The notes beneath the pieces are model-generated. The model worked only from the letters and a program-made list of their open reading frames with translations, did no database searches and was not told the DNA's origin. A stretch of DNA of 64,000 nt from Lichenibacterium ramalinae (GTDB taxonomy: Bacteria > Pseudomonadota > Alphaproteobacteria > Rhizobiales > Beijerinckiaceae): NCBI RefSeq assembly GCF_004137085.1, contig NZ_QYBC01000010.1, positions 124,001-188,000 on the forward strand, read 5' to 3'. Position numbers and translations under genes: made by a program. This document shows, one piece after another, positions 1-64,000 of the stretch (its first letter is position 1; the number at the start of each line of letters is the position of its first letter).

Positions 1-2
1 CG

Positions 3-170
3 GTGGCGAACTCGGTCGGCAGTGTCGCTGGGTTCATCAGCCCCTACCTCCTCGGCTACGTGAAGGACCTCACGGGCAGCACCAACGCGGGCGTGCTCGT
101 CCTCTCGGTCGCGCTCATCATCGGCGCCGCGATGGTCTTCGTGACGCCTGCCCGGATGGTGAACCGGTGA
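3..170 (+). CDS. MFS transporter, C-terminal end (partial)
   Basis: An open frame enters from the left edge and ends at the TGA at 168-170. The visible 55 residues contain a SPYLLGYVKDLTG segment followed by one hydrophobic helix. This is the usual end of anion:cation symporter (ACS)-type major facilitator proteins, where the last two membrane segments sit. The stop overlaps the GTG start of the next gene by four bases, so the two are probably co-translated, and the substrate may be a carboxylate handled by the TPP enzyme. The substrate cannot be read from this fragment. Confidence 0.7.
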   Translation: MANSVGSVAGFISPYLLGYVKDLTGSTNAGVLVLSVALIIGAAMVFVTPARMVNR

Positions 171-1888
171 GCCCTGTCCCGCGGCAGACCGCCGCGGTCA
201 TCGCGCGGGTCCTTCGAACGCGCGGAATCGAACGGATCTACGGACTGTGCGGCGGTCACGTCATGCCGATCTGGATGGCGTTGGCGGAGGAGGGGATCCG
301 TATCGTCGACGTCCGTGACGAGCGCGCCGCCGTCCACATGGCACAAGCGGAGGCCGAACTGACCGGCCGCGTCGGTGTCGCCCTAGTCACCGCCGGACCG
401 GGAGTCACCAACGCCCTGACCGGCATCGCCAACGCCCACGTGTCACGCACGCCCGTGCTCGTCTTGTCCGGCACCACTCCCAGGCCGCAGGAGAACAGGG
501 GCGCGCTCCAGGACATGGACCACCCGAGCCTCGTGCGACCGGTGACGCGCTACGCACGCACCGTCCGAGACCCGGCCCTCGTGCCTCAGGAGCTCGCCGA
601 GGCCTTGGCACGCGCGGAGGGCGAGGGTGGCGACCCAGGTCCGGCCTTCCTGGATTTCCCCACTGACGTGCTGAGGGCGCCCGTCCCCGCGAGCATGCTG
701 CTCCCGGAGTTGGTCGAGCCTCGTCCACGGTTCCGCGCTCGCCCCGCTCCCGAGGCCGTGGCGAGCGCCGTGGACCTGCTCTGGTCGGCGCGCCGCCCGG
801 TCCTCCTGGCCGGCCGAGGCGCGCGCGGCTCCGGCGCCCGGGTTCGAGCTCTGATCGCCAGACTCGGCTGTCCCTACCTCGACACCGGGGAGAGCCGCGG
901 CTTGGTGCCGGAGGACGACCCGAACGCAGTGGGGTCGATGCGCGGCCGCGCCATGGCGGAGGCGGATCTCGTGGTCACGCTCGGGCGGCGGCTTGACTTC
1001 CAGCTCGCCTATGGATCGCCAGCCGTCTTCCGAGCCGCGCGATTCCTGCGCATCGCGGACAGCCCTGCCGAGTTGCGCGACAACCGATCCGGTGCGCTGG
1101 CAATCCTCGCGGACGTCGGAGAGACGCTCGAGGCGATGCTGCGCCACGCCGCGGACCGCCCGTCCTCCGTCGACCCGCGCTGGGCGGCGGAGTTACGCGA
1201 CGGGCATGCGGTCCGCGCGGCTTCGTTGCGGAAGACCCTGGCGGAGGCGCCGACGGGGGCGGACGGTCACATGCACCCCAATCGACTCGTCGCCGCGCTG
1301 CGGGACGTGCTGCCCCCGGACGCCACGCTGGCGATCGACGGTGGCGACTTCCTGAGCTTCGCACGCGTCGGCCTCTCGGCCGCCGCGGTCCTCGATCCCG
1401 GGCCGTTCGGTTGCCTGGGCGTCGGCGTGCCCTACGGCGTTGCGGCCGCGCTGGCCTACCCCGAACGGGTGACGGTGGTGGCGACGGGCGACGGAGCCTT
1501 CGGCTTCAACGCCGTCGAGATCGACACGGCGGTGCGCCACGATGCCAAGGTGCTGTTCGTGGTGGCCAACAATCGGGGCTGGCAGATCGAGGTCCGCGAC
1601 CAGGAAGTCACCCACGGCCGGGTCGTCGGGACCACGCTGCGGGACGCCGACTACGCCGCCATGGCGCGAGGCCTCGGGCTCTATGCCGAGCGGGTGGAGA
1701 GGGCCGAGGACCTGCCGGATGCGCTCGCACGCGCCCTCGCCCGGCGACCGGCCCTGCTCGACGTGGTGGTGACGTCCGACGCGGTCTCGTCCGACAGCAG
1801 GAGCGGGTTGGCCTGGGTACCCGACCTCCAGCCGTTGGCGGCTTGGAACGAGGCGGAGGCGGCGTGGCGGAAGTCCGGCGACGCATGA
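167..1888 (+). CDS. Thiamine pyrophosphate-dependent enzyme (acetolactate synthase/decarboxylase superfamily)
   Basis: The protein has 573 residues in the three-domain TPP fold of IlvB, oxalyl-CoA decarboxylase and benzoylformate decarboxylase. The N-terminal Pyr domain holds the cofactor-activating glutamate (VRDERAA, about residue 52) and the TAGPGVTNALTG loop. A central transhydrogenase-like domain follows. The C-terminal PP domain has the diphosphate/magnesium motif GDGAFGFNAVE (about 441) ending in ANNRGW (about 468). The GTG start overlaps the upstream MFS stop (GTGA), and its own stop overlaps the bluB start (ATGA). The exact 2-keto acid or acyl-CoA substrate is unknown. There is no small regulatory subunit nearby, which argues against a biosynthetic acetolactate synthase. 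Confidence 0.85.
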   Translation: MSPVPRQTAAVIARVLRTRGIERIYGLCGGHVMPIWMALAEEGIRIVDVRDERAAVHMAQAEAELTGRVGVALVTAGPGVTNALTGIANAHVSRTPVLVLSGTTPRPQENRGALQDMDHPSLVRPVTRYARTVRDPALVPQELAEALARAEGEGGDPGPAFLDFPTDVLRAPVPASMLLPELVEPRPRFRARPAPEAVASAVDLLWSARRPVLLAGRGARGSGARVRALIARLGCPYLDTGESRGLVPEDDPNAVGSMRGRAMAEADLVVTLGRRLDFQLAYGSPAVFRAARFLRIADSPAELRDNRSGALAILADVGETLEAMLRHAADRPSSVDPRWAAELRDGHAVRAASLRKTLAEAPTGADGHMHPNRLVAALRDVLPPDATLAIDGGDFLSFARVGLSAAAVLDPGPFGCLGVGVPYGVAAALAYPERVTVVATGDGAFGFNAVEIDTAVRHDAKVLFVVANNRGWQIEVRDQEVTHGRVVGTTLRDADYAAMARGLGLYAERVERAEDLPDALARALARRPALLDVVVTSDAVSSDSRSGLAWVPDLQPLAAWNEAEAAWRKSGDA

Positions 1889-2628
1889 TGGCGCGGGAGG
1901 GGCACGAGGTGTCATCCCAGGACGGGGGATCGAGCGGGCCCCGTCCCGCGGTCCCGGCCCCCTCGCGAAGCCCGGACCCAACCCAGCCTCTCCCGTCGAA
2001 GCGATTCGACGAGGCGTTCCGGGAGGACCTGCTGCACCTCCTCCGATGGCGGCGCGACGTCAGGCGGTTCAGGCGCGAGCCGCTTCCGGAGGGAACGCTG
2101 GAGCGTCTGATCGAGATCGCGGCCCTCGCCCCCTCAGTCGGCCTCAGCCAGCCTTGGCGCTTCGTCTCCGTCGAGGACGCCGGCCGGCGCAGGGCCGTTC
2201 GCGCCAATTTCGAGCGCTGCAACGCCGAAGCCCTGCGTCGGCAGTCGGGCGACCGGGGCACGCTCTACGCCCGCCTCAAGCTGGCGGGCATGGACGAGGC
2301 GCCGTGCCAATTCGCCCTCTTCGCCGACAGGAGCTGCTCCCAGGGACACGGCCTCGGTCGCCTGACCATGCCGGAGACGATCGAGTACTCCGCCGTCATG
2401 GCGCTCCACACACTCTGGCTCGCCGCGCGGGCGGAGGGGATCGGCCTGGGCTGGGTCTCCATCCTGGATCCCGCCTCGATCGCGCGAGACCTCGACGTGC
2501 CATCGGAATGGACCTTCGTGGGCTACTTCTGCTGCGGATTTCCGAGCATCGTCGACGACACGCCGGCGCTGGAGCGAGAGGGGTGGGAGGCGCGTTGCTC
2601 GCCGCTCTCCACCTATCTCCGGCGATGA
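1885..2628 (+). CDS. bluB: 5,6-dimethylbenzimidazole synthase BluB
   Basis: BluB is a nitroreductase-fold enzyme that fragments reduced FMN with oxygen to give 5,6-dimethylbenzimidazole, the lower ligand of cobalamin. The 247-residue product has the family's FMN-binding RRDVRRFRREPL stretch, the APSVGLSQPWRFV segment and a GIGLGWVSILDP segment near the C-terminus. An N-terminal extension of about 45 residues, rich in Pro and Ser, precedes the core, so a start further in is possible. The ATG at 1885 overlaps the TPP-enzyme stop. The downstream DUF1289 and BtuF-like genes and cobT use the same lower-ligand or corrinoid chemistry, and CobT consumes the DMB made here. Confidence 0.93.
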   Translation: MMAREGHEVSSQDGGSSGPRPAVPAPSRSPDPTQPLPSKRFDEAFREDLLHLLRWRRDVRRFRREPLPEGTLERLIEIAALAPSVGLSQPWRFVSVEDAGRRRAVRANFERCNAEALRRQSGDRGTLYARLKLAGMDEAPCQFALFADRSCSQGHGLGRLTMPETIEYSAVMALHTLWLAARAEGIGLGWVSILDPASIARDLDVPSEWTFVGYFCCGFPSIVDDTPALEREGWEARCSPLSTYLRR

Positions 2629-3578
2629 GGCCCCCGAACCCGCGGGACGCCGCACCGGGGCCGGCGTTCCCGGTCCTGGCACCCATCCCGAGCCCCTGCG
2701 TCGGCCTCTGCCGCATCGACGCCTCCAGCGGCCTCTGTCGGGGCTGCGCGCGGACAGGCGCCGAGATCGGCGGCTGGGCGGGTTCACCGGACCTGCGTCG
2801 GCGGGTCTGGGCCGAACTGCCGGCGCGGCGCGCGGCGCTCGGTCTGACAGTGCATCGCCTCGCATGGACGCTTGCCGACATTGGCGCGTTCGTCGAGGGC
2901 ACGTTCGAGTCGGAGGGGGGGCACTGGACGCCCGGCGCGTTCGCGGACCTCATGGCGTACCGCGTCGAGGGTAACGAACGGCCGACCGTCGCCGGTGGGG
3001 GTACACGTCTCCACGCTCGGGGACGACATGTCGCGATGCTGATCCATCTCGACGACCGCGTGCGAGCCTTGACCTTCGACGACGATGCGTCGTTTGGCAC
3101 GGTCGTGATGGCCGTGACCTCCGACCACGTGGTGTCGAGGACCGCGGACGCGATACGGCCGCTGGGGCGGGACCTTGAGGCCATTTCGACCGGTGGTTCG
3201 TCCGAGATGCTGTACGACCTCGGCCTCGGCGCACCGGCTGTCTCCCTGGCCCTGCGCACCGGCGACCCTAGGACGATCGCCATCCTCGACCGCCTCGCAG
3301 GCCGGCGGTGGCTCGACCTGCCCGCGTCGATGCGCGAGGCCGTGCTCGGCTCCTCGCCGTCCCGCGTCCTCCGGCATCCGCTCGGGCGGTTCGAGGCCTA
3401 CGGCCCCTGCCCGGTCGCGGACGATGTCGCCTCGGCAGGCTCCCCGCCCCCCGAACACAACGCGTGGGCGTCCGCGGGCCCTCGATGGACCTTCCCCGAC
3501 CTCCCGGAGGGCTACGTCCCCTGCGCGATCCACACGCCGTCGGGCGTCGAGCGCGACGGGGCGGGGACGCGGCCGTGA
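2625..3578 (+). CDS. DUF1289 domain protein with an unrecognised C-terminal domain
   Basis: The ATG at 2625 overlaps the bluB stop (ATGA). Residues about 25-50 form a DUF1289 cysteine cluster, PCVGLCRIDASSGLCRGCAR, probably a small metal-binding knuckle that often rides in cobalamin and oxidoreductase operons. The remaining roughly 260 residues are soluble and mixed alpha/beta. I do not recognise them. They include a run of Gly, His and Asp and a DPRTIAILDRLAGRRWLDLP segment. Free-standing DUF1289 proteins are usually well under 100 residues, so the fusion is notable. The GTG start of the next gene overlaps its stop. Position within a bluB-cobT operon suggests a corrinoid-related or iron-related role, but this is only inference. 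Confidence 0.7.
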   Translation: MRPPNPRDAAPGPAFPVLAPIPSPCVGLCRIDASSGLCRGCARTGAEIGGWAGSPDLRRRVWAELPARRAALGLTVHRLAWTLADIGAFVEGTFESEGGHWTPGAFADLMAYRVEGNERPTVAGGGTRLHARGRHVAMLIHLDDRVRALTFDDDASFGTVVMAVTSDHVVSRTADAIRPLGRDLEAISTGGSSEMLYDLGLGAPAVSLALRTGDPRTIAILDRLAGRRWLDLPASMREAVLGSSPSRVLRHPLGRFEAYGPCPVADDVASAGSPPPEHNAWASAGPRWTFPDLPEGYVPCAIHTPSGVERDGAGTRP

Positions 3579-4360
3579 GGGCCTTCCCGCCGCGCCGGAT
3601 CGTCTGCCTGACCGAGGAGACGGTCGAGACGCTCTACCTGCTCGGGGAGGACCATCGGATCGTCGGCGTGTCGGGCTACGCGGTCCGACCACCCCAGGTC
3701 AGGCGGGAGAAGCCCCGGGTGTCGGCCTTCGTGTCCGCCGACGTCCCGAAGATCCTGGCGCTCGATCCGGACCTCGTGCTCACCTTCTCCGACCTGCAGG
3801 CGCAGATCGTGGCGGATCTGGTCCGGGCCGGCGTCGCGGTACACGCGTTCAACCAGCGCGACGTCGCCGGCATCCTCGCGATGATCCGCACGGTCGGCGC
3901 GTTGGTTGCGGCGACGGAAGCGGCCGAGGCGCTGGCCTCGCGCTACGAGAGGCGTCTCGCCGAGGTGGCCGAGGCGGCGTCGGCTCGCCCCCGCCGGAGG
4001 GTCTACTTCGAGGAGTGGGACGCTCCGCTGATCAGCGGCATCGGCTGGGTCTCCGACCTGGTGCGGATCGCCGGCGGCGACGACGTCTTCGCCGACCTCG
4101 GCAGACGAGCCGCGGCGAAGGATCGTATCGTGGCGCCGGAGGCAGTCGTCGACGCGGCGCCGGAGGTCATCCTCGCCTCGTGGTGCGGCAAGAAGGTCGT
4201 CCCGGAGCGGATCCGAGCCCGGCCCGGCTGGGACTCGATCCCCGCCGTACGTCTCGGCCGGATCTTCGAGATCAAGTCGTCGATCATCCTCCAACCGGGC
4301 CCGGCAGCGCTGACGGACGGTCTTGACGCCGTCCTGGCGGCGCTGACGTCCCCCCGGTGA
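3575..4360 (+). CDS. BtuF-like cobalamin-binding protein without signal peptide
   Basis: The 261-residue protein matches the periplasmic-binding fold of BtuF/FepB-type proteins: an N-terminal RIVCLTEETVETLYLLG strand-helix, a VSADVPKILALDPDLVLTFSDLQ segment, then the linking helix and a second lobe beginning RRVYFEEWDAPLISG. The GTG start overlaps the preceding stop (GTGA). No signal peptide or lipobox is visible from this start, and no BtuC or BtuD gene is nearby. It therefore either acts in the cytoplasm as a corrinoid-binding protein or depends on an export signal that cannot be seen. Members of this family encoded in alphaproteobacterial cob loci are often leaderless (from memory). Confidence 0.82.
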   Translation: MRAFPPRRIVCLTEETVETLYLLGEDHRIVGVSGYAVRPPQVRREKPRVSAFVSADVPKILALDPDLVLTFSDLQAQIVADLVRAGVAVHAFNQRDVAGILAMIRTVGALVAATEAAEALASRYERRLAEVAEAASARPRRRVYFEEWDAPLISGIGWVSDLVRIAGGDDVFADLGRRAAAKDRIVAPEAVVDAAPEVILASWCGKKVVPERIRARPGWDSIPAVRLGRIFEIKSSIILQPGPAALTDGLDAVLAALTSPR

Positions 4361-4595
4361 AGGTCGGCGCCACGACGCCGCGAACGGCCCGATGGGACCG
4401 GACCGTCACGGGGTCCGCCCGTCACCGTCGTCTCGCGCGACGGCAGGGCTCCTCGCACGGTGTCCCGATCACGTCGCAGAACCTCGATGCACCAGGCACC
4501 CCGCCCTCGAGCCCGAGCCCCCGATAACCAGCACCCTGCCCCTGGACGACATCCGCGCCGTCCTGACCCATATCCCGCCGCTCGACGAGTAGGCT

Positions 4596-5636
4596 GTGGC
4601 CGCCGTTCGCGCGCGCGACGCACAACTGACGAAGCCGCCCGGCTCGCTCGGCAGGTTGGAGGAACTCGCCGTCTGGCTCGGGGCCGTGCAGGCCAGGGCC
4701 GTCCCGACCGCCTCCAGGCAGATGGTGGCGGTCTTCGCGGGCAACCATGGGGTCGCGGCACGAGGCGTGTCGCCCTACCCGTCCTCGGTCACGGCCGCCA
4801 TGGTGGCGAACTTCGGGGCCGGTGGGGCCGCCATCAACCAGATCTGCAGTCACCTCGGCCTCGGGCTGAAGGTCTTCGAGCTAGCTCTGGACATCCCCAC
4901 CGGCGACATCGCGTCCGGACCCGCGCTCGATGAGGCCGCCTGTGCCGCGACGATCGCCTTCGGCATGGAGGCCGTTCACGACGCCGACCTCATCTGCGTG
5001 GGCGAGATGGGCATCGGCAACACGACGGTGGCGGCAGCGATCTACGCCGCACTGTACGGCGGGGATGCGGCGCATTGGGTTGGCCGCGGCACCGGCGTGG
5101 ACGACGCGGGCCTCGCCCGCAAGGTGGCAGTGGTGGAGGAGGCCGTGGCCCTGCACCGCGACCACCTCTCCGATCCGCTCGAGGTGCTGCGTCGGCTCGG
5201 TGGGCGCGAGGTGGCCGCGATGGTGGGGGCCATCCTCGCGGCCCGCCTCGAGCGCGTTCCGGTGATCCTCGACGGCTACGTCGTCTGCGCGGCCGCGGCC
5301 GTGCTCCACGCCCTCCACCCCGCGGCGCTCGACCACTGCGTGGCGGGGCATCGCTCGGTCGAGGGTGCCCACGGTGACGTGCTGCGGCGCCTCGGCAAGA
5401 CGCCGTTGCTGGACCTCGGGCTCAGGCTGGGCGAAGGCACGGGCGCCGCGTTGGCCACGGCTCTCGTGCGCTCGGCTCTCGCCTGCCACACGGGCATGCC
5501 ACCTTCGACCAGGCCGGCGTGGCCAACCGGGACTGACCGGTTTCACGATCGCCCTGCCGGCAAGACGTCGCCTCCCGGGGCACCGGGACCGACCGACCGG
5601 GATGGGGCGACGCTTCATGACACTGTCGCTGCGTGA
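4596..5636 (+). CDS. cobT: Nicotinate-nucleotide-dimethylbenzimidazole phosphoribosyltransferase CobT, damaged at both ends
   Basis: CobT transfers phosphoribose from nicotinate mononucleotide to DMB, giving alpha-ribazole phosphate. The core is clear: QLTKPPGSLGRLEELA, FAGNHGVAARGVSPYP, GEMGIGNTTVAAA, and the AGHRSVEGAH segment. The usual N-terminus (LPLDDIRAVLTHIP) lies upstream in the same frame from about 4524. It is cut off by an in-frame TAG at 4590-4592, and the expected ATG reads ATA at 4524. The usual C-terminus (ATFDQAGVANRD, stop 5534-5536) is out of frame by one base near 5498, so the open frame runs on to 5636 with unrelated residues. A GTG at 4596 could restart translation. The reconstructed ancestral length of 337 residues matches the family. 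Confidence 0.85.
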   Translation: MAAVRARDAQLTKPPGSLGRLEELAVWLGAVQARAVPTASRQMVAVFAGNHGVAARGVSPYPSSVTAAMVANFGAGGAAINQICSHLGLGLKVFELALDIPTGDIASGPALDEAACAATIAFGMEAVHDADLICVGEMGIGNTTVAAAIYAALYGGDAAHWVGRGTGVDDAGLARKVAVVEEAVALHRDHLSDPLEVLRRLGGREVAAMVGAILAARLERVPVILDGYVVCAAAAVLHALHPAALDHCVAGHRSVEGAHGDVLRRLGKTPLLDLGLRLGEGTGAALATALVRSALACHTGMPPSTRPAWPTGTDRFHDRPAGKTSPPGAPGPTDRDGATLHDTVAA

Positions 5637-5749
5637 GACACGGCTTCCGAGCGACCGTACGCTCACCTCCCCGCGACGGAGCCGCCGCGAGGTTCCCCTC
5701 AACACCGTGACGGATCCCAGACGCGCTGGAAGACATCGATGGCGGAGCA

Positions 5750-6814
5750 TCAGGTTCCGTCGACGGTACGGATCGTGACCTCGTCGAGGCGTTTGAGCCT
5801 GTAGATCGCGAAGGAGAGTGCCCAGGCGAAGGCGAATATGCCGATGATGGCGAAGCCGAGAGCGTTGAAGTTGTCGTTCAGGGCCCCGATCCTGTCCCAG
5901 AACACGCCTTTGAGGTCGAGCTGATCGCCTATGAGCCGCAGCGCCTCGATGCTGCCGATCAGCACGGCGATGACGACGGACACCAGGGTGATGGTCATGT
6001 TGTAGAACAGCTTGCGCATGGGCTTGACGAAAGCCCAGTCATAGGCGCCGAGCATCAACACACCGTCCGTGGTGTCCACAAGTGACATGCCGGCGGCGAA
6101 CAGCACGGGGAACACCATGATCGCCGCGAGTGGGACGCCCTTGGCCGCTTGAGCCGCGGAGACGCCGAACACCGCCACCTCCGTCGCCGTGTCGAAGCCG
6201 AGCCCGAACAGGAAGCCGAGCGGGAACATGTGCCAGCTGCGGCTCACCATGCGAAACGCGGGCCTGAACAGGCGTGACAGGAACCCGCGATTGTTCAGCA
6301 GCATGTCGAGGTCCTCCTCGACGTAGGTCCCGCCGGCCCGCACGCGCCGATAGGTTCGGTAGACCGCGGCGAAGATCGCCACGTTCATGGCCGCGATCAA
6401 CAGCAGGAAGGCCGAGGACACGCCCGTGCTGATGACACCCCCGACACCCTTCAGAATTTCGAAGCCGTCGACCGCCGTCGCAGCCGCCACGACGGCCGCG
6501 GAGGCGAGCACAACGACCATGGAATGACCGAGGGCGAAGAAGAAGCCGACTGCGACCGGCTTGCGCCCGCCCTGCATCAACTTGCGCGTGACGTTGTCGA
6601 TGGCGGCGATGTGGTCCGCGTCTACGGCGTGGCGAAGTCCCAGACCATAGACCACCAGAGCGATGCCGAGCAGGGTCGGGGTGGCGCGGAACGCGAATAA
6701 CGCCCATCCCCAGGCGCCGAGGTTGAGGACGGCGAGCAGGCCGTAGATCGCCACGAGGCGACCGCGAAGCCCGGACGTCTCTTCGTCGAGCAGGCCGGTG
6801 ATGATTCTGAGCAT
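5750..6814 (-). CDS. Nickel/cobalt transporter, NiCoT (HoxN/NixA) family
   Basis: This is a single-subunit membrane permease for Co2+ or Ni2+. From the ATG at 6814 it has 354 residues and about eight hydrophobic helices. The family signatures are all present: RHAVDADHIAAIDN (61-74, the metal-selectivity helix), LGHSMVVV (95-102), GLGFDTATE (204-212) and GMSLVDTTDG (242-251). A longer reading from 6913 would run into the riboswitch, so 6814 is preferred. A cobalamin riboswitch lies directly upstream. Cobalt is therefore the likely metal, feeding the corrin ring, with expression turned off when cobalamin is plentiful. Confidence 0.93.
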   Translation of the reverse strand: MLRIITGLLDEETSGLRGRLVAIYGLLAVLNLGAWGWALFAFRATPTLLGIALVVYGLGLRHAVDADHIAAIDNVTRKLMQGGRKPVAVGFFFALGHSMVVVLASAAVVAAATAVDGFEILKGVGGVISTGVSSAFLLLIAAMNVAIFAAVYRTYRRVRAGGTYVEEDLDMLLNNRGFLSRLFRPAFRMVSRSWHMFPLGFLFGLGFDTATEVAVFGVSAAQAAKGVPLAAIMVFPVLFAAGMSLVDTTDGVLMLGAYDWAFVKPMRKLFYNMTITLVSVVIAVLIGSIEALRLIGDQLDLKGVFWDRIGALNDNFNALGFAIIGIFAFAWALSFAIYRLKRLDEVTIRTVDGT

Positions 6815-6918
6815 GAGACGTGGTTCTCGATGTCGCACGTCATCACGGTCGCTCGGCCTGCGTTCGGCTCCGCACGCCAGGGCACCCCGCCCGACGTTCC
6901 GCTCTGACACCATCGATG

Positions 6919-7081
6919 GCAGGTCTCCTGGCTCGCGGGTCGGCGCCGCTCCCGCCTTCCCAGACCCCGGGGTCCAGTGGCTTCATGGGAGAAGCTCGTC
7001 GCTCACAGTTGCGGGGGCAGCCGCGGCAGGGGGGCATGCGCCCCCTTCCGCGTTCCCTTTCAAGCCCTTCCGGGCACCATC
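6919..7081 (-). promoter_or_regulatory. Cobalamin (AdoCbl) riboswitch
   Basis: Read on the minus strand, the leader begins GGTGCCCGGAAGGGCTTGAA, continues GGGAACGCGG, then CCCGCAACTGTGAGCGACGA, and has the B12-box core GCCACTGG followed by GGGAAGGCGGG and the closing CGCGAGCCAGGAGACCTGCC. These are the conserved blocks of the cobalamin riboswitch in their normal order. It ends about 105 bases before the start of the NiCoT gene. AdoCbl binding should lower transporter expression. It is the only such element I see in the window. Confidence 0.93.
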
Positions 7082-7417
7082 AGATTCAGGTTATCCGAGC
7101 CGACGTGGTCAAGCAATCGACTTGGCTTCATTTGAGATGCCGCAATCGAATGGTCATCGATTTCGATGAAGTCGAGATCAGTCCTCAACAACGCGCGCCG
7201 TGGGTTTGTGGCGGGCCGTCGTCATCCACCTTCAAGCCGGCCGCGACGCAAACCGGCCTGGGAGGCTGGATCCTGATCGCGAGGGATGGCGTCGACGTCG
7301 AGGTGACGAGCGTCAGACGCCTCGCGTTTCGAGGCCTTCCGGGCCCGACGCCTACGACGACGTCCCGGTGGTGCCAGATCGGACGGCGGGGGACGTGCGT
7401 CCGCTCCGGACACCGGA
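7082..7417. other. Intergenic region upstream of the riboswitch
   Basis: No convincing gene is present. The part nearest the riboswitch is less GC-rich than its surroundings and probably holds the minus-strand promoter of the NiCoT transcript. A perfect palindrome CATCGA-TT-TCGATG lies at 7155-7168, a possible operator. The remainder, up to the adenosyltransferase stop, shows no recognisable element. Confidence 0.4.
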
Positions 7418-7999
7418 CTAGCGGTTCTGGCCGGGAACCCACAGCACGTCGCCATCCCTGAGCGAGTTGCAGTGGCGGGAAGCCACGAAGAGGAAGTCCG
7501 ACAGGCGGTTCACATACCCCAGAGCAGCCGCGCTGACCGGCTCCTCGGCCACGACCTTCAACTCCACCATCTGCCGTTCGGCGCGGCGGCAGATCGTACG
7601 GGCGAGGTGGAGGTGCGTCGCAGCCGGCGTGCCACCGGGCAGCACGAAGCTGCGGAGTGGTTGCAGGGCGGCATTGAGGTCGTCGATCTCCCGTTCCAAT
7701 CGATCCACCTGAGCCTGCACCATACGAAGGCGCGACCCTTCGGCCTCACCGTCGACCGCAGGGGTCGCGAGGTCAGCCCCGAGATCGAACAGGTCGTTCT
7801 GGATGCGTCCGAGCATGGCATCGAGGGCGGAAGACTCGGACACGGCCGCGAGCCGCGCGAGTCCGATCGCGGCGTTGCACTCGTCCACCGTCCCGTAGGC
7901 GGCGATGCGCAAGTCCGACTTGACCCGGCGTTCGCCCGAGCCGAGCGCCGTCGTCCCTTCGTCGCCGGTGCGCGTATAGATGCGATTGAGAACTACCAC
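7418..7999 (-). CDS. Cob(I)alamin adenosyltransferase, PduO type
   Basis: The enzyme transfers the 5'-deoxyadenosyl group of ATP to cob(I)alamin. Read from the GTG at 7999, the protein has 193 residues, the normal length. It opens with the family's VLNRIYTRTGDEGTTALGSG, continues with YGTVDECNAAIGLAR, and ends with the ATP-binding CRRAERQMVEL helix and VNRLSDFLFVASR. Purine-rich GAAGGGG precedes the GTG. A longer reading to 8167 adds only low-complexity Arg/Ala sequence. An unrelated CobO-type adenosyltransferase is also encoded at 11233, so the locus has two non-homologous enzymes for the same step. Confidence 0.93.
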   Translation of the reverse strand: MVVLNRIYTRTGDEGTTALGSGERRVKSDLRIAAYGTVDECNAAIGLARLAAVSESSALDAMLGRIQNDLFDLGADLATPAVDGEAEGSRLRMVQAQVDRLEREIDDLNAALQPLRSFVLPGGTPAATHLHLARTICRRAERQMVELKVVAEEPVSAAALGYVNRLSDFLFVASRHCNSLRDGDVLWVPGQNR

Positions 8000-8237
8000 G
8001 ACCTGTGCCCCTTCTCGGTGGAGGTCCGGGATGACCCCAGTACCGAACTCGCCGGGCCAGCGTGTCGCGCACCGACGCGGCCTTGCGACGCCGCGTCGTG
8101 ACGCCCAGGCGGGCCGGCTTGGTCGAGCGACCGCGGCTAGAATGGATGGCGCGACGGCCGCGGGCAAGACCAGGCTAGACGTCGCCGGGCCTTTCGCCAG
8201 CGTGGCCCTGGAACCCGGTTGACCTCGCGGACGGCGG

Positions 8238-9119
8238 TCAGCGCGTCGGCGTCGGCTGCTCGCCGCGGTAGTCGTAGAAGCCGCGCTGCGTCTTGCGGCC
8301 CAGCCAGTTGGCTTCGACGTACTTCACCAGGAGCGGACAGGGGCGGTACTTGGAGTCAGCCAAGCCCTCGTGCAGGACCTGCATGATGGCGAGGCAGGTG
8401 TCGAGGCCGATGAAGTCGGCCAGCTGCAGTGGCCCCATCGGGTGGTTGGCGCCGAGCCGCATCGCCGTGTCGATCGCCTCGACGCTGCCGATGCCCTCGT
8501 GCAGCACGTAGACGGCTTCGTTGATCATCGGCAGCAGGATGCGGTTGACGATGAAAGCCGGGAAGTCCTCCGACACCGTGCAGGTCTTGCCCAGCCGGTC
8601 GACGAACCCCTTGGCGGCCTCGAAGGTCTCGGGCGCCGTCTGGATGCCGCGGATCAGCTCGACGAGCTGCATGCGCGGCACGGGGTTCATGAAGTGGATT
8701 CCGATGAAGCGCTCCGGCCGATCCGTCGCGGAGGCCAGGCGGGTGATGGAGATCGAGGACGTGTTGGAGGCAAGCAGGGTCGTGGGCTTGAGCGAGGTGC
8801 AGAGCGTTGAGAAGATCTGGCGCTTGACCGCCTCGTTCTCGGTCGCGGCCTCGATCACGAGGTCGCAGCCGCCGAGCGCCGCATGATCCGTCGCCACGGT
8901 GATGTGGCCGAGCGCCTGGGCACGGGCTTCCTCGGTCAGGTCGCCCTTCTTGACCAGGCGTGACATCGCATTGCCGATGGTGGCGAGGCCGGCGTCCAGC
9001 CGCTCTCGCGACAGGTCGTTGAGCACGACGCCGAAGCCCGCGGCAGCGGCGACATGGGCGATGCCGCTGCCCATCTGGCCGGCGCCGATCACGCCGACCG
9101 TCTTGATCTGTTCGTTCAT
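8238..9119 (-). CDS. 3-hydroxybutyryl-CoA (3-hydroxyacyl-CoA) dehydrogenase
   Basis: This NAD-dependent enzyme interconverts 3-hydroxyacyl-CoA and 3-oxoacyl-CoA in beta-oxidation, butanoate or PHB metabolism. The 293 residues match the stand-alone Hbd/PaaH form. The dinucleotide motif is GAGQMGSG (12-19), followed by EAATENEAVKRQIF, NTSSISITRLAS, and the catalytic-histidine segment GIHFMNPVP. The C-terminal dimerisation domain has FIVNRILLPMINEAV and NHPMGPLQLADFIGLD. It has its own short intergenic regions and no clear functional link to the cobalamin genes on either side. Confidence 0.95.
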   Translation of the reverse strand: MNEQIKTVGVIGAGQMGSGIAHVAAAAGFGVVLNDLSRERLDAGLATIGNAMSRLVKKGDLTEEARAQALGHITVATDHAALGGCDLVIEAATENEAVKRQIFSTLCTSLKPTTLLASNTSSISITRLASATDRPERFIGIHFMNPVPRMQLVELIRGIQTAPETFEAAKGFVDRLGKTCTVSEDFPAFIVNRILLPMINEAVYVLHEGIGSVEAIDTAMRLGANHPMGPLQLADFIGLDTCLAIMQVLHEGLADSKYRPCPLLVKYVEANWLGRKTQRGFYDYRGEQPTPTR

Positions 9120-9221
9120 GCTTCCTCTCCTTGAGGGGTCAGCGACCCGTTATCGCCTGTGGCGTCCATATTCTATTCCGTCGAGACGACCTCTTCGACC
9201 GTTCGGGTCGGTGACGACTCG

Positions 9222-10156
9222 TCAGCCAACCATCACGAGGTAGCCACTGATCGTCAGGACCGACGCGACGGTGGAGGCGAGGACGACGCTGGACGTGATG
9301 TCCGCCTCGCGGTGGTAGTACTCTGCCAGCATGAACGTTCCGGTTCCGGTCGGTAGGGCGGAGAGTAGGACGGCTGAGTGGGTGAGCAACGGGGACAGAT
9401 TGAACTCACGCTCGCCAGGACCCAAGTCACTACCGGTTGAAGGACGAGCTTGAATCCGACCAGGAGCGCCGTCGAGCCGAAGTCCTGCTCGGCGGTCTTC
9501 CGCTTCGCGGCCAGGAAGAGGCCGAGCGCGACGAGCGCACAGGGCGAGGCGGCGGCGCCCAGCAACTTCAGGAAGCTCTCGACGGGAACGGGGACGTCCA
9601 AGCCGCAGAGTGGGACGAGCGCCCCCAGGACGGGTGCGACAAGGAGGGGGTTGCGGAGCAGCGAGCGGCCGACCTTGAACACGAGGTGCCTGCGGCGGCT
9701 CTCGGTCTGGAGCCCGGCTTCGATGAGGACGATGGCGACCGCGAAGAGGACGCAGACGGTTATGATCGTGGCGATGAGGGTCGGGGCTAGGGCTTCGCGG
9801 CCGAGGGCGACTAACGCCAGCGGGAAACCGACGAAGCCGGTGTTCGCGTAGCCCGCGTTGAGTGCGTCGATGGCGGCGTCGGCCAGGTGCCGTGGCCGGC
9901 GCAGCCGGACGGCGATGGTCAGAACGAAGATCAGGGCCGCGCCGCAGCCGAACGCGGCGATGAAGCCTGGCTGCCAGATCTCGACCCATCGCGCGTGAGC
10001 GACGATGTCGAAGAGCAGCGCCGGAAGGGCCAGACAGACCACGAAGAGGTTCAGCTCCGTGGTCGCATGGGGGCCGACGACGTCGATCCGGCGAACGAGC
10101 CACCCTGCGAAGATGAGCGCGAAGATGGGTAGCACGACGGTGAGGGTCGACAACAT
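9222..10156 (-). pseudogene. AEC (auxin efflux carrier) family transporter, frameshifted
   Basis: The start at 10156 gives LSTLTVVLPIFALIFAGWLV and successive membrane helices typical of AEC-family permeases, including NAGYANTGFVGFPLALV. Near 9405-9411 the frame breaks. The family-like end (EFNLSPLLTHSAVLLSALPT, then GTFMLAEYYHREADITSSVV) continues one frame over and stops at 9222. A single missing base accounts for this. Without it the protein loses its last two or three helices. It is divergent from the LysR gene at 10256, which probably regulates it. Substrate unknown; malonate- or auxin-like acids are typical of the family. Confidence 0.8.
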
Positions 10157-10239
10157 CTGGGAGGTCCCGTGTCCAGATCGGTCACCTGGACATAGCGAAG
10201 GTCTCCGATATCATCCAATGCCGATTGTGGCACTTTCTC

Positions 10240-10254
10240 ATACCCGATCGGTAT
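10240..10254. promoter_or_regulatory. Inverted repeat overlapping the lysR 5' end
   Basis: The palindrome ATACC-CGATC-GGTAT lies one base before the ATG of the LysR gene, in the intergenic region it shares with the divergent AEC transporter. Position and symmetry fit an autoregulatory LysR-type site. This is a sequence observation with an inferred role. Confidence 0.4.
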
Positions 10255-10255
10255 C

Positions 10256-11137
10256 ATGATCGATCTTCGGCAGTTTCGATACTTCGTGGCACTCGATGAG
10301 ACACTGCACTTCGGGCGAGCCGCCGAACGTCTCGGCATGAGCCAGCCCCCGCTGAGCAGGCAGATCGCCGCGCTCGAGAGGGAGTTGGGCGTTGTCCTGA
10401 TCGAGCGTCGTCCGAGACAGGCGACGTTGACCTACGCCGGCCGGCGCTTCCTCGAGGACGCACGGGCAGTCCTGAGCTCGTTCGACCAAGCGTGCCGCAA
10501 CGCGCAGCTGGCCGAGCGCGGCGAACGCGGTGAGCTGTCGATCGGATTCATGATGCATGCGGCCCACACGGTAGTGCCGGGGCTGGCGCGGCGCTTCATG
10601 GCCAGTCACCCCGAGGTGCACGTCCAGTTGCGGGAGGTCGTTCCGAGTTCCCTCGCCGACGCGGTCCTCACCGGACGGTTCGACGCCGCCATCCTGTTCA
10701 ACCCGGGTCCCCTGCGCGGATTGGGGATCCGCTCGATCCACACGGAGCGGTTATGCGTCGTCGTGCGCGAGGATCACGTGCTCGCCGGCCGTGCTCTGGT
10801 CGACGCCCGGCAGCTGCATGGGGAGCCCCTGATCGCGGCACCGGCGGAGGTCGCACCGCTCCTGCGCCACCTCATCCTGAGCTACTGCCGGTCTGGAGGG
10901 TTCGAGCCGGTCGTGCGGTTGGAGACCCAGCTTCAACAGACGATCCTGAGCCTCGTCGCCGAAGGCCTGGGGATCGCCTTGGTGCCGGAGTCCATGCGCA
11001 AGCTCGGGGTTGCCGACGTGGTCTTTCGCGACCTCGCGGACGCGCCCGTCATTGAACACGTCGTCGCTTGGCGGCCGGGCAACCTCAACCCGGCACTCCG
11101 ACCCTTCCTCGCGGAGGCGGGGGTGCCCGTTGCCTGA
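10256..11137 (+). CDS. LysR-family transcriptional regulator
   Basis: The 293-residue protein has the standard LTTR layout: an N-terminal winged helix-turn-helix (LRQFRYFVALDETLHFGRAA then ERLGMSQPPLSRQIAALE) and a two-lobed effector domain that begins about residue 90 (GELSIGFM). It is transcribed away from the AEC-family transporter, the usual arrangement for a regulator and its target. The effector is not predictable. The target gene appears frameshifted, so the regulator may have lost its function or may act elsewhere. Confidence 0.92.
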   Translation: MIDLRQFRYFVALDETLHFGRAAERLGMSQPPLSRQIAALERELGVVLIERRPRQATLTYAGRRFLEDARAVLSSFDQACRNAQLAERGERGELSIGFMMHAAHTVVPGLARRFMASHPEVHVQLREVVPSSLADAVLTGRFDAAILFNPGPLRGLGIRSIHTERLCVVVREDHVLAGRALVDARQLHGEPLIAAPAEVAPLLRHLILSYCRSGGFEPVVRLETQLQQTILSLVAEGLGIALVPESMRKLGVADVVFRDLADAPVIEHVVAWRPGNLNPALRPFLAEAGVPVA

Positions 11138-11232
11138 TCGCCGTTCGCCCCCGAGGTGATGGCCGGTGTGTGACGCGGTCGGTCCCAAGCGGCCGTGTCG
11201 ACGGCGCGACCGCTTGGATGTATGCCGGTCCC

Positions 11233-11835
11233 ATGACCGACGACGCCCTCCGCCACAAGCTCAAGATGGCCCATCGCAAGTCCGTGCAGGATGCCGAGGT
11301 CGCCTCCAAGGCCATCGCCGAGAAGGGCCTGCTTATGGTCAACACCGGCCCGGGCAAGGGCAAGTCGACCGCCGCCTTCGGCCTCGTGGTGCGAGCGCTC
11401 GGCCACGGATGGCCGGTCGGCGTCGTGCAATTCATCAAGGGAGCTTGGGACACCGGGGAGCGGCGCCTGCTCGAAGGCTCGCAACTCGTGCGCTGGCATT
11501 CGATGGGCGAGGGCTTCACCTGGGAGACGCAGGACCGGGCCCGCGACGTCGCGGCCGCGTCGGCCGCCTGGGCCAAGGCGCTGGAGCTGACGGCGGATCC
11601 CACCATCCGGCTCGTCGTCCTCGACGAGCTCAACGTCGCGCTGCGCTACGACTACCTGCCCGTTCCGGACGTGGTGGCGGCGCTCGCGGCGCGGCGGCCT
11701 GACCTCCACGTCGTCGTCACGGGGCGCAACGCCAAGCCCGAGTTGCTCGAGGCCGCCGATCTCGTCACCGAGTTCGGAGCCACCAAGCACCACTTCGCCG
11801 CTGGGGTGAAGGCGCAGGCGGGGATCGAGTTCTGA
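11233..11835 (+). CDS. cobO: Corrinoid adenosyltransferase CobO
   Basis: This is the BtuR/CobO-type P-loop ATP:corrinoid adenosyltransferase, acting on cob(I)yrinic acid a,c-diamide or salvaged corrinoids. The 200-residue protein has the Walker A loop GPGKGKST (39-46), the [15 protein letters not shown] segment and VVLDELN (128-134). It ends with the conserved [18 protein letters not shown]-type tail. The ATG at 11233 is preferred over upstream in-frame starts because it gives the family length. cobQ follows about 26 bases downstream, so the two are probably one operon. Confidence 0.95.
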
Positions 11836-11861
11836 GCGCCGGGCGGCAGTGCCGGGCCCTG

Positions 11862-13304
11862 ATGCTGCAGGGCACGGGATCGAACGTCGGCAAGTCGCTG
11901 ATCGTGGCGGGCCTCGCGCGCGCCTACGCGCGCCGCGGGCTGCGCGTGCGCCCGTTCAAGCCGCAGAACATGTCCAACAACGCCGCCGTGACGGCCGACG
12001 GCGGCGAGATCGGCCGCGCCCAGGCGCTCCAGGCCCGGGCCGCCGGGGTGGAGCCGACCGTGCACATGAACCCCGTGCTGCTGAAGCCCCAGAGCGAGAT
12101 CGGGTCGCAGGTCGTCGTCCAGGGCCGGGTGATCGGCAACGCCAAGGCTCGCGAGTACCAGTCGTGGAAGCCCCGCCTCATGGAGGCCGTCCTCGACAGC
12201 TTCGGCCGGCTCGCCGGTGAGGCCGATCTCATCCACGTCGAGGGGGCGGGCTCGCCCGCCGAGGTGAACCTGCGCGCAAACGACATCGCCATCATGGGCT
12301 TCGCCCGCCGCGCGGACGTCCCCGTGGTGCTGATCGGCGACATCGACCGAGGCGGCGTCGTCGCCCAGATCGTCGGCACGAGCGTCGTGATCGACCCAGA
12401 GGACGCCGCCCTGGTGGCGGGTTTCCTCGTCAACAAGTTCTACGGCGACCCCACCCTCTTCGAGGACGGCATGGCGTTCATCTCCGAGCGCACCGGCTGG
12501 CCCGCGCTCGGCCTCGTGCTGCACTTCGCCGCCGCCGCCCGCCTGCCGGCCGAGGACGCGGTGGCGCTCGACCGGGCGATCCAGTCCCGGCTCTGCGCCA
12601 GGGCGCGGATCGCCGTCCCGGTCCTGCCGCGCATATCGAACTTCGACGACCTCGACCCCCTGAAGCTCGAAGCCGACGTCGACCTCCTGATGGTGCGGGC
12701 CGGCACCGCCCTGCCAGTCTGCGACTTGGTCGTCCTGCCAGGTTCGAAGGCGACAGTCGCCGACCTTGGCGCGTTGCGTTCCGCGGGCTGGGACATCGAC
12801 ATCCTCGCCCATGTCCGCCGAGGCGGGCGCGTGCTCGGCCTCTGTGGCGGTTACCAGATGCTCGGGCGATCCGTCGGTGACCCGCTCGGCCTCGAGGGCC
12901 CGCCCGGGACCGTCGCGGGCTTGGGTTTGCTCGACGTCGACACGGTCCTGGGAGACGACAAGGTCCTTCGTCCGGTCGTCGGGCGCACGGTCGCCGACGG
13001 GGAGCCGTTCTCGGATTACGAGATGCACATGGGCAAAACGCGCGGACCCGATCGAGCGCGGCCGGTGCTGCGGTTCTCGGATGGCACGTGCGACGGCGCT
13101 GCGTCGGCCGACGGGCGGGTGGCGGGTTGCTACGTCCACGGGCTCTTCGCCGACGATCGCCAGCGCGCCGCTTGGCTGCACCGACTCGGGGCCGAGCCCA
13201 CGGACTTCGCCTATGAGGCGGAGGTCGAGCGCGTGCTCGACGGCCTCGCCGCGCATCTGGAAGAACACGTGGACCTAGATCGCATGCTGGCCCTGGCTCG
13301 CTAG
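11862..13304 (+). CDS. cobQ: Adenosylcobyric acid synthase CobQ
   Basis: CobQ amidates four side chains of adenosylcobyrinic acid a,c-diamide using glutamine and ATP. At 480 residues it shows the N-terminal dethiobiotin-synthetase-like ATPase ([10 protein letters not shown], 3-12; [14 protein letters not shown]), the [13 protein letters not shown] and [11 protein letters not shown] segments, and a C-terminal class I-like glutamine amidotransferase. In the amidotransferase the nucleophile is Cys in [10 protein letters not shown] (about 328) and the histidine is in CYVHGLF (about 426). In relatives the protein often begins with two or three more residues before LMLQGTG. Here no better start codon precedes the ATG at 11862. 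It follows cobO closely. Confidence 0.95.
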
Positions 13305-13316
13305 CGAGGTCCCCGG

Positions 13317-14285
13317 TCAGCGAACGAGTAGCGCGACGCCCGCCACGACCGCGAACTGCACCACGCAGGCTACGCGGTAGAGTCTTAGCGCCGCGCGTAT
13401 GTCGGCCGCCTTCGCCTCCCTGCGCCCGTCGCCCATGTAGGAATCTTCGACCGTCACGGCTGCGTAGACGCGAGGACCCGCAAGTCGCAGGCCGAGCGCA
13501 CCCGCCATGGCGGCCTCTGGCCAGCCCGCGTTGGGCGAGCGGTGGCTCGCGGCATCGCGACGCACGGCCGCCCATGCTCCTGGACCGGAGGTGTCGGTGA
13601 GGGCTGCCGCGACTCCGATCCAGAGGGCGGCGAGACGCGAGGCCGGTAGGTTGACGAGGTCGTCGAAGCGTGCTGCTGCCCATCCGAACGCAGCGTAGCG
13701 CTCGGTGCGATGTCCGATCATGCTGTCCGCCGTGTTGACCACCTTGTAGAGAGCGCATCCTGGAAGGCCGCCGACGAGGAGCCAGAGGGTCGGCGCCACG
13801 ACGCCATCGGAGAAGTTCTCGGCGAGGCTCTCGATGGCCGCCCTCGCCACGCCGCCCTCGTCGAGGACCGCCGTGTCCCGTCCGACGATCATGCCGGCGG
13901 CGATTCGCCCCGCCTCCAGGCCCTCGCGCTCGAGCGCCACTGCCACGTCGCGGACATGGTCATAGAGGCTGCGTTGAGCCGGCAGGCTCGAGGCGGTGAT
14001 CGCAAGCACGACAAGGCCTAGGACTGATCGTCCCAGCGCGAGCTGGACCGGCACGGTCGCGAGCGCCGTCACCGTGAGGAGGACCACCAGCGTCAGCACG
14101 CCGGCCGCGCGACGCTCGCCGAAGCTATGGGTCGGAACGTTGAGGCGTCTCTCCAAGGCGGAGATCCCGGCGCCGATCCAGGTGACGGGATGGCCGAGCA
14201 CGCGGTACACCGGGGCCGGATAGCCGACCAAGGCTTCGATCGCCAAGGCGAGACAGCAGAGCGGTACGGTAATGGAGAGTGACAT
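13317..14285 (-). CDS. cobD: Adenosylcobinamide-phosphate synthase CobD/CbiB
   Basis: This membrane enzyme joins adenosylcobyric acid to (R)-1-amino-2-propanol phosphate. It has several hydrophobic helices and the family blocks GYPAPVYRVLGHPVTWIG, then SLAENFSDGVVAPTLW, then YKVVNTADSMIGHRTERY and WPEAAMAGALGLRLAGP. The ATG at 14285 gives 322 residues. A start at 14318 would add 11 residues. Its 5' end overlaps the 5' end of cobC on the opposite strand, so the two coding regions share their first 14 bases. The 3' end is convergent with cobQ, separated by 12 bases. Confidence 0.93.
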   Translation of the reverse strand: MSLSITVPLCCLALAIEALVGYPAPVYRVLGHPVTWIGAGISALERRLNVPTHSFGERRAAGVLTLVVLLTVTALATVPVQLALGRSVLGLVVLAITASSLPAQRSLYDHVRDVAVALEREGLEAGRIAAGMIVGRDTAVLDEGGVARAAIESLAENFSDGVVAPTLWLLVGGLPGCALYKVVNTADSMIGHRTERYAAFGWAAARFDDLVNLPASRLAALWIGVAAALTDTSGPGAWAAVRRDAASHRSPNAGWPEAAMAGALGLRLAGPRVYAAVTVEDSYMGDGRREAKAADIRAALRLYRVACVVQFAVVAGVALLVR

Positions 14286-15282
14286 CACGGCGACGGACGA
14301 GGGACGGGGACGGTTCACCTACCACGGCGGCGACCTCGCCGCGGCACGGTCCGCCTATCCTGGCGCTCCCGAACCCTGGGTCGACCTGTCGACGGGTATC
14401 AACCCCATACCATATGCCGTTCCGTCGCTCCCCATGGACGCCTGGGCGGCCCTTCCAAGCGCCGCCGCGGCGCGTGCCCTCGAGGCGGCGGCAGCTCGCG
14501 CCTATGGGGCGGAGCCCGACAACATCGTAGGCGCGCCAGGCACGGAAGCGCTGATCCAGTGGCTGCCTCGTCTGCATCGGGCCCGGCGGGTCGGCGTCCT
14601 CGGGTTCACCTACGGCGATCACGCCCGCTCCTGGCGTAGCGCCGGCGCCGAGGTCGACGTCGTCGATGACCTGGCCGCGCTCGAGGGCTACGACGTCGCC
14701 GTCGTGGTCAACCCCAACAACCCCGACGGACGGCTCGTCGAGCCCGACGCTTTGGTGAGGCTGGCAAGGCGCGTGGGCTTGTTGGTGGTCGACGAGGCGT
14801 TCGCGGACGTCGTGTCTAGTGATTGGAGTCTCGCTACCAGGCCTCCGCCGAACGGTTTGGTGCTGCGCTCGTTCGGCAAGTTCTTCGGTCTCGCGGGTCT
14901 ACGGCTCGGGTTCGCCGTCACGGCGACCGATCGCGCTACCTCGCTGCGTGCCGCCTTCGGCCCCTGGGCCGTGAGCGGTCCCGCCGTCGCAGTGGGCACA
15001 AGGGCCTTTGCCGACGATGTGTGGGCGTCGTCGTCGCTCACGCGTCTCGCGCAGGACGCCGGGCGGCTTGACGTCTTGCTGCGGGACGCGGGTGCCGTTT
15101 TGGTCGGCGGCACGACGTTATACCGCCTCGCGGAGTTCGACGACGCGGCTGGAACATTCGACGCTCTGGCACACGCCGGTTTGCTGACGCGGCCGTTCGC
15201 GGAGCGGCCGCGATGGTTACGGTTCGGCTTGCCGGTAGACGAGGCGGCATGGCAGCGGCTTTCGGGTGCACTCCGGCGCTGA
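14272..15282 (+). CDS. cobC: Threonine-phosphate decarboxylase CobC
   Basis: This PLP-dependent fold-type I enzyme (named CobC in Pseudomonas denitrificans) decarboxylates L-threonine O-3-phosphate to supply the aminopropanol phosphate used by CobD. The 336-residue product has HGGDLAAARSAYPGAPEPWV, LSTGINPIPY, the VVNPNNPDGR substrate loop, DEAFADV, and the PLP lysine in RSFGKFFGLAGLRLGF (Lys about 203). It is divergent from cobD with overlapping starts. These two enzymes act in succession, so expression from one shared regulatory region makes sense. Confidence 0.95.
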   Translation: MESDITATDEGRGRFTYHGGDLAAARSAYPGAPEPWVDLSTGINPIPYAVPSLPMDAWAALPSAAAARALEAAAARAYGAEPDNIVGAPGTEALIQWLPRLHRARRVGVLGFTYGDHARSWRSAGAEVDVVDDLAALEGYDVAVVVNPNNPDGRLVEPDALVRLARRVGLLVVDEAFADVVSSDWSLATRPPPNGLVLRSFGKFFGLAGLRLGFAVTATDRATSLRAAFGPWAVSGPAVAVGTRAFADDVWASSSLTRLAQDAGRLDVLLRDAGAVLVGGTTLYRLAEFDDAAGTFDALAHAGLLTRPFAERPRWLRFGLPVDEAAWQRLSGALRR

Positions 15283-15302
15283 ACTTGGCAACCACGCGAG
15301 TA

Positions 15303-15350
15303 TTGCCTTTGCCGAGCTGGGCGCCATATTCTCTGAATACAGTCAGAGAA
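15303..15350 (+). promoter_or_regulatory. Putative promoter and inverted repeat ahead of the small acidic protein
   Basis: TTGCCT (15303-15308), an 18-base spacer and TATTCT (15327-15332) form a plausible sigma-70-like promoter. Overlapping the -10 is a perfect 8-base inverted repeat, TTCTCTGA-ATACAG-TCAGAGAA (15329-15350), ending five bases before the AAGGAGG ribosome-binding site. It could be an operator or a hairpin controlling translation. Confidence 0.45.
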
Positions 15351-15367
15351 TTCAAGGAGGCTAGCCC

Positions 15368-15583
15368 ATGGTAGCCAACGAACACGACGTCTCCGAAAAG
15401 AAGCACGATCCAGGGCCTACCTTCGAGGCCGGTGCGGGTCACGTCCCCGTTCCCGATCCCGTCGAGAAGCAGCCGGTGTTCGAGGCGGGCGCGGGTCGGG
15501 GAGGCGTAGCCGATCATAGCATCGTCTCTCCGACCTTCGAGCCTACGAAGGATCGGAACGACGAGAAGACGAAAGGGTCCTGA
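15368..15583 (+). CDS. Small repeat-containing protein of unknown function
   Basis: The 71-residue product starts at an ATG seven bases after a near-perfect AAGGAGG ribosome-binding site, which strongly supports expression. It is hydrophilic and probably disordered, with no cysteines and no membrane segment. Two near-identical units, PTFEAGAGHVPVP and PVFEAGAGRGGVA, are followed by a third shorter one, PTFEPTKD, spaced about 25-30 residues apart. I do not recognise a family. The strong translation signal and the palindrome over its promoter suggest a regulated, possibly stress-related, small protein, but no function can be assigned. Confidence 0.7.
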   Translation: MVANEHDVSEKKHDPGPTFEAGAGHVPVPDPVEKQPVFEAGAGRGGVADHSIVSPTFEPTKDRNDEKTKGS

Positions 15584-17277
15584 TCGGTCTCGGTCGAGGC
15601 TCGACACCCGGGGCGGCGCGACGTCAGGCTTGCGTCATGGGCCGTAGCCGCCTCATCGTCTGCGGCCAACGGTCTGCGTTGCAAGGCTTGTCGGTTGAGT
15701 CCCCTAAGCGGAAGGGATAGAGCTAAGTTGGGTTGAGTACCCCCTAGGCTTTGAACAAGTCCTCACAGAATATGTTGTGAGACCTGTGCGCTGTGGGACA
15801 CATTCAATGGCCTACAAAGATTGCAGCTTGGCCTCGCCACCCGCAGGGGCGAGGCCAGCGTGGCGGCCCGATAACAGGGTTAGAGATCTGCCCGTTACAA
15901 ACGACGCGCAGATGATCGGGTCCTGCTTCGTCTGCTGCATGGCGCTCGCGAGGCACGTGTCAAACGCTCTCCGCCCGAACGGCATAGCGTTCTGCCCTCG
16001 CCACGTCGAACAGCTCAGTTACACCTACAGTAATCTCAATCTGCGCTCTCCGCCGTCGGCAGCCGCAAACCATCGGAGAGCGTCGCTGCCCGGTTTGCCA
16101 GGCAGTGGGCGGCGGCCAAGCTATGGCACGCTGATCGAGGCCGCCCCTGCTTCGATGTCCGTGGGTGGCTGATGCCTGAAACGGGGCAGGGGACCCAGGC
16201 CCGACCTCGAGTTCGCCGCCTTCGTTGTCGTCTACCGGTTGCCGACCACTTCCTTGAGGAGGGGAGGGTAGGGCACCGCGCGCCGCTGACGACCTCGCTC
16301 CTGTATTCCCTTGCCCTGCCCTGCTCCGCCCCGACCGATCGGGGGCTCGCGCCACGATCATGCGGCGCCGAAGCTCAGATCCTCCGGGTTGCCGATCGGC
16401 GTCAGTGAGGGTAGGGAACAAGTATGGCCCTGATGCTGCAATTCTTGTCGTGGGCGCAGCCTGAGATGGAGACGTGGATTACAGAATCGGTGAAAACGTG
16501 ATAGCACCAGATATGCTGAATTTTATGATCAACTATTAGATGTTTATATAGTTGTAACCGTTCCATAATCTATATTATGCGAATATGGGAATCTGGCTTG
16601 TCTGTGCCTTCAATTCGTCTCTGCCAAAGGGGCGAAACCTTTTGATTGCGTCATTGCCTTGAGTCGTGAACGAGGGAAGCTGCTCCGGAACACGCGGGTG
16701 CGCATCCGCGATTTTGTCGAGAAGGCCCCCTGCCCCACCGAGATCTGTCGCTCCGGCCGCAGTGGCAGCCGTTCTGGGACGTTGGTGAAGGGTCGCGCCG
16801 ACGTCGCAGACCGACTCGAGCGACTACTCTCGGTTTCCGTTCGGGAGCGAGGACGCGAACCATCGCCCAGTAACAGGCGGACCTGGAGCGAGAGGCTCGA
16901 CGTCCAGACAGGAGCGCGCCGAACGGCGCCGTTTCCACCTCGGTGTGAGATCGCGCCGGCTGCACGGCAACGTTACGAACGCGACCGGAAGCGCTTCGGC
17001 TCGAGCGAGGCTGGGGTTAGGGCTGGCCAGCGGCTCGGGCCAGCCGGGGGCGCGCGAGATGATCGGCGAGAGCCCGGAGGACCACGCGCTCGGTGGCCGC
17101 CGGCGTCTTCGCGTCCGAACGTCGTGCGCTCGCTAGCCGCGTCTCGGGGGCGGCCGACGTGCGAGAATGGTGAACGGAGTGGCGATTCGGCCCCGCACGC
17201 GGTCCCGTCGTGTCGCTCCGAGACGTTCCGCGCTCGGTCTGGCGATGCGTGGTGAGCGACTAGTGGGGAGAACCTAG
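15584..17277. other. Long region without a confident gene, including an AT-rich patch
   Basis: No frame shows consistent coding character. A hairpin GGCCTCGCC/GGCGAGGCC lies at 15830-15856 but lacks a U-tract. A weak plus-strand frame (15777-16172) has a CFVCCMALARHV...FCPRHVEQL segment resembling a small zinc knuckle and may be a remnant. From about 16470 to 16640 the composition drops to AT-rich, with TATATAG and TATATTATG stretches, unlike anything nearby. This is either an imported segment or a regulatory or origin-like region. The rest (16660-17277) is GC-rich with no recognisable product on either strand. Confidence 0.4.
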
Positions 17278-17895
17278 ATGATGCGAGACGAGCCGCCCGA
17301 GCCGTTCCGGACACCGGCGGACGCCTACCGCCTGACGGCGATGGGGTTCCATCTGGCGGAGCAGGTGATCACCGCCGCTGCGCGGGCCAGGGAGCGGCGG
17401 GACGTTGAGTTCCGAACCAACCTTGCTCCCTTGCGCGAGTTCCTGCGTCCCCACGTGTTCGTGGATCGCGCGGCGCGAGACTCGGCCTGCCGTACTCCGA
17501 TGCGAGGGGACGTCCTAGCCTTGGAGCCGGTCGACGCCGACGAGGTGCGCTTCCGGTGGAGGACCTCGTGCCTGTTCGCCATCGGGCACGGCATCGACGA
17601 CCCCGGATTCGAGGAGGTCGCGTACGCCATCGCGGATCCCGAGATCATCTGCCTCGTGGAGAGGTCGATGCGTGGGCGAGGGTCGGATGGCAAGCGCGGT
17701 GAGCAGTCTATCTATCTCACCGTTTCCGGAGCGCACTACCAGCTTAGGGTCGACGAGGAGGGTCAGCCGGAAGTGAGGGTGAAGGTGCCGTTCGGCGTCG
17801 TGTCGCAGGACGAGGGTGGACGGACTGCCATGTGGTTGCTCGACCTCCTGGTGGGTCGGCTGGAGTTCTCGAATGCACCAGAGGCCTGGGTCTAG
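17278..17895 (+). CDS. Hypothetical protein, soluble
   Basis: The 205-residue frame starts with a tandem ATGATG eight bases after GGGGAGA and has the strong GC3 bias of the genuine genes in the window. It is a soluble alpha/beta protein with an N-terminal helix (DAYRLTAMGFHLAEQVITAA) and a late beta-rich part (QSIYLTVSGAHYQLRVDE). There are no membrane segments and no known catalytic motif that I recognise. No operon partner is evident. It may belong to accessory plasmid DNA. Confidence 0.55.
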   Translation: MMRDEPPEPFRTPADAYRLTAMGFHLAEQVITAAARARERRDVEFRTNLAPLREFLRPHVFVDRAARDSACRTPMRGDVLALEPVDADEVRFRWRTSCLFAIGHGIDDPGFEEVAYAIADPEIICLVERSMRGRGSDGKRGEQSIYLTVSGAHYQLRVDEEGQPEVRVKVPFGVVSQDEGGRTAMWLLDLLVGRLEFSNAPEAWV

Positions 17896-18187
17896 GCCGT
17901 CCCGCGAGCGGGACGGGCGCCGCATGTTCTCGGCTCGGTGTCCTGGGCGACGACATCCTGCCTGCGCTCGGCCCGCAGGCTGCCCCCACGGGCCGACCAC
18001 CATGCCGACCCACCAAGGTCCGGCTCGGCACGATCGGTTGAAGCGAACCGTCGGTGGCGGTTCGCCGAAGACGGCGCCGTCGCCCCGACCTTCGTGTCAG
18101 GCCGGCGGCCTCTGACCAGCCATCGCAGGCGCGAGCAGGTCACCAAAGGGGCCCGACGCACTCGACCGCGACGGGCAAGGCGGGCGC

Positions 18188-18979
18188 TCAGCGAACGGGC
18201 CCCGGCCACCGCTGGCGGTCGAGTAGGATAAGACGCCGCAGCACCGCCGCCGTGGACGGCCGTCGTCGAACCGTGCGCCACAGGATCAACAGCGGCCGGC
18301 GCTTGTCGAGCCGGTCCTCGCGCGAGGTCGATGGCACGACGCAGAGGCCGAAGGCGATCTCGTCCAGGACGGCCCAGGCGCCCTGGGCCACGGGCGACCT
18401 CCTCGGTACTACCGTCAGGTCGGACAGCACGTCGATGGCCTTGGCCAAAGCGACGTCGGCATCGGCAGAGCCGACCGCCGCCCGATAGAGAGCGACGTCG
18501 TCCGCTGTCGTCTCCCCGGAGTTCGGGGCCTGAGAGCCATCGATCCCGTCGGCGCGGGTGCCGCAGGAGTCGGCGTCGAACGTCGTGCGCTTCGGGCGGG
18601 GCAGCCCCCCTGCCGTGCCCGAACGCCACTCGGCCCGGAGCGCGGCCTCGAGGAGGAATGCGAGATGGGCGCGAGTGCTCCCTCTCGCGGACGCGAGCCA
18701 CCCGTCGAAAGCGGCCGCCTTGACCTCCTGGTCCTCCCCGGTGCGAGACGGGGTGCACGCCAGTCGCAAGGCCGTGACCGCCGCGACGCGTCCAGCGCAC
18801 TCCGCGAGCGCGTCGCCGAGGAACTCCAACTTCTGAGCTGCCCTGACGTGCCTCGCCACCTCCCTCGCGAGACCGGCCGGCGTCCCGACCTCGGCCAGGG
18901 ACTCGTAGCGTCTCCATCGGTCGGCACCGACGACGCGCCCGCCCGCCCTGCCCGCGGCCACTCCCTCGTCGACGCTCAT
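18188..18979 (-). CDS. Hypothetical helical protein
   Basis: From the ATG at 18979 the frame encodes 263 residues, mainly helical and Ala/Arg/Glu-rich, with segments such as HVRAAQKLEFLGDALAECAG and AVLDEIAFGLCVV. I recognise no family. Good third-position GC continues upstream in the same frame, so the start could be at 19219 (343 residues). The shorter form is preferred because a short well-translated frame (18976-19062) ends in an ATGA overlap with it. It may form a small operon with the zinc-knuckle gene upstream. Confidence 0.45.
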   Translation of the reverse strand: MSVDEGVAAGRAGGRVVGADRWRRYESLAEVGTPAGLAREVARHVRAAQKLEFLGDALAECAGRVAAVTALRLACTPSRTGEDQEVKAAAFDGWLASARGSTRAHLAFLLEAALRAEWRSGTAGGLPRPKRTTFDADSCGTRADGIDGSQAPNSGETTADDVALYRAAVGSADADVALAKAIDVLSDLTVVPRRSPVAQGAWAVLDEIAFGLCVVPSTSREDRLDKRRPLLILWRTVRRRPSTAAVLRRLILLDRQRWPGPVR

Positions 18980-19062
18980 GCCCTGACCCCGGCGCTTGCG
19001 ATGGTTGGTCCGAAGCCAACCCCGTGACGCCCGACCACCCTCTTGGAACTGCCCCTCGCCAT
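18976..19062 (-). CDS. Possible 28-residue leader or microprotein coupled to the downstream gene
   Basis: On the minus strand an ATG at 19062 is preceded, with correct spacing, by a strong GGGAGGA ribosome-binding site. The frame (MARGSSKRVVGRHG and so on) ends after 28 codons at a TGA that overlaps the ATG of the following gene as ATGA. Such an arrangement would deliver ribosomes to the downstream start. The peptide is basic and has no recognised homologue. It may equally be chance within a longer reading of the downstream gene. Confidence 0.3.
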   Translation of the reverse strand: MARGSSKRVVGRHGVGFGPTIASAGVRA

Positions 19063-19425
19063 GCTCGATCCTCCCTCGATGGGGAACGACGACCCATTCC
19101 CCCGACGCTCGACGCCAAACGTGAGCGGCGATCGAGGCGGCGGCGCCACGCCACTTGGAGCGGGCGTTGGCGACGTGCCGAAGCCTCCTGCGGGTCCGAC
19201 GACCGGGCGGCTCCCCCATCGCGGGAGCGCCTGACCGTCGCGAGTACGCCAGACCGATCGGAGCGGCCGAGCTCGCGCCGTTCCCGGCCAACGCGTCGCG
19301 CCTCGGCCCGCCGCTCTGCAGACCTCCGCAAAACCCTGCGAGGAAGGGTGGCCCGAGCACGTCCGACGAGGTCGTCAGCTCCCGAGGTGGCGCCGTCCCT
19401 GCCCTGCCGCCGCCGTCGGCCCTGC
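19063..19425. other. Gap between two minus-strand hypothetical genes
   Basis: No independent gene is supported. The minus-strand frame that continues into the 18188-18979 gene stays open here and has moderately coding-like codon choice (a stretch RHVANARSKWRGAAASIAAH). The segment from 19219 downward might therefore be the N-terminus of that gene. Confidence 0.3.
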
Positions 19426-19755
19426 TCAGAACGGTGCGTCGTGCGCGTCGCAGAGCACCTCCCTCCTCCCCTGCCCTCGGCGTGGGACTTGAGCGCCGCA
19501 GACCTCGCACGTCGCCACCGATCTGGTGGCGAGCCGTTGTCCGACGTCCCTGAGACGTGCGATCAAATCGTGGTCCTCGGGTTGCATCAGCCAAAGCAGC
19601 CGGAGGCGGCCCCGGCTCCGGCGGACCTCCACCTTGAGCAGCCGTGCGCTGCCCCCTGCCCCGGCCGAGGTCGAGAGGGCCTCGTTCGCGCTCTCCATCG
19701 CCATGGTCGCCAGCTTGGCCCAACCCGGTTCCAAGGGCGCAGGGTCTCGCCTCAT
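19426..19755 (-). CDS. Small protein with a CxxC...CxxH zinc-knuckle
   Basis: The 109-residue frame begins at an ATG preceded by GAGGGAG at good spacing, and by a less GC-rich stretch likely to be its promoter. The first part is helical (KLATMAMESANEALSTSA), then comes a basic strand region (LKVEVRRSRGRLRLLWL) with an EDHDLIARLRDVGQRLA helix. The last 30 residues contain CEVCGAQVPRRGQGR and LCDAHD, a plausible four-ligand zinc site. No family is recognised. It may be a DNA- or RNA-binding accessory protein. Confidence 0.5.
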   Translation of the reverse strand: MRRDPAPLEPGWAKLATMAMESANEALSTSAGAGGSARLLKVEVRRSRGRLRLLWLMQPEDHDLIARLRDVGQRLATRSVATCEVCGAQVPRRGQGRREVLCDAHDAPF

Positions 19756-20365
19756 GGGGCACTCCCTCGCAGCTGAAGCAGCAGCGTGGCAGCATACAAA
19801 TAAACAGCTATGCTGTCATCGAGATAGTGCCGTCGCGATGACGTTCGTGGCGACCTCGCGGGAGCGAGGCGCGGGAAGATCCGGACGACATCCGGCCCCG
19901 GATGTAGGCGTGGCGTCGGCGTCATAGGCAACGTGCGGCAGGAGGGCCACGACCGCCGGGACGTGCCAACGCCGGACCGTCCGGACCGGAGGTGATGGCA
20001 TACAGCCGCTGTCTCCCACGACGTCCGGCCAAGACGATCGGGCGCATGGAGGGACGGCCTCGCGTAGGGCGACCTTTCGATCGTGCCCGGAGGATCCCCG
20101 CGGTGTGGCGGAGGTCGACACCTCTGCCGCGACGGCCCGAGGTGCTCCACTCCCGGTCGGACCGGCGTCGCACCTGCCGGCGGCCAGCGAACGCCCTGAC
20201 CAGCGGCGGTCCGGTCGGCTGTCGCTCCGACCCTGCCAGCTTACTCCTGCTCGAGCATGCCTCGGCCGAGTCCGGTCACGCGGTCGGGCTTGCCCGGCAC
20301 TCCCCTGCCCCCGTAGGATGCGGAGAAACCGCCGCACCCGATCCGTCTCGGCGGCGCGAGGTCAC
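19756..20365. other. Intergenic region with a promoter-proximal inverted repeat
   Basis: About 600 bases without a supported gene. A locally AT-richer part (19792-19818) holds CAGCATA...TATGCTG arms with a 12-base spacer and, inside them, ACAGC-TAT-GCTGT (19804-19816). They lie about 40-60 bases upstream of the minus-strand gene at 19755 and are likely promoter/operator DNA. The rest is GC-rich and featureless up to the HNH-like gene. Confidence 0.4.
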
Positions 20366-20797
20366 ATGCCGATCCGCCGGCAGCACCGCTGGCTCTACCC
20401 CATCGACTGGCGCGAACTGTCAGCCTCGATCCGCTTCCGTCGCGCCAGGGGCCGGTGTGAAGGATGCGGCCGGCCGCATGGGCGCTCGGTGCTGCACCTC
20501 GGCGACGGACGCTGGTGGGACGAGGACGAGCGGCGCTGGCGAGATGGGCGAGGCAGGTGGGTGCGTCGCCTCGAGCCTCCACACAGTCTGCTCCAGCCCA
20601 TCCGCCGCACCCTCGTCGTGCTGGCGACCTGCCACCGTGATCATGACCCGACGAACAACGTCGCCTCCAACCTCGCGGCCTTCTGCCAGAGGTGCCACAT
20701 CATCCACGACAAGCCTGAGCACCTGCGGCGGCGGAGGCTGACCTACCTGGAGCGTCGCGCGCTCGGAGATCTCTTCACGGGGCCATACCGCCGGTGA
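20366..20797 (+). CDS. HNH-endonuclease-like zinc protein
   Basis: The 143-residue protein has two CxxC pairs: CEGC (31-34) and CQRC (107-110). Between and after them lie CHRDHD (89-94), an Asn-Leu (102-103) and H111/H114. This fits the beta-beta-alpha metal arrangement of HNH nucleases, where zinc knuckles frame the His-Asn-His site. The middle (DGRWWDEDERRWRDGRGRWV) is unusually Trp-rich. Its stop overlaps the GTG of the RecD2-type helicase (GTGA), so the two are co-translated and may act together on DNA. A decayed second copy lies at 62701-63051. Nuclease activity is inference. Confidence 0.75.
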   Translation: MPIRRQHRWLYPIDWRELSASIRFRRARGRCEGCGRPHGRSVLHLGDGRWWDEDERRWRDGRGRWVRRLEPPHSLLQPIRRTLVVLATCHRDHDPTNNVASNLAAFCQRCHIIHDKPEHLRRRRLTYLERRALGDLFTGPYRR

Positions 20798-22989
20798 GCA
20801 CCCCACCGGCGCAGGCCTCCTCGTCAACGACACCGACGGAGAACCTGGCCGGTCTCGTGGAGCGGGTGACGTTCCACAACGAGGAGAACGGCTTCTGCGT
20901 GTTGCGCCTCAAGGCCCGCGGGCAGCGCGACCTCGTCACCGTCGTGGGCCACGCCGCCATGATCTCGGCCGGCGAGTGGATCCAGGCCACCGGCACCTGG
21001 ACCAACGACCGGACCCACGGCCTGCAGTTCCGGGCCGTCTTCCTCAAGGCGACCCCGCCGACGACGATCGAGGGCATCGAGCGCTATCTCGGCTCCGGCA
21101 TGATCCGCGGCATCGGCCCCGCCTACGCCAAGCGCCTGGTGAAGACCTTCGGCGAGGCTGTGTTCGACGTGATCGAGGCCGAGCCGGCGCGACTGCGCGA
21201 GGTCGAGGGCATCGGCCCCAAGCGCGCCGAGCGCATCGCCGCCGGCTGGGCCGAGCAGAAGATTGTGCGCGAGATCATGCTGTTCCTGCATGCCCACGGC
21301 GTCGGCACGAGCCGGGCGGTGCGCATCTACAAGACCTACGGCGCCGAAGCCGTGGCGGTCATCAGCGAGAACCCCTACCGCCTCGCGCGCGACATCCGCG
21401 GCATCGGCTTCAAGACTGCCGACCAGATCGCGGCCAAGCTCGGCATCGCCAAGGACGCCATGGTGCGGGTCCGCGCCGGGGTCAGCTACGCCCTTGCCGA
21501 GGCCATGGACGAGGGCCACTGCGGCCTGCCCGAGGACGACCTGCTGCGGACCGGCGCCGAGCTGCTCGAGGTGACGGCCGACCGGCTCACGGCCGCGCTG
21601 ATGCTCGAGCTGCAGGAGGGCGCCGTGGTAGCCGACACGGTGGGCGAACGTCGCTGCATCTTCCTGGAGGGCCTGTACCGGGCCGAGCGGGACATCGCCG
21701 AGCGTCTGCAGTCGCTCGTGGGCGGGGAGCCGCCCTGGCCCGCCCTCGACCTCGACAGGGCCATCCCGTGGCTGGAGCAGCGCGGCGGCCTCACGCTCGC
21801 GCCGAGCCAGCGGGAGGCGCTGCGCCTTGCCGTCTCGAGCAAGGCCCTGGTGATCACCGGCGGCCCGGGCGTCGGCAAGACCACGCTGGTCAACTCGATC
21901 CTGAAGGTGCTGGTGGCGAAGAGCGTCAACGTCGCCCTCTGCGCCCCGACCGGCCGCGCCGCCAAGCGCCTGACCGAGACGACCGGCGTCGAGGCGAAGA
22001 CCATTCACCGCCTGCTCGAGACCGACCCGAAGAACGGCGGTTTCAAGCGCGACGAGAGCAACCCGCTCGGCTGCGACCTGCTCGTCGTCGATGAGACTTC
22101 GATGGTCGACGTCCTGCTGATGAAGGCGCTGGTCCGAGCCCTTCCGCCCCGGGCCGCCCTGCTGCTGGTCGGAGACGTCGACCAGCTCCCCTCCGTCGGC
22201 CCCGGCCAGGTCCTGGCCGACATCATCGGCTCGGGGGCTGTGCCGGTAGTCAGGCTCACGGAGGTGTTCCGCCAGGCCGCCACCAGCCGGGTCATCGTCA
22301 ACGCGCACCGCATCAACCAGGGCCAGATGCCCGAGGCGACGCCGGCCGGCACCGAGCGCTCGGACTTCTACATCGTGGACGCGGCCGAGCCGGAGATAGC
22401 AGCCACGAAGATCCTCGCCGTGGTGCGCGACCGCATCCCGAAGGCCTTCGGCCTCGACCCGGTGCGCGACGTTCAGGTCCTGTGCCCGATGAACCGCGGC
22501 GGCGTAGGGGCGCGGTCCCTCAATATCGAGCTGCAGAAGGTGCTGAACCCTCCGGGGGAGGTGCGGGTGGAGCGCTTCGGCTGGACCTACGCGCCGGGCG
22601 ACAAGGTCATGCAGATCGAGAACGACTACGACAAGGAGGTCTACAACGGCGACCTTGGCATCGTGGCCCGGATCGATCTGGAGGCCAGCGAGCTCGTTTC
22701 GACCTTCGACGGGCGCGAGGTCGTCTACGGCTTCGGCGAACTCGACGAACTGGTGCTGGCCTACGCCACGACGATCCACAAGGCCCAGGGCTCGGAATAC
22801 CCTGCGGTGGTGATCCCGGTCATGACGCAGCACTACACGATGCTGGCGCGTAATCTCCTCTACACGGGCGTGACGCGGGGTAAGAAGCTCGTCGTGCTGG
22901 TCGGTCAGCGCAAGGCGATTGCTATGGCGGTGCGGAACGGTGGACGGCGCCGGCGGTGGTCGAAGCTTGAGGAGTGGCTGCGGGTCTGA
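20794..22989 (+). CDS. recD2: RecD2-type ATP-dependent 5'-3' DNA helicase
   Basis: RecD2 enzymes are SF1B helicases that work without RecB and RecC in DNA repair. The 731-residue protein has an N-terminal OB/YrrC domain (VERVTFHNEENGFCVLRLKA), tandem helix-hairpin-helix motifs (MIRGIGPAYAKRLVKTFG; REVEGIGPKRAERIAAGW), and the helicase core. The Walker A loop is GGPGVGKTT (about 356-364), followed by CAPTGRAAKRLTE, DETSMVDVLL, GDVDQLPSVGPG, VFRQAATSRV and the C-terminal THKAQGSEYPAVV/YTGVTRGKKLVVLVG. The GTG start overlaps the HNH-like gene. On a plasmid this pair could serve maintenance, repair or processing of incoming DNA. Confidence 0.93.
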   Translation: MSTPPAQASSSTTPTENLAGLVERVTFHNEENGFCVLRLKARGQRDLVTVVGHAAMISAGEWIQATGTWTNDRTHGLQFRAVFLKATPPTTIEGIERYLGSGMIRGIGPAYAKRLVKTFGEAVFDVIEAEPARLREVEGIGPKRAERIAAGWAEQKIVREIMLFLHAHGVGTSRAVRIYKTYGAEAVAVISENPYRLARDIRGIGFKTADQIAAKLGIAKDAMVRVRAGVSYALAEAMDEGHCGLPEDDLLRTGAELLEVTADRLTAALMLELQEGAVVADTVGERRCIFLEGLYRAERDIAERLQSLVGGEPPWPALDLDRAIPWLEQRGGLTLAPSQREALRLAVSSKALVITGGPGVGKTTLVNSILKVLVAKSVNVALCAPTGRAAKRLTETTGVEAKTIHRLLETDPKNGGFKRDESNPLGCDLLVVDETSMVDVLLMKALVRALPPRAALLLVGDVDQLPSVGPGQVLADIIGSGAVPVVRLTEVFRQAATSRVIVNAHRINQGQMPEATPAGTERSDFYIVDAAEPEIAATKILAVVRDRIPKAFGLDPVRDVQVLCPMNRGGVGARSLNIELQKVLNPPGEVRVERFGWTYAPGDKVMQIENDYDKEVYNGDLGIVARIDLEASELVSTFDGREVVYGFGELDELVLAYATTIHKAQGSEYPAVVIPVMTQHYTMLARNLLYTGVTRGKKLVVLVGQRKAIAMAVRNGGRRRRWSKLEEWLRV

Positions 22990-23360
22990 GGTGCGTGGCC
23001 CGCACGTCCACCGCACAGCCCGAAGAGTCGAGTGCCTGGTCCGGTTCGGCGAGCACCGGGCACGCGCGTGGAGGTCAGGCACGGAGCAGATGGTGACGGC
23101 GCCTGACCGCCGTCCTGCCGATGCGGACCCATGCGGGCCAGCTGCCCGCGACGTGGTGCCGGTCAGCTTGGACGTGACAGGTCAGCCCAGTCTCGGAGAC
23201 GGTCGCGGACACGGATCGAAGCGGTGGCACACCATTCAGGCGATGGGACGACGTCGTCCCTCCGACCCTGGGCCCGAGCGTCCTCGTGTCAATCCTTCGG
23301 ACTCAAGGTCGAAGATAGCTCCGACCGGGACCAACTATCGCGTCCACGGTGGCCGCCTCC

Positions 23361-23377
23361 GTTGACAGCCGTGCAAC
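23361..23377. repeat. parS-like partition site, upstream copy
   Basis: GTTGACAGCCGTGCAAC is an imperfect palindrome with GTTG/CAAC arms. It shares the 13-base core TTGACAGCCGTGC with the site at 24763-24782 between repA and repB. Repetition of an exact 13-mer only around the partition genes suggests it is the RepB-binding centromere. It lies about 180 bases before the preferred repA start. Confidence 0.55.
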
Positions 23378-23498
23378 GGGGTGAAATCGCCTTTGATAAC
23401 AACAGCTAAGCGTTCTTTGCCGGTCGCCTCGGCCCTTTGTGCATGGACGATTCACACACCGTGCAGAATCCCATTGATTACGATCGCGAATCGACCGA

Positions 23499-23537
23499 CA
23501 TTCCCGCTTGTCGGAATGAACGCTTCGAAAAAGCGTT
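23499..23537. promoter_or_regulatory. Two adjacent inverted repeats upstream of repA
   Basis: CATTCC-N8-GGAATG (23499-23518) is followed immediately by AACGCTT-CGAAA-AAGCGTT (23519-23537). Both are perfect and end 19 bases before the ATG at 23557. RepA proteins of repABC modules repress their own operon, so these are good operator candidates. They could also form hairpins in the repA leader. The region 22990-23498 holds the upstream parS-like site and no gene. Confidence 0.5.
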
Positions 23538-23556
23538 ATTCCCAGGAACGAGTTCG

Positions 23557-24768
23557 ATGGACGAGGCGGTACCGATGCCGGATCTGGAGGTGTTCAGCTT
23601 CCACGAGACGATCTCCCAGCAGGGGGCGCTCATCTCGGAGAAGCTGAACATGCTGCGCGTCCAGCATTATCCCCCGGACGCCATGAAGGGTCTGCGATCG
23701 TTCTCGCTCGCGGAGGTCGCCTACTTCCTCGGCGTCACGCAGTCCAACGTCAAGAAGCTCCATCTCGACGGCAAGGGTCCTACCCCGACGACGTCGCAGT
23801 CCGGACGGCGCACCTACACGGCGGCGCAGATGCTCGAACTTCGCCACTACCTCGACCGGCACGGACGAAGCGACGTGAAGCGCTACGTGCCGCACCGGCG
23901 GCCCGGGGAGGCGTTGCAGGTCGTCAGCGTCGTGAACTTCAAGGGTGGGTCAGGCAAGACGACGACGGCCGCGCATCTGGCCCAGCACCTGGCCCTGACC
24001 GGTCACCGCGTCCTGGCGATCGACCTCGACCCGCAGGCCTCGTTGACGGCGCTCCACGGCATCCAGCCAGAACTCGACAGGAACCCGTCCCTGTACGACG
24101 CCATCCGTTACGACGACAGGCAGAGACCCATCGCCGAGGTTATCAGGCCGACGAACTTCCCGGGCCTCGACATCGTGCCGGCGAACCTGGAACTGCAGGA
24201 GTACGAGTACGACACACCCCTGGCCGCCTCGACGAGTCAGGCGGACGGCAAGCTCTTCTTCACTCGGATCACGAATGCCCTCAAGCAGGTGGACGCCGAC
24301 TACGACGTCGTCGTGATCGACTGCCCCCCTCAGCTCGGCTACCTGACCCTGACGGCGCTCACTGCGTCGACCTCCGCCGTGATCACGATCCACCCGCAGA
24401 TGCTGGACGTACTCTCGATGAGCCAGTTCCTGCAGATGCTCGGTGGGATCCTCGAGTCGATAGCCGGCGCGGGAGCGAAGGTGGGCCTTCGGTGGTTCCG
24501 CTACCTCGTCACGAGGTACGAGCCGACCGATGGCCCCCAGGCCCAGATGGTCGGGTTCATGCAGGCCCTCTTCCCCAAGCAGGTCCTGACGAACCAGATG
24601 GTCAAGTCCACGGCCATCTCCGACGCGGGCATCACGAATCAGACGCTCTACGAGGTCGACCGCGGACAGATGATCCGGTCGACCTACGACCGGGCCCTGG
24701 AGGCGCTCAACGCGGTCAACGAGGAGATCACGTCCCTCGTGCACCAGGCCTGGGGGAGGCGCGTTTGA
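23557..24768 (+). CDS. repA: Plasmid partitioning ATPase RepA (ParA family)
   Basis: RepA is the Walker-type ATPase of repABC replicons. It moves plasmid copies bound by RepB and represses the operon. From the ATG at 23557 it has 403 residues, the normal length. The N-terminal helix-turn-helix (FSLAEVAYFLGVTQSNVKKL) is followed by the characteristic HLDGKGPTP segment. The deviant Walker A is FKGGSGKTTT (about 128-137), then LAIDLDPQASLTALHG, VVIDCPPQLGYLTLTAL and IHPQMLDVLSMSQFL. An open frame to 23437 adds 40 residues across the two palindromes and is less likely. The stop lies inside the second parS-like site. Confidence 0.94.
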   Translation: MDEAVPMPDLEVFSFHETISQQGALISEKLNMLRVQHYPPDAMKGLRSFSLAEVAYFLGVTQSNVKKLHLDGKGPTPTTSQSGRRTYTAAQMLELRHYLDRHGRSDVKRYVPHRRPGEALQVVSVVNFKGGSGKTTTAAHLAQHLALTGHRVLAIDLDPQASLTALHGIQPELDRNPSLYDAIRYDDRQRPIAEVIRPTNFPGLDIVPANLELQEYEYDTPLAASTSQADGKLFFTRITNALKQVDADYDVVVIDCPPQLGYLTLTALTASTSAVITIHPQMLDVLSMSQFLQMLGGILESIAGAGAKVGLRWFRYLVTRYEPTDGPQAQMVGFMQALFPKQVLTNQMVKSTAISDAGITNQTLYEVDRGQMIRSTYDRALEALNAVNEEITSLVHQAWGRRV

Positions 24769-24782
24769 CAGCCGTGCGAAAC
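24763..24782. repeat. parS-like partition site between repA and repB
   Basis: GTTTGACAGCCGTGCGAAAC overlaps the repA stop codon. It has GTTT/AAAC arms and the same 13-base core as the site at 23361. Partition sites in the repA-repB gap are a known arrangement in repABC replicons, and RepB is the expected binder. Confidence 0.6.
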
Positions 24783-24824
24783 ACCGTTTCTCGCCGGTTT
24801 CTCAAGACCATGGTGGGCTAGGCC

Positions 24825-25790
24825 ATGCGCAAGAACCTCATGGACCGGGTCCTCGACGCTCCCACGTCACCTCGCCCGGAGGCCGCCCGGCACGGCGCCG
24901 CGCGGTCCATGACGCGCTCGATCGAGGAGCTGGCGGAGAACGTCAAGCGCATGCAAGAGGGCGAGGTCGTCACGAGCCTCGACGTCGAGCTGGTGGAGGC
25001 CTCGTTCGTGTCGGATCGCATCGACCACGACGACGAGGACTACGCGCGCCTGCGCGAGGCGATAGCGGGGCAGGGACAGTCCACCCCGATCCTGGTTCGA
25101 CCGCATCCGGACCGTGACGGCCGGTACATGATCGTCTACGGCCACCGCCGCGCGCGCGTGGCCCGCGAACTCGGCCGTCCCGTGCGGGCCGTCATCAAGA
25201 ACCTCGAGGACATCGCCCACGTCGTCGCCCAGGGGCAGGAGAACAGCGCCCGCGCGAACCTCTCGTTCATCGAGAAGGCGCTCTTCGCGAAGAAGCTGCT
25301 CGCGATGGGCCAGGCCAAGGACGTGATCAAGAGCGCCCTCTCCGTCGACGACACGCTGCTCTCGCGCATGCTGTCCGTCGCGGAGACGGTGCCCGGGCCC
25401 GTGCTCGACGCCGTGGGAGCGGCCAAGGGGGTCGGGCGCGATCGGTGGGAGGAGCTCAAGAAGCTGCTCGCGATCCCGGCCAAGGCCCTGTTCGCCGCCG
25501 AGGTCGTCGCGGGCGAGGACTTCCGGGTCAAGGAGGGAGCCGCGCGCTTCGACCACCTGCTGACGCAGGTCCGATCCGGCCGCAGGCCGACCGTCCGCAA
25601 GCCCGCGGTGGCGTCGACCTCGCACTGGGCCGCTCCAGACAGGAGCGTCGAGGCGGCCTACAGGCGTTCCGGCAAGAGCTTCAGCCTCTCCCTGTCGTCG
25701 AAGGACGGCGGTGAGTTCGGCGACTTCATTTCGTCTCGGCTGGAGCGGCTCTACGCCGAGTTCAGCGAGGCGAGGTCCCGCAAGGAGTAG
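24825..25790 (+). CDS. repB: Plasmid partitioning protein RepB (ParB family)
   Basis: RepB binds parS centromeres and links them to RepA. The 321-residue protein shows the ParB N-terminal nuclease-like domain, with GQGQSTPILVRPHPD followed by MIVYGHRRARVARELG (the GHRRxxA motif). The central HTH region follows (SFIEKALFAKKLLAMGQAKD, then SVDDTLLSRMLSVAETVP). The C-terminal dimerisation tail is basic and Ser-rich. It follows repA after a 56-base gap containing a parS-like site and precedes the antisense RNA/repC interval, the canonical repABC order. Confidence 0.94.
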   Translation: MRKNLMDRVLDAPTSPRPEAARHGAARSMTRSIEELAENVKRMQEGEVVTSLDVELVEASFVSDRIDHDDEDYARLREAIAGQGQSTPILVRPHPDRDGRYMIVYGHRRARVARELGRPVRAVIKNLEDIAHVVAQGQENSARANLSFIEKALFAKKLLAMGQAKDVIKSALSVDDTLLSRMLSVAETVPGPVLDAVGAAKGVGRDRWEELKKLLAIPAKALFAAEVVAGEDFRVKEGAARFDHLLTQVRSGRRPTVRKPAVASTSHWAAPDRSVEAAYRRSGKSFSLSLSSKDGGEFGDFISSRLERLYAEFSEARSRKE

Positions 25791-25860
25791 GGGAGACCCC
25801 CCGCTCTGACGCGCGGCCGGGCAATCCCGCTCGGTCGCCATCACTAGGAGACGAACCGGC

Positions 25861-25914
25861 AAAAGAAAAAGGCCCCCAAGACGAACGTCCCGGAAGCCCT
25901 TCTCCTTGTTTGGC
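25861..25914 (-). ncRNA. Antisense ctRNA (incompatibility RNA) between repB and repC
   Basis: On the minus strand the repB-repC gap contains GGGCTTCCGGGACG-TTC-GTCTTGGGGGCC followed by a run of T (TTTTTCTTTT). This forms a stem of about 13 base pairs, including G-U pairs, with GAC/GTC at the top, and is a textbook rho-independent terminator. A promoter lies correctly upstream at 25921-25949. All studied repABC replicons carry a small counter-transcribed RNA here that represses repC and sets copy number. The 5' end near 25914 is estimated from promoter spacing. Confidence 0.8.
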
Positions 25915-25920
25915 GACTAG

Positions 25921-25949
25921 AGAATCGCACTTCCGCACATCGCAGTCAA
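25921..25949 (-). promoter_or_regulatory. Promoter of the antisense ctRNA
   Basis: On the minus strand TTGACT (25949-25944), a 17-base spacer and GATTCT (25926-25921) form a strong sigma-70-like promoter. It fires away from repC into the repB-repC gap, toward the terminator hairpin at 25861-25905. Confidence 0.65.
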
Positions 25950-26003
25950 GCGTTGGACGCCGTTTCGGCGAGCGGATTTCCTTTGCCCGGACGCGAGGCA
26001 AGG

Positions 26004-27230
26004 ATGGACCTGGCATATCCGACGACGCCCTTCGGGCGTCGATCGATGACGCTCGCCTCGGTGGCGAGCCAAGCGGCGGCGAGGGCCTGCCCCGAGGGCA
26101 GGGCAGCGCACAAGTGGAAGGTCTTCAGGTGGGCCACGGAGGCTCGCGACGCGTTGGGCGTGTCCGATCGCGCCCTGTCGATCCTCAACGCGCTCCTGAC
26201 GTTCCTGCCGGACACGACGATGACGACCGGTCCCGAACTGATCGTGTTCGCGTCGAACGAGCAGCTCTCGTCACGGGCTCACGGCATGTCGGAGTCGACG
26301 CTCCGCCGCCACGTGCAGGCGCTCGTCGTGGCCGGGCTCGTTATCCGGCGTGACAGCCCGAACGGGAAGCGGTTCGCCCGCCGGGGTAGGGCAGGGGAGG
26401 TGGAGCAGGCCTATGGCTTCGACCTGACGCCGTTGGTGTCCCGCACGGACGAACTCGAGCGTCTGGCAGCGGAGGCGCAGCGTGGACGCCGCGACGCGGC
26501 GCTGGCTCGCGAGCGCGTCACCATCCTGCGCAGGGACATCTCGAAGATGCTGGCGGTAGGTATCGGGAGTGCCGTCGTCGGCGACTGGGCCTCGCTGCAG
26601 ATCGAGTTCTCGCGCCTGAGCTTTCGCCTACCGAGGAATCCCGCCCACGACATGGTTCGTCGTCTCGCGGCCGACCTGCTCTGCCTCGCTTCGAGAGTGG
26701 GCAAGTTGTTGGAGACTCACGTGGAAGCCGAGATTCAGACTGGCAATGCCACTCAATGTGACGCGCACCTTCAGAGATCAAACTCAGATACTATTATATT
26801 GATTGAACCGCCTCTCGAGAAGGGGGGGGGTACGGTCGACGAGTCCGATCCACCGAAGCGTCCGCCATCCAAGTTACCACTGGCTACCATCTTGGAGGCG
26901 TGTCCGGACATCTCGTTCTACTCGCGCCATGGCATATCGGGGTGGCCCGACTTCCTTGCAGCCGCGGAGACGGTTCGAGGCGCGCTGGGCGTCAGTCCGA
27001 GTGCCTGGGACGACGCCCGGTCGGCCATGGGCAACGTCGACGCCGCGATTACCATCGCGACGCTCCTCCAACGATCGGAGGACATCAAGAGTCCAGGAGG
27101 CTATCTGCGCAGCCTCACCGAGAAGAGCCGGGCCGGGCGGTATTCCATCGGACCGGTAGTCATGTCACTGATGCAGCGTCAGATGAGGGCCAAGGGTGCA
27201 CAGGGTCGGCGAAGTGCCGAGCCCGCGTAG
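26004..27230 (+). CDS. repC: Replication initiator RepC
   Basis: RepC initiates replication and binds the origin inside its own gene. The ATG at 26004 gives 408 residues beginning MDLAYPTTPFGRRSMTLASV, which aligns with the usual RepC start. A TTG-initiated longer reading from 25953 would overlap the ctRNA promoter and is rejected. The winged-helix part contains KWKVFRWATEARDALGVSDR, then LNALLTFLP, FASNEQLSSRAHGMSESTLRR and GLVIRRDSPNGKR. The C-terminal domain (SFYSRHGISGWPDFLAAAE) is typical. Translation is probably controlled by the antisense RNA upstream. An AT-rich stretch at about 26770-26810 interrupts the otherwise GC-rich gene. Confidence 0.94.
   Translation: MDLAYPTTPFGRRSMTLASVASQAAARACPEGRAAHKWKVFRWATEARDALGVSDRALSILNALLTFLPDTTMTTGPELIVFASNEQLSSRAHGMSESTLRRHVQALVVAGLVIRRDSPNGKRFARRGRAGEVEQAYGFDLTPLVSRTDELERLAAEAQRGRRDAALARERVTILRRDISKMLAVGIGSAVVGDWASLQIEFSRLSFRLPRNPAHDMVRRLAADLLCLASRVGKLLETHVEAEIQTGNATQCDAHLQRSNSDTIILIEPPLEKGGGTVDESDPPKRPPSKLPLATILEACPDISFYSRHGISGWPDFLAAAETVRGALGVSPSAWDDARSAMGNVDAAITIATLLQRSEDIKSPGGYLRSLTEKSRAGRYSIGPVVMSLMQRQMRAKGAQGRRSAEPA
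26770..26810. other. Candidate replication origin (AT-rich segment inside repC)
   Basis: Within repC the composition falls sharply to AT-rich, with CTATTATATTGATTG and AACTCAGATACT. Sequence on both sides is strongly GC-rich. In repABC replicons the origin maps inside repC at an AT-rich region, so this is the obvious DNA-unwinding candidate. Confidence 0.6.
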
Positions 27231-27279
27231 GCCGGCCGGTCGGATTCGGGGTCCGGGGCGGATCCGACTTCGCACGACC

Positions 27280-27546
27280 TCAATTCTCGATCACGTTCTT
27301 GATTCCCGTGAGGCCCTTCTTGGCGAAGTAGAGATCGAGGGCCTCGAGGATGACGTCGTTGGCCTTCCGCTCGGTCGTGAAGGCGATCTCCTTGATCTTC
27401 CGCGCGACCTTCGGATGCGTGTAGACCATGATCTTGGCGACCTTCTTCGCTGGCCTGGCGGCGTTTTCGTCCGTGATCGCCAAGGCGTCGAGCGCCTCGT
27501 TCACGGGGGACGTGTTCAGTCCTGGATCGTGTTCGTCGGTCGGCAT
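27280..27546 (-). CDS. Ribbon-helix-helix DNA-binding protein
   Basis: The 88-residue protein has an unstructured N-terminus, then KIMVYTHPKVARKIKEIAF (strand plus first helix), ERKANDVILEALDLYFAKKG (second helix) and a short tail. This is the pattern of MetJ/Arc-type ribbon-helix-helix proteins used as small plasmid partition or antitoxin-like regulators. A strong GGAGGTGA ribosome-binding site precedes the ATG at 27546. It is convergent with repC. The repeat-rich DNA at 27697-27826 upstream is the likely promoter and binding region. No toxin gene is evident beside it. Confidence 0.78.
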   Translation of the reverse strand: MPTDEHDPGLNTSPVNEALDALAITDENAARPAKKVAKIMVYTHPKVARKIKEIAFTTERKANDVILEALDLYFAKKGLTGIKNVIEN

Positions 27547-27696
27547 AGCTCACCTCCAGGGTCTACCGCGTCCGCGCCTTTCGAGTGCGCCGGGTGTGGA
27601 TGCGGGTCGTGGTACCCGGGCAGTCAAACGGCACACCCTGGTCCTCGCCCCTGCCGCCGCGGACCGCGCAGAGGCCCCGAATCGGTGCCAGGAGCG

Positions 27697-27826
27697 CTAG
27701 CACGATGTCGCGCCAGTAGACAAACAAATCTGTCTACTAGCACGACAGTATGCAGCGGTTTTTCATCGGATGGTTGCGACACGCCCGACCCCTTCTGTGC
27801 GCATGCTAACTTGACAGCATGTCAGT
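27697..27826. repeat. Cluster of direct and inverted repeats upstream of the RHH gene
   Basis: The segment contains AGTAGACA-N8-TGTCTACT (27715-27738), a direct repeat CTAGCACGA (27697-27705 and 27737-27745), CATGCT-N8-AGCATG, and TGACA-GCA-TGTCA near 27813-27825. It is less GC-rich than its surroundings. The layout suits an operator array for the RHH protein or a partition/resolution site. Confidence 0.5.
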
Positions 27827-28425
27827 ACGTTGGATGTCTGGCCGGGCATTGGCCGATTTCTTCGTTCTTCGACGGTCTCCTTGCAGGGAGGGACTCGTAG
27901 TAGGACCGAGGGATGACCCTGGTGTCCCCTAGAGGCACGACGGCAGCCATGTGAGCATCCGTCCCTCAGCGGGGGGCGTCGCGCCAGCGGGTCTGAACGA
28001 CCATGGACATGATGGGCATCGTGCGGACGCTCCGGCTCGGTCGACATGGACGCGATGTCGCTTCCGCGAGCCCGACGTCTCGCTTCGTCGCGTCTTCCCG
28101 TGTCCTCGAGCTGCGTTGTCCAAGCACCAGGCTGGACGACGGGTCGGCTTACTCAGGCAACGCAGCCGGTGTCGAGCGTTCCCCTTCGGGAAACTTGGTT
28201 TGGCAGAACCGACGATCACCTCCGAGACCAAGGGTTCATCGACGATGGCACGTGCTGGCGCATGTCCCCGGCCTTCGACGTCGTTTCCCGAGTCGGGTGA
28301 CTTGGCACGTCAGCGCCACGGTAGGGGAACTCGGACCCTCTCGGGACCACGCTCGCGCGTTCGAGGCGGATGTCACCTCGGCCATCGGATGGGTCTCGGC
28401 GGCTGCGCTCTCGTGAGGTCGCGGT
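27827..28425. other. Region without a supported gene
   Basis: About 600 bases in which the open frames on both strands lack coding character. I see no terminator, tRNA or insertion-sequence signature. It separates the RHH gene and its repeats from the HTH/coiled-coil gene. Confidence 0.4.
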
Positions 28426-28926
28426 TCAGGAAACTGCATCGCCTCGCGCCGAGGCAGCCAACGCTTCGATCAGCCGGACGAGCCAGGGACGCCGACGTTT
28501 CGCGAGCTCGTCGGCGAGGCGGTCCCGCTCGTCCCTGAACTCGGCGGAGCGTGCGCGTTCCGCCTCGACCAGTGCCGCGAAGACCTGAGTGCGAGCAGCA
28601 TCGACGCGGAGGGTCTCGGCCTCGAACCTCACCCCGCGCATCTCCGTACGGGCATCGGCGAGTTCCTCGGTGAGCTGGTCGATTCGGAGTTCCAGATAGC
28701 CGAGCAGGGTGCGGGTGCCACCCTGGCCCATGTCGAACGCGTCACCTGGTTCTTCCTCGTCGCACGGTGGGGAGGAGGGGAGCGCGACCTCGGTCTCGCC
28801 GGTCGGATCGGCGCGTCGCGGCCACCCGCGGCGCAGCGCCAGTCGCTTGGTCGCCTCCGGCGACAAGCCCAGGAGGCCAGAGGCCTCGTCGTAGCCGACC
28901 CATCGCGAGGCCTCGCCGGTGATCAT
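28426..28926 (-). CDS. MerR-like helix-turn-helix protein with coiled coil
   Basis: From the ATG at 28926 the 166-residue protein starts with a DNA-binding segment, RWVGYDEASGLLGLSPEATK followed by RLALRRGWPRR, resembling the excisionase/MerR-type winged helix. An acidic linker leads to a long coiled coil (YLELRIDQLTEELADARTEM, then FRDERDRLADELAKRRR) and a short C-terminal helix. Proteins of this build are common on plasmids of methylobacteria (from memory), but their role is not known. A longer frame to 29091 is not supported by a ribosome-binding site. Confidence 0.65.
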   Translation of the reverse strand: MITGEASRWVGYDEASGLLGLSPEATKRLALRRGWPRRADPTGETEVALPSSPPCDEEEPGDAFDMGQGGTRTLLGYLELRIDQLTEELADARTEMRGVRFEAETLRVDAARTQVFAALVEAERARSAEFRDERDRLADELAKRRRPWLVRLIEALAASARGDAVS

Positions 28927-29337
28927 CGCGTCCGTACCCTGTCGTGAGCTGCCGAGGATGCAGGAGCGCGGTGTGGTGCGGCAAGTGGCGATCTGCGCAA
29001 TCGCTGCCACGGCTGCCATGGTCGGCGCCTCGGACGGCCCCCAGTAGACGGTTCGCCCGCTCCCAGCCCTTTGGACCGACGCACGGACCAACCTCGCCCT
29101 GGGTCAGGCTTGTGGGGGCACCGCAACAGCGAAGCTCGCTCCGCGATGGCGCGTTTGTTTCGGCCTCCGAGGACGGTGTAGCTGCGGCCGCTAGAGGAAC
29201 TGGCGACAGGCGTCGGCCCTCGGCCTCCGCTCGTCCGACCGACGTGACCCGGCGGAACGCCACCGTCAAGCGCCCGCTTGCTAATTCCTTCTTTGGTTGT
29301 AGTCTCGGTGTGGAAGCAGCTCAGCCGCGAGGCTTAC

Positions 29338-29730
29338 ATGACCATTCGTCGAAAAGGTCAACGGATCAGGTTGGGGGCGAACACCCACCTGAACCTGAAC
29401 GGCAACGGGCAGGTGACGTCCACTACGACCAAGGCCGGATCCGCGACGTACACGAACTTCTCCAAGGGAGGCACGCGCGTCACGACCGATCTCGGCGGCG
29501 GGTACATCAACGTGTTCGACACGCGACGGGGCAGGTCTCGCCGCCCGCGTCGGCGAGCAAGCGCGGACAACGGGCTCGCGTTCGAGGTCGCGATCATCTT
29601 AACGGTGTTCCTGGTCCGATCCGCCTGGCGCCTCAGTTCTTGGGTGGCCGGTGTCGCTTGGCGCTCGTACCAGGCACGCCGCGAGGTGCGTCGTGCGGCG
29701 CTCCCCGATGATCGGTCCACGGACCCTTGA
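29338..29730 (+). CDS. DUF4236-like protein with a C-terminal hydrophobic segment
   Basis: The 130-residue protein begins with a glycine- and threonine-rich beta stretch (RIRLGANTHLNLNGNGQVTS, then FSKGGTRVTTDLGGGYINVF). This resembles the DUF4236 repeat of ligand- or envelope-associated small proteins. A basic linker RRGRSRRPRRR leads to a hydrophobic segment (AFEVAIILTVFLV) and a charged tail, so it may sit in the membrane with the beta domain on one side. It lies directly upstream of, and in the same direction as, the four-gene AAA+/helicase operon, separated by 153 bases. Confidence 0.6.
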   Translation: MTIRRKGQRIRLGANTHLNLNGNGQVTSTTTKAGSATYTNFSKGGTRVTTDLGGGYINVFDTRRGRSRRPRRRASADNGLAFEVAIILTVFLVRSAWRLSSWVAGVAWRSYQARREVRRAALPDDRSTDP

Positions 29731-29883
29731 CCTCGACGGGGTCTAGCAGCACCCACGTCCGCCTATGGGCCGATCAGCCGCATAGAGCAAAAATAGACCA
29801 AATCACGGGAGGCTAGGTTGTGGCCAGGTCTCACGTGAGCTAGCCGTTGCAGGACGAACCGACGCCGAGGAGGAGCTCGCGCC

Positions 29884-31752
29884 TTGTTTGACGTGACCGC
29901 CTTCGAACGGCCCAGGTGGCTCAGGGACGTCCGCCGCTTCCTGCCGCTGAAGCCACAGTTCGTGCTATCGGGCAACGTCCGGGACCTGCAGCCGCTCGAC
30001 GTCGGCACCGGCCAGGTCACCTCGCAGCCCCTGTCGGTCGTATTGGCGGCCGAACTACGCGACGCCGGCTACGCCCACGTCTTGCTCTACGACCCCGTCG
30101 CAGGGTTCCGGGAGCTCCCGCCGACGGGAGGCGCGGCGATTTCCCGGGGCGAGCTCCTCGTCCAGCTCGGGCTCCAGCCCGACCAGGGCGGCGTCGCACC
30201 GGCGGGGCTCGACCTGATGTCCGAGACGCTGGCCCGCCTGGCCGCACGTCCCGGCGAACCCATCGCGACGATCGTCGACTTCGCATCGCGGCTCGTCGTC
30301 CGCCATGACGCGCTCGCACCTCCGGAGCACCAGGCCTTCACCCGCGCGCTCGTGTCGTCGCACACGAGCCGCCCCAAACCCTGCGGCTCGCCGCCGAAGC
30401 CGTTCTTCAACTCCGTGTTCTGGGTTGCGGAGAAGGAGGGCGACCTGCCCGACTGGTTGCTCGTGGGGAATCCCCGGATCCGCCACGTACCCATAGCCCG
30501 CCCCGAGCATCGGACGCGTCGCGTGGTCGCGAGATCGCTGATCAAGGGCATGCCGGAGGCGGCCAAGGCGGCCCCACACGCGATCGAGCAGGCGCTGGAC
30601 GCCTTCGTGGAGGGGACCGAGGGGATGCTCGTCCTCGACATGGTCGCCGTCGCCCAGCTGGCCCGCAGCGAGGGAATCGCCCTCTCGGACGTCGGCGACG
30701 CCGTCCGCCGCTACAAGGTCGGGGTCAGTGACGATCCCTGGGCGGCGATCGACCGCGGCAAGGTGCGGCGCGGCGCGGACATCATCCGGGGGCGCGTCAA
30801 GGGCCAGGACCAGGCGATCACCCACGTGCTCGACATCGTGAAGCGCGCGGTGACGGGCGTCGGAGCGCCGAGGAGGGGGAGCCGGCCGCGTGGCGTGGCG
30901 TTCTTCGCCGGCCCGACCGGCGTCGGCAAGACCGAGCTCGCCAAGGCGCTGACCAGCCTGCTGTTCGGGAACGAGGACGCCTACATCCGCTTCGACATGT
31001 CGGAGTTCAGCTCCGAACACTCCGACCAGCGCCTGATCGGCGCCCCGCCGGGCTACGTCGGCTACGACGTCGGCGGCGAGCTGACGAACGCGATCAGGGA
31101 GAAGCCGTTCTCGGTCGTCCTGTTCGACGAGATCGAGAAGGCCCATCCACGCATCCTCGACAAGTTCCTCCAGATCCTGGACGACGGCGTCCTGACGTCC
31201 GGGCGCGGCGATCGCACGTACTTCTCCGAGGCGTTCATCGTGTTCACCTCGAACCTCGGCATATACCGCTCCGAGCCGAACGGCGGCCGCGTGGCGAACG
31301 TCACCCCGGACGACGCCTTCGAGGTCGTCCAGGAGCGCGTCCGGTCGGAGATCGGTCGGCACTTCAAGGAGGTCCTGAACCGTCCCGAGATCCTGAACCG
31401 GATCGGCGACAACGTGCTGGTCTTCGACTTCATCCGTCCCGCGATCGCCGCCGCGGTGCTCGAGTCACAGGTGGCCGGCGTCCTCGCCGACGTGGCGGCG
31501 GGGCAGGGGATCGAGGTCGTGCTGGACGCCCCCGTCCGCGAGCGGCTCCGGGAACTCTGCCTGGCGGACCTGTCGAACGGCGGTCGCGGCATCCGCAACA
31601 AGGTCGAGGCGCACCTGCTGAACCCGCTCGCCCGGGCGCTGTTCGACGCCGACGCCGGGACTGGCCAGCGCCTGCTAGCCGACGGGTTGGACGAGGTCGG
31701 CGGCGTCAGCGTCCTCTCCATTCGCGCCATGACGGCGGCCGCCGCGGCATGA
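29884..31752 (+). CDS. Clp-type AAA+ ATPase with degenerate N-terminal AAA-like domain
   Basis: This is gene 1 of the operon. The TTG start follows a GAGGAGGAG ribosome-binding site (29867-29875) at good spacing. Residues about 310-620 form a complete Clp/HSP100 module: Walker A GPTGVGKTE (343-351), RFDMSEFSSEHSDQRLIG, the pore-loop type GAPPGYVGYD, Walker B LFDEIEKAHP (413-422), the sensor segment FTSNLG, and the C-terminal D2-small domain. Residues 1-300 also look AAA-like (FVLSGNVRDLQ; ATIVDFASRLVV; PDWLLVGNPRIRHVPI), but no P-loop is present, so this half is probably inactive. It likely remodels a partner protein, perhaps one encoded in the operon. Its stop overlaps the next ATG (ATGA). 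Confidence 0.88.
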   Translation: MFDVTAFERPRWLRDVRRFLPLKPQFVLSGNVRDLQPLDVGTGQVTSQPLSVVLAAELRDAGYAHVLLYDPVAGFRELPPTGGAAISRGELLVQLGLQPDQGGVAPAGLDLMSETLARLAARPGEPIATIVDFASRLVVRHDALAPPEHQAFTRALVSSHTSRPKPCGSPPKPFFNSVFWVAEKEGDLPDWLLVGNPRIRHVPIARPEHRTRRVVARSLIKGMPEAAKAAPHAIEQALDAFVEGTEGMLVLDMVAVAQLARSEGIALSDVGDAVRRYKVGVSDDPWAAIDRGKVRRGADIIRGRVKGQDQAITHVLDIVKRAVTGVGAPRRGSRPRGVAFFAGPTGVGKTELAKALTSLLFGNEDAYIRFDMSEFSSEHSDQRLIGAPPGYVGYDVGGELTNAIREKPFSVVLFDEIEKAHPRILDKFLQILDDGVLTSGRGDRTYFSEAFIVFTSNLGIYRSEPNGGRVANVTPDDAFEVVQERVRSEIGRHFKEVLNRPEILNRIGDNVLVFDFIRPAIAAAVLESQVAGVLADVAAGQGIEVVLDAPVRERLRELCLADLSNGGRGIRNKVEAHLLNPLARALFDADAGTGQRLLADGLDEVGGVSVLSIRAMTAAAAA

Positions 31753-32399
31753 CCGACGTCGCCCTGTCGCGGATCCACTTCCCAGTCACCACGCTCGGCC
31801 CCGGCCGCCGCGTCGCCGTTTGGTTCCAGGGCTGCTCGATCCGATGCGTCGGCTGCGTCTCCCTCGACACCTGGGCGGTCGGCCGCGGCGCGACGACCGT
31901 CGAACGGGCCTTCGACGCCATCGTCCCGTTCCTCGCCGACGCCGACGGCCTGACCGTCTCTGGCGGCGAGCCCTTCGATCAGCCCGAGGCGCTCGCGGCG
32001 CTCCTCCGGGCGTGGCGGTCCGCGCACCGGGGCGACGTCCTGGTCTACTCGGGCCACCCCCTCGAGGCCCTCGAACCCACTCTCTCGGCCATGCGGGGCC
32101 TCGTGGACGCCGTGATGGCCGACCCCTACCTCGTCGACCGACCCCAGACGCTCGCGCTCCGGGGGAGCGACAACCAGCGGCTCAGGGTGATGACGCCTCT
32201 CGGCCGCGAGAGGCTCGCCTCCTGCGAACGCCCCCTGGCGGAGGCCGACAGGACCTTGGACGTGACGTTCGACGACCTCACCGGGGAGGTGCTCATGGCT
32301 GGCATCCCGCGACCGGGCGACATGGCCAGACTCGCCGCGGTCCTCGCAGCCGGCGGCCATGCGGTCGTCACGACCGCCGACGCCCGGGTGCGGTCGTGA
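31749..32399 (+). CDS. Radical SAM (4Fe-4S, NrdG-like activase) protein
   Basis: This is gene 2 of the operon. The 216-residue protein carries the radical-SAM cluster motif CSIRCVGC (Cys 29, 33, 36) preceded by VAVWFQG, and the SAM-binding TVSGGEPFDQPEAL. This is the compact fold of pyruvate-formate-lyase and ribonucleotide-reductase activases and of stand-alone 4Fe-4S single-cluster proteins. No glycyl-radical enzyme is encoded nearby, so its substrate is probably a partner in the operon. The C-terminal 80 residues (DVTFDDLTGEVLMAGIPRPG) look like an added small domain. It overlaps both neighbours by four bases. Confidence 0.85.
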   Translation: MTDVALSRIHFPVTTLGPGRRVAVWFQGCSIRCVGCVSLDTWAVGRGATTVERAFDAIVPFLADADGLTVSGGEPFDQPEALAALLRAWRSAHRGDVLVYSGHPLEALEPTLSAMRGLVDAVMADPYLVDRPQTLALRGSDNQRLRVMTPLGRERLASCERPLAEADRTLDVTFDDLTGEVLMAGIPRPGDMARLAAVLAAGGHAVVTTADARVRS

Positions 32400-35300
32400 A
32401 TGCCCCGGCGAGGATCCTCGTCCGGGTCTGCCCCAGCTGCGGTGACGAGAGGCCCGTCGACGAGTTCGTATGCGGGAACGAGCTCGGAGGGGTCCCGTGC
32501 CACTGGCCGCTGGCCGACGAGGAGATCACGGAGGCGGGGGCGTCCGCCGCGCCCGCCGTCGAGGCCGCCCTGGCCCCAGCCGGGCCGACGCGGGCCTGCG
32601 TCAACGGCCACCCGCTCGAGGCGGGCGACGAGATGTGCCTGGAGTGCGGCGCGGACCCGGCGCCCGGCGTCGCGGCCGAACCTGACGCGGGTCAGGCGCG
32701 AGAGCCTGGGCACCCTCGGACCGAGGACGTCCGCGCAGAGCCGGACGTCGGCGCGGACGTCCCCCCGTCGCCTACCGTCGTCGGAGGCTGGGAGGTCCGC
32801 AGCCGGGTGACGGACCGATCGGGGGTGGCGGCGTGGGAACGCTTCGAGGTCGTTCGCCCGTCCGACGGCCGCGAAGCCTGGCTGACCCTCTACCGCGTGG
32901 GACGGGAACCGGACGCGGCGGTGCACGAGGCGCTGGGGCGGATACCGCGCGAGCACGTCCCGGAGCTGCTCGCGACCGGCCGGCACGAGGGCAGGGCCTA
33001 CGAGATCTCCGAGCTGGTCGAGGGCGGCTCGCTCGCCGACCTCGGTGGGTCGGCGCTCGAGGGCGGCACCCTGCGCCGCGTCGTCGCCGAGATGGCCGAG
33101 GCGCTCGACGCCCTCGCCGAGATCGGGTTGCGCCACCGTGACTTGAGGCCGACCAACGTCCTGGTGCGCACGCGCGAGCCCCTGGACCTCGTCGTGACCG
33201 GCTTCGGCTCCGCCCGTCTCTCCGACTTCGACCTGGAGGCCGTGGCACCCCTGGAGCTGACCCGATACTCGGCGCCGGAGGCCATCGTCGGCGCCGTGAG
33301 CGCGTCGTCCGACTGGTGGTCCCTCGGCATGATGGCGCTGGAGCTCGCGACCGGGGGCGAGTGCTTCCGCGGCGTCGACGACCAGGCGCTGCGCCTGCAC
33401 GTCGTCACGACGGGGATGCCGCTCCCGAGGGACCTGGCGGACGACGTCCGCATGCTGCTGCGCGGCCTCCTGGCCCGGGACCCGTCGAGGCGCTGGGCCG
33501 GGCCGGAGGTCCGGGCTTGGCTCGCCGGCGCGGCCGTGGCGGCGCCGGACGAGGTCGGGGTCGACGAGGAACGATCCGGGCCGAGCCTGGAGCTCGCCGG
33601 GCGGCGGCACTTCCGTCCGGAGGCCTACGCCCTCGCCGCCGCGCATGCTGACGCCTGGGAGGAGGCGAGGGGGCTGACCCTCGGCGGGGCGTTGGCGACC
33701 TGGCTCGCCCAGCGCGACTCGGACCCGCGCATCGTCGCCCAGGTGCGGGTCGCTGCGTCCGACGGGAACATGACCGACGACCTGCGCCACGCGGTCGCCC
33801 TGATGGCGGTCAACCCGAACCTGCCGCTCACCGTGTCCGGGCGCATCGTCACCCCCGCGTGGTTGCTGGAGCGACCGGACGAGGGCTACGCGCTCGTCAC
33901 GGGGCAGGTTGTGACGCACCTCGAGCTCATGGGCCGCGAACCTTGGCTGACCCGCATGCGGGCGCGGGTCGACGCGGTGCGGGAGCGCGCGAGGCTGCTC
34001 GAGGTCGAACTCGACGAGGGCAACGTCAGGGTTGCCCTGCTCTCCTCATCCCGCGCCAACCTTGAGGCCGAGAGGGACGCCCTGCGGAGGGTCTACCCCG
34101 ACTCGGACCACTCGGGCCTGGCCTCGCTTGTCGGCAGGGCGAAGCTCACCGAGGAGGACCTGATCCTGCTCGTCGGCGCCGCCCCGCACCAATTCGTGCC
34201 GCTCGCGACCCTCGCCGATTCCGCGAGGGAGATGGCGTCGCGCGCCGGGCTGGTGCTCGACGACGCAAGCCTCGCCGGCCTCCTGACGCGGCCGCGCCGC
34301 GAGGTCCTGGCGGCTGTCGATGAGCGCACGTCCAACTTCGCGCGCTGCGGGAACCCGCGTGTCGACGAGTGGGCCGACGCGTTCCGGACCGAGCGCCGCC
34401 TCGCCCTCCCGCGCGCCGCGGCGCTCCTGGCCGTGCCGGCCGAGGCCTGGCGCGAGCCGCCGAAGCAGCAGTACGTGGCAGACCTCCTGGGCGCCTTCGA
34501 GAAGCGGCTGGCCGGGGCGGTCGGGCGCGGGCCCCTGGCCCGCTTCACGCTGGGCAAGACCACTCCGAGGCTCGACCTCGCGGAACTTGGCACGGCGCTG
34601 AGGCCCGCCGAGGGCCTGCTCGCGCACGTCCTGGGCCGCGTCGAGGCGCCGGTCGCGATGGATCCCGGGGCGTTCCTCGACGGCGAGGGCCGGGAGGGGC
34701 GGCTGAGGCGCCTGGTCGGCCACGCCGAGACCTTCCGCCGCGACACGGGCATCGACGGGCGGTACCTGGGCTTTCCCTTCCTGGCCTCGCGCGACGCTCG
34801 CTCGTCCTCCCGCCCCCGTCTGATGCCGGTCCTCCTCTGGCCCGTGGCGATCGAGCTGGCGAGCGGCGCCGGGCAGCGCGCGACGCTCGCCTTCGACCGT
34901 GGGCGGGACGAGGTCAGGCTGAACCCGGCCCTCGAGGGGTTGCTCGGGGGCGACGCCTTCGTGCGCTGGCTCGCGACGCGCGACGAGGTGCTGGGGCGGA
35001 CCTCGGTCCGTCCGGCCGACGTCGTCGACGCGTTCGGCGCGCTTGCGGCCCCGCGCGGCCGCAAGCTCGTCCCGCTTCCGTCGAAGGACGCGTCGGTCCC
35101 GCCCGGCAGCCTGTCGATCGTGCCGTCGGCGGCGCTGTTCAATGCCGAGTTCGTCGGCCAGGCCGTCGCCGAGGACCTGCGCCAGATGCGCCAGCGATCG
35201 CTGGCCGGCACGGCCCTCGAGGTCGCCATCCGGGTCGCGCCGGCGACGGACGGCGACGCCGGGCGGGCGCCCCCCGAGCGGGATCGTTTCCTGACCGTGG

Positions 35301-38300
35301 CGAGCGACCCGTCCCAGGACGCGGCGGTGCTACGCTCGCGCGAGGCGCCCGGCCTGCTCGTGGAGGGACCCCCGGGGACCGGCAAGTCCCAGACGATCGT
35401 GAACATGCTCGCCGACGCCATCGGCCGGGGCGAGACGGTGCTGGTCGTCTGCCAGAAGCTCGCGGCGCTGCAGGTCGTCCAGAAGCGCATGGCGGCCGAG
35501 GGGATGGGCGACCGCCTTTTCGTCGTCACCGACGTCAATCGCGATCGCGAGCCCATCATTCGCTCGCTGCGCGACCAACTGGCCGAGACCCGTACCTCCA
35601 CGCCGGCCAGGGGCGCCGCGATCCGGCGCGCGCGGGACGAGAAGGCGGCGCAGATCGAGGTCGTCGAAGGGGAGCTCGACCGCCGGCACGAGGCGCTGCA
35701 CGCCTCGGACGACTTCACCGGCATGAGCTACCGAGACGCACTCGGGGAGCTGATCGCGGTCGAGGCGGAGGGCCCCTACGTGGACGCGGCGGGCCTGCGC
35801 CGGCATCTGGCGAGGCTGGACCGAGGGGGCCTCGCGCGCCTCGAGCAGACCTGCGCGCCTCTCGCGCGCACCTGGCTCGACTCTCGTTACGAGGGTAGCC
35901 CGCTCGGCGTGCTCCGCACCTTCCCCGTGGACGCGTCCGTCGAGGCGGACGTCGAGGCTGGGCTCAGGGCCCTCTCCGCCGAGGAGGGACGGCGGTCGGA
36001 GGTGCTCGCCCGCTGCGCGACGGCGTTCGAGATGGCCGATCCGATCCCCTTCCGCGCCTGGCTCGACCACGCCGCGGGCTTGCTCGGGTCCCTGGCGGAC
36101 GACGTCCGGCAGCGCCTCGGGGCGTGGGTCGACCTGTTCCGGCCCGAGGCGGGCCGCGCCACGGCGGGGTCCGACCTCATCGCGAGCCTCCGCTCGCTCG
36201 AGTTGGCGGTGCACGCGCTCGACGCCTCCGGGCACGACGACGCGCTGTTCCAGGCCTGCTCGACGCTGTCGGCCGGAGACCTCGGCAGGCTGGCGGGGGA
36301 CGTGAAGGCGGCGTCCGCCCCGGCCTCGTTCTGGGGTCGCCTCAGCCCGTCCCGTCGGGCCCGCGTCCGGCGGGTCGACGCCTTCCTGGCCGCCGCCGGG
36401 CAGCCGGTGGGGCCGCCTGGCCATGCGGCGCTCGCCGCCATGCTCTCGCTCGAGGCGGCTTCAAGGCCGCACCGGGCGGCGCTGGGAGACGTCCAGGCCG
36501 CCCTCGGCTACTCGGCGGAGGCGAGGCCCCTGTCGATCCCGAGGCTGCGGGAACTGGTCGGCTCGCTGATCGACGTTCTCGAGGAGGTCGAGGCACCCGC
36601 GACGACGGTCCACGCCTGCCCGCCGGGCTTCGACGCCGCGGGGATCGCGCGCGAGGCGTCGCGCGACGCCGTCGGGCGCATGCGGCGGGCCTTCGAGGAC
36701 TCCTTCGCCCGGCGCGAGGCCGAGGACCGGAGCGAGGGGGCCCTGGCACGCCTGTCCGACTGGTTCGAGGGCGGCTGGACGGCCGTCGTCCGCTCCCGCA
36801 TTGCCGGTGGCGCCGGGACCGCGGACCTCGTGGACCCCGTCCTGCGCTCGCTCGATTCCCTGCCCGCGTTCCAGCGCCTCCGCGCTCGCGCCCTCGACGC
36901 GCAGGCACTTACCGCGTTCGCGGTGCTCCGCGGCGCCGAGCCGGCGCTCCGGTCCGTCGCGCCCGACCTCCTCGAGCCCGTGGTCCGGCGGACGATCCGG
37001 CGCGAGGGCCTGCTCTCGTGGAAGGCGCGGCTCGAGGGCGCGCATCCGGAGCTGACGTTCGAGCGGGGCGAGGTCGAGCGCAAGGTCGCGGTCCTGGCCG
37101 CGCTGTCCGACGAGATGCGGGAGTTGAACCGGCAGTCCCTGGCCGCCGGCATAGACCCGACGAGGCTCGCCAAGGCGTCGGCCTGGGAGGACGTCACCCG
37201 GCTCCGCGGTCCCCGCACCCGGCGCCTGCGCGAGATCATGGAGGTCGGTCCCGACCTCGGCCTCATGCACCTGCGCCCGGTCTGGTTGATGAGCCCGGAC
37301 GTCGCCAGTCGGCTGCTCCCCCTTAAGGCGGCCGCCTTCGACCTCGTCGTCTACGACGAGGCGTCCCAGATGCCGGTCGAGCACGCCGTCCCGACGCTCT
37401 ACCGCGGACGCCGCGTCGTGGTGTCTGGTGACGAGAAGCAGATGCCGCCGTCGAACTTCTTCGGCGGCCGGGTGGACGAGGACGACGAGGCCCGGGACGA
37501 CGAGGAGCCGGACGACGAGGCGACCGAGACCGAGCGCGCGGCCCACGAGGAGGCTTGGAACCGGCGCGACGTGCAGGGCTGCCCGGACCTCCTCCAACTC
37601 GCGCGCACCTGCCTGCCCGCGACGACGCTGCAGATCCACTACCGGTCCAAGTACCGGGAGTTGATCGCCTTCTCGAACGGGGCCTTCTACTCGGGCAAGC
37701 TCAGCGTGCCGGTCCGCCACCCCGACGACGAGGTCCGCCGCGCCAGGCCCGTTGAGGTCCTGAGGGTGGACGGGACGTACGAGCGTCAGACGAACGAGGC
37801 CGAGGCCGCGCGCGTGGTCGACGTCCTGGCGGCGATCTGGTCCGTCCACCCCGCGGAGAGGCCCAGCGTCGGCGTGGTGACGTTCAACCGCAAGCAGGCG
37901 GACCTGGTCGACGACATGGTCGAGGCCCGCGCCGCCGCGGATCCGGCGTTCCTCGAGGCCCTCGAGAGGGAGCGTAACCGGACACAGGGCGGCGAGGACA
38001 TGGGGTTCTTCGTCAAGAACGTCGAGAACGTCCAGGGCGACGAGCGCGACGTGATCGTCTTCTCGACGACGTTCGGCCGCGACCGCAAGGGCGCCTTCAA
38101 GAAGAGCTTCGGTGTTCTCGGTCACACGGGCGGCGAGCGGAGGCTCAACGTGGCGGTGACCCGGGCGCGAGACAGGGTCGTGCTGGTGACGTCGATGCCC
38201 GTGAGGGACGTCTCCGACTGGCTCGCGGGGGGCAGGGCGCCCGACAAGCCGCGGGACTACCTGCAGGCCTACCTGGACCATGCGGAGAGGCTGTCCCGCG

Positions 38301-38713
38301 GCGACCTCGACGGCGCCCGCGCGATGCGGGGTCGCCTCGGGGTGAGTGCCGCCCGGCGCCCCGGACGCGACGACCCGAGCGACGGATTCGTGCGCTCCGT
38401 CGAGGCGTTCCTCGTGGGTCTGGGCCACAAGCCCGTGCGGAACGCCGACGGGGAGGACGCCTTCGCGCTCGACTTCGCCATCGAGGACCCGCGCACCGGC
38501 CTCTTCGGGATCGGCATCGAGTGCGACGCGCCGCGTCACCCCCTGCTCGCGCAGGCGCGGGCGCGAGAGGTCTGGCGTCCCAAGGTGCTCGGCCGCGCCG
38601 TGCCCCGGGTGCATCGGATCGCCTCGACCGACTGGTACGAGGACGGTGCGGCGGAGAGGGCGCGCCTCGCAGAGGCCGTCGGTCGGGCCATGGAACTGGA
38701 GCGTGCGTCATGA
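32396..38713 (+). CDS. Zinc-ribbon / pseudokinase / SF1 helicase / restriction-like nuclease fusion
   Basis: This is gene 3 of the operon, 2105 residues from the GTG at 32396. Two zinc ribbons come first (Cys 12, 15, 26, 35; then about 68, 81, 84). A protein-kinase fold at about 130-380 keeps HRDLRPTN (247-254), YSAPE and DWWSLG, but the strand-3 Lys is Tyr166 and the DFG motif reads GFG (269-271). It is therefore likely catalytically dead. A DUF4011-like region leads to an SF1 helicase: Walker A GPPGTGKSQ (about 990), DEASQMP (1654), GDEKQMPPS (about 1679), VENVQGDERD (about 1874) and NVAVTRARDR (about 1917). The C-terminus is a restriction-like nuclease with ALDFAI (Asp2026), IGIECD (Glu2042) and HRIASTDWY. 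Confidence 0.9.
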   Translation: MNAPARILVRVCPSCGDERPVDEFVCGNELGGVPCHWPLADEEITEAGASAAPAVEAALAPAGPTRACVNGHPLEAGDEMCLECGADPAPGVAAEPDAGQAREPGHPRTEDVRAEPDVGADVPPSPTVVGGWEVRSRVTDRSGVAAWERFEVVRPSDGREAWLTLYRVGREPDAAVHEALGRIPREHVPELLATGRHEGRAYEISELVEGGSLADLGGSALEGGTLRRVVAEMAEALDALAEIGLRHRDLRPTNVLVRTREPLDLVVTGFGSARLSDFDLEAVAPLELTRYSAPEAIVGAVSASSDWWSLGMMALELATGGECFRGVDDQALRLHVVTTGMPLPRDLADDVRMLLRGLLARDPSRRWAGPEVRAWLAGAAVAAPDEVGVDEERSGPSLELAGRRHFRPEAYALAAAHADAWEEARGLTLGGALATWLAQRDSDPRIVAQVRVAASDGNMTDDLRHAVALMAVNPNLPLTVSGRIVTPAWLLERPDEGYALVTGQVVTHLELMGREPWLTRMRARVDAVRERARLLEVELDEGNVRVALLSSSRANLEAERDALRRVYPDSDHSGLASLVGRAKLTEEDLILLVGAAPHQFVPLATLADSAREMASRAGLVLDDASLAGLLTRPRREVLAAVDERTSNFARCGNPRVDEWADAFRTERRLALPRAAALLAVPAEAWREPPKQQYVADLLGAFEKRLAGAVGRGPLARFTLGKTTPRLDLAELGTALRPAEGLLAHVLGRVEAPVAMDPGAFLDGEGREGRLRRLVGHAETFRRDTGIDGRYLGFPFLASRDARSSSRPRLMPVLLWPVAIELASGAGQRATLAFDRGRDEVRLNPALEGLLGGDAFVRWLATRDEVLGRTSVRPADVVDAFGALAAPRGRKLVPLPSKDASVPPGSLSIVPSAALFNAEFVGQAVAEDLRQMRQRSLAGTALEVAIRVAPATDGDAGRAPPERDRFLTVASDPSQDAAVLRSREAPGLLVEGPPGTGKSQTIVNMLADAIGRGETVLVVCQKLAALQVVQKRMAAEGMGDRLFVVTDVNRDREPIIRSLRDQLAETRTSTPARGAAIRRARDEKAAQIEVVEGELDRRHEALHASDDFTGMSYRDALGELIAVEAEGPYVDAAGLRRHLARLDRGGLARLEQTCAPLARTWLDSRYEGSPLGVLRTFPVDASVEADVEAGLRALSAEEGRRSEVLARCATAFEMADPIPFRAWLDHAAGLLGSLADDVRQRLGAWVDLFRPEAGRATAGSDLIASLRSLELAVHALDASGHDDALFQACSTLSAGDLGRLAGDVKAASAPASFWGRLSPSRRARVRRVDAFLAAAGQPVGPPGHAALAAMLSLEAASRPHRAALGDVQAALGYSAEARPLSIPRLRELVGSLIDVLEEVEAPATTVHACPPGFDAAGIAREASRDAVGRMRRAFEDSFARREAEDRSEGALARLSDWFEGGWTAVVRSRIAGGAGTADLVDPVLRSLDSLPAFQRLRARALDAQALTAFAVLRGAEPALRSVAPDLLEPVVRRTIRREGLLSWKARLEGAHPELTFERGEVERKVAVLAALSDEMRELNRQSLAAGIDPTRLAKASAWEDVTRLRGPRTRRLREIMEVGPDLGLMHLRPVWLMSPDVASRLLPLKAAAFDLVVYDEASQMPVEHAVPTLYRGRRVVVSGDEKQMPPSNFFGGRVDEDDEARDDEEPDDEATETERAAHEEAWNRRDVQGCPDLLQLARTCLPATTLQIHYRSKYRELIAFSNGAFYSGKLSVPVRHPDDEVRRARPVEVLRVDGTYERQTNEAEAARVVDVLAAIWSVHPAERPSVGVVTFNRKQADLVDDMVEARAAADPAFLEALERERNRTQGGEDMGFFVKNVENVQGDERDVIVFSTTFGRDRKGAFKKSFGVLGHTGGERRLNVAVTRARDRVVLVTSMPVRDVSDWLAGGRAPDKPRDYLQAYLDHAERLSRGDLDGARAMRGRLGVSAARRPGRDDPSDGFVRSVEAFLVGLGHKPVRNADGEDAFALDFAIEDPRTGLFGIGIECDAPRHPLLAQARAREVWRPKVLGRAVPRVHRIASTDWYEDGAAERARLAEAVGRAMELERAS

Positions 38714-40089
38714 GCGGACCGAAGGTCGTCACGATCGTGACGCGCGAGGAGGTCGAGGCCATCTGCAGGGGCCTCCTGGGGCAGCTGCGGGCGGCGTCCC
38801 GGGAGTTTCTGGTCCTGGCGGGTCGGCTCGACCAGGCCGACGAGGCACTCCGGACCGCCGTCGCGGCCCGAGAGGCCGAGGCCGCCGCGCTGATGACCTC
38901 CGAACGCTTCCTGGACCTCCAGAAACGCGTGCCGCAGATGGTCGAATTCCTCCGCGAGGAGGGCGCGCGGCTCGAGAGGGCGGCGACCCTCGCCATGGCC
39001 GAGCGTCGGTCGCGCCGACGGAGGGTGGTCGACGGCGCGAGGAGCGTGGTCGCGGCCCTCGAGGCCGCCGGCATGCTGGTCGACGCCGCCGTCCGTGACC
39101 TAGTCGCGCGTGCCGCCCGGGCCGACGATGCTGACCTCGCGAGCCTGGCCGGGGAGGTGGCGGCCGCCGCTCGCCGGACGCCCGCCCCGTCCCCCGCCGA
39201 CGGTCCGGTGCGGGCGAGCTCCGAGCTGGCGGCCCGCCTGGGTGCCGGTCTGGAGGGACGCACTATCGCCCAGTGGACGCCCGCGGACGGCCCCGCGCCG
39301 GACGCGCGGGACGTCCGCCTTGACGCCCTCCTCGCGGAGGCCGAGGCGACGTGCACCGGTGAGGAGTTCGCCGCCGTCTCGGAGGGGGCGGCGCTGGCGG
39401 CCGCCGAGCCTTCCGCGGGGCGGCGCGGCCTCCTCGTCGACTCAGTCACGCTCGAGGTGTCGAGGACGGTCGCGCGACGGCGGGCGCTGCAGGCGTCGCT
39501 CAGGCGGCTGCGGGACCTCGACGCGTCGCTCGAGGCGCTCGAGACAGGGAACGCGTCCGCCATGCGGTCGCGCGTGTCGGCCGCGATCGCGTCCGACGAT
39601 GCGACGCTGATGGACGCGGTGGCGATCGAAGCCGCCGAGGTGGTGGGGGCGGAGACGAGGGCTCTGGCCGCGACGGCGCGGCGGAAGGCGGTCCTCGAGG
39701 GCTTGGCACGGCTCGGTTACGAGGTGCGCGGGTCCATGGTGACCGCCTGGGCCCGGGATGGCCGGGTCGTCGTCCACAAGCCCGGGAGCCAGGACTACGG
39801 CGTCGAACTGGGTGCGCCCGCGGACGCGTCGAGGGTTCAGGTCAGGTTGGTCGGGTCGGATAGGCCCGGGTCGGGTCGGAGCGCCGAGCGGGACAGGGAC
39901 CACGAGGTCGGCTGGTGCGGGGACTTCTCGGATTTGAGGGAGCATCTCGCCGGAGCCGGCGGCTTGGTCGTGGTCGAGCGTGCGTCGGAGCCGGGCGCCC
40001 AGGCGGTCAAGACCGTGCCGGCCGCGTCGCTCGGCGCCGCGACCGCGGGCGAGGTTTCGCAGCCGACGGCGAAGGCGATGCGGCGCTGA
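38710..40089 (+). CDS. Coiled-coil protein of unknown function, last gene of the operon
   Basis: This is gene 4, with its ATG overlapping the helicase stop (ATGA). The 459 residues are mostly helical and Ala/Arg/Glu-rich: long coiled-coil stretches at about 15-140 and 240-340, then a compact C-terminal domain. That domain contains LARLGYEVRGSMVTAWARDG, HKPGSQDYGVELG and a tryptophan-cysteine patch GWCGDFSDLREHL. I do not recognise the family. As the only non-enzyme in the set it may be a scaffold or effector, and the conserved-looking C-terminal domain could be what the AAA+ or radical-SAM partner acts on. That is speculation. Confidence 0.75.
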   Translation: MSGPKVVTIVTREEVEAICRGLLGQLRAASREFLVLAGRLDQADEALRTAVAAREAEAAALMTSERFLDLQKRVPQMVEFLREEGARLERAATLAMAERRSRRRRVVDGARSVVAALEAAGMLVDAAVRDLVARAARADDADLASLAGEVAAAARRTPAPSPADGPVRASSELAARLGAGLEGRTIAQWTPADGPAPDARDVRLDALLAEAEATCTGEEFAAVSEGAALAAAEPSAGRRGLLVDSVTLEVSRTVARRRALQASLRRLRDLDASLEALETGNASAMRSRVSAAIASDDATLMDAVAIEAAEVVGAETRALAATARRKAVLEGLARLGYEVRGSMVTAWARDGRVVVHKPGSQDYGVELGAPADASRVQVRLVGSDRPGSGRSAERDRDHEVGWCGDFSDLREHLAGAGGLVVVERASEPGAQAVKTVPAASLGAATAGEVSQPTAKAMRR

Positions 40090-40289
40090 GGAGGCGCGCT
40101 CCCGTCGCGCCGGTCGGAGCCGATTATGCAGCCTTAACACCACGCACACCTTGGAGATCTGCAGTGTGCTCGGCGGAAAGGTTCGTCCGTGACGAGGCAG
40201 CGCTCGCGGCCCACGGCGCGTGCCGTGTGGATCGACCTCTCCGAACGCAGGGTGCGTCTCGCGGACGGGACGAGCCTCCCCCTGGGCTC

Positions 40290-40439
40290 TCAGTCGTCGA
40301 ACTTGACGCTACGCGTGAGCTTCGCGATCTCGCCCAGGACCTGCTCCGGAGGCCCGCGCTCGCGCTGCCAGATGTTGCGCCCGACGATGACGCCCCGAGC
40401 GCCCGACCGGATGGTTCCTGCGACGGCGTCCACGGTCAT
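40290..40439 (-). pseudogene. DhnA-type aldolase fragment (C-terminal)
   Basis: The minus-strand frame TVDAVAGTIRSGARGVIVGR followed by NIWQRE is the phosphate-binding end of class I DhnA/LsrF-type fructose-bisphosphate aldolases. The rest of the enzyme is missing, and the homology stops abruptly near 40443. It is a remnant with no prospect of activity. Confidence 0.65.
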
Positions 40440-40452
40440 ACCGGCTGGAGCC

Positions 40453-40710
40453 GCGCTGGACGAAGCGGCGGGCCGGCGCGGCGCTCGTCGCCCTGATGCC
40501 CGGCGTCGACCTCGGCCTCGCCTTGAAGAAGGATCACTGGTTTTCCTGGCGCAGGAGGCCGACCTGCCCGAACGCTTGCTGGGCGGGGATCCCGATGCCT
40601 TCATCGACCGCGCCCTCCGCGAGATGACCGGCGGCCGGGACGTCATCGGGGCAGCCGCGCTCGACGCTTATCGCGCCGCGTTCCGCGACCCCTTGGCTGT
40701 TTCAGCCTAA
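40453..40710 (+). pseudogene. Haloacetate-dehalogenase-like alpha/beta hydrolase fragment
   Basis: The C-terminal third of an alpha/beta hydrolase is visible: KKDHWF, then FLAQEADLPERLLGGDPDAF, IDRALREMTGGRDVIGAAAL and DAYRAAFRDP. The first part is one frame away from the rest because a T is missing in the run near 40540. No nucleophile region is present. It abuts the aldolase fragment in opposite orientation. Confidence 0.6.
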
Positions 40711-40719
40711 GCTTTGCCG

Positions 40720-40895
40720 TGGTGCTGGCAGCTGAGGCGGTCCACCTGATGGGCTTGGGATCGTCGTTGGCGTGCTCGATCCCGGTCGATGGCGGCCACG
40801 AGTCGTCGACGGATCGGAACACGCCGCGCCGGAGAGCTTGGCGGGTCAGCTTGGAGAAGAAGCCCTCGACGGCGTTCAGCCAGGAGCATCGCGGG
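40720..40895 (-). mobile_element. IS630-type transposase remnant
   Basis: The minus-strand frame SWLNAVEGFFSKLTRQALRR then GVFRSV is the C-terminal end of IS630-family DDE transposases. The end (EHANDDPKPIRWT) is recognisable but degenerate. The catalytic region and inverted repeats were not found. It interrupts the run of gene fragments and probably marks the rearrangement that created them. Confidence 0.65.
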
Positions 40896-41273
40896 GCCGC
40901 TCCGGACGTCGACGACCTGCTCTGGCCGCGGCTCCCCTGGCGAGGCACCCAGGCCGATGCGGAAAGCAAGTTCCTCGATGTCCTGCTCGCCTGCGCGGTC
41001 GCCCGCCGTTGGCTCGACGTCCTGTCGAACGCCATCGAGCCCGGATGGGTTGCGACCCGCATGGGCGGGCGTGCCGCCACCGACGACCTGGCGAGGGGAC
41101 ACCTGACGCAGGCTTGGCTCGCCACCAGCGACGCGCCTGGCGCGCGCGTCACCGGCGGCCATTTCTATCACGAGGCCCCGCGCCCGCCAGACCCGGCCTT
41201 GCGCGACGAGGCCGCGCAGGACGCCCTGCTGGCGGCCTGCGCCGAACTGTCCGGCATCGCCTTGCCGGCCTGA
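40896..41273 (+). pseudogene. Short-chain dehydrogenase fragment
   Basis: The C-terminal half of an SDR is present: DVDDLLWPRLPWRGTQADAE, SKFLDVLLACAVARRW, SNAIEPGWVATRMGG, TGGHFYHEAPRPPDP. The N-terminal nucleotide-binding half is missing, and the catalytic tyrosine position reads Asp (DAESK instead of YAESK). The IS630 remnant adjoins its truncated end. Confidence 0.65.
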
Positions 41274-41328
41274 GAGGGTAGCGGACGGCGCGTGCTGGCG
41301 CGGCCCGAGGGCGCGACGGCGAGGGCCG

Positions 41329-41465
41329 GTCAGTCGCGGTTCGAAGCGGGCGCCGGCTGCATGAACTCGATCGTCGCGCCGTCCGGGCCGACGGCATAGA
41401 CTACCCGCGTGCCGGCTCGCGCCTCGCCCGCGACCCCTGGGGGATGCCCTGAGCCTTCCAGCCGT
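41329..41465 (-). pseudogene. VOC-family (glyoxalase-like) C-terminal fragment
   Basis: On the minus strand the sequence reads RVVYAVGPDGATIEFMQPAP then ASNRD and stop, the usual last strand of vicinal-oxygen-chelate proteins with the metal-ligand Glu in IEFMQ. No N-terminal part is found beyond about 41465. A further 300 bases (41466-41773) contain nothing I can identify. Confidence 0.5.
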
Positions 41466-41773
41466 GGTCCGGGTTAGAGCGCCGTGGTCCTGTCGATCTC
41501 TGTCGGTCGTAGAATGACGCATCAGGGTGGAGAGCGGTCCGACCGCTCCCGGGCGTTGATGATCGAAAGCAGACCTTTCGTAGTGTCAAACCCACCTCTG
41601 GCCGACGCCAATGGCGCGTCCGCGATCGAAGCAAAGCGTTAGGCCGGGGAGATGTCGAGCGGCCAAGAACCTGTCTGCCAGATACGATTGCGCCCCCAGG
41701 CGGCCGCGAGGCCATAGTTGGGGCGAGACGATCGGCCCAGACGTCGATACCCCCGCAGCCTGCCTCTGGCGCG

Positions 41774-41976
41774 CTACAATCCGCCGCCTTGCGGCGTCAC
41801 GAGGGGTAGGGGGGAAGCGCTGTCCTGTGAGAACGCTGCCCGGCGCGCCTCGATGCCCGCCATGACCTCCTCGACGAGCGGTTCCAGCTCGGCCCAGCTC
41901 ACCCCGTCGCGCGCCTGCACGGCCAAGCCTTGCATCACGGCCAAAGCGTGTACCGCCGTCGCACTCGCGGAGAACC
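41774..41976 (-). pseudogene. TetR-family regulator, C-terminal fragment
   Basis: The minus-strand frame SASATAVHALAVMQGLAVQA then RDGVSWAELEPLVEEVMAGI matches the ligand-domain end of TetR regulators and stops at 41774. The DNA-binding N-terminus is absent. It is another piece of the 40.2-42 kb fragment field. Confidence 0.55.
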
Positions 41977-42002
41977 GGGCCGATGATCGGCAAGGTCGGC
42001 GG

Positions 42003-42668
42003 TCAGCTAACCGCAGCAGAGAACCAGTTCGCGAGATCGCTTACCTCTTCGGGACCGATCTCATGCCCGCATGGGTAAGCTCGCCTGGTGAGCGCGGCGC
42101 CGCTTGCGCTCTCGAGGTAGTGCTCGGCCGCCGCGAACGCCTCGCTTGGCACAACCTGATCTCGGTCGCCCCGGCCATAGAACAGTAATTTGCTGCGAAG
42201 TGCACCAGCCTTCCAGGGCGGCAGAACCAGAGGAGCGCTCAGGAGCGCGGCACCGGCGAAACGCTCAGGATGGCGCATGAGAAGGTGCCCCGCAAAGGCG
42301 CCACCGTTGCTGAACCCACAGAGCCAGGGTCGGCAGCCTGTCGGGACGGAGCGGCCGAGCCATGCCATGAAGCGCTCTTCCGCCACCTCGACGCTCTCGC
42401 TGCGGGCGATGCCGATGGAGGCGTTCTCGAACCAGGTCCTGCCTCGCCGCAGTCTGATGCCGCCCGGCGGTGCGATTACCCGGGCGGGGGAGAAGGCCGG
42501 TGCAAGCTCGTGCACCAGTGCCGCGCTCTGCCCACGCCCGTGCAGGAAGATCACGGTCGGGCTAGTCGTACCGCCTGACCTGGTGGCGAGACAAGGCGCG
42601 ATCTCGACCGTGTCGTCGAAGGATCCGATCGCCTCGATGGAGCCTTCGCGGTCCGACCCGTCGCTCAA
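42003..42668 (-). CDS. Alpha/beta hydrolase (carboxylesterase/phospholipase family)
   Basis: From a TTG at 42668 that overlaps the flavoprotein stop (TTGA) and follows an AAGGAGAG site, the protein has 221 residues. Motifs are the oxyanion strand FLHGRGQS, the nucleophile elbow [11 protein letters not shown], an [11 protein letters not shown] strand, and a [10 protein letters not shown] segment with the acid. The histidine is in [11 protein letters not shown]. This is the YpfH/carboxylesterase type that acts on small esters. It is the last gene of an MFS-flavoprotein-hydrolase operon. Confidence 0.82.
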
Positions 42669-44461
42669 TAGATTCTCTCCTTCGGTGCGATGCTGGCGAC
42701 ATCGTTGGTGAGCGGCTGCAGGTGTACGGGGCGGTAGTCGAGATCGATCGATCCATCGGGCCGCAACCAGGCCAACGTGTGCTTCAGCCAGGCCTCGTCG
42801 TCGCGCTGGGGGTAGTCCTCGCGGGCATGGGCGCCCCGGCTCTCCGTACGACCGATGGCGGAGCGAAGGCTGACGCTCGCCTGGGCGAGCATGTTGTCGA
42901 GTTCCAGAGCTTCGGCGAGGTCCGAGTTGAACGCCATGGAGCGGTCCACCAAACCGAGGTCGTCCCTCATGCTGGACGCGACCTCGGCGAGCTTGTCGCG
43001 CCCCTCGTCGAGCAGCGGGCCGTCGCGGAAGACCGCGCAGTGCTTCTGCATGACCTTCTGCATAGCGAGCCGGATCTCGCCGACGCCCGTCCGTCCCGAG
43101 GCCCACCGGATCCGGTCGAAGCGCGCCACCGCGCGATCCGTCGCGTCGTCCGGCAGCGGAGCGTGACGCTCGCCGGGCCTGACCGCCGCGGCGGCCCGAA
43201 CTGCTGCTGCACGACCGAAGACCACGATGTCGAGCAGCGAGTTCGACCCCAGCCGGTTGGCGCCGTGGACCGACACGCAGGCCGCCTCGCCGATCGCCAT
43301 CAGCCCGGTGACCACGGCGTCGCCGTCACCGTCCCGGATCGTCCTCGCCTCGCCGTGGATGTTGGTGGGGATCCCGCCCATGTTGTAGTGCACTGTCGGC
43401 AGAACGGGGATGGGCTCGCGGGTGACGTCCACGCCGGCAAAGATCTTCGCCGTCTCGCTGATCCCGGGCAGGCGCTCGTGGAGCAGGTCGGCGCCGAGGT
43501 GTTCGAGGTGGAGCAGGATGTGGTCCTTGCCCGGCCCGCAGCCGCGTCCCTCGTTGATCTCGACCGTCATGGAGCGGCACACGACGTCGCGGCCCGCGAG
43601 GTCCTTGGCTGAGGGCGCGTAGCGTTCCATGAAGCGTTCGCCTTCGGAGTTGGTCAGGTAGCCACCCTCCCCGCGCGAACCTTCCGTGATCAGGCAGCCC
43701 GAACCGTAGATGCCGGTCGGGTGGAACTGGGTGAACTCCATGTCCTGGAGCGGCAGGCCGGCGCGCAGCGCCATGGCGTTGCCGTCGCCCGTGCAGGTGT
43801 GGGCGGCCGTGCAGGAGAAGTACACGCGGCCGTAGCCGCCCGTGGCCAGCACCGTGCGATGCGCGCGGAACCGGTGCAGCCTGCCGTCCTCGAGCCCCCA
43901 GGCCAGCAGACCGCGGCAGGCCCCGTCGTCGTCCATCAGCAGGTCCAGCGCGACATACTCGACGAAGAACTCCGTCCTGTGCTGGAGGCACTGCTGGTAG
44001 AGCGTGTGGAGGATGGCATGACCCGTGCGGTCCGCCGCCGCGCAGGTGCGCTGCGCCATCCGCCCGCCGTAGTCGATCGTCTGGCCGCCGAACGGCCTCT
44101 GGTAGATCCTGCCGTCTGGCGTCCGGGAGAACGGCACGCCGAGATGCTCAAGTTCGAGCACCGACGGTCCCGCCTCGCGGCACATGTATTCGATCGCGTC
44201 CTGGTCGCCGAGCCAGTCCGACCCTTTGACGGTGTCGTACATGTGGTAGCGCCAGTCGTCGCCGTCGCCCATGTTGCCGAGCGCTGCCGCCATCCCGCCC
44301 TGGGCCGCGACGGTGTGGCTGCGGGTCGGGAAGACCTTGGTTACGCAGGCCGTGCGCAGGCCCGATGCGGCCATGCCGAGCGCCGCCCTCAGGCCCGCGC
44401 CGCCTGCCCCGACGATGACGACGTCATGGGCATGGTCGACGATGTCATAGGCGATGCTCAT
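42665..44461 (-). CDS. sdhA: SdhA/FrdA-type FAD-dependent succinate dehydrogenase/fumarate reductase flavoprotein, orphan copy
   Basis: The 598-residue protein matches the respiratory complex II flavoprotein over its full length: [37 protein letters not shown] (with the His that usually carries covalent FAD), [49 protein letters not shown] and [12 protein letters not shown]. No iron-sulfur or membrane-anchor subunits (SdhB, C, D) are present within the window. It overlaps the upstream MFS gene (ATGA) and the downstream hydrolase (TTGA). It is therefore more likely a dehydrogenase or reductase for a transported dicarboxylate-like compound than the TCA-cycle enzyme. Confidence 0.9.
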
Positions 44462-45702
44462 CGCGCGTCACTCCCGTGTGACGACCGGACCGTCAGCGCG
44501 GTCGTCAGATTGATGGCGAGCGCGCAGGCGGCAGCGGCCCCGCCCAGGACGAAGAGGCCGGATGGCGGAACGAGGCCGCGCGCGACGACGAAGGAGAGGC
44601 CGTAGGCGCCCACCGCCTGTCCGACGGCAAAGCTCGTCGTCGCGCGGGCCCAGACGGTGCGTTGCTGAGCCGCGTCGTGCGGGACGAGTTCGTGAATGCG
44701 ACCGAGCACGAGCGGCACGATCCCGGGCGTGAAGCCGCCCACTACGAGGCTGGACGCGACCAGAATCGGCACGGCCGTGCCGAACGCGACAGCGACGATA
44801 GCGAGCGCCATGGCGAGATAGGCGACGCGCAACGCCGGGCCGAAGCCGGCCCGGTCGGCCAGATGGCCAGCGAGGAGCGGCCCGACGATGGCGCCGAGGC
44901 CGTAGACCACCCAGAGGCCGGCGCCCGCGTCGAGCCCCTGGCCGAGGCCTCGCGCCACGTAGTCGACGAGGAACACCATGTGTGGGACGAGCGCGAAGGC
45001 TACGAGCCCGTATTCGACAATGAGGGCACGCGTGGTCCGGGACGCGTGCCGCGACGAGGCTCGGGCCGGTCCCGCCTCCTCGCGATGCGGGGCCGCGGCG
45101 CGGGGCCAGTTGGGCCAACTGACGAGTGTGAGCAGCGCCGACAGGACGGCGAGGCCGTACCAGCAGGCCGCGAGTCCCATCCGCAGGAGCAGCGGCACGA
45201 GCGTGCCGGAGGCCGCGATGCCGAGGCCCACGCCCGCGAACACGGCGCCCCCGACAAGGCCGCGCCGGGCCGGGCCGACGTGGGGCAGGATCGTCGAAGC
45301 CGCCAGCACCATGATGAGCGCCCCCGCGACGCCCGACGCGAGGCGCCAGGCGAGGAACCAGGGAAAGGAGAGCGGCACTGCGCAGGCCAAGCACGACAGC
45401 GTGACGGTCACCATGGAGGCGCGGAGCAGCGGGACGGCGCCGAACCGCGCAGCGAGCCCGCGGGCCATCAGCGCGCCGGCGAGATAGCCGGCGAGGTTGG
45501 CGGCACCGAGATAGACGACGTCGGCGGGCGCGAACCACCTCGCGTCGATCAGCGCGGGGATCAAGGGCGTGTAGGCGAAGCGGGCCAGGCCGAGGCCGAC
45601 CAGCGAGGCGGACAGACCCGCGCAGACCCAGCGCCACACGTCGGACGATCTGGGGTGGTGCGGGATTTCGGCGGTGGGGGATCGGGCGTCGACGGCGGTC
45701 AT
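44458..45702 (-). CDS. MFS transporter, YbfB/YjiJ family
   Basis: The 414-residue, 12-helix permease has the family opening [20 protein letters not shown], a [20 protein letters not shown] helix and loop, and [20 protein letters not shown]. The second six-helix half starts after a central hydrophilic loop of about 25 residues. It is first in the three-gene operon with the SdhA-like protein and the hydrolase, and is transcribed divergently from a LysR regulator. A 7-base inverted repeat (45752-45775) lies between them. The substrate is probably the compound oxidised by the flavoprotein. Confidence 0.88.
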
Positions 45703-45751
45703 GCATCACCTCGGGATGGCCCGGTGTAGATCTCGCGTTGACGCATGAAAA

Positions 45752-45775
45752 ATGATCGTTTCAGATGCCGATCAT
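45752..45775. promoter_or_regulatory. LysR-type operator between the divergent MFS and lysR genes
   Basis: ATGATCG-N10-CGATCAT is a perfect 7-base inverted repeat lying 22 bases before the LysR ATG and about 50 bases from the MFS start. This is the usual place and geometry for the LTTR recognition site controlling a divergent operon. Confidence 0.55.
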
Positions 45776-45796
45776 CGCTTTGAGAGATGACGTGCC

Positions 45797-46705
45797 ATGA
45801 ACAGCATCGAGCTCGGGGTCTTCGCCGCCGTCGCCAAGGCCGGCAGCATCGGGCGTGCCGCCGAACGGCTCAACACCGTGCAGTCGAACGTCACCCAGAG
45901 GGTGCGGGCGCTCGAGGAGCGGCTCGGGGTGCCGCTGTTCCACCGCTCGAAGCGCGGCGTCACCCTCACCACCGCGGGCGCGCGCCTGCTGCCCTACGCG
46001 ACGCGCATCGCCGAACTGCTCGACGAGGCGCGCCTCGTCACCCGCGACGGCGCGGTGCCGGGCGGCGAGTTGCGCATCGGCGCCATGGAGACGGTCGCGG
46101 CCTTCCGCCTGCCGCCGATCCTGGGAGCCTACGCGGCGCTCTATCCGGATGTGGAGGTCACGCTCGATACAGGACCGACCGAGCACCTGATCGAGCGGGT
46201 GCTGCGCCGCCACATCGACGGGGCCTTCGTGGCCGGTCCCGTCGCGCACGCGGACCTGGAGGCGACGGAGGTCTTCGACGAAGAGCTGGTCCTGGTGACC
46301 TCGCCGAGGGTCGCCTCCGTCGACGACCTGCGGCGCGACAGCCGGCGCGCCGGCAAGATCATCGCGTTCCGCGCCGGGTGCTCCTACCGGCAACGGACGG
46401 AGGAGTTCCTCGCGCGCGAGGGCCTGCTCGGCCTGTCCCGCATGGAGATCGGCACCCTGGACGGCATGATCGGCTGCGTCGCGGCGGGCGTCGGCTTCGC
46501 CATCCTGCCGCGCGCCGTCGTCGGGGACGCATCGACGGCCGGGCGTGTTCGCCTCCACGCCCTCCCGGCCGAGATCGCGCGGACCACGACCGTCTTCGTT
46601 CAGCGCCGCGACACGTTCGTGACGGCGGCGCTGAGGTGCTTCCTCCACTGCGCGACGGGACGGGGCTCGGCAGCCCTCGACGGGGACTTGGTTGGGGCCG
46701 CCTGA
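45797..46705 (+). CDS. LysR-family regulator of the MFS/flavoprotein/hydrolase operon
   Basis: The 302-residue regulator starts with the winged HTH (IELGVFAAVAKAGSIGRAAE then RLNTVQSNVTQRVRALE) and has the PBP-type effector domain from about residue 90 (GELRIGAMETVAAFRLPPIL). It is divergent from the MFS-SdhA-hydrolase operon with an inverted repeat between, so it probably controls that operon. Its 3' end is convergent with a second LysR gene. Confidence 0.9.
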   Translation: MNSIELGVFAAVAKAGSIGRAAERLNTVQSNVTQRVRALEERLGVPLFHRSKRGVTLTTAGARLLPYATRIAELLDEARLVTRDGAVPGGELRIGAMETVAAFRLPPILGAYAALYPDVEVTLDTGPTEHLIERVLRRHIDGAFVAGPVAHADLEATEVFDEELVLVTSPRVASVDDLRRDSRRAGKIIAFRAGCSYRQRTEEFLAREGLLGLSRMEIGTLDGMIGCVAAGVGFAILPRAVVGDASTAGRVRLHALPAEIARTTTVFVQRRDTFVTAALRCFLHCATGRGSAALDGDLVGAA

Positions 46706-46719
46706 GCCGCCAGAGTGGC

Positions 46720-47667
46720 TTAGCGCGGCCCCTCCGTGGTGAGCGGCGATGCCCTTGTCGCGGCCCTGCCATCTCGCCGCAGGCGCCGCGCGATCGCTCG
46801 TGCGAAGAACTCGGTCGTGTGGCGGACGCGGACCGGGACGAACCGGCGTTTCGGCCAGACGAGGTTCACGTCCCTCACGCCGCGCACGAACGCGTCGAGG
46901 ATCGTGACGACGTCCGGCGTCGAGAGGTCCTCGACGAGCGACGCTTCGGTGAAGAAGCCGATCCCGACGCCGGCCAGGACCCCCGCCCGGATCGTTTCGA
47001 TGCTGTTGGACGACAGGTTGCCCCGGACGGACACGCTGAAGGGGCCATCTGGGCCGACGAAGGGCCAGTCCGTCGCCTCGCGCAGTCCGCCGTAGACCAG
47101 GCAGTTGTGATTGACGAGGTCGGCGGGCGTTTGCGGCATGCCGTGCTGGTGGAAGTAGCGGCGAGCGCCGACGCAAACCAAGGGCGTGCCCGCGACGCTT
47201 CGCACGACGGCGTCGGGTTCGTCGACCGGACCGATCCGGATCGCCAGATCCACCCGGTCCTCGACCATGTCGCGCGTGAGGTCCGACAGCACCACGTCGA
47301 CGTCGAGCGCGGGATGAAGCGCCAACAGCTCCGGGATGAGCGGCAGGACGTGCAAGCGCCCGAAGGTCGCGGCCGCGCTGATCCTGACCGGGCCCGAGAC
47401 CTGGAGCGAACTCTTCGTCATCTCGTTGTCCGCGTCGTCCAACTCCTCGATCATCGATCTGGTGCGATCGAGATAGCGTCGACCGTGATCGGTGAGCATC
47501 ACGCGGCGCGTGCTCCGGTTGAACAACGCCACGCCGAGGCGCTTCTCGAGCGCCGCGACGGCCTTGCTGACGGCTGGCTGCGCCAGGCCTGTGCGGCGGG
47601 CGGCGGCCGAAAAGCCTCCGGCCTCCGCAACGGCGATGAAGGCGGTGAGTTCGTGGAAGCGGTTCAT
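46720..47667 (-). CDS. LysR-family transcriptional regulator
   Basis: The 315-residue LTTR has an N-terminal HTH (FHELTAFIAVAEAGGFSAAA then RRTGLAQPAVSKAVAALEKR) and the effector domain with VSGPVRISAAATFGRLHVLP. The segment DLVNHNCLVYGG resembles the AaeR/DmlR-like subgroup. It is divergent from the SDR gene at 47767, and an 8-base inverted repeat with 11-base spacing lies at its start, so it probably regulates the SDR/SDR/quinone-oxidoreductase cluster. Confidence 0.9.
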   Translation of the reverse strand: MNRFHELTAFIAVAEAGGFSAAARRTGLAQPAVSKAVAALEKRLGVALFNRSTRRVMLTDHGRRYLDRTRSMIEELDDADNEMTKSSLQVSGPVRISAAATFGRLHVLPLIPELLALHPALDVDVVLSDLTRDMVEDRVDLAIRIGPVDEPDAVVRSVAGTPLVCVGARRYFHQHGMPQTPADLVNHNCLVYGGLREATDWPFVGPDGPFSVSVRGNLSSNSIETIRAGVLAGVGIGFFTEASLVEDLSTPDVVTILDAFVRGVRDVNLVWPKRRFVPVRVRHTTEFFARAIARRLRRDGRAATRASPLTTEGPR

Positions 47668-47668
47668 G

Positions 47669-47695
47669 GGATCTATTCTCCGGCAGCATAGATCC
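47669..47695. promoter_or_regulatory. LysR box between lysR and the SDR cluster
   Basis: GGATCTAT-N11-ATAGATCC is a perfect 8-base inverted repeat with the canonical T-N11-A geometry. It begins one base before the minus-strand LysR ATG, where autorepression and activation of the divergent SDR operon would both be possible. Confidence 0.65.
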
Positions 47696-47766
47696 TATGG
47701 AAATTGAGTTCGTTATCCAGACCTGGGTGTTCCCCACCTCCTCAGCAGACAGGAGAAGGGTGCGCC

Positions 47767-48561
47767 ATGCAGATCGATCTCAGGGGCAAGAAGGCCGTCG
47801 TGACGGGCTCGACGGCCGGCATCGGCCGGGCGATCGCCGAGGGGCTGGCACGGGCCGGTGCGGCGGTCGTCATCAACGGTCGTGGCGAGGAGAGGGTCGG
47901 CGCCGCGCTGAGGGACATGCGCGCGCTCCTTCCCGAGGCCGACATCACCGGCCTTGACGCCGATCTGGCGACACAGGCGGGCGCGGATGACCTCGCGGCC
48001 CGGGCGGGAGACGCCGACATCCTGGTCAACAACGTCGGTACGGCCAAGCCGAAGCCCTTCCTGGAATTGACCGACGGCGACTGGCGAGACCTCTTCGAGC
48101 TGAACGTGATGAGCGGCATCAGGATGACCCGTCGTTTTCTGCCGGCGATGACGAGGCGCGGCTGGGGGCGCGTGGTGTTCGTCAGCAGCGAGTCGGCGCT
48201 CGCCATCCCGAAGGAGATGATCGACTACGGCATGACCAAGACGGCGCAGCTCGCGATATCGAGAGGCGTCGCGGAGTCGGTCGCCGGCACGGGCGTGACC
48301 ATCAACGCCGTCCTCCCCGGCCCGACGAACTCCGAGATCCTGTCGAACTGGATGAAGGCGACGGCGGCCTCCGAGGGGATCTCGCAGGACGAGGCCGAGC
48401 AGGACTTCCTGAGGACGATGCGGCCGACCTCGCTCCTGAAGCGGTTCACGACCACCGACGAGGTCGCCAACATGGTCGTCTACCTGTGCTCGGAGCAGGC
48501 GTCCGGAACGACCGGGGCCGCCCTACGCGTGGACGGCGGTGTGCTCAGGCAGATCGCCTAG
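47767..48561 (+). CDS. Short-chain dehydrogenase/reductase (SDR)
   Basis: This is a classical SDR of 264 residues: NAD(P) motif TGSTAGIGRAIAEGLARAG, the VNNVG strand, catalytic Ser in FVSSESALAIPKEMIDYGMTK with the Tyr-x3-Lys in YGMTK, and INAVLPGPTNSEI. A C-terminal VDGG follows. The ATG at 47767 gives the family length. It is close kin of the frameshifted SDR at 57500-58310 (shared IPKEM, SQDEAEQ, RPTSLL and VANMVVY stretches), so the two are paralogues. The substrate is unknown. Confidence 0.92.
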   Translation: MQIDLRGKKAVVTGSTAGIGRAIAEGLARAGAAVVINGRGEERVGAALRDMRALLPEADITGLDADLATQAGADDLAARAGDADILVNNVGTAKPKPFLELTDGDWRDLFELNVMSGIRMTRRFLPAMTRRGWGRVVFVSSESALAIPKEMIDYGMTKTAQLAISRGVAESVAGTGVTINAVLPGPTNSEILSNWMKATAASEGISQDEAEQDFLRTMRPTSLLKRFTTTDEVANMVVYLCSEQASGTTGAALRVDGGVLRQIA

Positions 48562-48599
48562 CTCCGTCCGGATCCAGCACCAACCCACGGAGATTTAGC

Positions 48600-49373
48600 A
48601 TGACAACAGTACACAACGAGCGGACGCGTCCGCAGTCGCCGTCCTTCGATCTCACCAGGAAGCGGGTGGTCGTGATCGGCGGCAAGACCGGGATCGGTCT
48701 GGGGGTCGCCCAGGCCGCCCACGCCGCGGGAGCGAGCGTCACGGTCGCCAGCCGGCGCTCGGCCTCTGTAGCGGGCCACCCGGAATTGGCACCCTTCGAG
48801 CAGATCAGGCTCGACATCAGCGATGAGGAGGCCGTTCGGGCCGCCTTCGACGCTATCGGCACTCTGGATCATCTCGTCGTCGTCGCTGGGCCGACGGACG
48901 GCAGCTGGGGCACCTTCATGGACGACGACATGCGAGGGGTGCGCAGCTACATCGACAGCAAGTTCCTCGGCTCCTGGGCCTGCGCGCGCCATGCCAGCCC
49001 ACGGCTTCCCCCGAACGGGTCGATCACCTTCCTTACAGGAGGGATCGCGGCGCGTCCGAAGGTCGGCATGACATCCGTGACGTCGGCCTTCGCCGCCGTG
49101 GAGGCGTTGGGACGCTCGCTCGCGCTGGAACTCGGCCCGATCCGGGTGAACACCATCCGGCCCGGCTTCATCGATACTGATTTCTGGACCTTCCTCTCCG
49201 AGGCGGACGCCGCCGCCGTCCGCGAGAAGGTGCGGGCGGGGTTCCCGGCGCGCCGCCTCGGCCAGCCTGGCGACGTCGGACACGCCGCGGTGTTCCTGAT
49301 GACCAATCCATACGTCACCGGCACCGTGCTCGACGTCACCGGCGGCGAGCACCTCGTGGACTGGGTGTTCTGA
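48600..49373 (+). CDS. Atypical SDR-family protein lacking the catalytic Tyr-Lys
   Basis: The 257-residue protein has a clear SDR Rossmann core (VVVIGGKTGIGLGVAQAAHA, LDHLVVVAGPTDGSWGTF) and the NTIRPGFIDTDFW region. The expected YxxxK reads SAFAAVEAL, with Phe and Glu at those positions. It is probably a non-catalytic or altered SDR, a known divergent branch. It lies 38 bases after the classical SDR and in front of a quinone oxidoreductase, probably in one operon. Confidence 0.85.
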   Translation: MTTVHNERTRPQSPSFDLTRKRVVVIGGKTGIGLGVAQAAHAAGASVTVASRRSASVAGHPELAPFEQIRLDISDEEAVRAAFDAIGTLDHLVVVAGPTDGSWGTFMDDDMRGVRSYIDSKFLGSWACARHASPRLPPNGSITFLTGGIAARPKVGMTSVTSAFAAVEALGRSLALELGPIRVNTIRPGFIDTDFWTFLSEADAAAVREKVRAGFPARRLGQPGDVGHAAVFLMTNPYVTGTVLDVTGGEHLVDWVF

Positions 49374-49426
49374 CCGGCCGCCACCGCCTTGCGTCTTCGC
49401 TTCCTGCAACAATCCGGATCGGCATC

Positions 49427-50392
49427 ATGGCGCATCGTATCCGCATCCATCTCACCGGCGGCCCCGAGGTCCTGCGTTACGAGGACTACGACGTCGGCGA
49501 GCCGGGCCCCGGTCAGGTCCGGCTCGCCCAGGAAGCCGCCGGCGTCAACTTCGTCGACACCCAGTTCCGCGACGGCATCTATGACGCCAAGCTGCCACTG
49601 ACACTGGGGGTCGAGGGCGCCGGGATCGTCGACGCCATCGGGCCGGGCGTCACTGAGTTCGCGGTCGGCGACCGCGTCGGCTACTGGCTGGCGTTCGGCA
49701 GTTATGCCGACATGCGCCTCGTCGAGGCCGACAAACTGGTGAGACTGCCGATCGGCCTATCGAGCGAGCAGGCCGCCGCGAGCTTGACCAAGGGCCTCTC
49801 GGCCTGGGCCATGGTCAAGCGCGCCCATGTGGTCCAGCCCGGCGAGACGGTGCTCGTCCAGGCCGCCGCCGGCGGGGTCGGCTCGTTCGCCGCGTCATGG
49901 GCGCAGGCTCTGGGCGCCAAGGTGATCGCCACTGTCGGCACCCCGGAGAAGGCGGCATGGCTGCGCGAGCGCGGCATCGAGACGGTGCTGGACGCGGGAG
50001 ACCCCGATCTGGCCGCCAGGATCTTCGGCATGACCGATGGCAGGGGCGCCGATGTCGTTTACGAGTTGATCGGCGCCGCGACCTTCGACAGATCGATCGC
50101 CGCGCTGCGGCCCGGCGGGGATCTCGTGCACTTCGGCAACGCCTCCGGGGCGCCGGGCGTCGACCTTGCGGCCCTCGCCGATCGTTCGATCGTCTACACC
50201 AGACCGAACACCGCCGATTTCGTGAACAGCCGCGTCGTCCTGAAGCAGGCGAGCGACGACCTCTGGTCTGCCTTCGAGACCCGCGTCCTCGCGCCTCACC
50301 CCGTGACCCGCTATCCGTTGCGCGAGGCCCGGCGTGCGCATGAAGACATCGGGGCGCGTCGCGTCGTCGGGTCCATAATCCTGACGATGTGA
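49427..50392 (+). CDS. Quinone oxidoreductase (zinc-free MDR family)
   Basis: The 321-residue protein belongs to the medium-chain reductases without zinc: EAAGVNFVDTQFRDGIY, TLGVEGAGIVDAIGPGV, FAVGDRVGYWLAFGSYAD, the nucleotide-binding VQAAAGGVGSFAASWAQALG, and DVVYELIGAATFDRS. It reduces quinones or activated double bonds with NADPH. It follows two SDR genes in the same direction, so the set may act on a single carbonyl or enone substrate. Confidence 0.93.
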   Translation: MAHRIRIHLTGGPEVLRYEDYDVGEPGPGQVRLAQEAAGVNFVDTQFRDGIYDAKLPLTLGVEGAGIVDAIGPGVTEFAVGDRVGYWLAFGSYADMRLVEADKLVRLPIGLSSEQAAASLTKGLSAWAMVKRAHVVQPGETVLVQAAAGGVGSFAASWAQALGAKVIATVGTPEKAAWLRERGIETVLDAGDPDLAARIFGMTDGRGADVVYELIGAATFDRSIAALRPGGDLVHFGNASGAPGVDLAALADRSIVYTRPNTADFVNSRVVLKQASDDLWSAFETRVLAPHPVTRYPLREARRAHEDIGARRVVGSIILTM

Positions 50393-50529
50393 TAAGCTCC
50401 AGGCTCGCCGCCCGCGAGGCGGCGTGATCTCAGGCGCCTCGCCCCAGGGCACGGTCCCGACACCACCAACCCGCGAAAGCTCGCTCCCGAGCCGCTCGGC
50501 GGCGAAGGCCGACGACCTTCGGAGATGGG

Positions 50530-51279
50530 TCAGCGAGGAAAGCCCGAGCGCAGTTCGCGATCGAGGAAGGCCAGCATTGCCCGCCATCCCCGCTCGGCGG
50601 CGACCGCGTCGAAGACGGGGAAGTCCGGCTTCATCCAGCCGTGGGCGGCGGGATAGGTCTCGGCCTCGAAGGAGACGCCCTCCTCCCGCAGCGCCGCCTC
50701 CAGGCGCCGGGCCATCTCGGGCGGGTAGCTGTGGTCGTCGGTCGCGGCGGCGATGTAGAGCCGCGCCTCGATCGTCGGTGCGAAGCGATGCGGGCTGTCT
50801 GGTGCGTCGGTGGCGAGGTTGCCGCCGTGAAAACTCGCCACGGCCGCGAACCGCTCCGGGTGGGTCCCGGCCGCGACGATGGCCATGCCGCCTCCCATGC
50901 AGAAGCCGACGGCGCCGACCTTCCGCCCCTCGACGTCAGCGCGCGTGTCGAGGAAGGCGAGGAGTGCCGCCGTGTCCTGCGCCGCCTTCGCGTTGCTGGT
51001 CGTCGCCATGAGGGGACCGAGCACCGCGCGGAAGTCGCCCTTCAGGACCTCCACGGGATCGAACGGGCCATAGGAGCCGAAGCGGTAGAAAAGGTCCGGC
51101 ACCAGCACGAGGTAGCCCGCATCGGCCAGCCGCTGCGCCATGTCGAACACGATCGGCCGGATGCCGCCGGCATCCATGAAGAAGATGACGGCGGGCCCGC
51201 CCGTCCATCCCTCGGGTGTGACGACGGTCGTCGGGCAGCGGCCATCCGAATTGCTGATTGTGATCGTCTCGCGGGGCAT
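50530..51279 (-). CDS. Dienelactone hydrolase family protein
   Basis: The 249-residue protein, from the ATG at 51279, has the cysteine nucleophile of dienelactone hydrolases in GFCMGGGMAIVAAGTHPE, an Asp in AATDDHSYPPEM and the His in YPAAHGWMKPDF. It would open lactones or thioester-like substrates in aromatic degradation. It is divergent from a MarR gene. The shared AT-rich intergenic palindrome (51349-51366) suggests control by that MarR and release by an aromatic ligand. Confidence 0.93.
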   Translation of the reverse strand: MPRETITISNSDGRCPTTVVTPEGWTGGPAVIFFMDAGGIRPIVFDMAQRLADAGYLVLVPDLFYRFGSYGPFDPVEVLKGDFRAVLGPLMATTSNAKAAQDTAALLAFLDTRADVEGRKVGAVGFCMGGGMAIVAAGTHPERFAAVASFHGGNLATDAPDSPHRFAPTIEARLYIAAATDDHSYPPEMARRLEAALREEGVSFEAETYPAAHGWMKPDFPVFDAVAAERGWRAMLAFLDRELRSGFPR

Positions 51280-51348
51280 GAAGTTACACCTATTGACGGT
51301 GGAGGTCTCGGCGCTCCGGCGGCGGTTGCGCACGTGCTCGCGACGCTT

Positions 51349-51366
51349 TATATACGCACATATATA
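51349..51366. promoter_or_regulatory. MarR-type operator between the hydrolase and marR
   Basis: TATATA-CGCACA-TATATA stands out as the only strongly AT-rich stretch in the 123-base divergent intergenic region. Its symmetry and position, 36 bases before the MarR ATG, suit a MarR dimer site overlapping the promoters. Confidence 0.5.
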
Positions 51367-51402
51367 GCTTGGTGCCAACCGGTTCGATGAAGGCAGGAGC
51401 GC

Positions 51403-51882
51403 ATGAGCCGACACGGGAACGTGCTGTCGACACCGGGCCACCTCGTCAGCCTCGCGGCCCGAGGTTTCGCTCGCCTCAGCGAGGCTCGGCTGAAGCCTCT
51501 CGGCTTCGGCATCGGTCACCTGCCGGTTCTGGTCGCGTTGCGGGACGGGGAGGCCAGCACGCAACGTGATCTCGCGCGCTTCGCGCGGATCGAGCAGCCG
51601 CCCATGGCACAGATGCTGGCGCGTATGGAACGAGACGGGCTCGTCTGCCGAACGCCGGACCCGGCCGACGGCCGCAGTCAGCGCGTCATCCTGACGGACA
51701 CGGCTCTTTCGCGCCTGCCGGAGGCGATCTCCGCCCTGTTCCAGGGCAACCGGGACGCCCTGGACGGGTTCACTGAGGCGGAAGCCGAGCAGTTCGTCGC
51801 TCTCCTGGCTCGGCTTCTCGACAACCTCGACCGGCTCGCCGTCGATGGTCCCGGGCAACGACGGTTCTCGGTCGTACCCTGA
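51403..51882 (+). CDS. MarR-family transcriptional regulator
   Basis: The 159-residue protein has the winged-helix of MarR regulators: RDLARFARIEQPPMAQMLAR, then MERDGLVCRTPDPADGRSQR and VILTDTA, where the DPADGR wing is diagnostic. Helices on both sides form the dimer. It is divergent from the dienelactone hydrolase and is its likely repressor. The ligand is presumably a phenolic compound. Confidence 0.92.
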   Translation: MSRHGNVLSTPGHLVSLAARGFARLSEARLKPLGFGIGHLPVLVALRDGEASTQRDLARFARIEQPPMAQMLARMERDGLVCRTPDPADGRSQRVILTDTALSRLPEAISALFQGNRDALDGFTEAEAEQFVALLARLLDNLDRLAVDGPGQRRFSVVP

Positions 51883-52219
51883 GGCCGCGTCCGACGTCCG
51901 CTTCACAACAGAGATGCGTAGCTCTGACGAGCAAGCCGGGCCAGATCCGGCCGATCCTGGCGCTTTTGGGCTATCCGCTCACCTTTTGCGAAAGTCGCAT
52001 CACCTGATCGCCTTCAAGGGCGTCGTCATGCGCCGGCGGTGGTCCTTCGCGGCCGAGGCTGAAAGCGAGAGTGTCTGCCTCGCGGTCGAGCTCATGAAAT
52101 CCAGCGACGACGCGAACTCGTCGAGGCCCGAGGCCTCCGGTCCGACTGCGGCGGCGACCTCGAAGTGGCCATCCGACGCGCCCAAGCCGCGGTCGAGCGG
52201 GATCCGGCCTCGAGAGACC
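51883..52219. other. Gap without a supported gene
   Basis: About 340 bases between the MarR gene and the epoxide-hydrolase-like gene, which converge here. The frames on both strands lack coding bias. No terminator with a U-tract, tRNA or repeat is apparent. Confidence 0.35.
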
Positions 52220-53248
52220 TCATCGCAGGCCTTTGTTCCGGAGCCAGTCGCGGACGGCGCCGATGTGCTCCGCCTTGCGCTCCAGCGGCAGCCAGTGTCC
52301 AGCGAGCATGCGCGTCACCGTGAGATCCGGGCAGGCAGCGCGCATCGGGTCGCCCTGGCGGTTTCCCGCGATGGTGCAGACCTGATCGAAGTCGCCATCG
52401 ATGAAGAGAACCGGCGACGACAGGCGTCCGGCATGGGGCGCCGTGCGCGCATAGGCGAGGGCGGCGTCATCGTTCAGGTACCACGCGCAGGGAGGACGGA
52501 AGCCATGGCTCTCGAACGCCCGGACCAGCATTCCGAAATCCGTCGGCGGCCAGAGCGCCGGGTCGGGGCGGGTCGGCGGGGCGCGATGCGCGGCGCCGAA
52601 GCGCCCTCCGTTGCGCGTGACCAGCGCCAAAGGGGAGACCGTCCCGACGGCGGCGGGATCACCCCGCCGGAAGATCGATTTCAGCGACGCGGCCCTGTCG
52701 GCATCGAGGTCGGCGACCGCCGTCTCGAAATGTGTCGTGTAGTGCCGGTAGTAATCCCACTGGCCGTCGGGATAGTCGTCAGCGCCGTACAGGCGTCGAT
52801 CGATCAGCGGAACGAGCGTGCGAAGCGCGTGCCCTTCCGGCTGATAGGCCAATGACGTGAGGACGACGCCGCGGCTGCGCCCGGAGTGGTGCGCCGCGAG
52901 CGCGCCGACGACGCAGCAGCCCCAGTCGTGACCGACCCAGACAGCGGGTTCACCGCCGAGGTGATCGTGGAGCTCCGCCATGTCGGCCACGGCCTCCTCT
53001 ACCGTATAGGCGTCGACGGCGGCCGGTGCGGACGAGCCACCGAAGCCGCGGAGGTCTGGGGCGATGCAGCGCCAGCCGTCGGCCGCGAAGGCGTCCATCT
53101 GGGCCCGCCACATCAGGCCGATGCTCGGCCAGCCGTGGACGAAGATCATAAGCGGGCCGTCGACCGGCCCACTCGCGAGAAAATGCGTCGTGTGGCGCGG
53201 CGTACCGAACCTGTGCGAGGTCAGCATGGGTGGCGCAGGATCTGTCAT
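52220..53248 (-). CDS. Alpha/beta hydrolase, epoxide-hydrolase type
   Basis: The 342-residue protein has HGWPSIGLMWRAQ (oxyanion HGxP), the nucleophile Asp in VWVGHDWGCCVVGALAAHHS, and a cap domain with YYRHYTTHFE. The acid is probably in VLFIDGDFDQV and the His in MLAGHWLPLERKAEHI. The Asp nucleophile (GHDWG) points to an epoxide hydrolase or haloalkane-dehalogenase-like reaction rather than an esterase. It is followed downstream by the convergent MarR gene and preceded by an MFS gene on the same strand. Confidence 0.9.
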   Translation of the reverse strand: MTDPAPPMLTSHRFGTPRHTTHFLASGPVDGPLMIFVHGWPSIGLMWRAQMDAFAADGWRCIAPDLRGFGGSSAPAAVDAYTVEEAVADMAELHDHLGGEPAVWVGHDWGCCVVGALAAHHSGRSRGVVLTSLAYQPEGHALRTLVPLIDRRLYGADDYPDGQWDYYRHYTTHFETAVADLDADRAASLKSIFRRGDPAAVGTVSPLALVTRNGGRFGAAHRAPPTRPDPALWPPTDFGMLVRAFESHGFRPPCAWYLNDDAALAYARTAPHAGRLSSPVLFIDGDFDQVCTIAGNRQGDPMRAACPDLTVTRMLAGHWLPLERKAEHIGAVRDWLRNKGLR

Positions 53249-53311
53249 GCGAGTTCCAGGTCATGAGAAGGAGACATTCGATTCCGGGCTGTCGGGTCCG
53301 TCCCCGATGCC

Positions 53312-54550
53312 TCAGCCGTCGGGGTGGCCGACCGCGGTGCGTCTCGCGTCCTGCGATGGATGGGGAACGTGAGCTGACCTGACACCTCGGGCCGCGGCGA
53401 TCGCCGCCGCGGCCGCGGTGGCGCCGCCGAACCAGCAGATCCCGGTCCAGCCCCCGATGGTCCAGCAGGCGCCCACCGCCGCGGAGGAGAGACCGCCGCC
53501 GGCGAACATGGAGACCGTGTAGACGGCGTTCAGGCGCGTCCTCACTTGCGGTGCCCGCGCGTAGAGGATCGTGCGGCTGGACACATCCTGGACGACGGCG
53601 CCCAGGTCGAGCACCACCAGGGCCAGGGCCAGGCCGATGAGGCTCTCGCGCAGCACGGCGAACAGGAGCCAAGCGACGAGCATCGCGGCGATGGCGACCT
53701 GACGGGCGCGCCGCGGCCCGAACCGTTGAGCCGACCGCCCGAGCACCGGCGCGCCGAAGGCCGAGGCGGCACCGATCAGGCCGACCGCGCCGATCGCACC
53801 CGGGCCCCAGCCGAAGCGCGCGTGCAGGTATAGGGTCGAGCCAAGCCAGAACGCGTTGAAGGACGCGAAGGTGAGGGCCTGGCAGAGCGCCGCGACGCGC
53901 AACTCCGGCTCGGTTCTGAGCAGACTGAACAGCGAGGCGATCAGGTGGCGGTAGCGCAGGGTGGGCGCGATCGACCCCTGCGGCCTGACCACCACCGCGA
54001 CGACGCCGAGCGCCCCCGCGGTCGCCGCAGCGGCCAGGGCGTAGACGGCACGCCATCCGAACCAATCGGCGACGAGGCCGGCGACCACGCGGGCGAGCAG
54101 GATCCCGCAGATGACGCCTCGCGTCAGCAGGCCGGTGACGGCCCCGAGCCGGGCCCCACCGACCCTGAGCGACGCGTACGGCGGGAGGACGTAGGGTGTG
54201 ACGCCGAACAAGCCGATGGCGAGGCACCCCGCCATGAGCGGTACCGCGCTGCCGCTCATGGCGACGGCGAGAAGCGCCGTGACCTGGAGCGGCAGGGTCG
54301 CGATCAAGAGCCTGCGGGCCGTCAGGCTGTCGGCCAGGGGCAGAAGCGTGATGAGGCCGATCCCCAGCCCCACCTGCGTCAGCGCCGGCAGGAGGCTGAC
54401 CAAGCCGGCCGAAAGGTCCGCCGCCGCGCCGATCTGCAGGAGGAGCGGCTGCACGTAGTAGCCGTTCGCGACCGTGACGGCGACGACCGCCGCCAGCACG
54501 CCCACACCCCCGTCTGAGAGTTCGTCGGAAGAGCCGGTTTCGCTCGTCAC
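53312..54550 (-). CDS. MFS transporter
   Basis: The 412-residue permease has 12 predicted helices. It starts with GGVGVLAAVVAVTVANGYYV and shows the loop-2 motif LPLADSLTARRLLIA, then an APVLGRSAQRFGPRRARQVA loop before the second half. This is the YnfM/AraJ-like efflux type with GYYVQPLL near the N-terminus. It is upstream of the epoxide-hydrolase-type gene on the same strand (63-base gap) and divergent from a LysR gene. It probably exports or imports the substrate of that hydrolase. Confidence 0.88.
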   Translation of the reverse strand: MTSETGSSDELSDGGVGVLAAVVAVTVANGYYVQPLLLQIGAAADLSAGLVSLLPALTQVGLGIGLITLLPLADSLTARRLLIATLPLQVTALLAVAMSGSAVPLMAGCLAIGLFGVTPYVLPPYASLRVGGARLGAVTGLLTRGVICGILLARVVAGLVADWFGWRAVYALAAAATAGALGVVAVVVRPQGSIAPTLRYRHLIASLFSLLRTEPELRVAALCQALTFASFNAFWLGSTLYLHARFGWGPGAIGAVGLIGAASAFGAPVLGRSAQRFGPRRARQVAIAAMLVAWLLFAVLRESLIGLALALVVLDLGAVVQDVSSRTILYARAPQVRTRLNAVYTVSMFAGGGLSSAAVGACWTIGGWTGICWFGGATAAAAAIAAARGVRSAHVPHPSQDARRTAVGHPDG

Positions 54551-54716
54551 CTTCGATGACCACGGGCAGCGGGACGAGACGCCGTGGGTGCTTCGGGCAT
54601 GTCCGATCCTCCGCGCCCGGCGCGCGCCGCCGTGCCGGGTGACCGGAACCTAACGGGGGATGTCCCGACTTGATAAGCGGCAATAATGAAGATGCCGTTT
54701 GAAGCTGGACTTCACG

Positions 54717-55616
54717 ATGGGCCTGCGCGCGAAGGAACTGCTCGATGGACTGCCGGTCTTCATCGCCGTGGCCGAGGCGAGGAGCTTCACCCGCGCGGCC
54801 CGCCGCCTGGGCATGTCCCCGTCAGCGGCCAGCCAGGCCGTGCGGGCGCTGGAGGACAGGGTCGGGACGCAACTCCTCATGCGTTCGACGCGCAGCATCA
54901 GCCTAACCCAGGCCGGTGCCGCCTACCTCGACCGGGTGGCGCCGGCGTTCGACACCATCGAGGATGCCACCCGCGAGGTCATGGGACGAGCGTCGCGGCC
55001 GTCAGGCCCCCTGAGGATCACGATGCCGAGGGCAGCCTTCGACGGCGTCGTGACACCGGTTCTGGCGAGCTTCAGGGCCGCGTTCCCAGAAGTCGAACTC
55101 GAGATTGAGGTCGAAAGCCGGCTCGTGGACATCGTCGAGCAGGGCTTCGACGCCGGGCTGCGCTACGGGACGCTGCTCGCCAAGGACGTGACGGCCTTCG
55201 AGGTCTTTTCGGCTTCGGAGAGCGTGCTGGTCGCGTCGCCATCCTACCTGTCGGGCCGGGATCCCGTCGCACAGCCCATGGACCTGCTGAATCATGCCGC
55301 GATCGTCTGTCGGAATCGCACCACGGGGCTGGTCTCGCCCTGGATACTGTCCTGTGGCTCCGAGACCTGCAGGATCGATCCCGGCGCCCCGACCGTCGTC
55401 GGCGACCTCGTGACGTTGGTCGACCTCGCGCGGGACGGCCATGGGCTGGCCTTGGCCCCGATCCAGTGCGTCGCGCGCGACCTGTCGCAGGGTCGCCTCG
55501 CGCGTGTTCTGAGCCGCTGGTCGAGCCCGCTCGAGCCGCTTTTCGTGTACTATCCAACACCGCGGGGGCAAACGTCGGCACTGCGAGCCTTCGTGGACCA
55601 TCTGCGTGCCCGATAG
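54717..55616 (+). CDS. LysR-family transcriptional regulator
   Basis: From the ATG at 54717 the LTTR has 299 residues (a TTG at 54699 would add six). The HTH is in LPVFIAVAEARSFTRAARRL then GMSPSAASQAVRALEDRVGT. The effector domain starts at GPLRITMPRAAFDG. It is divergent from the MFS gene, and the shared region has a CGGCA-N10-TGCCG repeat (54678-54697) just upstream of its start. It probably controls the MFS/hydrolase pair. Confidence 0.9.
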   Translation: MGLRAKELLDGLPVFIAVAEARSFTRAARRLGMSPSAASQAVRALEDRVGTQLLMRSTRSISLTQAGAAYLDRVAPAFDTIEDATREVMGRASRPSGPLRITMPRAAFDGVVTPVLASFRAAFPEVELEIEVESRLVDIVEQGFDAGLRYGTLLAKDVTAFEVFSASESVLVASPSYLSGRDPVAQPMDLLNHAAIVCRNRTTGLVSPWILSCGSETCRIDPGAPTVVGDLVTLVDLARDGHGLALAPIQCVARDLSQGRLARVLSRWSSPLEPLFVYYPTPRGQTSALRAFVDHLRAR

Positions 55617-56042
55617 TTTGGATCGGGTCCGGATCTGTCGTTCAGATTAGTGTCTTAGCTGCCGCAACGTACCCTTGGGTGCCGATGGATGCCGAGCGAC
55701 CAGCGATCTCAGCCTGACGGTCCACTGTCGGCACCGGAACGGCCGCTTTGAAGCTTCTCGCGATCGGCAACAAAGGTCCTGGTTGGGTCGACTCCGGCCA
55801 GGCGCCGAAGCTCGGATTGGTCCTGACGGCGGAACGGCCGCTCTCAGACGAGAGATGGGAAGAGACGGACAGACAAGGTGACGTCGGTTCGGCAGAGTTA
55901 GCGGACTCCTGTCAGTTCCGGAGGACGATGGCCGTGGATGAAAGTGTCGTCGAGCCGTTCGGAGACGCGCGTCTTAAGCCGCGACCAGGCCATCAGTCGC
56001 CTGCCATCCAAAGCCGATCTCGTCACTTGGCGCATTTCGCCC
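55617..56042. other. Gap without a supported gene
   Basis: About 430 bases between the converging LysR and MetC-like genes. Its composition is slightly less GC-rich than that of the genes. The plus-strand frames show no coding bias, no ribosome-binding site at sensible spacing and no recognisable domain. Confidence 0.35.
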
Positions 56043-57212
56043 CTAAGACATTTCGGTCAGGGCTCGATGGATGTCAGCGATGAGGTCCGCTGGCTCCTCG
56101 AGGCCAACATTAAGCCGCACTAACCGACCCTCGTACCCTCTCTGAGCCCGCGGCAGCGGCGGATAGGCCATGACGAGGCTATGCGTGCCGCCCCAACTGA
56201 ACCCTAGTCGGAACAGCCGCAGCGCCTCTACGAAGCGAGTCACCCGCGCCGCGCTCCAGTCTGACCGGAAAACGATCGAGAACACGCTCGCCGAGCCGGT
56301 GAAGTCGCGCCGCCAGACCTCGTGCCCAGGGCAGTCGGGCAACGCCGGGTGCAGCACGAGCTCCACCTCAGGTTGGGCTTTCAGCCAGCGCGCCACTTCC
56401 AGCGCGGTCGCCTCCAGACGGTCCAAGCGCACCGCCAGCGTCTCCAGCCCGCGCAGGGCCAGTGCGCAGTCGTCCGGCGACACCGACAATCCTAGTAGTC
56501 TATGCGTCGCCCCCACGCGGTCGTACGCCTCTGCCGTGCCGACCGACACGGTGCCGAGCAGTAGATCAGAGTGGCCGCCGACATACTTCGTCAGTGCCTG
56601 CATGCTGATGTCCACCCCGTGCGCGAAGCCGTCGAAGAGCACGCCGGCCGCGTAGGTGTTGTCGAGTGCCACCGGAACGCCGGCGGCATGAGCGGCTTCG
56701 ACGATGGCGGGCACATCCTGCACCTCCATCGTGATCGAGCCAGGGCTCTCGCACCATACCAGACGCGTGTTCGGCTGGATCAAGGCAGCGACGCCGGAGC
56801 CGACGAGGGGATCGTAGGCGTCCACGGTGATGCCGAGTCCGGCGAGCAGCTTCTCGGACAGTTCGCGGTTGGGCCGGTAGGCGCTCTCGGGCACCAGGGC
56901 GTGGTCGCCCGCGCGGCAGTGAGCAAGGTAGACGAGGGCGATGGCGGCCTGCCCGCCTGGAACGACGAAGCTGGCGAGCGCGCCTTCCAGGTCAGCGATG
57001 CGCAGGGCGAGTTCGCGAGTGGTTGGCGTGCCATAGAGGCCGTAGCTGTAGGCGTCACCGCGCCAGTCATCACGGGCGTCGGCCAACCGGTCGAACACCA
57101 CGGTCGAACCGCGATGGACCGCCGGGGCGAGGGCATGGAAGTCCTTTGACGCGGTCGCGGCTGGGTGGAGGAGCCTCGTGCGCCAGTGCTGGGTCGTTGC
57201 ATCGTCGGTCAT
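56043..57212 (-). CDS. metC: Cystathionine beta-lyase-like PLP enzyme (MetC family)
   Basis: This is a PLP-dependent fold-type I enzyme that cleaves C-S bonds of cystathionine or cysteine. The ATG at 57212 gives 389 residues, the length of proteobacterial MetC. Motifs are RGSTVVFDR, SYGLYGTPTTRELALRIADL, the PLP phosphate loop VPGGQAAIALVYLA, WCESPGSITMEVQDV, the aspartate in VALDNTYAAGVLF, and the Schiff-base Lys in QALTKYVGGHSDLLLGTV. The SWGGTHSLVMAYPP segment near the C-terminus is typical. An upstream in-frame extension to 57329 looks non-coding. Confidence 0.92.
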   Translation of the reverse strand: MTDDATTQHWRTRLLHPAATASKDFHALAPAVHRGSTVVFDRLADARDDWRGDAYSYGLYGTPTTRELALRIADLEGALASFVVPGGQAAIALVYLAHCRAGDHALVPESAYRPNRELSEKLLAGLGITVDAYDPLVGSGVAALIQPNTRLVWCESPGSITMEVQDVPAIVEAAHAAGVPVALDNTYAAGVLFDGFAHGVDISMQALTKYVGGHSDLLLGTVSVGTAEAYDRVGATHRLLGLSVSPDDCALALRGLETLAVRLDRLEATALEVARWLKAQPEVELVLHPALPDCPGHEVWRRDFTGSASVFSIVFRSDWSAARVTRFVEALRLFRLGFSWGGTHSLVMAYPPLPRAQRGYEGRLVRLNVGLEEPADLIADIHRALTEMS

Positions 57213-57499
57213 GATCCTCACCGAGGCTGGCGTGGAGGCGGACAGCCTCGGCACATCGAGGACGATAGCAGGCCTTCGTTCCATCTCATGCAGCTGGAGC
57301 TCCACCCAGCTGACGTCAGGGGTTTCCACAACGGTCGGTGCAAACGCGACCCTATGGACAAATCACAAGGGGATGAGCGAGCCGGCTGTTCTGGGTGGAC
57401 AGTGGTCCGGCCATCCCCGGGCGGCAGGAACGCGACAGTTCCCGTCAGCCGGCTCCCACGCCTTCCCGCCAGGGACGGTATCTCAGGAGATCGTACCTG

Positions 57500-58310
57500 C
57501 TACGCCACGAATCGCACCACGCCTCCTTCGACGCGCAGCGCCGCGCCGGAGGTGGCCAAGGCCCGCTCGGAGCAGGCGTAGACGACCATGTTGGCGACCT
57601 CCGCGGTGGTCGCGAACCGGCCCAGGAGGCTGGTCGGCCGCGCTGCGTGGAGAAAGCGCTGCTCGGCCTCGTCCTGCGAGATGCTGCTCGCCTCTGCTTG
57701 GGCGGACATGAGGTTGCCGAGGATCTCGGAGCGGGTAGGTTTCGGCAGCACGGCGTTGACGGTGACGCCCGTGCCCGCGACCGCTTCGGCCAGCCCTCGC
57801 GATACGGCGAGTTGCGCGGTCTTGCTGGTGCCGTAGTCGAGCATCTCCTTCGGGATGTTGACGCCGGACTCGCTGCTGACGAACGCGACCCGGCCCCACT
57901 CCTTCGTGACCATGCGCGGAAGGTAGCGGCGGCTCGCACGCACGCCGCTCATCACGTTGAGGGTGAACAGGCCGAGCCAGTCCTCGTCCGGGATGGCGGC
58001 GACGTCGTTCACGTCGCGGTAGTCGCGGATGTGCGCTGTCCCGACGTTGTTGACGAGGATGTCGGCATCCGGCACTGCTGCGGTCAGTGCCGCCACGCCT
58101 TCGGTCGTCGCCATGTCGGCCGCGACGCCGGACAGGTCGGCGGGCGGCAGGGCTTGCCGGATCCGGCGCAGCGCCTCGTCCGAAGGCCTGGGTGCGGCCG
58201 TTGACGATGACGGTCGCACCCGCTCTCGCGAGTCCTTCCGCCGTTGCCAGTCCGATGCCGGCGGTGGAACCGGTGACGATCGCCGTCCGACCCGTGAGGT
58301 CGACCTTCAT
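57500..58310 (-). pseudogene. Short-chain dehydrogenase, frameshifted
   Basis: The start at 58310 gives VDLTGRTAIVTGSTAGIGLA and VIVNGRTQA. An extra base near 58182-58184 then shifts the frame, and the SDR continues one frame over: SDEALRRIRQALPPADLSGV, DILVNNVGTAHI, FVSSESGVNIPKEMLDYGTS (Tyr and Lys intact), to the stop at 57500. Apart from this lesion the gene is a good SDR, paralogous to the one at 47767. It is either a recent pseudogene or a base-call error. Confidence 0.85.
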
Positions 58311-58342
58311 CTCAGCATCCTCCGTGTAGCGCTGTCGAGGGC

Positions 58343-58942
58343 TCAGCCGAACCTGACGAGGTCCTGGAAGGCGAGCGGTGCCCAGCCATTGCCCTGCGCC
58401 TGCGCGAGCACGGCTCCCTGCGCGAGCGGGCCGAGCACGACCGGCGCGTAGCCGAGCCGCTCCATCAGAGAACTGGCCTGCGCCTGCGCATCGGGGTCGT
58501 CCGACGACGTGAAGATGACGCGCCGACCGCCTTTCACGTCCGGGTCGGCCGCCAGCTTGGCTGCAGGCAAGTGGTTGAAGCCTTTGACGACGCGCGCTCC
58601 GAGAAAGGCCCGCGCCACCACCGCGGACGATGTGAGGCCGCCGAACTCGGCCAACGGCGTTCCGTACGCGTTGGTGGCGTCGATCACCAGCCGGCCCTCC
58701 CAGGTCGCGGCCGCGTGAGCGACCTCAGCCACCTGCGAGAAGGGCACGGCGAGGATCACGACGTCGGATCCGACCGCCTCGTCCAGCGCCACGGGCCTTA
58801 CGGTCGGCCCGATCGCCTGCGCCTGGGGCGCCAAAGCCTCCGGCGGGCGCCGGCTCGCCACTCTGACGTCCACCCCCTTACGGGCGAAGGCCTTGGCCAG
58901 CGCCTGGCCGACGGCGCCGAAGCCGATGATCGCATAGGTCAT
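58343..58942 (-). CDS. NAD(P)-binding oxidoreductase (F420-NADP reductase-like)
   Basis: The 199-residue protein opens with a Rossmann GFGAVGQALAKAFARKGVDV and VASRRPPE. It has VILAVPFSQVAEVAHAAATW, LVIDATNAYG, and the VVKGFNHLPAAKLAADP segment typical of the NpdG/YdhF-like NADP oxidoreductase coenzyme F420-dependent family, whose bacterial members usually act as NADPH reductases without F420. It lies between an SDR and an SRPBCC gene on the same strand, in a probable operon. Confidence 0.87.
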   Translation of the reverse strand: MTYAIIGFGAVGQALAKAFARKGVDVRVASRRPPEALAPQAQAIGPTVRPVALDEAVGSDVVILAVPFSQVAEVAHAAATWEGRLVIDATNAYGTPLAEFGGLTSSAVVARAFLGARVVKGFNHLPAAKLAADPDVKGGRRVIFTSSDDPDAQAQASSLMERLGYAPVVLGPLAQGAVLAQAQGNGWAPLAFQDLVRFG

Positions 58943-58968
58943 GTGTCTTCTCCGATGATCGCAGGACG

Positions 58969-59457
58969 TCAGGCGCGCTCGCGCTCGACGGCGACACGAG
59001 CGAGGTCGGCCAACAGCTTCTCGTGCGTGCGCCAGAACGCCGCCGGGTCCTGCTTCGCGAGTTCGATCCAGAGCGGACCCTGCATCGTCTCCTCCGTCCA
59101 GAGATGGACGCCGCCCGACGTGGGCGTGATGATCCAGGCATGGTAGGCGACCGACTGAGGTGACGCCTTCGGGCCGCCGTACCAAGCGATGCGCGTCAGA
59201 GGCTCGAACTCGGTCACCACGGCGGCGACGTCCTGGCCGGCGAGGTTCGTCTCGAAGCGCGTGCCCGCGCTGAAGCGGTCGTGCCCGTCGAACAACTCCA
59301 CGTGCCGAGCGCCGGGATAGAAGCTCGGCCATGCCGTCGGGTCGGTCAGCAGCGACCAGATCGTCTCGGGCGAGACGGCGACCTCCAGTTCGTTGGTGAA
59401 GGGGATCGGGGAGCGGCTCGGCCTCATGGCATCCGGCCAACGGATCGCTTCGAACAT
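58969..59457 (-). CDS. SRPBCC-family protein
   Basis: From the ATG at 59457 the protein has 162 residues with the START/Bet v1-like pattern: FTNELEVAVSPETIWSLLTD, PTAWPSFYPGARHVEL, FEPLTRIAWYGG, VHLWTEETMQGPLW and a C-terminal helix. Such proteins bind hydrophobic ligands or act as polyketide cyclases. A paralogue lies at 60620 on the opposite strand (TEETQQGPWF), separated by the broken LysR gene. A longer frame to 59550 is unsupported. Confidence 0.87.
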   Translation of the reverse strand: MFEAIRWPDAMRPSRSPIPFTNELEVAVSPETIWSLLTDPTAWPSFYPGARHVELFDGHDRFSAGTRFETNLAGQDVAAVVTEFEPLTRIAWYGGPKASPQSVAYHAWIITPTSGGVHLWTEETMQGPLWIELAKQDPAAFWRTHEKLLADLARVAVERERA

Positions 59458-59571
59458 GTTTGGGCTCCGACGTCGGTGTCTCGTCGAACCCAGAGATGGC
59501 ATAGGACTCACGACGGCGGGATTCGCGACCTCCTCACAACGGTTGTGCATCTTCGCACCGCCGACCGCCGA

Positions 59572-60480
59572 TCAGTCTGACGGTGTGGTCTGTCCTGCGA
59601 GCAATGGCGTGAAGCTGGTGAGCCGCTCCGCGATGAACTCGGTGAGCAGTCGCACCCGCTTGGTCCTGCGCGTCTCGCCCTGCGTGAGTAGCCACAACGT
59701 CCCGTGGTGGCGCAGTTCGGTCCCCGGCACGCGCGCCAGAAGCGGGTCGACGTCGCCGACGAAACACGGCAGCGTCGTCATCCCCACGCCTGCGTGCAGC
59801 GCGACCATCTGTGCGTCGGCGCTCGTCACCCGGAACGACACGTCAGCGGCAGGTACCTCGCCCGTGTGGGCCCAGTCGCCGATCCCGACGTTGTCCTTCA
59901 CGACTCACCGGAGCCGTTCACGTCTACCCTCCCGCCATGCTGCAACAAGATCGCGCGACGCATACACGCCGCTCAACAGTTCCGGCCCCTTCAGCCCGTG
60001 CAGGTTGGGCGGCAGCTTGTCGCGGTCGTACACGACCCGCAACGCGATGTCCGCTTCCCGATTCGTCAGGTTCATCACCTCGTCCGACGTCAGCAGGGCA
60101 AGCTCGACCGCCGGGTGCGTCTGCGCGAACTCCGCGAAGGTCGGCATCAGCAGGTGTGTCGCGATCGTCGGGGGCATGGTCACTCGGAGCAGCCCGGATA
60201 TGCCTTGATCGCGGCCGAGGATGCGGGCCTGGAGCAGGTTGGACGACGCCTCCATCTGTTCGGCGAGCCCGAGCACCTCCTCGCCAGCGGCGGTCATGCG
60301 ATATCCCGACGGCAGCTTCTCGAACATCCGGACGCCGAGCCGGTGCTCGAGCTGTCCGACACGCCGCAGCACAGTCGCGTGGTTCACGTCTAACCGCTCG
60401 GCGGCTGCGCGCACCGAGCCGCATCGCGCGACGGCGAGGAAATATCGGACGTCGTCCCAGTCGATCATACCTTGACCCAT
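59572..60480 (-). pseudogene. LysR-family regulator with an internal stop
   Basis: The N-terminal HTH (WDDVRYFLAVARCGSVRAAA then RLDVNHATVLRRVGQLEHRL) and most of the effector domain run to an in-frame TGA at 59905-59907. The same frame then continues (VVKDNVGIGDWAHTG, VTSADAQMVALHAGVGMTTL) to 59572. Reading the TGA as TGG (Trp) restores a 302-residue LTTR of normal length. It lies divergent from the SRPBCC gene at 60620. A truncated HTH protein may still be made. Confidence 0.82.
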
Positions 60481-60619
60481 CGCTCGGCCTCTACGCTGCG
60501 GCAAGCAGGCGACGCTGGTTCGATCGCGCACCACCCTTGTGCGTCAAAAGCCACTGAAGGCCTCACATGGGCCGGCCTACCTCATGTCCCGTATCGCAGC
60601 CAGAAGGCAGGGAATCGCC

Positions 60620-61120
60620 ATGCTTGACCACGTCACCTACCCCTCGCAGTACGACCCGCGCATCTCGCCGATCTATGCCTTGAACGAGGTGGACGTGAAG
60701 GCGCCCGCGGAGGTCGTGTGGCGGCTGCTTGTCGATGCGGGCAACTGGTCACGCTGGTTCCCACCCGAGGACGGGGTGGCTTTCCTCGGCGACGAACACG
60801 AACTGGCGCTCGGCACGCGGTACACCCGCGTGACGATCGGGTTCCCGATGCATCTGGTCGTGACGGAGTGCGAGCCTGGGAGGCGCCTATCCTGGGCAAC
60901 CACGGTCGATGGTGACGACACCGGCTCCACCGCCTTCCACGGCTGGGTCATCACCCCCACGAAGGACGGCTGCCACGTGCTGACCGAGGAGACGCAGCAA
61001 GGGCCGTGGTTCCTCGACCAGCTCGGGCACAAGCATCCGGGTGGCCTCTACGCCTATCACCAGGACTGGGTGGAAGCGCTAGCGCGCGTTGCCGAGGCAG
61101 ACGTCGCGCGGGCGACCTGA
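60620..61120 (+). CDS. SRPBCC-family protein
   Basis: The 166-residue protein, from the ATG at 60620, has ALNEVDVKAPAEVVWRLLVD, AGNWSRWFPP, the LALGTRYTRVTIGFPMHLVV strands, ECEPGRRLSWATTVDGDD and HVLTEETQQGPWFLDQLG. It is a Bet v1-like ligand-binding fold and a paralogue of the gene at 58969. The start was chosen because it gives the compact family length. Upstream in-frame codons encode nothing recognisable. It is divergent from the interrupted LysR gene. Confidence 0.87.
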   Translation: MLDHVTYPSQYDPRISPIYALNEVDVKAPAEVVWRLLVDAGNWSRWFPPEDGVAFLGDEHELALGTRYTRVTIGFPMHLVVTECEPGRRLSWATTVDGDDTGSTAFHGWVITPTKDGCHVLTEETQQGPWFLDQLGHKHPGGLYAYHQDWVEALARVAEADVARAT

Positions 61121-61142
61121 CGGCCAGGGGCGATACCATGAG

Positions 61143-61314
61143 CTACCGTTCGCGCGGAGGGCGCGGCGGCGGTGACGGGCAGCAGGCTCTTGCCGCCGCC
61201 CGGCGTGACGGCCGCGAGCACGTCGCGCACGTCGGCGAGCTCCCCTCGCGCGATGGCCGGGACGTGCCCCGCCGTCTGAGCCTGGTGGGATCTGAGTGGA
61301 TGGTGCTGCGACAA
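61143..61314 (-). pseudogene. Truncated helicase N-terminus
   Basis: The minus-strand frame HPLRSHQAQTAGHVPAIARG then DVLAAVTPGGGKSLLPVTAA is the beginning of a DEAD/DEAH-type helicase with a Walker A-like TPGGGKS. The sequence loses homology after about 50 residues and the frame decays, so the remainder of the helicase has been deleted. It lies downstream of the TniB-like gene on the same strand, and the two may come from one mobile or defence module. The stretch 61345-61610 holds no supported gene. Confidence 0.45.
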
Positions 61315-61613
61315 GCTCGGCTGCTGCGTTGGGTACGTCCAACTTTATGTCGCGACGCGAATCCCATGTGGAACCATCGCGGACCAGATCGCCGCGATCG
61401 CCCCTGAGGGTCCCGGACATCGTCGCCCGACCGCCGGCTGCGCCCGACGACCGGGGGCGGGCCGGCGGCATCTCGCCCGAGGTCGCCCACGGCCAGGATC
61501 CTCTTTTCGCCGAGCTCGAAGCCTGGGGAGTGCTGGGTGGCTCCGGACGGGCTGGCCCGGTTCGGCCGGGTCCGGGACGCGACGAGCGGGTCGCCATGAC
61601 GGCCATAGGAGAC

Positions 61614-62657
61614 TCAGGGGGGCGCGGGCAGGCGGAGGACCCGCTCGTCCGGCACGGAATACGGCGGCTTGAGACCCTGCAGTCCCGCTATGTGGAGCAG
61701 GGGTCCCATCGCGCCCCCGGACGCCGCGTGGAGGCGCCGGACATCCTCGGGGTCGCGCTCGCCGAAGACGAGCCGAACGACCTGCTCGAACTCCCCGCCC
61801 TCCAGCGGTGGGATGCTGATCGTCTGGGTCTTGCCCTCGGCCCGAACCGCTTCGACCAGCGCCTCCGACCCGATGAGCACGACCGTCAGCGGCCTGGGAA
61901 AGTCCTTGATGTCTTGCAGTACGGAACCCCTCTCGCGAGGACTGAGCTCGAGCAGGCGGTCTGCCCGGTCGACGAACACCATCGAGGTGCGCCTCATCGC
62001 GTCGTCGCTCCGATTGCCGGGGCTGTCCGGCAGCGCCGCCAGGACATGGCGTGAGATCCAGGTCCTGGATCCCACCCTTTGATCGTTGGCGGACATGACG
62101 GCCGGCTCCACCTCGGACGCCCACTCCATGTCGTAGCGGAACTGCCGGTCCCGGAGATCCTCGCGCCTCCCGTCGCCATGCATCGAGGCGTGGATGGTGG
62201 CGGTGAGGTCCTCAACGGGGGGAGCGAAGACGGCGGGCGCGCAGACGCGCGGACAGTGCCCGAAGTCTTGGACCTGTCTCCGATAGTCCTCCGAGCGCGC
62301 CCGTGCGTCGGCGCGCTCCCTCTCCCGCAACTGCCGGGCCTCCGACGAGAGGAGCTGCAGTGGTGCGTCGCGAGCCTCCCTGGCCCTGTCGAAGAGCGCG
62401 CAGGTCGCCGCCCGCTGCGCCTGCAGCATGAACCGTCGCGCCAGGGCGGTCTTCCCGCTCCCCTCCGACCCGGTCAGCACCACGAACGGCATCCACGGCC
62501 TCGGGGTCATCCTGCTCCTGTCCAGCAAGGCGTGGAGGCTCACCAAAGCCTGCTCCGTCCCGGAGGTCTCGAACCAGACGTGCCCGTCCACGGTGTCGAC
62601 CCTGACTTCCGAACCACTGCACGGCATCTCGCAACTCATTTTTGATGATACTCTCAT
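61614..62657 (-). CDS. TniB-like AAA ATPase
   Basis: From the ATG at 62657 the protein has 347 residues. The Walker A loop is GSEGSGKT (63-70), preceded by a short helical N-terminus. Walker B is SMVFVDRADRLLEL (about 224). Then come RPLTVVLIGSEALVEAVRAE (sensor strand) and a C-terminal PLEGGEFEQVVRLVFG plus LHAASGGAMGPLLHIAGLQG. This is the order found in TniB/TnsC-like transposition ATPases. A charged 120-residue insert between Walker A and B is unusual. No transposase or TniQ gene adjoins. A longer reading across 62700-62861 is the shadow of the HNH remnant. Confidence 0.7.
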   Translation of the reverse strand: MRVSSKMSCEMPCSGSEVRVDTVDGHVWFETSGTEQALVSLHALLDRSRMTPRPWMPFVVLTGSEGSGKTALARRFMLQAQRAATCALFDRAREARDAPLQLLSSEARQLRERERADARARSEDYRRQVQDFGHCPRVCAPAVFAPPVEDLTATIHASMHGDGRREDLRDRQFRYDMEWASEVEPAVMSANDQRVGSRTWISRHVLAALPDSPGNRSDDAMRRTSMVFVDRADRLLELSPRERGSVLQDIKDFPRPLTVVLIGSEALVEAVRAEGKTQTISIPPLEGGEFEQVVRLVFGERDPEDVRRLHAASGGAMGPLLHIAGLQGLKPPYSVPDERVLRLPAPP

Positions 62658-62700
62658 CACATAGGGTCGATCCGATCCTTGGTCAAGCGGACGCTCCGTC

Positions 62701-63051
62701 GGGGGAAGGTATGAGGGCTGCGGTCGACCGCATGGCCGCTCGGTGCTGCACCTCAGGGACGGACGATGGTGGGACGAGGACGCCGAGCGCTGGCGTGACG
62801 GGGTGGGCAAGTGGTTGCGCCCCATGAGGCCACCCCACAGCGTCATCGAGCCCACTCGCACGACTCAGGTCGTCCTGGCCACGGCCCATCGCGACCACGA
62901 TGCAACGAACATCGTGGCCGGGAACCTGGTTGCATTCTGCCAGCGATATCACAGCATGCACGACAAGGCCGAGCATCTGCGCCGCCGTCGCGTCACCTAC
63001 CTCGCCAGGCGGGCCCTCGGGGACCTGTTCACCGGACCGCACCGACCCTGA
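62701..63051 (+). pseudogene. Decayed second copy of the HNH-like gene
   Basis: The frame corresponds closely to residues 31-143 of the protein at 20366 (GCGRPHGRSVLHL, DGRWWDED, RRALGDLFTGP). Metal-site residues are replaced: the first Cys is Tyr (TAT at 62710), CHRDHD reads AHRDHD and CQRC reads CQRY. The N-terminal 30 residues are missing. The lost ligands show relaxed selection, not merely a truncated assembly. No helicase follows this copy. Confidence 0.75.
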
Positions 63052-63298
63052 GCGTGACGTGGGCCATATACGCCGCATCGCCCGAGGCGCCCCGCCGGGT
63101 CGGTCGCGCGCACCATGGGCTGACGCCGAGGCTGGCTACGCCGTCACCGTCGCGGATGGAAGGCTAACCTCGGCGCTCCCTTGGGCCACTACGTCGGCGT
63201 GCCCTGCCCGTCTCCACGTGATGCCTGACGGCGGCGAACCGCGTGCGTCGCGCATCCACCGTAGTCGCTCGGGCGACGGTCGCAGGAGCAGGTCGGTG

Positions 63299-63968
63299 TC
63301 AGGGGTGTCCCTCGCCGACGGGCTCAGGCTTGTGAGGCAGGGGCATGGGTGGGACCGTCGGTCCGACCCGAGGCGCGGGCCGCGCTCCAAGGCTGGTCAG
63401 TTCCTCGGCCTGAAGCCTGACCTGCTCCCGGAGCGCTGCGAGCTGGTCTGCTACGCCCCGTCCCTTTTCCTCCTCCGCCTTCTGCATTGCGATCCATTTC
63501 TGACGCAGACCGCCGATCCCGTCGTCGAGGTCGCGGCGAAGGCTCGCGATCTCACCCCCGTCAGCGTCAGGATCGACGGTCGAGGAGTCGGCGACGGGCG
63601 GGAGGGCGAAGAGACAGGACAGCGCCAGCGCCGCACCGACGAACCGATAGGATCCCCTCTCGGCTCTATCGGCTAGCCGTTTGAACACTGCGTCGCCAGC
63701 GTCGGCGACGCGGGTGGCGATCCTGCCGCCGCCCGCATCGCCGGGCTCGTCTCGATCCTGCTCGTTGAGGATCAGACGCCAGCGCGCTCCCTCCATGTCC
63801 GAGCGCATCCATGGCCAGACCAACCACAAGAGGGACCCGCAGAGCGCGGTCAGCGGCGAGGCTACCTGGAAGAAAGATCATTCTACTGGGATGCGGCAAC
63901 AGAGCCATACTCGCGGCAGCGATGAGCGGACCTGCGACCAGGAACAGCCAGCACAGGATGAGCCTCAC
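63299..63968 (-). pseudogene. Small membrane protein with coiled coil, probably frameshifted
   Basis: A GTG-initiated frame from 63968 gives a hydrophobic N-terminus (LILCWLFLVAGPLIAAASMA). Near 63870 the coding character moves to another frame (TALCGSLLWLVWPWMRSDME), which continues through a third hydrophobic segment (YRFVGAALALSCLFALPP), a coiled coil (ASLRRDLDDGIGGLRQKWIA, then MQKAEEEKGRGVADQLAALR) and a proline-rich tail to 63299. One indel would join them into a three-helix membrane protein of about 220 residues. I do not recognise the family. The true start may lie beyond the window. The 63052-63298 gap holds nothing supported. Confidence 0.5.
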
Positions 63969-64000
63969 CCGGCGGTTCGCCGTATCGGTTCCGAGGAACT

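Follow-up and report, generated by a model that had tools for sequence, protein, structure and literature searches.

The described systems closest to the locus reported here are two plasmids on which cobalamin genes accompany a B12-dependent pathway. According to passages of PMC3621897, pCMU01 of Methylorubrum extorquens CM4 is a large plasmid with redundant cobalamin genes, among them a second bluB, cobO, cobQ and NaMN:DMB phosphoribosyltransferase gene (cobU2); it lacks cobV, which is termed cobS here. The set is linked there to a corrinoid-dependent pathway for chloromethane, and the plasmid holds 35 pseudogenes, corresponding to 9% of its CDS. The second plasmid, pELW1-1 of Mycolicibacterium sp. 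ELW1, is actinobacterial; the parts of PMC13188929 that deal with its ibc cluster 2 (isobutylene/2-HIBA) list a 2-HIBA-CoA ligase, the subunits of a B12-dependent mutase, an auxiliary protein and a 3-hydroxybutyryl-CoA dehydrogenase, together with an almost full set of cobalamin genes, for which paralogues exist on the chromosome. The words 'cobT' and 'pseudogene' are absent from the main text of that report.

The enzyme at issue is nicotinate-nucleotide:dimethylbenzimidazole phosphoribosyltransferase, CobT. In the P. denitrificans naming, as set out in a passage of PMC3621897, its gene is cobU, and cobT denotes a cobaltochelatase subunit. The CobT proteins of S. enterica and Thermus thermophilus (PDB 1d0s and 1j33) have family and fold in common with the product of the gene examined here, which differs in lacking the first helix and the conserved C-terminus. 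The general-base glutamate of the S. enterica enzyme is given as E317 in part of PMC9561151.

The stretch of DNA that was analysed, hereafter the window, comprises 64,000 nucleotides of contig NZ_QYBC01000010.1 (C13) of Lichenibacterium ramalinae, and plain coordinates below refer to it. C13 shares with pCMU01, to the extent of the passages cited above, the redundant cobalamin genes, the second bluB, cobO, cobQ and phosphoribosyltransferase gene, the lack of cobS and the link to a corrinoid-dependent pathway, with 2-hydroxyisobutyrate in place of chloromethane. The cobT (cobU2) of pCMU01 has an ordinary cobT annotation and its product is 56% identical to the window CobT; cobB and cobN are both present on C13 and missing from pCMU01, as judged from one 31-kb region of that plasmid and the same passages. 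With pELW1-1, C13 shares the catabolic genes and the presence of cobalamin paralogues elsewhere in the genome; in contrast to what is described for pELW1-1 in those parts of its report, C13 has no detected cobS and a broken cobT. C13 thus combines the features of this type of plasmid: a plasmid-type replicon, paralogues on other contigs (C51, C30 and C56, presumably chromosomal) and a linked corrinoid-dependent catabolic enzyme. Our preferred reading, with a probability of about 0.82, is that the window holds a redundant cobT paralogue, borne by a repABC replicon and inactivated recently.

A repABC replicon with a second cobalamin gene set

C13 is 216 kb in size. A repA, repB, repC operon occupies 23437..27230 on the forward strand, with matches to TIGR03453, TIGR03454 and NF040974 that all exceed their cut-offs, and a ctRNA_p42d antisense RNA (25859-25903, reverse strand, 52.6 bits) falls in the gap between repB and repC. 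C13 is therefore a repABC replicon.

The cobalamin genes within the window begin with bluB, encoding 5,6-dimethylbenzimidazole synthase (1900..2628, forward; TIGR02476, 261.9 bits against a cut-off of 150). A gene for a DUF1289 and DUF6925 fusion (2646-3578) separates it from one for a BtuF-like periplasmic binding protein (3308..4360, forward; PF01497 over residues 98-324), the true start of which is probably downstream of the listed GTG. Beyond cobT lie, on the reverse strand, genes for a NicO-type nickel/cobalt transporter (5750..6913; PF03824, 329 bits) and a PduO-type ATP:cob(I)alamin adenosyltransferase (7418..8167; PF01923 and TIGR00636). A search for riboswitches that covered the window and the loci L049, L050 and L060 returned cobalamin riboswitches at two places, both on the reverse strand: upstream of the NicO gene (6901..7096; RF00174, 111.5 bits) and upstream of cobW (L049:10959-11190, also on C13). 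Further along the window are uninterrupted copies of cobO (11068..11835, forward), cobQ (11862..13304, forward), cobD/cbiB (13317..14318, reverse; PF03186, 308 bits, and 71% to a frame on C56) and cobC of the threonine-phosphate decarboxylase type (14272..15282, forward; TIGR01140, 321.7 bits against 290.55). Profile matches and open frames thus bear out the preliminary description, which had regarded bluB, cobO, cobQ, cobC and cobD as intact.

Upstream of the window, C13 carries cobB, cbiD, a precorrin-8X methylmutase gene, cobN and cobW, and the contig has five corrin methylase places in all. Second copies of cobO and cobQ are found on C56, and those of cobB, cobN and the corrin methylases on C56 or C30. 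Twelve plasmid cob genes other than cobT are uninterrupted: ten by comparison with second copies (cobO, cobQ, cobD/cbiB, cbiD, cobN, cobW and four corrin methylases, one of them in part), and two, cobB and the precorrin-8X methylmutase gene, by near-whole coverage of the family profile. Synonymous divergence between copies differs by gene, with Ks values of 0.38 for cobO, 0.39 for cobN, 0.72 for cobQ, 0.74 for cobB and 0.82 for cobT, and these values do not support the idea that the plasmid genes arose as one recent block copy. As a separate observation, the CobN encoded on C30 (L111:15542-12003, reverse) contains some 66 residues (185-250) that have no counterpart in the plasmid CobN (L049:9356-6066, reverse), with the same frame on both sides. 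Another contig holds a TP_methylase match with one in-frame TAG (G000:C66:116117-116506).

A B12-dependent 2-hydroxyisobutyryl-CoA pathway

Just upstream of the window, profile and structure-sequence matches define an operon-like run (L049:12951-17645, equivalent to C13:116951-121645) that encodes, in order, a B12-binding small subunit, a PaaK-like acyl-CoA ligase, a MeaB-type GTPase and a mutase large subunit. This last, HcmA-like protein, encoded approximately 2.4 kb before the window start, scores 1040 bits against PDB 4r3u, a 2-hydroxyisobutyryl-CoA mutase, the next best being methylmalonyl-CoA mutase at 446 bits. The ligase reaches 267 bits with the PaaK model, whose cut-off is 646. At a strict threshold of E <= 1e-200, the mutase match occurs in one of 149 genomes of the family, that of L. 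ramalinae alone. The window itself adds a 3-hydroxybutyryl-CoA dehydrogenase (8238-9119) and a TPP enzyme of the 2-hydroxyacyl-CoA lyase family (167..1888, forward; NF058623, 782.7 bits against a cut-off of 600). A lyase that acts on 2-hydroxyisobutyryl-CoA and depends on TPP has been described (part of PMC7176365), and two 2-hydroxyisobutyryl-CoA routes, through the mutase and through the predicted lyase, may coexist on this replicon. The proximity of the two gene groups suggests a link between catabolic and cobalamin genes in this genome.

Lesions in the window cobT

The remnant of the plasmid-borne cobT extends over 4524..5536 on the forward strand and matches PF02277 with 372 bits across one TAG. 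The frame from 4524 to 5498 is that of CobT on both sides of this TAG, with 82% amino acid identity to L001, the second copy of this genome, and 83% to L026 from the same genus. Three departures from a normal gene had been reported in the preliminary description, and reading and alignment confirm each of them and its position. The first is an ATA (4524..4526) where relatives start, as is evident from the alignment with L001 and L026 and from column counts. The second is an in-frame TAG (4590..4592). The third is a change of frame (5497..5500), where a one-base loss adjoining position 5498 replaces the conserved C-terminus by 45 residues that bear no relation to CobT. The C-terminus of the family can be read from 5499 onwards only in another frame, to a stop at 5534-5536. 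The as-written open frame runs from a GTG (4596-4598) to a TGA (5634-5636) and encodes 346 amino acids, the last 45 of which are the unrelated tail that had been predicted for the GTG-started product.

These departures are not due to chance, since a match of 372 bits to PF02277 contains a single in-frame stop and, of 41 CobT places listed from a set of 41 genomes, 38 of which gave a match, the window copy alone is interrupted by an internal stop. The claim of a lost start is softer than first stated. Although ATA does stand where relatives begin, it is a rare start on the NCBI table-11 list, and an in-frame ATG is present upstream at 4392 with no stop between it and the TAG; the start change alone is therefore no hard lesion. 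As read from the sequence, the hard lesions are the TAG and the frame change, each independent of the other, and because of them the window gene lacks an uninterrupted frame from family start to family C-terminus, the frame having changed by 5499. Programmed frameshifting and read-through of the TAG were considered and provisionally set aside.

A complete cobT on C51 next to the sole cobS match

That another cobT might exist elsewhere had been foreseen, and a genome-wide search of the 76 contigs located it. Exactly two PF02277 places were found, with no third: that of the window and one on C51 (C51:88732-89679), which is a complete, lesion-free gene for a CobT of 338 residues (PF02277, 376 bits; TIGR03160, 373.2 bits against a cut-off of 319.3). 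The sole cobS match in the genome adjoins this gene in divergent orientation, and the same genome search found no cobS on C13. Since cobS adjoins cobT in each of five further genomes from this genus and at 17 of 18 named loci (Bosea, Camelimonas, Methylorubrum, Microvirga and Lutimaribacter, as well as MAGs), C51 looks like the ancestral cobT site. The one exception among the 18, L063, shows no cobS in the 18 kb covered.

In a tree of 32 rows, in which the window copy was entered twice, this copy is sister to its three closest relatives, the copies of C51 and of genomes G001 and G002, and the group has support of 100/99. The nearest named CobT relatives include Bosea, Camelimonas and Methylorubrum. 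In the family-wide sample, CobT was detected at E <= 1e-60 in 135 of 149 genomes, and only four have two CobT places: L. ramalinae, G010, G057 and G116, the last two with partial places on different contigs. No CobT in these four genomes is closer than 85% to the window copy, apart from itself.

With a complete cobT retained next to the one cobS found, the loss of the plasmid gene would have been cheap for this genome. As the repABC replicon on which it lies carries a second cobalamin set, the broken cobT is a spare. This second set, without cobS, sits on the replicon near the B12-dependent 2-hydroxyisobutyryl-CoA mutase pathway, and DMB would still be activated by the CobT of C51 and attached by CobS. 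The loss would then have been neutral, and it is well known that plasmid paralogues decay when they are redundant.

Is the trimmed product a working enzyme?

The inactivation has to be weighed against a second reading, in which a trimmed enzyme is made from the GTG at 4596, perhaps by re-initiation three bases past the TAG, and functions although the first helix is missing and the tail is new and disordered. The frame 4596-5636 is open for all 346 residues. It scores 362.6 bits against PF02277 and 367.3 against TIGR03160, above the curated equivalog cut-off of 319.3, and automatic annotation may therefore name it a normal cobT. The glutamate of the LGEG(T/S)G motif, invariant in 17 alignment rows, is kept as E280 of the GTG form and may be the counterpart of S. 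enterica E317. The AlphaFold model of the as-written product is predicted to fold like CobT, its best Foldseek match being 1j33 (TM 0.81/0.84). Moreover, residue 2 of the Thermus CobT (1wx1, 335 aa) aligns with residue 22 of L001, so that the Thermus enzyme naturally begins near the position of the GTG; by our own count from the L001 alignment, the GTG form is only some five residues shorter at its N-terminus. We therefore regard it as possible that the first 24 codons are dispensable, as the Thermus protein does without most of the same N-terminus.

The C-terminus argues the other way. The as-written product lacks the ATF..AGV segment, in which T, F and A are the same in all 47 relatives and V in 45 of them, and which is also found in the Thermus CobT. 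In its place, residues 311-346 of the model have pLDDT values below 50; when the intact relative L063 was modelled, such values were restricted to residues 1-5 and 342-344. In each of the 47 relatives the chosen start is upstream of the GTG, although the script that made the choice favoured the expected place, and by eye there is no clear ribosome-binding site before 4596. The lost tail with its invariant residues, the disordered replacement and the independence of the TAG and the frame change all speak for inactivation; the confinement of the lesions to the two ends and the score of the GTG frame above the TIGR03160 cut-off speak against it. We consider a working trimmed enzyme unlikely and, judging from the sequence, expect the as-written product to be inactive. 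It is more doubtful still that the plasmid CobT has been retained in end-trimmed form through re-initiation, with end lesions that altered its expression or its partners and were not fatal.

A probable recent loss

The state of the core bears on both readings. Columns were taken as conserved if kept in at least 95% of the 47 relatives, which gives 95 in all, four of them in the lost tail; before the altered tail, the window CobT departs at just one of the remaining 91, as would also be expected of a trimmed enzyme in use. Ka/Ks between the window copy and its three nearest intact copies (L001, L018 and L026) is 0.13-0.15, and 0.12-0.15 among those three. Private changes amount to about 21 nonsynonymous and 51 synonymous in the window copy, against 10 and 46 pooled over the three others, which is not a significant rise (Fisher P 0.15). 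With so well-kept a core, the gene probably functioned through most of its existence and broke only recently. The core nonetheless shows fewer changes than is usual after neutral decay to three lesions, and this counts against the preferred reading of a recently inactivated paralogue: when the decay of the intact paralogue was simulated to three lesions, one conserved-site change or fewer was seen in 5%, 13% and 31% of runs at indel/substitution ratios of 0.05, 0.1 and 0.2, respectively.

Less likely readings: sequence error and an impaired host

A base-calling or assembly error, with cobT intact in the cell, is a further reading. The assembly is a draft of 76 contigs, and a second frameshifted gene is located some 4 kb away: the AEC permease gene (9222-10156, reverse) is split, with Mem_trans positions 4-287 and 289-342 falling in different frames, the second part scoring 22.5 bits (E 4.9e-5), just below the family cut-off of 25.7. 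This frameshift may represent further decay or a hint of local error. However, two of the three departures in cobT look like substitutions and the twelve other plasmid cob genes are uninterrupted, and for these reasons an error is improbable; three independent errors within 1 kb would in any case be hard to credit.

Two further screens for broken genes were attempted. A codon-model scan for frame switches, which took in C13 and also twelve stretches from elsewhere in the assembly, reported many events in nearly all stretches, both on the plasmid and off it, and missed the known changes in cobT and the permease gene, and no rate of broken genes was drawn from it. A homology comparison flagged two of 11 frames on C30, none of three on C56, one of three in G001, one of six in G002 and, for the window, its own cobT (one of one). 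The flagged frames other than cobT were rejected as broken genes, since the frame chosen was in whole or in part that of the wrong strand: the first lies opposite cobB, the second partly opposite cobN (no Pfam match), the third opposite cobS, and the fourth opposite cobT, from where it extends into cobS. The follow-up on the sense strand used stop-to-stop frames that extend past the gene ends; the stops around cobB were ambiguous in this respect, and the 471-aa frame of the plasmid cobB was relied upon.

The earlier proposal that the host is impaired in lower-ligand activation follows from the disabling lesions of the plasmid copy and is very improbable, as the C51 gene beside cobS is complete and free of lesions.

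Implications

Taken by itself, the window cobT would seem to be an ordinary spare gene that was redundant and fell into decay recently, and it carries a caution: a broken biosynthetic gene in one window tells nothing of the phenotype before the whole genome has been searched. The gene context is more useful than the broken cobT, namely a repABC replicon that unites a 2-hydroxyisobutyryl-CoA mutase pathway with cobalamin genes. C13 thereby joins pCMU01 and pELW1-1, as these are portrayed in the cited parts of their reports, as a case in which a B12-dependent catabolic pathway brings along part of its own B12 synthesis.
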